From positions 1-21,244 of the IMG/VR virus record IMGVR_UViG_3300031227_010529: a DNA stretch of 21,244 nucleotides; one strand, 5' to 3'. The DNA comes from a virus. Positions 1-21,244 of this stretch are shown here, in pieces (within the stretch, counting starts at the first letter, position 1; the number at the start of each line of letters is the position of its first letter). A program made the position numbers and the translations under genes. The notes under the pieces were generated by a model. That model did no database searches and was not told the origin of the DNA. It saw only the letters and a list, made by a program, of their open reading frames with translations.

Positions 1-2133
1 TTACTGCCAAGACACGAATCAAAATGGTGTCACTTAACTTTTCCAGAAATACACAGCAAGATACAAGGTTTTCCACAGGGTGAAGGTCAAATGCGACAGT
101 TTACCCTTTCTAATATTATGGCAGATGAAATTGCATTCTGGGAACAAGCTGAAGGTTCCTACTCTGCAAGTTTACCAACTCTTGAAGGTGGAGGAAGATT
201 TACAGCGGTTTCTTCTCCTGCGCCGGGCTTCTTTAAAAGATTATGTTTAGACAGATTTGATGATAAAGATTTGGCCGAACAAAAAGAAGAATCAACTGTT
301 GAAAAACGATACCCTATTGAAGGTGTCGAGATGTGGAAAAATAAAAGTAATGAGTTCACAGTATTTCAACTTCACTACACAGCCGATCCATCTAAAAGAA
401 GCAAAGAATTTAAAAGCGGTGCCAAGAAAGGTATGTCTCAAAAAAGATATAACCAAGAATATGAATTGCAATGGGAAACTTTTGCCGGGCATCCTGTTTA
501 TTCAGACTTTAGTAGTATTTTTCATGGTTCTAAAGAAAAACTTTATCCACATTTAGGATTGCCACTTTTAAGAGGATGGGACTTTGGTCTTTGCTATAGC
601 GATGATACAGAAGTTATGACAAAAGATGGATGGAAGTTATTTAAAGATTTAACCATGCAAGACGAGATGGCAACTTTAAATTCTAAAACTTTTGAACTTG
701 AATACGAGAAGCCTAAAAAACTAGTTTGTTTTGACTATGAAGAAGAAATGCTTGAATGGGAAAATAACAATATTTCAATGATGGTAACTCCCGAGCACAG
801 AATACCTTACAGTAGAAGAGATACCCCTGACATAATGAGATTTGCTAGAGCAGATCAACTTGAAAAAGAAATGTCAGCGCATAGATATGTTTATATGAAC
901 GCTAAGTGGAATGGAGAAGATAGAAGAAACATAATGGGATGGGAGCCAACAACATGGGCCAGTTTCATGGGTATGTATTTAAGTGAAGGTTGCTGCGATA
1001 AAGTAAAAAATAGAGTTACGGTTTATCAAAAAGAATGCAGAGTAGACTTTCAAGAAGCTCTAGACAAAACAGGATTAGATTGGATAAGGAGTGAAAAAAA
1101 TATTAGTTGGAGAGCAACTGATAAAAAACTAAACGATTATCTTAAAAAGTTCGGAACATCTAAAAAGAAATATATTCCAAGGATAATAAAAGATGGATCA
1201 ATAGAGGTTATTAAAGAGTTCATAAAATTTTATACTGCTGGTGATGGCCATATAAGAACAAGACCAAATGGAAGTGAAGAACATACTATTTTTACAGCAT
1301 CAAAAATAATGGCTGATGATTTTCAAGAATGTGCTTTAAAGATTGGATGGACTGCTAGAATAAGAGAAGTTGGGCCTACAGAATCTTATTATGAAAAAGA
1401 AGACAGGATAATTAAAAGCAGTGGAGGATATTCAATATCTTTCAAAAAAGGATTCTCAAGATGTGAGCTTTTCCAAAAAGATTTTAAAAGAGTTAAATAT
1501 AGTGGAAAAATATATTGTGCAAGTGTTTCTCACCATACTTTATATGTTAGGAGAAAAGGAAGAGCACATTGGAACGGAAATACACCAGCATGTATTGTTT
1601 GTCAGCTACAGGGACAAACTTTAGTTGTTTTAAAGGAATTTACAGCAGTTAACATGGGTACAGACAGATTCAGCGATATAGTGCTTCCTGAGTGTGCTCT
1701 TGAATTTCCGCAGTGGACAGACCAAAAGAAAGATTATTTAGACTTTATAGATGCTTCAGGTATGTTTCGAAAAGATACGAATGAAGAAACAAACGCCTCT
1801 GTTCTTGCAGGAAAAGGGCTGGTATGCCAAGCCGGAGCAGTAAGCTGGGAACCTAGAAGAAGATCGGTAGAGAAATTTTTAATAAGAGTTCATAAAGCAG
1901 AACCTTGTTTTCAACTTAATTTAACTGAGTGTCCGATGCTGGTTAAAGGTTTCAACGGTGGTTATCGTTATCCTGATAGTAGTATGGATTTAGAGCCGAA
2001 TAAGATTAGACCTTTAAAAGATGAGCACAGTCATATCCATGATGCATTGCAAATGGTAACATCGAGAATAAGTCAGATAATGGTAAGACAGAAGGTTACT
2101 ATTCCAACACCGAAATATAAACAAAATTACTAG
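1..2133 (+). CDS. Terminase large subunit, 5'-partial, intein-containing
   Basis: This is the ATP-driven DNA-packaging motor and headful/end-cutting nuclease. The frame is open from base 1, so the gene begins upstream; the first in-window ATG (91) is internal, and the Walker A region is missing. A Walker B-like stretch (IMADEIAFW, nt 115-141) and a motif III-like AVSSP (nt 205-219) mark the end of the ATPase domain. The RNase H-fold nuclease starts at GWDFG (Asp codon 577-579). Further acidic positions are DFIDAS (from nt 1741) and HIHDAL (Asp codon 2041-2043). Between GWDFGL and TPACIVCQ lies an in-frame intein (592-1581), whose removal restores the usual DFG-x-TP nuclease motif. Without the intein, 380 residues of terminase are visible. 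Terminase identity is firm; the subfamily is not assigned. The next gene starts 9 nt downstream. Confidence 0.93.
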   Translation, partial: LLPRHESKWCHLTFPEIHSKIQGFPQGEGQMRQFTLSNIMADEIAFWEQAEGSYSASLPTLEGGGRFTAVSSPAPGFFKRLCLDRFDDKDLAEQKEESTVEKRYPIEGVEMWKNKSNEFTVFQLHYTADPSKRSKEFKSGAKKGMSQKRYNQEYELQWETFAGHPVYSDFSSIFHGSKEKLYPHLGLPLLRGWDFGLCYSDDTEVMTKDGWKLFKDLTMQDEMATLNSKTFELEYEKPKKLVCFDYEEEMLEWENNNISMMVTPEHRIPYSRRDTPDIMRFARADQLEKEMSAHRYVYMNAKWNGEDRRNIMGWEPTTWASFMGMYLSEGCCDKVKNRVTVYQKECRVDFQEALDKTGLDWIRSEKNISWRATDKKLNDYLKKFGTSKKKYIPRIIKDGSIEVIKEFIKFYTAGDGHIRTRPNGSEEHTIFTASKIMADDFQECALKIGWTARIREVGPTESYYEKEDRIIKSSGGYSISFKKGFSRCELFQKDFKRVKYSGKIYCASVSHHTLYVRRKGRAHWNGNTPACIVCQLQGQTLVVLKEFTAVNMGTDRFSDIVLPECALEFPQWTDQKKDYLDFIDASGMFRKDTNEETNASVLAGKGLVCQAGAVSWEPRRRSVEKFLIRVHKAEPCFQLNLTECPMLVKGFNGGYRYPDSSMDLEPNKIRPLKDEHSHIHDALQMVTSRISQIMVRQKVTIPTPKYKQNY
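592..1581 (+). mobile_element. Intein with LAGLIDADG homing endonuclease in terminase
   Basis: A 330-residue in-frame protein insertion within the terminase nuclease domain. It starts with the nucleophile Cys (TGC 592-594, followed by YSDDTEVMTKDGW, a block A pattern). Block B is VTPEHRI (Thr and His codons at 787 and 796). The endonuclease domain has two LAGLIDADG-type motifs, FMGMYLSEG (nt 964-990) and EFIKFYTAGDG (nt 1216-1248), with YIPRII between them. Block F is IYCASVSHHTLYVRR, and the C-terminal junction is WNGN followed by Thr (ACA 1582-1584). Splicing would join GWDFGL to TPACIV. Splice and endonuclease motifs look intact and the frame is unbroken, so both activities are plausible. 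The penultimate residue is Gly rather than the usual His, a variation I associate with other phage inteins of the type ending in GN. Splicing itself is inferred. Confidence 0.92.
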
Positions 2134-2142
2134 GGATTTGTT

Positions 2143-2466
2143 ATGGTAAAAAAATTAATGAAAGCGGCTAGAAAAAACATGAAACGAAAAACCCCTGTTA
2201 CGTTCAAAGAAACATCTGTAGACACTAAAAAAGCTCAAAGGAGTTTGGTGAAACAGATTAATGAAGGTAAACTTAGTTATAAACCAGTTGGAGTAACCAA
2301 GAGAGTTGTTTTGCCTGTTGTGGACAAAGAGGGAAAAGGATACACCTTGATACCTATAAGAAAATCAAATGATAAAAAGGTGGACAGAGCAAGTGGGGCT
2401 AAAGCTCAATTAAAGGCAGTAAAGAAATTGAGAGCAATCCAGAAAAAAGCAAAAACTAAAAAATAA
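2143..2466 (+). CDS. Small Lys-rich basic protein, function unknown
   Basis: 107 residues and very basic, with about half of the first 20 residues Lys or Arg and a closing run of AIQKKAKTKK. There is no signal peptide or membrane segment. It sits between the terminase and portal genes: ATG follows the terminase stop after 9 nt, with AGGG as a weak ribosome site, and the gene ends 16 nt before the portal ATG. The middle (roughly residues 45-75, with VTKRVVLPVVDKEGKGYTLI) looks like a small beta-containing domain, flanked by basic tails. The charge suggests nucleic-acid binding. The position could fit a packaging accessory role, but that is inference; I do not recognise the family. Confidence 0.72.
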   Translation: MVKKLMKAARKNMKRKTPVTFKETSVDTKKAQRSLVKQINEGKLSYKPVGVTKRVVLPVVDKEGKGYTLIPIRKSNDKKVDRASGAKAQLKAVKKLRAIQKKAKTKK

Positions 2467-2470
2467 TTTG

Positions 2471-2476
2471 AAGGAA
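2471..2476 (+). promoter_or_regulatory. Ribosome binding site fixing the portal start
   Basis: AAGGAA lies 6 nt upstream of the ATG at 2483. A TTG at 2468 is also in frame but has no site in front of it and would translate through this one. The same AAGGAATTTG-x-TATG arrangement precedes the gene at 7904. Confidence 0.7.
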
Positions 2477-2482
2477 TTTGTT

Positions 2483-4399
2483 ATGTCAGAAAAACCAAAG
2501 TGCAAAAAATCACAAGTATCTCAATCAATTATACGATATGTTCAGGAATCCAAAGAAGCTAAAAAAACTCGAATGGATATGAACGAAGCGAACTTTAATT
2601 GTTATCATTTGAAGCAAGATTATTCCCATAAGCTTGAAGGCCAATCAAAAGAATTTTTGCCAAAACAAGCAACAGCCGTTGAGCAAATAACTGAATTTCT
2701 TCAACAAGGCTTAGTTGATCATGGTAAATGGTTTTCAATTGAAGCTGAATCAGGCGTAACTTATTCTCCTGAAGAAGAAATGAACATGATCACTCCAAGC
2801 GATATGGAGAAACTTTTAGGAAGACATCTCAAGAAAAATAAGTTTGAGAATTATGTAGCAGATGCTTTAAAGATGGCCTTCCTTGGATCTTTAATGATTA
2901 TGAAATCTGGGGGAATAACTAAAAGTGTTGTGACAGGGGTTAGCGTTGTTCCATCAGATGATGAAGATGATGAAAGCGAGCCAGTACCAGAGCTGACTAG
3001 AAAAGATTATTGGCAACTAGATTTAGATTTAGTAAGGCAAGAAGATTTTTTTCCGGATCCATCAGGTTCAAACCTTTATGAAGTTGAAAGAATTGAAATC
3101 GATAAATTTAAACTTATAGAATTGGCAGAAGCAAGACCAGATATTTATAATCTTGCAAATGTAAAAATGATTGGAGCAGGACAAGAAGAAGACCAAAGAT
3201 CAAAAAAATCTAGTGAAACTGGTCAAGATGTGACTATTTCTGGTTATAGAAATAAAGTAACTATCTATGAAGCTTGGGGAACTTTCCTTGGGCCTAATGG
3301 AGAAGTTTTATATAAAAACCATCATGCAGCTTGTAGCCAAGAAGGAATAGAGATAATCGCTCCAAGAAAGAATCCTAACTGGCATGGAGAAAGTCCATAT
3401 ACAGTTGGAACCGTTATTCGAGTTCCTAAGTCTGTTTGGCATAAAGCTTTAATGGATGCTCCTACAAAATTAAATACAGCAATGAATGAGCTTTTTAACC
3501 TGATGTTTGATTCAGGGATGATGTCAGTTCATGGCATTAAACAATATAGACCAGATTGGCTAGATGATCCCTCTCAAGTTGCAAACGGAATAGCTGCTGG
3601 TGATTCACTTGGCGTAAACTCAATGTGTCCTCCTGGTTCAAAAGTTATGGAGAGAGTAGACACAGGAGGAATGACTCAAGAGGGATTAAGTCTTTTTAAT
3701 TTAACATCTGGTGAGTTTAATGAATCGGCACTAACAAATTCATTAAGATTAGGTGGACAGTCTGAAAGGGCCGTAAAAGCAACGGAAATTGTCGCATCAA
3801 ACCAAGCGATTAATTCAGTTATGACAGGAATGATTAAACTTATAGAAGAAGATTGCATTGCTCCCCATCTTAAAAAGAATTGGTACACAATTGCCCAGAA
3901 TATGAATGATATGGGTTCAGAAGAATTGAAAGCATTACTAGGGCCTAGAAAAGCAGCAGTTATTGCCAAGATGTCAAGGGCGGAAATTTTTGCCCAAACA
4001 GCAGTAGGGATGAAGTTTAATGTTTTTGGACTATCGACAACAGTTAATAAAATAAATGACTTTAGAAAATTAACAGCTTTACTTCAAACTATTTCAGGTT
4101 CAGAACTTCTGGCAGCAGAATTTAGGAAAAAGTATAGTTTTAGTAAATTTTTGGGAGAGCTAGTAAAATCTCTTGATATTAATACAGATAAGATCAAGGC
4201 AGATCAGCAAGAAATAGCTCAAGGCGAAGCTGAAAGGCAAGCTCAACTTCAAGCTCAAAGTCAACAAGGGCAAGGAAAAGGACAAGGGGAAAAAGACCTT
4301 CAAAGTCAAATACCTCAAGATAATGGCGGCCCTGAAACTGGTCTAGATGTTGATAGAAGTTCTTTATTACAAGGTATGACTAATCCTGGGGGCAACTAA
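2483..4399 (+). CDS. Portal protein (podovirus-type head-tail connector)
   Basis: 638 residues from ATG 2483. It should form the dodecameric ring at one vertex, serving as the packaging channel and tail attachment site. Family-like features: an N-terminal helical start followed by a KEFLPKQATAVEQITEFL segment; an alpha/beta wing region with an acidic loop (DDEDDESEPVPE); and a C-terminal crown/stem part with the pattern RAVKATEIVASNQ, resembling the R-x-T-A-T-E motif of podovirus portals. The last ~60 residues are Gln/Gly-rich and probably disordered (QAQLQAQSQQGQGKGQG). It lies directly after the terminase, as usual, and its TAA overlaps the next ATG by one base (TAATG), suggesting coupled translation. 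Portal identity rests on residue patterns, size and gene order. Confidence 0.87.
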   Translation: MSEKPKCKKSQVSQSIIRYVQESKEAKKTRMDMNEANFNCYHLKQDYSHKLEGQSKEFLPKQATAVEQITEFLQQGLVDHGKWFSIEAESGVTYSPEEEMNMITPSDMEKLLGRHLKKNKFENYVADALKMAFLGSLMIMKSGGITKSVVTGVSVVPSDDEDDESEPVPELTRKDYWQLDLDLVRQEDFFPDPSGSNLYEVERIEIDKFKLIELAEARPDIYNLANVKMIGAGQEEDQRSKKSSETGQDVTISGYRNKVTIYEAWGTFLGPNGEVLYKNHHAACSQEGIEIIAPRKNPNWHGESPYTVGTVIRVPKSVWHKALMDAPTKLNTAMNELFNLMFDSGMMSVHGIKQYRPDWLDDPSQVANGIAAGDSLGVNSMCPPGSKVMERVDTGGMTQEGLSLFNLTSGEFNESALTNSLRLGGQSERAVKATEIVASNQAINSVMTGMIKLIEEDCIAPHLKKNWYTIAQNMNDMGSEELKALLGPRKAAVIAKMSRAEIFAQTAVGMKFNVFGLSTTVNKINDFRKLTALLQTISGSELLAAEFRKKYSFSKFLGELVKSLDINTDKIKADQQEIAQGEAERQAQLQAQSQQGQGKGQGEKDLQSQIPQDNGGPETGLDVDRSSLLQGMTNPGGN

Positions 4400-4659
4400 T
4401 GGATCATCAGAAAAATATAGAAAATTTGAATTTAGGCAGAACATCAAGAATAGTCTTAGAAGGTTTAAAGCCAGTTTTAGACCAATGCAGACTAGCTACT
4501 TTATCAGAGATGAAAAGCAACTATCGTTCAGGGGAGATGGATCAAATAAAAATGTTTTCAAAAGTAGCTTCCTTGTGTACCCTAGATGACATAGAGCAAA
4601 GATTGACCACCGGAATAAGAAAAGGTGATAACGCAGCAAAGGAGTTAAACAATGAATGA
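4399..4659 (+). CDS. Small helical protein between portal and scaffold
   Basis: 86 residues, predicted to be mostly alpha-helical, with no membrane segment. The ATG overlaps the portal stop (TAATG), and the 3' end overlaps the scaffold gene by 8 nt, so it is probably translated by coupling with both. It has Cys in QCRLATL and SLCTLDD but no Cys/His spacing that suggests metal binding. I do not recognise the family. Position suggests a head-assembly accessory (portal or scaffold partner); that is inference from context only. Confidence 0.7.
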   Translation: MDHQKNIENLNLGRTSRIVLEGLKPVLDQCRLATLSEMKSNYRSGEMDQIKMFSKVASLCTLDDIEQRLTTGIRKGDNAAKELNNE

Positions 4660-5383
4660 ACAGGTAAAAACAGAAGAAAAAGTCATTGAACCAACAACAG
4701 AAATTGTTGATAGTGGTGCTGAAGACCTTTTTAACTCAAGTGTTGAAGAAAAACAAGCAAAAGTAGAAACTCAAGAAGAAACTGTCATTTATGAAGGCTT
4801 TGGAAGAAAGTTTACTTCTTCAGAAGATTTGGCCGAATATACAAAAGAATTAGAAATGCGTGTTGCTTCTAGTGAAATGGAAAAGCACAAAGCTAGTGAA
4901 TTGAAGCAAGAATCTACAGTTGCCAAGAACATCGGTGCTCAACAGCAAGATTCAGTGGTCACAGATGAGATGTCAGATAAAATCTTTGAGAATCCAAAAG
5001 CAGTTCTTCAAGAGCTAGAAACAAAGATTGAACAGAAATATGATCGAAAAGCTAACCAGCAACAAACAGAGAAAAATTTCTGGGAAGGCTTTTACGCAGA
5101 TAATCAGGATTTGAAAAAAAGCAAAAGAGTGGTAGACTTAATACTGAAGGAAAAATCATCGATTCTTTCTTCAATGGAAGTAAATAAGGGCAAAGAATAT
5201 TTAGCGAAGGAAACCAGATCTTTCATGGAAGGGATCGGGGGAAATTTGGGAACTAAAGAGAAACTGACAAATGAAGGGACAACTAACTTGGGGACATCTC
5301 AACTTAACGGTGGGGCGCAAACTAAAGTAGTCGAAAAATCGGATTTTGTAAGTGAAATGAGAAGCTATCAAAGAAAAAACTAA
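4652..5383 (+). CDS. Capsid scaffolding protein
   Basis: 243 residues; directs procapsid assembly of the neighbouring major capsid protein and should be lost before or during packaging. It is highly charged, Glu/Lys/Gln-rich, with no hydrophobic core segment. The N-terminal ~45 residues are acidic and likely disordered. A short folded element follows (VIYEGFGRKFTSSEDLAEYTKELEMR), then long helical stretches rich in heptad-like charge (FENPKAVLQELETKIEQKY), a Gly/Asn/Thr-rich linker, and a small C-terminal helix ending SYQRKN. The position immediately before the major capsid gene is diagnostic. AAGGAG lies upstream of the ATG, which overlaps the previous gene by 8 nt. Confidence 0.82.
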   Translation: MNEQVKTEEKVIEPTTEIVDSGAEDLFNSSVEEKQAKVETQEETVIYEGFGRKFTSSEDLAEYTKELEMRVASSEMEKHKASELKQESTVAKNIGAQQQDSVVTDEMSDKIFENPKAVLQELETKIEQKYDRKANQQQTEKNFWEGFYADNQDLKKSKRVVDLILKEKSSILSSMEVNKGKEYLAKETRSFMEGIGGNLGTKEKLTNEGTTNLGTSQLNGGAQTKVVEKSDFVSEMRSYQRKN

Positions 5384-5396
5384 TTAGGAGGTTTTA

Positions 5397-6344
5397 ATGG
5401 CTGGTTTTAATTGGACTTTTGATGCCCCAACAGGCGTTTACAAGAACCATGACCTAAGTTCGCAGCTTCGCAAGGCATCAATAGCGGAAACAAAATTTGT
5501 GCAATTTGTGAAACCAGAGCCGGGTTACGGTAAGAAAAAGGGTGAGTCGGTTACGATTACTAGAGTTTCTAGTTTGACTGAACCTACTGACGCTAAATTG
5601 ACTGAAAATAGAGACATCCCAGAAGATGACTTAACAATCACAACTGTAGCTATTACAGTAAGTGAGTGGGGACGTTCAGTTCCATTCAGTTCTTTTGCTG
5701 AGGATCTAAATTCTTATAATTTAGAAAACTCTATTCAGTTGGCCCTTAAAGACCAAATGAAACTTGTTATGGACAAAGCTGCTGCTGCTGCTTTCAAAGG
5801 TTGTAAAGTTAAAGCAATACCAACTGGTGTTTCTGCTCTTACTTTTGACACTGATGGAACAGCTTCTTCAACAGCCGTTGCCAATCTTAACGTTTATCAC
5901 GTTGAGCAAATCAGAGACTATATGTTCTCTACATTGTTAGTAAATCCATACGAAGGCGATGATTATATTGGTCTAATCTCTACCAAAGGTAAGAGAGGAA
6001 TCATGAATGATCCAGCTTGGGAAAAATGGCAAACATATACTTCACAAGAGAAAAAGTATAACTCAGAGATTGGTAAGATGGAAAACATTCGATTTATCGA
6101 AGTTAACAATACTAATGCTCTAAGTAATACTCTTGGTACAGGAAGCGTACTTGGTGAAGCAGTAATTTTTGGTGCAGACGCAGTTGCTCTTGCAGTTGTT
6201 GAAGATCCTGAATTAAGAGCTGCTATTCCAAGAGACTTTGGTAGAAAAAAGTCAGTTGCGTGGTACGGAGTTCTTGAATATGGTGAGATTTGGGATACAG
6301 CAAATGCTGGTGAATCTAAAATCGTTCACGTAACATCAGCGTAA
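5397..6344 (+). CDS. Major capsid protein, N4-gp56-like HK97 fold
   Basis: 315 residues; forms the icosahedral shell. It begins 13 nt after the scaffold gene behind a strong site (AGGAGG). N-terminal arm; E-loop-like segment KKGESVTITRVSSL; then TVSEWGRSVPFSSFAEDL, an Ala-rich spine-type helix KLVMDKAAAAAFK, and a C-terminal strand set ending in DFGRKKSVAWYGVLEYG. This order of motifs resembles major capsid proteins of the phage N4 gp56 family as I know it. Length is typical for that group, and no protease or extra Ig-like domain is fused. Its codon use looks more even than its neighbours, consistent with high expression. Family assignment is by recognition of pattern, not by search. Confidence 0.88.
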   Translation: MAGFNWTFDAPTGVYKNHDLSSQLRKASIAETKFVQFVKPEPGYGKKKGESVTITRVSSLTEPTDAKLTENRDIPEDDLTITTVAITVSEWGRSVPFSSFAEDLNSYNLENSIQLALKDQMKLVMDKAAAAAFKGCKVKAIPTGVSALTFDTDGTASSTAVANLNVYHVEQIRDYMFSTLLVNPYEGDDYIGLISTKGKRGIMNDPAWEKWQTYTSQEKKYNSEIGKMENIRFIEVNNTNALSNTLGTGSVLGEAVIFGADAVALAVVEDPELRAAIPRDFGRKKSVAWYGVLEYGEIWDTANAGESKIVHVTSA

Positions 6345-6354
6345 GGAGATTGAT

Positions 6355-6807
6355 ATGATGTATAACAAATTATCAACAAATTATTTTATTCCTAAAAGTG
6401 CAAGTCGTTTGACAGCAGAAGATTTAACTGCTTCAGCAGCCGTTTATGACGGAATGATTTGCACAAGAGCTTGTAGAGTTTCAAGATTGATGTTTGTAGT
6501 AACTACTTTAGTTGCAACAGATACAATCAAGGCAGCCGTTGAGTTTAATAGAAGACCTACAATTGCTTCATCAGCAGCAGAAGTTCTAATGGGAACTTTG
6601 ACTATTCCAGATACTTCAGCAGTTGGAACCGTTGTTTATAAAGACATCGATCCTGTAGAATTTGCACCAGGCGAAGAACTTTCGTTTGAGCATTCTGTAG
6701 CTGGAACTGATGGATCATCAGCAGCCGGAGCAGGATTTTATTCTTTTGAAATTGAAGATTCTCCAGAAGAACCTTTGAATCAAACTAATATGGTAGCTTC
6801 AGCTTAA
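6355..6807 (+). CDS. Putative head decoration or fibre-like structural protein
   Basis: 150 residues, low in charge and rich in Ala, Thr, Val and Ser, with alternating patterns typical of beta structure (e.g. CRVSRLMFVVTTLVATD). There is no signal peptide or transmembrane helix. AAGGAG overlaps the end of the capsid gene; I chose ATG 6355, although a second ATG follows at once at 6358. It lies between the major capsid gene and a strong terminator, so it shares the high expression of the capsid gene. That fits a stoichiometric decoration or cement protein; the role is inferred from place and composition. Confidence 0.65.
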   Translation: MMYNKLSTNYFIPKSASRLTAEDLTASAAVYDGMICTRACRVSRLMFVVTTLVATDTIKAAVEFNRRPTIASSAAEVLMGTLTIPDTSAVGTVVYKDIDPVEFAPGEELSFEHSVAGTDGSSAAGAGFYSFEIEDSPEEPLNQTNMVASA

Positions 6808-6819
6808 TTTAATTTTATG

Positions 6820-6851
6820 AAAGGGGTTGGGTAATTCCGCCCCTTTTTTTT
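6820..6851 (+). terminator. Intrinsic terminator after capsid genes
   Basis: AAAGGGG at 6820-6826 pairs with CCCCTTT at 6840-6846, with an inner GGG/CC able to extend the stem inside the loop. A run of eight T spans 6844-6851. It lies 12 nt after the stop of the 150-residue gene and just before the next gene's ribosome site, in an otherwise unbroken operon. Partial readthrough would set a high capsid to low tail expression ratio. Confidence 0.82.
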
Positions 6852-6852
6852 C

Positions 6853-6858
6853 AGGAGG
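6853..6858 (+). promoter_or_regulatory. Ribosome binding site fixing the start at 6863
   Basis: AGGAGG sits 4 nt before ATG 6863. An upstream in-frame TTG (6827) would place the start inside the terminator hairpin and lacks its own site, so the ATG is preferred. The site abuts the terminator T-run. Confidence 0.75.
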
Positions 6859-6862
6859 TTTT

Positions 6863-7360
6863 ATGACTGATCTTGTAGCAACAGATGTGGTAGTAACCAT
6901 TGTTAATAAAAGAGATATAGAGAACAGGGCACACAACAGATGCAAGCTAGTTTTTGGAGACAGTGCTTTAACTTATCCTGCTGGTGGAATTCCAATTACA
7001 AAAGGACATTTTGGTTGTCCAACAATAATCGAATCAATGAAAATAGTAGATCAAGGAGTTTCTGGTTACAGTTTTTCTTATGATCAATCTGCTGAAAAAA
7101 TTGTTATGATTCAGGCCCCAGTTCAAACACATACACATGATATATTGCTGAAAAATGCAGCGGTAGCTGATGGAGCAACAGAGAGACTAAACGTAGCTGC
7201 TGATAAAATTGGAGCCAACACTGGTGCTGATTTAACAATTACAGGTGGCGGAGCTGATGGCGGAGTTGTTAGCACAGTTCTTGCAGCAGCAGCCGGATCA
7301 CAGCCAAGTACAGTGGCAATCGCAGAGCAAACAATAGAAGTAGAAGTAATAGGCTGGTAG
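6863..7360 (+). CDS. Structural-type protein, function unknown
   Basis: 165 residues from ATG 6863. The N-terminal half is mixed, with a YSFSYDQSAEKIVMIQ segment that looks like a beta-hairpin. The second half is Ala/Gly-rich (TITGGGADGGVVSTVLAAAAG) and may be a flexible or fibre-like region. No catalytic motif, signal peptide or clear membrane helix. It is the first gene after the capsid terminator, in the segment between head and tail genes where minor head proteins are common. The TPSQ-like hydrophobic C terminus resembles neither neighbour. I do not recognise the family. Confidence 0.62.
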   Translation: MTDLVATDVVVTIVNKRDIENRAHNRCKLVFGDSALTYPAGGIPITKGHFGCPTIIESMKIVDQGVSGYSFSYDQSAEKIVMIQAPVQTHTHDILLKNAAVADGATERLNVAADKIGANTGADLTITGGGADGGVVSTVLAAAAGSQPSTVAIAEQTIEVEVIGW

Positions 7361-7376
7361 GCCAAAAGGAGCAAAG

Positions 7377-7889
7377 ATGTCACATGGTAAATTTGATTTA
7401 AGAGTTCATATCAGAGATCCAAAAACAGGCAGAGTTGAAAAGATTCAGCCTTACAGACTTGTTATCAGAAATGGTGAGCAAAGATTTTGGAGAGGCGGAG
7501 TAGAATTTTTCGGTGACGGAACTCCTGTTAATCCTGAAGAAGCTGCTAAGATGAAGCCAGTTATGACTTTAGAAGAAAAGCATAATGCAGATGCTAAAGC
7601 TATTTTAAAAGCAGAGTTAAAATCTGAACTTATGCAAGAACTAAAAGAAGAAGCTGCTGAAGAAAGAAGAGCTAAAAAACTTGAAAAAGAATTGAAGCTA
7701 AAAGAAGAAACGGAAGCAGCAGAACTTGCAGAAATTGAAAAAACTAAAGCAGAGAGAGTTGAGGATAAAAAGATTGAACTTAAAAGAATTGAAGATCAAA
7801 AGATTGTAGATAAAAAAATTGCCGATCTAAAAGCTAAAAGATTGACTGATGATAAAAATAAAAACAAGACCAAGACTAGAATACCTTAA
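7377..7889 (+). CDS. Lys/Glu coiled-coil protein
   Basis: 170 residues in two parts. Residues 1-60 look globular, with basic and aromatic strands (KIQPYRLVIRNGEQRFWRGG). Residues 65-165 are almost entirely Lys, Glu, Ala, Leu, Ile and Asp with a heptad-like pattern (ELKSELMQELKEEAAEERR), predicting a long single helix or coiled coil, then a basic Lys/Thr tail. AAAAGGAG at 7364-7371 precedes the ATG. Lying among minor structural genes it could be a head-completion or fibre/stem component. No family is recognised, and the low complexity makes similarity searches of the second part unreliable. Confidence 0.66.
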   Translation: MSHGKFDLRVHIRDPKTGRVEKIQPYRLVIRNGEQRFWRGGVEFFGDGTPVNPEEAAKMKPVMTLEEKHNADAKAILKAELKSELMQELKEEAAEERRAKKLEKELKLKEETEAAELAEIEKTKAERVEDKKIELKRIEDQKIVDKKIADLKAKRLTDDKNKNKTKTRIP

Positions 7890-7903
7890 TAAAGGAATTT
7901 GAT

Positions 7904-8647
7904 ATGAGTATTTCCGAACCAATTTATAGAAAAACATTTGCTTATGCAGAAAAAGCGTATGAATCAGCTTTGGTCGCTCAGTCTGCAAAACAGCTTGCTC
8001 TTTATAATGTTCTTTGTAGAAATGCTACTGGTAGTGCAATCGCTATGGGTATCTTTACTAGAATGAATAACCCTGAAACTAAAATTTATAATTACGTTGC
8101 AGTTGGAACCGTTTTAACTGACATTACAGCAGCAATTCAAGCAGAAACAGCAACAGAGATTCTTGCAGCCGATGGTGATGCAATTGTTATTGGAAATATA
8201 GATCAATCTGGCCTAATTGGATTCAATGGCACAATAGCGGAAACAGGAACAGCAGCAACTTATACTTTGAAATATTATAATGGAACAGCGATGGTAACTC
8301 TTCCAAATTTTGAAGTTATAACTGCTTTTGCAGCTAACAGAAATTATATAGTTTTCGCAGCCCCCATTGATTGGGTAAAAGGCGGAGTATCTGGTGCTAA
8401 TACAGATAAGTATTATGTTGAATTTAAAGCTACAGCAGCAGCAGGAACAACAGCTCCAACTATCGATGAAATCTGGTTAGGAAAAATGCACGCTTATAGA
8501 AGTAATATTGCAGCTCATGGAACAATTGATATTGAAGTTGTAGACCATACAAAGCCATTAACTCTATCAAGCGAAGAAGGCGTTCTTCCATATTTCGCAA
8601 CAGCAAATGCTGGCAACACAGTCGAGATTGCTTATAACAATCTCTAA
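7904..8647 (+). CDS. Structural-type beta-rich protein, function unknown
   Basis: 247 residues, few charges, rich in Ala, Thr, Ile and Asn, with repeated short strand-like runs (YNYVAVGTVLTDITAAI; DAIVIGNIDQSGLIGF). An N-terminal helical start (YRKTFAYAEKAYESALVAQSAKQ) precedes the beta part. AAAGGAATTTGAT upstream gives a good ribosome site. The composition resembles the 150-residue gene at 6355, and both contain AVGTV encoded by the identical 15 bases. It may be a decoration, head-fibre or connector-associated protein; the evidence is composition and location only. Confidence 0.62.
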   Translation: MSISEPIYRKTFAYAEKAYESALVAQSAKQLALYNVLCRNATGSAIAMGIFTRMNNPETKIYNYVAVGTVLTDITAAIQAETATEILAADGDAIVIGNIDQSGLIGFNGTIAETGTAATYTLKYYNGTAMVTLPNFEVITAFAANRNYIVFAAPIDWVKGGVSGANTDKYYVEFKATAAAGTTAPTIDEIWLGKMHAYRSNIAAHGTIDIEVVDHTKPLTLSSEEGVLPYFATANAGNTVEIAYNNL

Positions 8648-8650
8648 AAA

Positions 8651-8656
8651 GAGAGG
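8651..8656 (+). promoter_or_regulatory. Ribosome binding site for a TTG start
   Basis: GAGAGG is 6 nt upstream of TTG 8663. The frame has TAA just upstream (8644-8646) and no ATG nearby, so the TTG is the best start for the adaptor gene. Confidence 0.68.
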
Positions 8657-8662
8657 TTCTAT

Positions 8663-9628
8663 TTGGCAAACTTTCAAACTTCAGCCGACCTTCTAAAAGG
8701 TGCCCTACATGAAGCAGGAGAAGTCGATAACGGTAACTCTCCCCTTCAAGCAAAAGCTTTAGAATATTTAAACTTATCTTACCTCAATGTTTTGTCAGGC
8801 TCGAATGAATTTGACATAGATTGCGGTGAGCCTTGGTATTGGGCAAGAGAAGAATATCCTGCAAATATTGTTTTAAAAGCCCCTTATGAAACTGATACCG
8901 TAGTTATGGTTAAAGATTCAGCAGATGGAGTTTTCACAACTGCACCAGCAGCTTCAATGGTTGGAAGACATCTAAAAATAAATGATCGACCAGACTATTT
9001 TATTATCACAACTCATGTGTCCGGAGCCGTTGACTTCACCATGAACTCTGTCTATACAGATGAAAGTGGAACTCTTAGTTTTAAGGCCATCAAACTTCTT
9101 TATACTTTATCAGAAGATATTTTAAGATTCGTTGAACCATTTAGAGTTTATCAGAATCAATCAAGATACGATTCAGTAGGAAAAATTTTTAGTATGGAAA
9201 TGAGAGTTTTCAGAACTCAATATCCTTTAACTGTTCTTGAAAGAGGTGTCCCTGATTATTTCTCAATTTCAAAGCAAGATGGAAGCACTTTTACAGTTCA
9301 GTTTAACAAGTATGTTTCAAAAGACACTAAAGTTGATTTAGATTATATAAAACTACCAGCAGTTTTGACAGACAGTGCAGCTTCAATACCTTTGATACCG
9401 CCTCAACACAGAACTATTTTAATGTATATGACAGCGGCGTTATTATTAAATGATAAAGATGACAAAAAATCAGCAAGCATGGGAGCACTAACTAAAGTAA
9501 AACTAAAAGCAATGTGCAAAGAGCCTGCAAAACAAGAACAACATGCAAGTAAATTTAGAGGAAGAATTGTGGCTAGGAAAGATTTATTTAGTACTTCCAA
9601 CAATTCTTACTACTACAACAAATATTAA
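8663..9628 (+). CDS. Head-tail adaptor / tail tubular protein A-like
   Basis: 321 residues from a TTG start. It probably forms the ring joining portal to tail nozzle. The N-terminal helical part (LLKGALHEAGEVDNGNS...ALEYLNLSYLNVL) resembles the four-helix part of podovirus adaptors. A beta domain in the middle has the recurring sequence MVGRHLKINDRPDYFIITTHV, then a strand run ending LSEDILRFVEPFRV, where related phage proteins have an LP-x-D-x-x-R-x-x-x-P pattern. The C-terminal helix (IPLIPPQHRTILMYMTAALLL then NDKDDKKSAS) is also typical. It lies just before the nozzle gene, as T7 gp11 precedes gp12. Function is inferred from these patterns and order. Confidence 0.68.
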   Translation: MANFQTSADLLKGALHEAGEVDNGNSPLQAKALEYLNLSYLNVLSGSNEFDIDCGEPWYWAREEYPANIVLKAPYETDTVVMVKDSADGVFTTAPAASMVGRHLKINDRPDYFIITTHVSGAVDFTMNSVYTDESGTLSFKAIKLLYTLSEDILRFVEPFRVYQNQSRYDSVGKIFSMEMRVFRTQYPLTVLERGVPDYFSISKQDGSTFTVQFNKYVSKDTKVDLDYIKLPAVLTDSAASIPLIPPQHRTILMYMTAALLLNDKDDKKSASMGALTKVKLKAMCKEPAKQEQHASKFRGRIVARKDLFSTSNNSYYYNKY

Positions 9629-9641
9629 TTGAGTATGAATT

Positions 9642-11231
9642 ATGTACGATGGACAATCAGTAACAATACCTTTAGGAACCGGAGGCCTTTACACCGACGA
9701 TCCTGATACAATAACTCCCTCTTCAAAACTTTCAAGGGCCGTGAACATTAGCCTTCTGAGAGGAAAAATAGAAAAAGATTTTGGCTCAAGAAAATGGAAC
9801 AACGAAGCTCTACCAGATAAGGTTTTGCATATTGTTGATTGGTGGCCAAATACAGTTACTCAAAGATTTGTTGCAGTTTGTGGAGATGGTAAAACTTATA
9901 GATTTAGACATTCTCATTACTCTGAACTAATAACTCCTGACACAACTGCTCCCGGTGTTTTAAGCACAACCGGATATATTACATCAACTGAAGGTGGGGC
10001 AGAATCCGCAGGATCAGATAAAAAATTATTTATATTTACAGGCAATAACGAGATTCAAGTTGTGACCGGAGATGAAACAACTAGAACAAATATTGAAAAG
10101 CCTGCTGCTGATTGGTCGGGGAATAATCAACCTTTTAAGGGAATTATTCATAGAGGGTATCTGTTTGCTTTTGGAAATGAAAATGCTCCAAGTCGCATAT
10201 ATAGATCATCTTCTACAGACCATGAAGATTTTACGACCCTTCCTTGGACAGATAATATTTTTCCCGGCGAAGGTGAGATGTTAATGGATGCTATCAGTTT
10301 TAAAGGCAAGCTGATGGTTTTTAAGTTTCCTGTAGGAATTTATATTTTAAATGATGCAGATGCTACCCCAGGAAATTGGTACTTCCAAAAATTTAATGAA
10401 TCAGTGGGCACAGTTTCTCCTTTTGCTATTTGGGAAGTCTTAAATGATTTACTGATTGCAAATGAGCATGGAACAGTTACTTCTCTTTCTGCAATTGATG
10501 CTTATGGAGATGTTGAGTCAGCGGATCTTTTTAATAATCTCAGAGTAGATGATGCTATAGATCAAGAAATGAATCTAACTGGTGGCAACCAAAGACGAGC
10601 AATTTATTATGGTGCCAAGAAAATGGCCTATGTCACATATCAAAGTCTCGCAGGAATAGCTAACGATCGAATTGTGCAAGTCAAATTTGGCTCAAGAACT
10701 CCTGAAATAACAATATCTGATAAAGATCAACCAAATTGCCTAGCTTTAAGAAAAGATATTTTTGGTGTCAAAAGACCCTTCTATGGTGCCAATGATGGCT
10801 TTATTTACCAAATGGATACAGTTGACAGGGATGTGGCAGGAAACGCTTACAGGGGCGAATTTCAGACTCCTAACATGGATTTTGGAAACTTAGATCCAAG
10901 GCTGGCTGAGACTAGCAAAAATTTCGATTTCCTTGAGGTTATTTATGAGCCAACAGGTTATGCGGAAATTACAATTGAATACTATATAGATGGAAGATAT
11001 ATCGACACAAGGCAGATTGACCTTAGAGGTTTTTCAACTCTTGGTGTTATTAAAACCGATGAAGATAGAATGAGTGCTCTTTGTCCTATGTCTAAAAGAA
11101 TCCCGATAATGGGCCAAGGTAGAAGAATTAGCGTAAGAATTTACAATGATGGTCTATTAGAGAATTTTAAAATTACAGGATTAAAGATATACTTTAAGAT
11201 ACAAGGTGAACAACAAACCGTAAGGGAGTAG
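9642..11231 (+). CDS. Tail nozzle / stabilisation protein, P22 gp10 or T7 gp12-like
   Basis: 529 residues, almost all beta structure, likely a propeller-based subunit of the tail tube or nozzle. The N terminus (IPLGTGGLYTDDPDTITPSSKLSRAVNI, then G-x-x-x-x-x-FGSRKWN) matches the opening of many podovirus nozzle/stabilisation proteins. Several blade-like strands follow (KLFIFTGNNEIQVV; GYLFAFGNENAPSRIYRSSS; GKLMVFKFPVGIYIL). The C-terminal part (RRISVRIYNDGLLENFKITGLKIYFK) is the expected receptor-binding-platform type segment. The start lies 13 nt after the adaptor stop; the ribosome site is weak (GAG only). The fibre gene starts 2 nt after its stop. Confidence 0.72.
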   Translation: MYDGQSVTIPLGTGGLYTDDPDTITPSSKLSRAVNISLLRGKIEKDFGSRKWNNEALPDKVLHIVDWWPNTVTQRFVAVCGDGKTYRFRHSHYSELITPDTTAPGVLSTTGYITSTEGGAESAGSDKKLFIFTGNNEIQVVTGDETTRTNIEKPAADWSGNNQPFKGIIHRGYLFAFGNENAPSRIYRSSSTDHEDFTTLPWTDNIFPGEGEMLMDAISFKGKLMVFKFPVGIYILNDADATPGNWYFQKFNESVGTVSPFAIWEVLNDLLIANEHGTVTSLSAIDAYGDVESADLFNNLRVDDAIDQEMNLTGGNQRRAIYYGAKKMAYVTYQSLAGIANDRIVQVKFGSRTPEITISDKDQPNCLALRKDIFGVKRPFYGANDGFIYQMDTVDRDVAGNAYRGEFQTPNMDFGNLDPRLAETSKNFDFLEVIYEPTGYAEITIEYYIDGRYIDTRQIDLRGFSTLGVIKTDEDRMSALCPMSKRIPIMGQGRRISVRIYNDGLLENFKITGLKIYFKIQGEQQTVRE

Positions 11232-11233
11232 AT

Positions 11234-13090
11234 ATGGCTGGTGGATTATGGTCAAGAATAAAAACGTGGATTGCAAATGAAGAAATACTTGCAGCGGATC
11301 TCAATGCTGAGTTTGATAATATAAAAACTAATTTAAGCCTTGCAACTCTCGATGATATTTCAAGCAATGTCACAGAAATGCAGCAGACTTTTGATCCGGG
11401 CGGTGTTGGAACTGAAAATCAGCCAACAACTTCAGGTGAAGAATTAAAAGCTCTTAGATCGATGATTAAAAAAGTAACTGGTGAGTCAGTTTGGTATGTT
11501 CCTCCGGGTTCAAGCCTTTCAACTCTCGCAGCTTCAATTGGCCTAACAACTCCTGATAACAGATTGGTTTCAGGTTTATTAGATTCTGACAATCAGCCTA
11601 TGTCACTTCAGGCAGATGGTTCAACTTTGGATGCAGTTGTAAAAGCAACTTTAACTCCTTTGGTTTTTTCAATTGAAGGCCAAGAATATACAAAGTCAGC
11701 AGATGATACAGTGGCCGTTGCAACAGGGCCGGATATTACTAACGCACTTAATCAGGCACAATTTGCCGATACAGTAATAACCGATGATGCGGATTCAAAA
11801 ATTTTAGGGGAAGATAAACCAAGTATAATTTTTCTAGATACAGTGGGGGCAACTTTTGCCGGTAAGAAAGATACTCTGTGTGCCTTTACAACAACTCATG
11901 CGACAGATGGCATTGAATATTTTATAGGAATTTTAAGAGAAGACTCAGCCACTTCGGAATATTATTTAGAGAGATGCAGAAGAGGATTTTTTTACAACTC
12001 TTCCCAAGTCGGACAAAGGGTTAGACTTGATGAATCAGCAGGACAAGTAGTGGCTTGGCTTCAGCTTTCTTATATTTTCATTAAAACAGATGGAACTCTT
12101 ATAGATACTATTAATGCACCTTTCGTTGCAACAACTTCTCCGACAGCGATAGCTACAGACGATATGTGGTTTGATTTAACAAATGATAAATGGTTGAGAT
12201 GGACAGGTTCAGCTTGGGCGGATTCAACAGCAACCTTTCTTGGCTACACAGCTCAGAAACAGGGTGCTTGCATGGCTTCAAGAGTTCAGCATTATTACAA
12301 GGCCTTTGATTCACTTTGCAATATAGGACTTATTTCTCAGAGTTATGAAAGTAATCCAACTGTCCTACAGGCAACAACAGTAGGAGCAGAGATAAATATA
12401 AATGGAACTAAAGTTAATTACTGGGCTGACTTACTTGAATGGAATGCAGTATCTGATATGGACACAGGGGCAATTGCTGCCAGTACTAAATATTATCTAT
12501 ACCTTAATAATGAATTTGAACCAAAAATTTCTCTTGTGAAACCTTATGATAGGCAAATGGATATGAAAGGATATTATCACCCTTGGAAGCCATGGAGATG
12601 CATAGGATTTACTTACACTGATTCAAGCACATATTTTTCAACAATAGTAGGAATTGGCGGATCTTCTCATATCTCAGATGGCGGATTAAATTTAACAAAA
12701 TTATCTTCTTATTCAAATATTTTAGGTGGAGCTTTTTCTAGAAATATTTATTCTTATGCTGAAGTAGCTGCTGTTACTAATACAACTACAAGTTCAATTA
12801 AAATAAAAACTGGTGCAAGACCTGTATTCTACGGAATAATAGGAAGTACGGTTTCAGGTGATAGTGTTATTGCCGTTGGTGCAGGGACTATTACAATGGA
12901 AATAAGATTCAGAAATGACGGAGATTGGTCTGGATGGAATGTAATAAGTGTTGCGAGCTATAATTTAACTGGCACAATACCTTGTAATGTTTCAGGGATA
13001 TTTCGTGGAGTAAATGCAGATGCAGAACTCAGAGCAACTATCTCAACAAATGTGACGGTAACTGGTCGCTTAGTAGCTTGTGAGCTTTAG
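11234..13090 (+). CDS. Tail fibre / receptor-binding protein
   Basis: 618 residues; the probable adhesin for host recognition. The N-terminal segment WIANEEILAADLNAEFDNIKTNL is the conserved attachment-type motif found at the start of many phage fibre and spike proteins. After a linker with helical stretches (residues ~40-90), the rest is low-charge, Thr/Ser/Gly/Asn-rich beta structure, typical of trimeric fibres. The C terminus (SGIFRGVNADAELRATISTNVTVTGRLVACEL) looks like a compact tip. No enzymatic depolymerase motif or intramolecular chaperone cleavage site is visible. AAGGGAG overlaps the nozzle stop. Host range would be set largely by the C-terminal half. Confidence 0.77.
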   Translation: MAGGLWSRIKTWIANEEILAADLNAEFDNIKTNLSLATLDDISSNVTEMQQTFDPGGVGTENQPTTSGEELKALRSMIKKVTGESVWYVPPGSSLSTLAASIGLTTPDNRLVSGLLDSDNQPMSLQADGSTLDAVVKATLTPLVFSIEGQEYTKSADDTVAVATGPDITNALNQAQFADTVITDDADSKILGEDKPSIIFLDTVGATFAGKKDTLCAFTTTHATDGIEYFIGILREDSATSEYYLERCRRGFFYNSSQVGQRVRLDESAGQVVAWLQLSYIFIKTDGTLIDTINAPFVATTSPTAIATDDMWFDLTNDKWLRWTGSAWADSTATFLGYTAQKQGACMASRVQHYYKAFDSLCNIGLISQSYESNPTVLQATTVGAEININGTKVNYWADLLEWNAVSDMDTGAIAASTKYYLYLNNEFEPKISLVKPYDRQMDMKGYYHPWKPWRCIGFTYTDSSTYFSTIVGIGGSSHISDGGLNLTKLSSYSNILGGAFSRNIYSYAEVAAVTNTTTSSIKIKTGARPVFYGIIGSTVSGDSVIAVGAGTITMEIRFRNDGDWSGWNVISVASYNLTGTIPCNVSGIFRGVNADAELRATISTNVTVTGRLVACEL

Positions 13091-13098
13091 GAGTAATT

Positions 13099-14043
13099 AT
13101 GGGATTTGATTTTGGAAGAGCGATAACAGGCGTAGCAACAATGGGGGTTTCGGAAATCCTCGGTGCTCCGGGCAGAGCGCAAGCTAAAGCTCAAGGAGAA
13201 GCCGCACTGGCGCAGCAATCAGCCGCAGCACAAGGACTAGCTTATCAAAAAGAAACCAGACAAATGGCTATGGATGCAGCAAATCCGGGCTACGAAGAAC
13301 TTGCAGCAGTTAATAGACTTCTTGGAACAAGAGATAGAACGCTACAGTTACAAGAATATAATATTCAACAAGAAATGAAACTTTTGGAGTCAGTTGATCC
13401 GGCCTTGAGAGAAGCTGGTAAGCAAGCCTTTGACCTTCTTCAAGGTAAAGAGGCAGCAGCTCTTAGCCCTTTAAGAAAGCAAAGAGAAACTGAGCAAAAG
13501 AAGTTAGAAAACAGATTAGCTAGTCAGCTCGGTTCAGGCTGGGCAACTTCTAGTGCTGGTATGCAAGCCTTAAATGATTTTGATACTCAGACAGATCAAG
13601 TAATGAATCAAGCTCAACAGCAAACTTTAGGTTCCCTTTTGGGAGTCGCAGCTAATGTTCGTCCCAATATGAATCAAACAGTTCAAACAATGGGACAAAC
13701 TATTGGTGGCCTTGATCAGTCCTTACTTCAGGCTCAACAAAATGTTGCTGGTAGAAAAGTTAATGCAATAACTGGTTCTCCTGTTAATTTTGGAAATGTT
13801 ATTAAAACAGCAGGAGCAGGACAGGTTGCCGAAATAGGCAAACAGCAGGCAACAGGACAGACAATGGGTTCTTTGTTGCAAATAGGTGGAACATTAGGCG
13901 GTGCATTTCTAGGTGGCCCAGCAGGAGCCTCCGCAGGATCAACAATGGGAAAAACAATGGGATCACAGCTTAATTCAGGAGCAGGAAATTATAATCAAGA
14001 TCCTTCTGAGATAACAAGTGGCTTTAACAGTATGAATTATTAA
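13099..14043 (+). CDS. Internal virion / DNA ejection protein, Gln/Ala-rich
   Basis: 314 residues; probable internal core protein released into the host envelope with the DNA. An N-terminal hydrophobic/Gly segment (RAITGVATMGVSEILG) is followed by a long Gln/Ala/Leu helical region, including ALSPLRKQRETEQKKLENRLASQLG, a pattern I know from other phage structural genes at this position. Near the C terminus is a glycine-zipper stretch (IGGTLGGAFLGGPAGASAG, about residues 262-280) capable of membrane insertion or oligomer packing. It is the first of three consecutive such genes after the fibre gene. The ejection role is inferred from composition and order (compare P22 gp7/20/16 or T7 gp14/15/16). 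Confidence 0.62.
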   Translation: MGFDFGRAITGVATMGVSEILGAPGRAQAKAQGEAALAQQSAAAQGLAYQKETRQMAMDAANPGYEELAAVNRLLGTRDRTLQLQEYNIQQEMKLLESVDPALREAGKQAFDLLQGKEAAALSPLRKQRETEQKKLENRLASQLGSGWATSSAGMQALNDFDTQTDQVMNQAQQQTLGSLLGVAANVRPNMNQTVQTMGQTIGGLDQSLLQAQQNVAGRKVNAITGSPVNFGNVIKTAGAGQVAEIGKQQATGQTMGSLLQIGGTLGGAFLGGPAGASAGSTMGKTMGSQLNSGAGNYNQDPSEITSGFNSMNY

Positions 14044-14053
14044 AGGATAAATT

Positions 14054-15223
14054 ATGGCAGAAATAGTAAATCCATTGAAAGGTGTAGCAGGCTCAATAAG
14101 TACTGGCCTTGAGCTTGGTGCAAAAATGAGTGAAGTTAAAATGCAGCAAGAAGCAATGGTAATGAAGAAAGAAAAATTCAAGATGCAAAAGAATACTTAT
14201 AGAGTTAATTTGCTTACGAAAATAACTAACGATGCGAAGAAGCTCAAGTTTATGTCTCCGGCGGTTGCCAAGGCTGCTTATAAAAGAATGGAAAAAAATC
14301 TAATAGATTCTGAGATACCTTTATCTGAAGAGTTTAAAGCTATGGCACTAGATAGAGATCCTGAAGCTATACTTAAATTTTCAAAAGGTCTAACGGCTGT
14401 TGAAGATGGAATTGTTACTCACGAACAGGGAGAAGAAGCTCAAACTTTTATAGATTCTTTAAGTACAGATGAATTTATGGATGTAATGTTAAAGGCATCA
14501 GAGAGAAGATCAAAACAAGCTATGCTTGACGCAAATATGGCCATGAAATTTAATGACAAAGACTATGCGAGAAATCTTAAAGAAAGAAAATTTAATGCAA
14601 AAATAGAAGAACAAGATAGAAAAAGAGTTGATAAATACAAAACTGATGTTGGTAAAATAGCAAGTGATTTTCGTGCTTGGGATGTTGCTGGTTCACAAAT
14701 TGGACTAATATCTGATAGGTATAAGAAAACTGGGAAGATTGGGGCCCAAGATAAGGTGACTCTAGTAAGACAATTTTCAGCATTAACAGAAGCTCGAAAA
14801 AGTGTTGTTCGACAAAATGAATATGACACAATTGCAGGAGCAGCAGGGTTATGGGATAAGGTAACAAACGAGGTTAAGAAATTAGTAAAAGGTAGTCCAA
14901 TTCCAGACAAAGTGGCAACAGACATCATGGACACTTACGGTAGATACCGAAAATCAATGAAAAGTATTAAAAGAGCAGCATTTTCTCCAACATGGAACGC
15001 TCTTAGACAAACAGGATTAACGAAATATAAAAGCTCAGTATTTGGAGAGTATCAAAGCATATTTAAAACTCCAAGAAGAACTACTAGAAGAAGAGTTGCT
15101 CCAAAAGCAAAAGCTCCTGCTTCGGCAAGATCAAGAGCATTGTCAATGATTAAAAAACTTGAGGCAGGAGGCAAAAAGTTAACTCCAGCTCAAAAGTTAA
15201 AAGTAATTAAAAGATTTAAGTAA
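14054..15223 (+). CDS. Internal virion protein, helical, basic C terminus
   Basis: 389 residues, strongly helical and basic. An N-terminal GVAGSISTGLELGAKMSEVK segment leads into charged helices (MVMKKEKFKMQKNTYRVNLL). A middle domain around residues 95-160 contains short acidic helices, and the last ~55 residues are Arg/Lys/Ala/Pro-rich (TPRRTTRRRVAPKAKAP), suggesting contact with packaged DNA. No enzymatic motif is visible. AAAGGA precedes the ATG, 10 nt after the previous stop. It sits between two glycine-zipper proteins and is most simply the second ejection/core protein. A tape-measure role is unlikely given the rest of the tail genes. Confidence 0.6.
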   Translation: MAEIVNPLKGVAGSISTGLELGAKMSEVKMQQEAMVMKKEKFKMQKNTYRVNLLTKITNDAKKLKFMSPAVAKAAYKRMEKNLIDSEIPLSEEFKAMALDRDPEAILKFSKGLTAVEDGIVTHEQGEEAQTFIDSLSTDEFMDVMLKASERRSKQAMLDANMAMKFNDKDYARNLKERKFNAKIEEQDRKRVDKYKTDVGKIASDFRAWDVAGSQIGLISDRYKKTGKIGAQDKVTLVRQFSALTEARKSVVRQNEYDTIAGAAGLWDKVTNEVKKLVKGSPIPDKVATDIMDTYGRYRKSMKSIKRAAFSPTWNALRQTGLTKYKSSVFGEYQSIFKTPRRTTRRRVAPKAKAPASARSRALSMIKKLEAGGKKLTPAQKLKVIKRFK

Positions 15224-15235
15224 TCGGAGATTAGT

Positions 15236-17434
15236 ATGGGAATGAGAGGCGAACTACCAACACCAAGACCAGACGCAATTGAAAGCCCTATTCCAAATGC
15301 AGGATTAGAGCAAGAGGAACTTCAGCAATTAGTTGAACTCGATCAGCCAGTTTCTACAACTTCAAATACTTCTCAAGTTGCTGAAGCTGAACAAGAGATT
15401 GATCCTGAACTAGAAAATCCTCCAATGGAGCAACAGGCATTTGACGATATTCAAAGGGCACCAGCAGGAGATCCTACGTTCGAAGAGATGCAAGCTGAAC
15501 TTGGTATCACTCCAACAGAGAAAATTAAAAGCGTTTTGGAGCAGCAAGGATTTTTCCAAACATTAGTAGATAGAATGAAAGTTGGAACTGCACTAGAGCC
15601 GGGTGGAAGTAAGAAAAGAGCACTTCAAATTGCTAGAAGACTGTACCCTGATTCAGAAGTTTCTCAAGATAAGAAAGGTGAAATTTTAATTGATGGTGAA
15701 AGATTTGATAAAGAAGATTGGGAAGTGGCAGATATTGCCGATTGGTCAGGAGACTTTATTGAAGCAATTTCCAGTATGTTAGTTGAAGGTGGAGCAATAG
15801 CCGGAGCTACAGCAGCGGGGATGCCAGTAGCAGGCGTTGGTGGCGTTGTATCAGGAGCAATAGCTTATCCAATAGCAGCCGGAGCCGGAGCAGCCGCAGG
15901 AATAAATGCTAGAGAACAGGCAATGATAGCAGAAGGCGGAGATGCCTTAACAGATGAAGAGCGAAATGCAATGGTTCAAGAAGCGACCTTATATAACATT
16001 GCAGGAATGGGAGTTGGCAAAATTTTCAAAAGTTCATTTAAAGGAATCAAAGGTTTAGTTGGTTCATTCATAGAATCTCGTCCAAAAAATATTATTACAA
16101 AATTAGCAGTTGTCCACAAAGGTGTAGACGATATGGCTAGAAAATTTGGTATTCCATCTACACCAAAAATGGCTGGCGAAAAAGTAGAAAGTGTGGTCGT
16201 TAATTTAAACAAAAGATTGGGAAAAGAAGTTGGCCTACTTAAAGATGAACTCAAACAAGTTTCAAAAGGTAGGAATTTTATTCCTGAAGGATATTTAAAA
16301 GGAACTAGAGAACTATTAGAAGACCAGAAAGTTGACTTTGATAATTTTGGATTTGCTACAAATGTTAGGGGAAAATCTTTAACATTAGAAAGTGGTAACC
16401 ATGGAATAACAGCTTTAAATCAAATATCTGAACAGTATAATAGAATTTTAGGTAAAATCCATGATGGAAATTTTGGTATAGAAGAGATGTTTGACGAAGC
16501 AGGATCATTAGCAAAAGGCGTTGATTGGGACATACAAGCAGGAGCTTCAAAAAGCGCACTCAACAGGCATTTCACCGATCTATCCACTATGCTTGCATCA
16601 GATAAAAATATAGCTGCTGAACAAGCTGCCAAGGGCACAAAGTATGAAGGCCTAGTTAAAGGAATAATGGGCAACTTTTCAAACAGAGCAAAAGACCTTG
16701 CAGATATAAGAAACCTAGCAACCAACAAAGAAAGCCAAGAACTTTTTATGGATGCTCTTGTTAATCGAGAAAATTCAGAAAGGCTTATAAAGCTTCAATC
16801 AATGTTAGGCGGAGAAGGTTCGAGACATTGGAAAGAGTTTAAAAGCAGTTGGTTTGCAAGAAAAATGGAAAAATCAATTGATCCTGGAACTGGAATATTT
16901 AATGCAAATAAATTTTTGAGTACTGTATCTGACGCTACTCTCGGGGGAGATACTAGGAAAATAATGATAAATAATGTTGATTACGGAAAGCTCAGAGTAG
17001 CTTCAAGAGCATTCGATGAAACAGGCGTTACCGAAGTTCTTAGCAAGGGTGGAGAACAAGCTACCAAAATTATAATTGGTCTTAACAGTCCATTTAGAGC
17101 AGCAAAAATGGGAGCAGTTAAAAAGATACTTGCTGGAAATGCCCATGCAGCCGATTATTTACTAGACAGAGGTTTTGTTGAAATGGCTGAGAAGGCAGAA
17201 TCAAGAGCTGCAAAAATGAATATACTCGGAGCAAAACAATTTATTGAACAGTGGGTAGGTAATTCTAAAATGGTTAAAACTATTGGTGGAAGAACTATAT
17301 ATGTGACCAAGCCAACTGTTAGAAACGTGGCAAGAATTAAAACTAGAAATAAATACCATGAAGAACAAGGTATTCCAATTGAAGAAAATAGAGATCCAAC
17401 TTTTGAAGAAATGCAAGCGGAATTAGGACTATGA
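15236..17434 (+). CDS. Large internal virion / DNA ejection protein with terminal repeat motif
   Basis: 732 residues, the largest virion protein in the window. Residues 1-90 are acidic, Pro/Gln-rich and likely disordered, ending in DPTFEEMQAELG (79-90). After a small basic domain (SKKRALQIARRLYPDSEVS), residues ~183-224 form a long Gly/Ala-rich hydrophobic region with glycine-zipper spacing (GAIAGATAAGMPVAGVGG), a good candidate for a membrane-crossing segment. The remaining ~500 residues are helical and mixed-charge. The protein ends with a second copy, DPTFEEMQAELGL, at the very C terminus. No lytic transglycosylase or RNA polymerase motif is seen. It is the third of the ejection-type genes; its stop overlaps the peptidase ATG (ATGA). 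The ejection role is inferred. Confidence 0.65.
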   Translation: MGMRGELPTPRPDAIESPIPNAGLEQEELQQLVELDQPVSTTSNTSQVAEAEQEIDPELENPPMEQQAFDDIQRAPAGDPTFEEMQAELGITPTEKIKSVLEQQGFFQTLVDRMKVGTALEPGGSKKRALQIARRLYPDSEVSQDKKGEILIDGERFDKEDWEVADIADWSGDFIEAISSMLVEGGAIAGATAAGMPVAGVGGVVSGAIAYPIAAGAGAAAGINAREQAMIAEGGDALTDEERNAMVQEATLYNIAGMGVGKIFKSSFKGIKGLVGSFIESRPKNIITKLAVVHKGVDDMARKFGIPSTPKMAGEKVESVVVNLNKRLGKEVGLLKDELKQVSKGRNFIPEGYLKGTRELLEDQKVDFDNFGFATNVRGKSLTLESGNHGITALNQISEQYNRILGKIHDGNFGIEEMFDEAGSLAKGVDWDIQAGASKSALNRHFTDLSTMLASDKNIAAEQAAKGTKYEGLVKGIMGNFSNRAKDLADIRNLATNKESQELFMDALVNRENSERLIKLQSMLGGEGSRHWKEFKSSWFARKMEKSIDPGTGIFNANKFLSTVSDATLGGDTRKIMINNVDYGKLRVASRAFDETGVTEVLSKGGEQATKIIIGLNSPFRAAKMGAVKKILAGNAHAADYLLDRGFVEMAEKAESRAAKMNILGAKQFIEQWVGNSKMVKTIGGRTIYVTKPTVRNVARIKTRNKYHEEQGIPIEENRDPTFEEMQAELGL
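15470..15505 (+). repeat. Peptide motif copy 1 (DPTFEEMQAELG)
   Basis: Codons 79-90 of the 732-residue protein. The peptide is identical to the copy at 17393-17428, but 7 of 12 codons use a different synonym, so the two are conserved as protein rather than as recent DNA duplicates. Confidence 0.9.
17393..17428 (+). repeat. Peptide motif copy 2 (DPTFEEMQAELG), C-terminal
   Basis: Codons 720-731 of the 732-residue protein, one residue before the stop. It matches residues 79-90 at all 12 positions despite extensive synonymous change. The C-terminal location suggests an exposed docking or anchoring peptide. Confidence 0.9.
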
Positions 17435-17814
17435 TTTTAACAAGTGACAATTTTAAATACGGAAATCTAATAGAAGAATATATACAGGCTCCACTAATGC
17501 TTGAATTTCTAATAGATGACTTCTTTCACATATCTGATGTCATTGGAAGACGAGCTGTGTGTGTAAGAATTTTCGGGAAACATCCAGGTGACTCTGGGGT
17601 GCATCTCGACGAAAGGGCCGCTGATTTCAGGGACGAGTTTGGCGGTGTTTTTATTTACACAAAAGACGAAGTGGAGTTTATCAAAAAATACATAAATGGC
17701 AAGTACAAAAGGAATGATGGGTATGAAACTTGTATACATCACAGCTTTGATAATGGGCCTGCTCATTTCCATTTGCAAATACCAAGAGATACCAAAAACT
17801 TACGAAAATTATAA
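17431..17814 (+). CDS. M15-like peptidase, probable endolysin
   Basis: 127 residues, compact, matching the size of a single-domain Zn D,D- or L,D-peptidase that cuts peptidoglycan cross-links. A zinc-site pattern is visible: H58 in DSGVHLDERAAD, D65 seven residues later (as in the S-x-H-x(6)-D motif of M15), and H112/H114 in GPAHFHLQI near the C terminus. R41-R46 upstream could be the substrate-binding Arg. Two departures from the family: Gly56 stands where the Ser of S-x-H is expected, and there is no Asp/Glu three residues before a C-terminal His (nearest is D107). No signal peptide is present, so release would depend on a holin. The ATG overlaps the ejection gene stop (ATGA). A virion-associated role is possible. 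Confidence 0.68.
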   Translation: MILTSDNFKYGNLIEEYIQAPLMLEFLIDDFFHISDVIGRRAVCVRIFGKHPGDSGVHLDERAADFRDEFGGVFIYTKDEVEFIKKYINGKYKRNDGYETCIHHSFDNGPAHFHLQIPRDTKNLRKL

Positions 17815-17818
17815 GGAG
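17813..17818 (+). promoter_or_regulatory. Ribosome binding site fixing the start at 17825
   Basis: AAGGAG overlaps the peptidase TAA and sits 6 nt before ATG 17825. It favours a 67-residue product over longer forms that would begin inside the peptidase gene. Confidence 0.7.
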
Positions 17819-17824
17819 AGTTCT

Positions 17825-18028
17825 ATGAAAGGCATTAAAAAAATAGTTAGAAAAAAGAAAATGGGTAAAAAGATTATGTCGATTACTGAAGCAACTAAAA
17901 GAGGCGTTTTTACTGGTACTAAAAGCGGTGAAACAACCAAGTCTGCTTCTTACCAAAAAAGGCACCAGAAAAATCTTAAAAAAATACAAGAAATGGGATA
18001 TTCTAAAATAGAATTATTAGACGATTAG
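17825..18028 (+). CDS. Small basic protein in lysis region
   Basis: 67 residues, strongly basic at the N terminus (MKGIKKIVRKKKMGKK) and mixed toward an acidic end (IELLDD). No membrane segment is present in this form. The frame is open upstream into the peptidase gene, where an alternative ATG (17723) would add a hydrophobic N terminus. Located between the peptidase and a small membrane protein; the next ATG follows its stop after 8 nt, and the ribosome site of that gene overlaps this stop. Family unknown; a lysis accessory or DNA-binding role are both possible. Confidence 0.62.
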   Translation: MKGIKKIVRKKKMGKKIMSITEATKRGVFTGTKSGETTKSASYQKRHQKNLKKIQEMGYSKIELLDD

Positions 18029-18036
18029 GAGATTTT

Positions 18037-18243
18037 ATGAAAAAAATAGGTCTATCTATTCTTGGAATACTTATTGCAGCCGTAGTCCTCGGAGCTGTCG
18101 ACAAAATAAGTCAATTACAATTATTAGACCAAAGAGAAGCTGAGCATTATAAAAGTGTTTTAGAGTTAAAAGGCGACATTAAGGGCATCAAGAAGTATCT
18201 TTTAACAGGTGAGAAGAAATATCTCATTGAAAACGATAAATAG
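18037..18243 (+). CDS. One-helix membrane protein, holin- or inner-spanin-like
   Basis: 68 residues: a basic start (MKK), a hydrophobic helix at about residues 4-22 (IGLSILGILIAAVVLGAV), then a charged helical tail (DKISQLQLLDQREAEHYKS) with coiled-coil character. This N-in, periplasmic-tail layout fits a short inner-membrane spanin subunit or an unusual holin. AGGAG (18027-18031) overlaps the previous stop. It is followed after 13 nt by a putative lipoprotein gene, the order expected of an i-spanin/o-spanin pair. It is short for an i-spanin, so the function remains tentative. Confidence 0.6.
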   Translation: MKKIGLSILGILIAAVVLGAVDKISQLQLLDQREAEHYKSVLELKGDIKGIKKYLLTGEKKYLIENDK

Positions 18244-18256
18244 CAAAGGAGCTAGT

Positions 18257-18649
18257 ATGAAGAAAATTTTAGCAGTTATGATGATTTTCAGTTTATTAAC
18301 AATGGTTTCATGTGACTCATGGAAGAACACTACAGCGACAATTGTTGCAAGTGGACTTACTCCAGTTATTGCAGGGGCATTTTCATGTACTGGTGTTGAA
18401 TACATCAATGCAGATGTTAAAGAAAAAATTCTAGACATTCCGTGGCTAAAAAAGAAGTCAGTTAAAAAAGCTTATTCAGATAAAGGTGTGGCCAACGTAT
18501 TATGTGTTTCAATTGCTAGTACTGTTTTACCATTACTTATAAATGTAGGGGTTTCAGAATTGCCAGAAGATTGGAAATGTACAGGTTCTCTTGTAGGTGG
18601 TGGTCTTAGCGATCTTGCCGTTGAAGCTTGTTCGAAAATATCTATATAA
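18257..18649 (+). CDS. Putative lipoprotein
   Basis: 130 residues from ATG 18257, chosen because AAAGGAG (18245-18251) precedes it and it opens a typical signal peptide: MKK, hydrophobic core ILAVMMIFSLLTMV, then S-C. The Cys at residue 19 follows MVS, an approximate lipobox (Met where Leu/Val is usual at -3), so lipidation is likely but not certain. The mature part has three further Cys (in AFSCTG, VLCVS, WKCTG) plus one near the end (EACSK), which could form disulphides in the periplasm. Possible roles are an outer-membrane spanin subunit or a superinfection-exclusion lipoprotein. Neither is supported by a recognised family. Confidence 0.66.
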   Translation: MKKILAVMMIFSLLTMVSCDSWKNTTATIVASGLTPVIAGAFSCTGVEYINADVKEKILDIPWLKKKSVKKAYSDKGVANVLCVSIASTVLPLLINVGVSELPEDWKCTGSLVGGGLSDLAVEACSKISI

Positions 18650-18655
18650 ATAAAT

Positions 18656-18674
18656 GGCCCTTCGGGGCCTTTTT
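18656..18674 (+). terminator. Intrinsic terminator with TTCG loop
   Basis: GGCCC (18656-18660), TTCG loop, GGGCC (18665-18669), then TTTTT (18670-18674). The stem is perfect, the loop is a stable UUCG tetraloop, and it lies 6 nt after the lipoprotein stop. It acts on plus-strand transcripts; on the minus strand only a broken T-run (ATTTATTTATAT) follows the hairpin. Confidence 0.88.
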
Positions 18675-18688
18675 AATTTGGAGGTAAC

Positions 18689-18859
18689 ATGAAGTTTTTC
18701 GCTGATATTAATACAATAATAGGTGCAACAACAATGGTTCTCATGGGTGTTTCTGCAATTTTTACGTTTATTCCTGGGGATCAGCCGGAAAAGACTTTGG
18801 ATAAAATCACTAAGATTCTTACTAAAATTTCAAGAAAAAAGAAAAATTTTTTAAGGTAG
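18689..18859 (+). CDS. 56-residue one-helix membrane protein after the terminator
   Basis: ATG 18689 is preceded by GGAGG (18680-18684) at 4 nt spacing, a strong site. The product has an N-terminal hydrophobic helix (about residues 8-28: NTIIGATTMVLMGVSAIFTF), a short PGDQPE turn and a basic amphipathic tail (TKILTKISRKKKNFLR). This resembles small phage holin-like or membrane-active proteins. It lies beyond the terminator that closes the lysis cluster, so expression needs readthrough or a promoter I cannot identify. Its last 9 bases overlap the stop end of the converging ATPase gene. No family recognised; the strong ribosome site and membrane layout argue that it is real. Confidence 0.66.
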   Translation: MKFFADINTIIGATTMVLMGVSAIFTFIPGDQPEKTLDKITKILTKISRKKKNFLR

Positions 18860-20098
18860 GGTTTCTTCTGCCATTTTCTCGGCATAATCTTTGTAAACAA
18901 AATACTGCGTTTCATTATCAGATTCAATATCAACAGTTCCCATTTCTACAAGATTTCTTAAACTGTCAGCTAATGGGCCACCATTTTTTTTCACGTTAAA
19001 ATGTGCCCTAATTTCTTCTTTAGAAGCTTTTCCCTTGCTTTTAATGAAATCCTGCACGTTGAAATTGGAAATAATTGCCACAGATGGGTTATATTTTTCA
19101 GCTTTTTCAGCTCCAAGATCAAAAGCGTTAAACATTCCTTCTTCTACAGATTCTAAAACTTGTCCGGCCCACTCAAAATGGCTCGGGAGAATGTATAAAT
19201 CGTCCCTCTTAGACACTGAACGAATCATGCTTAGTTTCAGTAGCAAATCTCCTTTTCGTGCCAAATAGCCCGTAAATCTGCCATCTGTGTTAGGAGTTAC
19301 GACCTCTTTCATATGATACTGATACCAATCGGTGAAATCTTGCTTCATTTGAGGGTGAATCTTAACTTCTCCTTTTAGATCATTAATCCAAATTAAATCT
19401 TCTATAAGCTTTGTCTTCATTGCTGCTCTTCGCTCAGAGTACTCCGGCCAAGCCACAAATTTGTCGGGGCCCTTGTTTTCCACAACAAAAACAGCTCGAG
19501 CAGTAAAGCCGCCCTCCATTTCGCTAACTGGAATACATTTTTTTAACCATGCTTCTGTGGAAGCCCCGAGAATATTCAGACAAGGCCCAAAGATTTTGAC
19601 AGCATCCTGGTGCCTTGCCTTATAAACCCAGGGCTTTTTTGGATCATTTGGCTGGCAATCGTAAAAAGTGGTCAGAAGCTCGGTAGTTTGACCGTAAACT
19701 TCATTCATTAAGACCAAAAGTTCACTTGCATAAGCATAAAGTGGAGATTGTGAGATTTGCTGAGCTCCTATTTCAAATTTTTTTCTGGCATTGTGCATTT
19801 GGTCTATTAAAGAGGCAGCGGTCAGCCTTTCGGACATGAATTTAATGTCTGGAACTTCTTTTAAAAGATCAATTCCAATAGATGTTGAAGTAGATTTTTT
19901 GATAAGGCCTGATCTTCCGATAATAAAAATATACAGATTTGGAAAAAGTGTGTAATAACCTCTGTTCATCCAGACTTTTCTTTCCATTGCTCCGGCCAAA
20001 ACTGAAAGCACCGTCCACAAGTGGATCTTTGTCGTTGCCTCATGCCCACTAGAATAATCTAGATAGGCCTCTATAAAATCGGTAAAGTTTCTCTTCAT
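18851..20098 (-). CDS. DUF3987-type ATPase, replication-associated
   Basis: 415 residues. The N-terminal pattern (HLWTVLSVLAGAMERKVWMNRG, then LFPNLYIFIIGRSG) and the later LNILGASTEAWLKKCIP and GGFTARAVFVVE are typical of the DUF3987 family of phage and plasmid primase-helicase-like ATPases. The P-loop is GRSGLIKKST (residues 61-70), unlike the canonical G-x(4)-G-K-S/T: the second Gly is Ile and there is one extra residue. ASELLVLMNE (124-133) is in the Walker B/acidic position, and R201 could be an arginine finger. Residues ~345-410 look like a winged helix (KASKEEIRAHFNVKKNGGPLADSLRNLVEMG). It lies last in the minus operon, 15 nt after the RusA-like gene, with AAAGG upstream of its ATG. 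Confidence 0.76.
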   Translation of the reverse strand: MKRNFTDFIEAYLDYSSGHEATTKIHLWTVLSVLAGAMERKVWMNRGYYTLFPNLYIFIIGRSGLIKKSTSTSIGIDLLKEVPDIKFMSERLTAASLIDQMHNARKKFEIGAQQISQSPLYAYASELLVLMNEVYGQTTELLTTFYDCQPNDPKKPWVYKARHQDAVKIFGPCLNILGASTEAWLKKCIPVSEMEGGFTARAVFVVENKGPDKFVAWPEYSERRAAMKTKLIEDLIWINDLKGEVKIHPQMKQDFTDWYQYHMKEVVTPNTDGRFTGYLARKGDLLLKLSMIRSVSKRDDLYILPSHFEWAGQVLESVEEGMFNAFDLGAEKAEKYNPSVAIISNFNVQDFIKSKGKASKEEIRAHFNVKKNGGPLADSLRNLVEMGTVDIESDNETQYFVYKDYAEKMAEETLP

Positions 20099-20113
20099 TG
20101 ATGTTTGCCTTTG

Positions 20114-20581
20114 CTACGCTCTCAAAAATTCCGGTAATTCAAGATTACTCTTTTGCTCTAAGTACTTCAATTCTAAAATATCAATCGTAATTCTGATGTG
20201 ATGCGATTTCCCTTCCCATGGTAACTTTATAACGGTTCCTTTACAAATTGCTCCGTCATCTATTCCCAAGACTCGATTGAAAACCTCGTCATCTGGGATT
20301 TTAGGGAAGTTTGACCAATCTCCTGACCGCTGATTTATTGATCCTTTTGTTGTGTAAAACTCTTTTTGAGGTAAAAACCATGCGTATTCTACTGTTAAGA
20401 AGTGTTTTTCTCTGTTGAAAGTTTCTTTAATTTTGTTTATCTGATCTTTTCTTTGGTTCATTTGAATCCGCAGACCATAAAGCCAGTTTTGGGTATCTAC
20501 TGACTTTTGATAGTCGTTGGTTGCGTATGCATTGTTTATAGAACAAATTTTCGTGTTTCTGATAAAGAATACAAACTTCAT
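20114..20581 (-). CDS. RusA-like Holliday junction resolvase
   Basis: 155 residues. RusA cuts branched DNA in phage recombination and replication. The N terminus (SINNAYATN) matches the S-x-N-x-x-Y start of RusA. The catalytic region is GDWSNFPKIPDDEVFNRVLGIDDG: D88, N91, K94, D98 and D108/D109 line up with the D-x-D-N-x-x-K-x-x-x-D...D-D pattern, with Ser90 where the second Asp is usual. A C-terminal strand HHIRITIDIL also fits. TAGGAG overlapping the upstream stop gives the ribosome site. The order, next to a DUF3987 ATPase, suits a replication/recombination operon. Somewhat longer than the 120-residue E. coli protein because of a basic helix at residues 40-65. Confidence 0.73.
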   Translation of the reverse strand: MKFVFFIRNTKICSINNAYATNDYQKSVDTQNWLYGLRIQMNQRKDQINKIKETFNREKHFLTVEYAWFLPQKEFYTTKGSINQRSGDWSNFPKIPDDEVFNRVLGIDDGAICKGTVIKLPWEGKSHHIRITIDILELKYLEQKSNLELPEFLRA

Positions 20582-20590
20582 TTTTTGCTC

Positions 20591-20848
20591 CTACTTGAAG
20601 GTTACAGCTTCGCTGTCGTAAACATAAAAATTGTCTGGATCTTCTTCGTGTCCTTCAAACATGAATACAACCTTTACTTCTTTATGTCCGCCAGAAACCC
20701 AAGCATCGGTTATTTTAGCAGGAAGAGGCATATATCTCTCCCCTATTTCATCCGCTTCTTCTGCATCTTTGCAAAAGCCATATTTTACATCTATTAAAGT
20801 TTTTCCTATTAGTGATTTAATTTCTTTATCTAGTCTGAATACTCCCAT
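20591..20848 (-). CDS. Small protein in replication operon, function unknown
   Basis: 85 residues from ATG 20848, which overlaps the TAA of the upstream gene (TAATG). GAGGGGG precedes it by about 7 nt. An in-frame TTG 24 nt further upstream lacks support. The sequence opens with MGVFRLDKEIKSLIGKTLIDVKYGF and ends in strands (KEVKVVFMFEGHEEDPDNFYVYD), predicting a small alpha/beta fold; the C-terminal half is acidic. No metal or catalytic motif. Nothing is recognised; the neighbours (RusA-like, DUF3987) suggest a DNA-metabolism accessory. Confidence 0.7.
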   Translation of the reverse strand: MGVFRLDKEIKSLIGKTLIDVKYGFCKDAEEADEIGERYMPLPAKITDAWVSGGHKEVKVVFMFEGHEEDPDNFYVYDSEAVTFK

Positions 20849-21244
20849 TACGAAACCCCCTCTTCTGCCCAATAAGTTGCAATAGCTCTATAAACTGCCT
20901 TTGCATCAACTGAATCTGGTTTTTCAGACAAATGTGCTCTAAGTAGTTTTTGATAATCCTGAAGCTCTTTTGGTTTAAAAGAGTTTAAAGTTTTTCCGCC
21001 GTAAGTTCCCGATGGAATCATATAATCTCCTGCGGTGGCCTTCTTAACTTTTGTTCCCTCTTCTTCCCATGGAACTTCAGCAGCTAGTTTTTTCGCAGCC
21101 GCAGCCTCTTTCTCTTGTTGAATTTCTGCTTTAATTTCTGGGCTTACCTTGTCCCAATCGACATTGCTTTTAGTTTTCGCAACTTCTTTGTCAAATCTTG
21201 CTGTCGCTTCTTCTGTTTCAACTTCAGCCTTTTGCCTCTTAGCA
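20848..21244 (-). CDS. C-terminal part of Ala/Glu/Lys-rich protein (5' end outside window)
   Basis: 131 codons open to the right edge without a start, ending in TAA at 20848-20850. The visible N-terminal part is a highly charged linker (EIQQEKEAAAAKKLAAEVPWEEE). The end is a small domain with YMIPSGTYGGKTLNSFKPKEL then YQKLLRAHLSEKPDSVDAKAVYRAIATYW. The G-x-Y-x-G-K-T-L element resembles the GKYKGKTL domain found at the C terminus of some phage recombination and DNA-binding proteins. A single-strand annealing or related recombination protein is therefore a reasonable guess in front of a RusA-like gene, but the diagnostic N-terminal domain is not in the window. Confidence 0.7.
   Translation of the reverse strand, partial: AKRQKAEVETEEATARFDKEVAKTKSNVDWDKVSPEIKAEIQQEKEAAAAKKLAAEVPWEEEGTKVKKATAGDYMIPSGTYGGKTLNSFKPKELQDYQKLLRAHLSEKPDSVDAKAVYRAIATYWAEEGVS

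Follow-up and report, generated by a model that had tools for sequence, protein, structure and literature searches.

Why would a large phage protein carry the same 12-residue peptide near both of its ends? The question is raised by a viral stretch of 21,244 nucleotides (the window), in which an open reading frame (ORF) at positions 15236 to 17434 on the plus strand encodes 732 residues and contains DPTFEEMQAELG at residues 79 to 90 (15470..15505, plus strand) and again at residues 720 to 731 (17393..17428, plus strand). The second copy is followed by a single Leu and then by the stop codon. A first-pass annotation of the window had reported the identical 12-mers, the synonymous difference of 7 of their 12 codons, and the position of the second copy at the end of the protein, all of which were confirmed by a pattern search and a codon comparison. 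The repeat is as reported and is not a trivial finding, and the annotation's further idea that the peptide serves in docking is plausible, with comparative support from the sequences of related phages.

Codon divergence and selection on the peptide

A degenerate pattern for the peptide matched the window only at 15470-15504 and 17393-17427, both on the plus strand, and the number of matches expected from shuffled sequences was 0. These matches end one base short of the copies, the final base of each copy being the N of the Gly codon. The two copies differ at 8 of 36 nucleotides, and every difference is synonymous (seven fall on third positions of codons and the eighth on the first position of a Leu codon). 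When 8 random substitutions were put into either copy, the peptide was unchanged in 0 of 10^6 trials. Codon identity between the copies was 5 of 12, and the expectation for independently chosen codons was 5.2 (uniform usage), 6.6 (window usage), or 6.9 (gene usage). The observed identity is thus at the level of independent choice, meaning that the synonymous sites are saturated and the peptide is unchanged, which suggests one of two histories: great age of both copies under a frozen peptide, or separate selection of each toward the same peptide. Selection on the peptide, which the annotation had described as long-term, is strongly supported by the substitution trials and the saturated synonymous sites.

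We consider it very improbable that the repeat is a functionless, recent duplication or recombination of a segment, with the C-terminal copy as a passenger. Duplications do occur in related phages, where a repeat in locus L177 and a pair of peptides in a second protein (described below) are recent. A passenger would have acquired an altered peptide, and the restriction of all 8 differences to synonymous changes, together with codon identity at the independent level, disfavors this explanation. Moreover, the likeness between the two copies ends at the motif edges, which argues against the recent copying of a longer segment. In the other window proteins, exact internal repeats reached 5 residues at most.

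The peptide resembles a single helix with caps, starting at DPT and ending at G, and its helical moment is 0.49. Copy 1 lies in an acidic N-terminal tail (15236..15511, plus strand; approximately residues 1 to 92) with 21 D/E and 3 K/R, and the pLDDT of mostly 26 to 38 in this tail suggests that it is probably disordered. Both copies sit in low-confidence ends and were modeled as short helices (residues 82 to 88 and 723 to 729; pLDDT, <50), in an AlphaFold2 model that was built on six distant rows and was poor overall (pLDDT, 39.6). With disorder read from this low-confidence model, the peptide has the features of a short linear motif in that it is short, located in terminal or flexible tails, repeated, and conserved at the level of the peptide rather than of the codons. 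The internal proteins of T4 and giant phages are trimmed at their ends, and the copies might by analogy be maturation protease sites that trim both ends of the protein. Cleavage behind copy 2 would shorten the protein by a single residue, and no prohead protease was seen between the portal and capsid genes, as judged by position and size only; we regard such trimming as extremely improbable.

Identity of the protein and its gene neighborhood

The 732-residue protein is probably a podophage large ejection (internal virion) protein, packed in the head and injected, as its gene order and its distant relatives suggest. Its gene is the last and largest of an ejection module behind the tail tube genes, and it is the third gene of that module, the position that its counterpart has in the related phage G026. 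The first ejection protein (13099..14043, plus strand) is T7 gp14-like by position, carries the conserved LGxGxxTSSxGxxAL box, and was linked to its L045 and L043 counterparts by 39 to 42% identity and by iterative HMM. By synteny, the second ejection protein (14054..15223, plus strand) is T7 gp15-like and is a candidate partner of the large protein. The order of tail tube genes, gp14-like gene with an LGxGxETSSPGxxAL box, gp15-like gene, and large protein gene is common to the window and its relatives, and the module order was found in approximately 38 contigs. A probable scaffolding protein, assigned by position between portal and major capsid and by composition only (4652..5383, plus strand), is another candidate partner and had no Pfam or PHROG family match.

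The relatives were gathered with the portal, tail tube B, and first ejection protein as queries, and a direct search for homologues of the 732-residue protein in phages, viral contigs, and genomes returned none. The annotation's assignment of a large ejection protein is supported by synteny with the relatives, although the protein had no Pfam or PHROG match, including none to an N-terminal lytic domain. Proteins of this group diverge fast, and not every definition of it asks for sequence similarity to known members. The syntenic large protein of G026 matches the PHROG "internal virion protein" families phrog_6651 and phrog_342, with a lytic domain. Alignment identity between the 732-residue protein and its counterparts in L157, L045, L043, L148, and L158 was 15 to 23%. 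Since these relatives are beyond the reach of BLAST, homology rests on synteny, the 15 to 23% alignment, and architecture; iterative HMMs seeded with the large proteins were suspected of drift and were not used for homology.

By synteny, gene order and role are like those of the T7 gp14/gp15/gp16 ejectosome, but the window protein has no match to the N-terminal lytic domain, and terminal repeats are absent from T7 gp15 and gp16. The window also resembles P22, with gp7, gp20, and gp16, in that three ejection genes form a module behind the tail genes. It differs from the P22 group in that the tested Sf6 homologues lack short terminal repeats (P22 itself was read by eye).

Three other genes of the window were noted. 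The gene at 17431-17814, which overlaps the stop codon of the large ejection ORF, encodes a 127-residue protein that looks like an M15-type peptidase (DERAADFR...HHSFDNGPAHFHLQI) and had no Pfam match at 0.001. A 415-residue gene on the minus strand (18851-20098) is convergent to the ejection module, and similar-looking counterparts of 399 and 402 residues occupy the same place in L043 and L019. By eye, the large terminase ORF (91-2133) contains an apparent intein with a homing-endonuclease-like middle (CYSDDTEVMTKDGWK near its start and HWNGN|T near its end).

Search for the peptide in other proteins

No other window protein contains DPTFEEMQAELG. A contig from the same metagenome (G002, or L166; positions 1-19482) is 100% identical to window positions 1-3826 and adds 15.7 kb of the same genome beyond the overlap, in which the peptide was likewise absent; this contig appears to carry the remainder of the phage genome upstream of the window. 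Across the window and the overlapping contig, the best non-self match was a portal helix with a score of 24, compared with 63 for identity.

The annotation had proposed a search of phage proteins for the motif. In IMG/VR, the matches to DPTFEEM fell into six unrelated contexts, of which one is an 849-residue protein family present in many contigs, a count near chance level by a hand estimate, and the longer DPTFEEMxAE had two matches, which were unrelated. A 90-residue frame in L035 that ends in DPTFEEMS, from the same metagenome as the window, was judged to be a chance occurrence. Cultured phages had no match to the peptide or to the 732-residue protein, the PDB had none to the peptide, and literature searches on motif strings or on disordered motifs in ejection proteins returned nothing. 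From its absence from the other proteins of the window and the overlapping contig, from IMG/VR beyond chance, and from cultured phages, we conclude that DPTFEEMQAELG is not a shared tag, and we rejected it as a widespread phage tag.

A known comparison for such a tag is the T4 capsid targeting sequence, a short peptide that directs internal proteins into the scaffold core (PMC3012670). The T4 sequence is conserved across different cargo, whereas the window peptide is confined to one protein, stands at both of its ends, and changes between related phages; further, cleavage is not indicated for the window motif. The same peptide was not found on several internal proteins in the window and the 19.5-kb overlapping contig, and a tag common to several cargo proteins is thus contradicted for this phage.

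Repeated peptides in related phages

None of the syntenic large ejection proteins of related phages contains DPTFEEMQAELG, and the annotation's notion of a fixed sequence does not hold. Taken formally, this is the absence from homologues that the annotation had named as counting against docking; instead, the relatives carry repeats of their own. Many of their large proteins have a private short repeated peptide in the N-terminal tail: EIDYDALAAEAVAQ twice in L157, GPNIDDLFP twice in L045, LTPEQEAQQLMG/MSPEEEAAQLMG in L043, DPFADL four times in G026 (also L107), DDRRIPLGLE/EDRRMPLGME in L099, and VLELNQGLEEEA/TMNLEFGLEDEA in L159. The N-terminal tails of L116 and L140 likewise have their own repeats, and a repeat in L098 (GFIPL) was under the statistical threshold.

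A few relatives have one copy per end. The 952-residue large protein of L148 has KTEDFFRQYE at residue 4 and RTEDFLRQFE at residue 901 (shared core, TEDFFRQYE/TEDFLRQFE), a two-end layout like that of the window. The large protein of the cultured Shewanella phage ZP9 (WOZ57828.1; 723 residues, annotated as hypothetical) has the same place in the module as the window protein and starts MA-NPFDQFD-AQQE-NPFDQFD, but its peptide is different and both copies are N-terminal. Paired N- and C-terminal repeats were also found in two gp15-like proteins, those of L107 and ZP9, the latter (404 residues) with IDYNMQNP at residue 4 and IDYLMQNP at residue 380. A further locus, in a Bacillota bin reached only via its gp14-like protein, has IRKIWE twice in the large protein, a weak case with a z of 2.5 and identical codons.

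The codons of these repeat pairs are mostly as different as expected from independent choice. The exceptions are the gp15-like pair of G026, two of the three DPFADL pairs in the large protein of G026, and L177. The common pattern is that peptides are matched inside one protein, their DNA is independent, and the next phage has a different peptide. Such a pattern is expected if several copies follow a single binding site that evolves fast. In the open-licence papers that were searched, repeated end peptides that differ from phage to phage appear not to have been described for podophage ejection proteins.

Enrichment in large ejection proteins

The score of each protein was its best self-match without gaps, taken over residues 1 to 150 and the final 60 residues and compared with local shuffles; the threshold was a z of at least 4. 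This threshold was reached by 11 of 38 large proteins, 2 of 49 gp15-like proteins, and 10 of 136 upstream structural proteins. ZP9 was left out of the statistics because it had been found via a motif query; without the window and ZP9, the counts were 9/36, 1/47, and 10/136, respectively, and terminal repeats were enriched in the large proteins over both controls (Fisher test; P = 0.002 against gp15-like and P = 0.006 against upstream structural proteins), in sets that were hand-picked from synteny, with mechanical start codons, from phages that are mutually related and not independent. The upstream structural positives were mainly collagen-like or beta repeats. With the window and ZP9 excluded, 27 of 36 large proteins were below the threshold, and the repeat of one of the nine positives (L101) looks like a folded domain. 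We rejected the L101 repeat as a motif for this resemblance, and that of L152 for its resemblance to low complexity. No terminal repeats were scored in the T7, Sf6, and epsilon15 ejection proteins; the repeat score of T7 gp14 was an overlap artefact. The many large proteins that lack such a repeat speak against the docking reading given below.

A possible docking motif at the two termini

Little is known about the loading of ejection proteins into the head or about their recognition of each other in the cell envelope. Loading of the P22 ejection proteins depends on the scaffold and is mediated by N-terminal regions of gp7 and gp20 (PMC8402733), and the N-loop of the P22 scaffold aids assembly of gp16 (PMC12005531). 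No short motif is known to be defined in the P22 proteins, and the open-licence papers that could be searched define none for docking in any podophage. P22 gp16 and gp20 work only when both derive from one phage, while whole foreign sets function in P22 heads (PMC10883804). Given that P22 gp16 is functional only with a matching gp20, a co-evolving partner may well be a sister ejection protein.

We hold it marginally probable that both copies represent a single phage-specific docking motif, displayed on flexible termini, with a candidate partner that is phage-encoded, multi-copy, and co-evolving. Each copy would form a self-contained amphipathic helix, with a DPT start, a FEEMQAEL face, and a G end. 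From the flexible N- and C-terminal ends, the copies would each bind the same type of site on a multi-copy, phage-encoded partner, for which the neighboring ejection protein and the scaffold are the likeliest candidates. Both ends would thereby be held and avidity gained, either while the internal core is assembled inside the procapsid or when the conduit forms after ejection. If the partner changes fast, the motif would vary between phages and the copies within one protein would stay matched. The docking peptide of the annotation is reasonable in this form and is supported indirectly, by the other end repeats of the relatives' syntenic proteins; a fixed encapsulation tag is not supported. If docking is correct, matched and fast-changing end motifs would offer a direct handle on loading, DNA delivery, and exchange between phages.

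Peptides shared between proteins of one phage

G026, of which L107 is positions 1-14000, carries peptides in more than one protein. Its gp15-like ORF (467 residues; reverse complement, 7237-8640) has PDTGTRGQA at residues 84 and 416, and the DNA of this pair is identical at 26 of 27 nucleotides; judging from this identity, the pair was clearly copied recently. A near-match, PDTDTRGQAS, is present in the large protein. Also, QDPFADLQ of the large protein recurs, with different codons, near the C terminus of a 124-residue protein (reverse complement, 12291-12665, minus strand) that has an N-terminal membrane anchor and is convergent just behind the ejection genes.

These shared peptides bear on where docking would occur and on what. 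It is possible, though not probable, that the motif acts only after ejection, when tail motifs would clip the large protein to its gp15/gp20-like sister and so form the conduit. In that case the motif would have no part in loading of the head. The matching of P22 gp16 with gp20, with the function of foreign sets in P22 heads, favors this timing, as does T7, where gp15 bears wings and a tape made of the N-terminal part of gp16 (PMC8954989). However, PDTxTRGQA occurs in the large protein of G026 as well as in its gp15-like protein, which suggests a common third partner rather than binding of the two to each other. Binding to a host protein after delivery, or to a host chaperone in assembly, is improbable: motifs that are wholly different among related phages go beyond what is expected for a conserved host target, although the 8-residue QDPFADLQ on the membrane-anchored neighbor indicates that the partner need not be a virion protein.

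Compatible with phage-encoded docking is a speculative and quite unlikely extension, in which phage-specific repeated end motifs on the ejection proteins of many podophages would form a self-only assembly code and the membrane-protein copy in some phages (QDPFADLQ in G026) would be a superinfection decoy like P22 SieA. The 124-residue membrane-anchored protein of G026 has the same position as sieA in P22.
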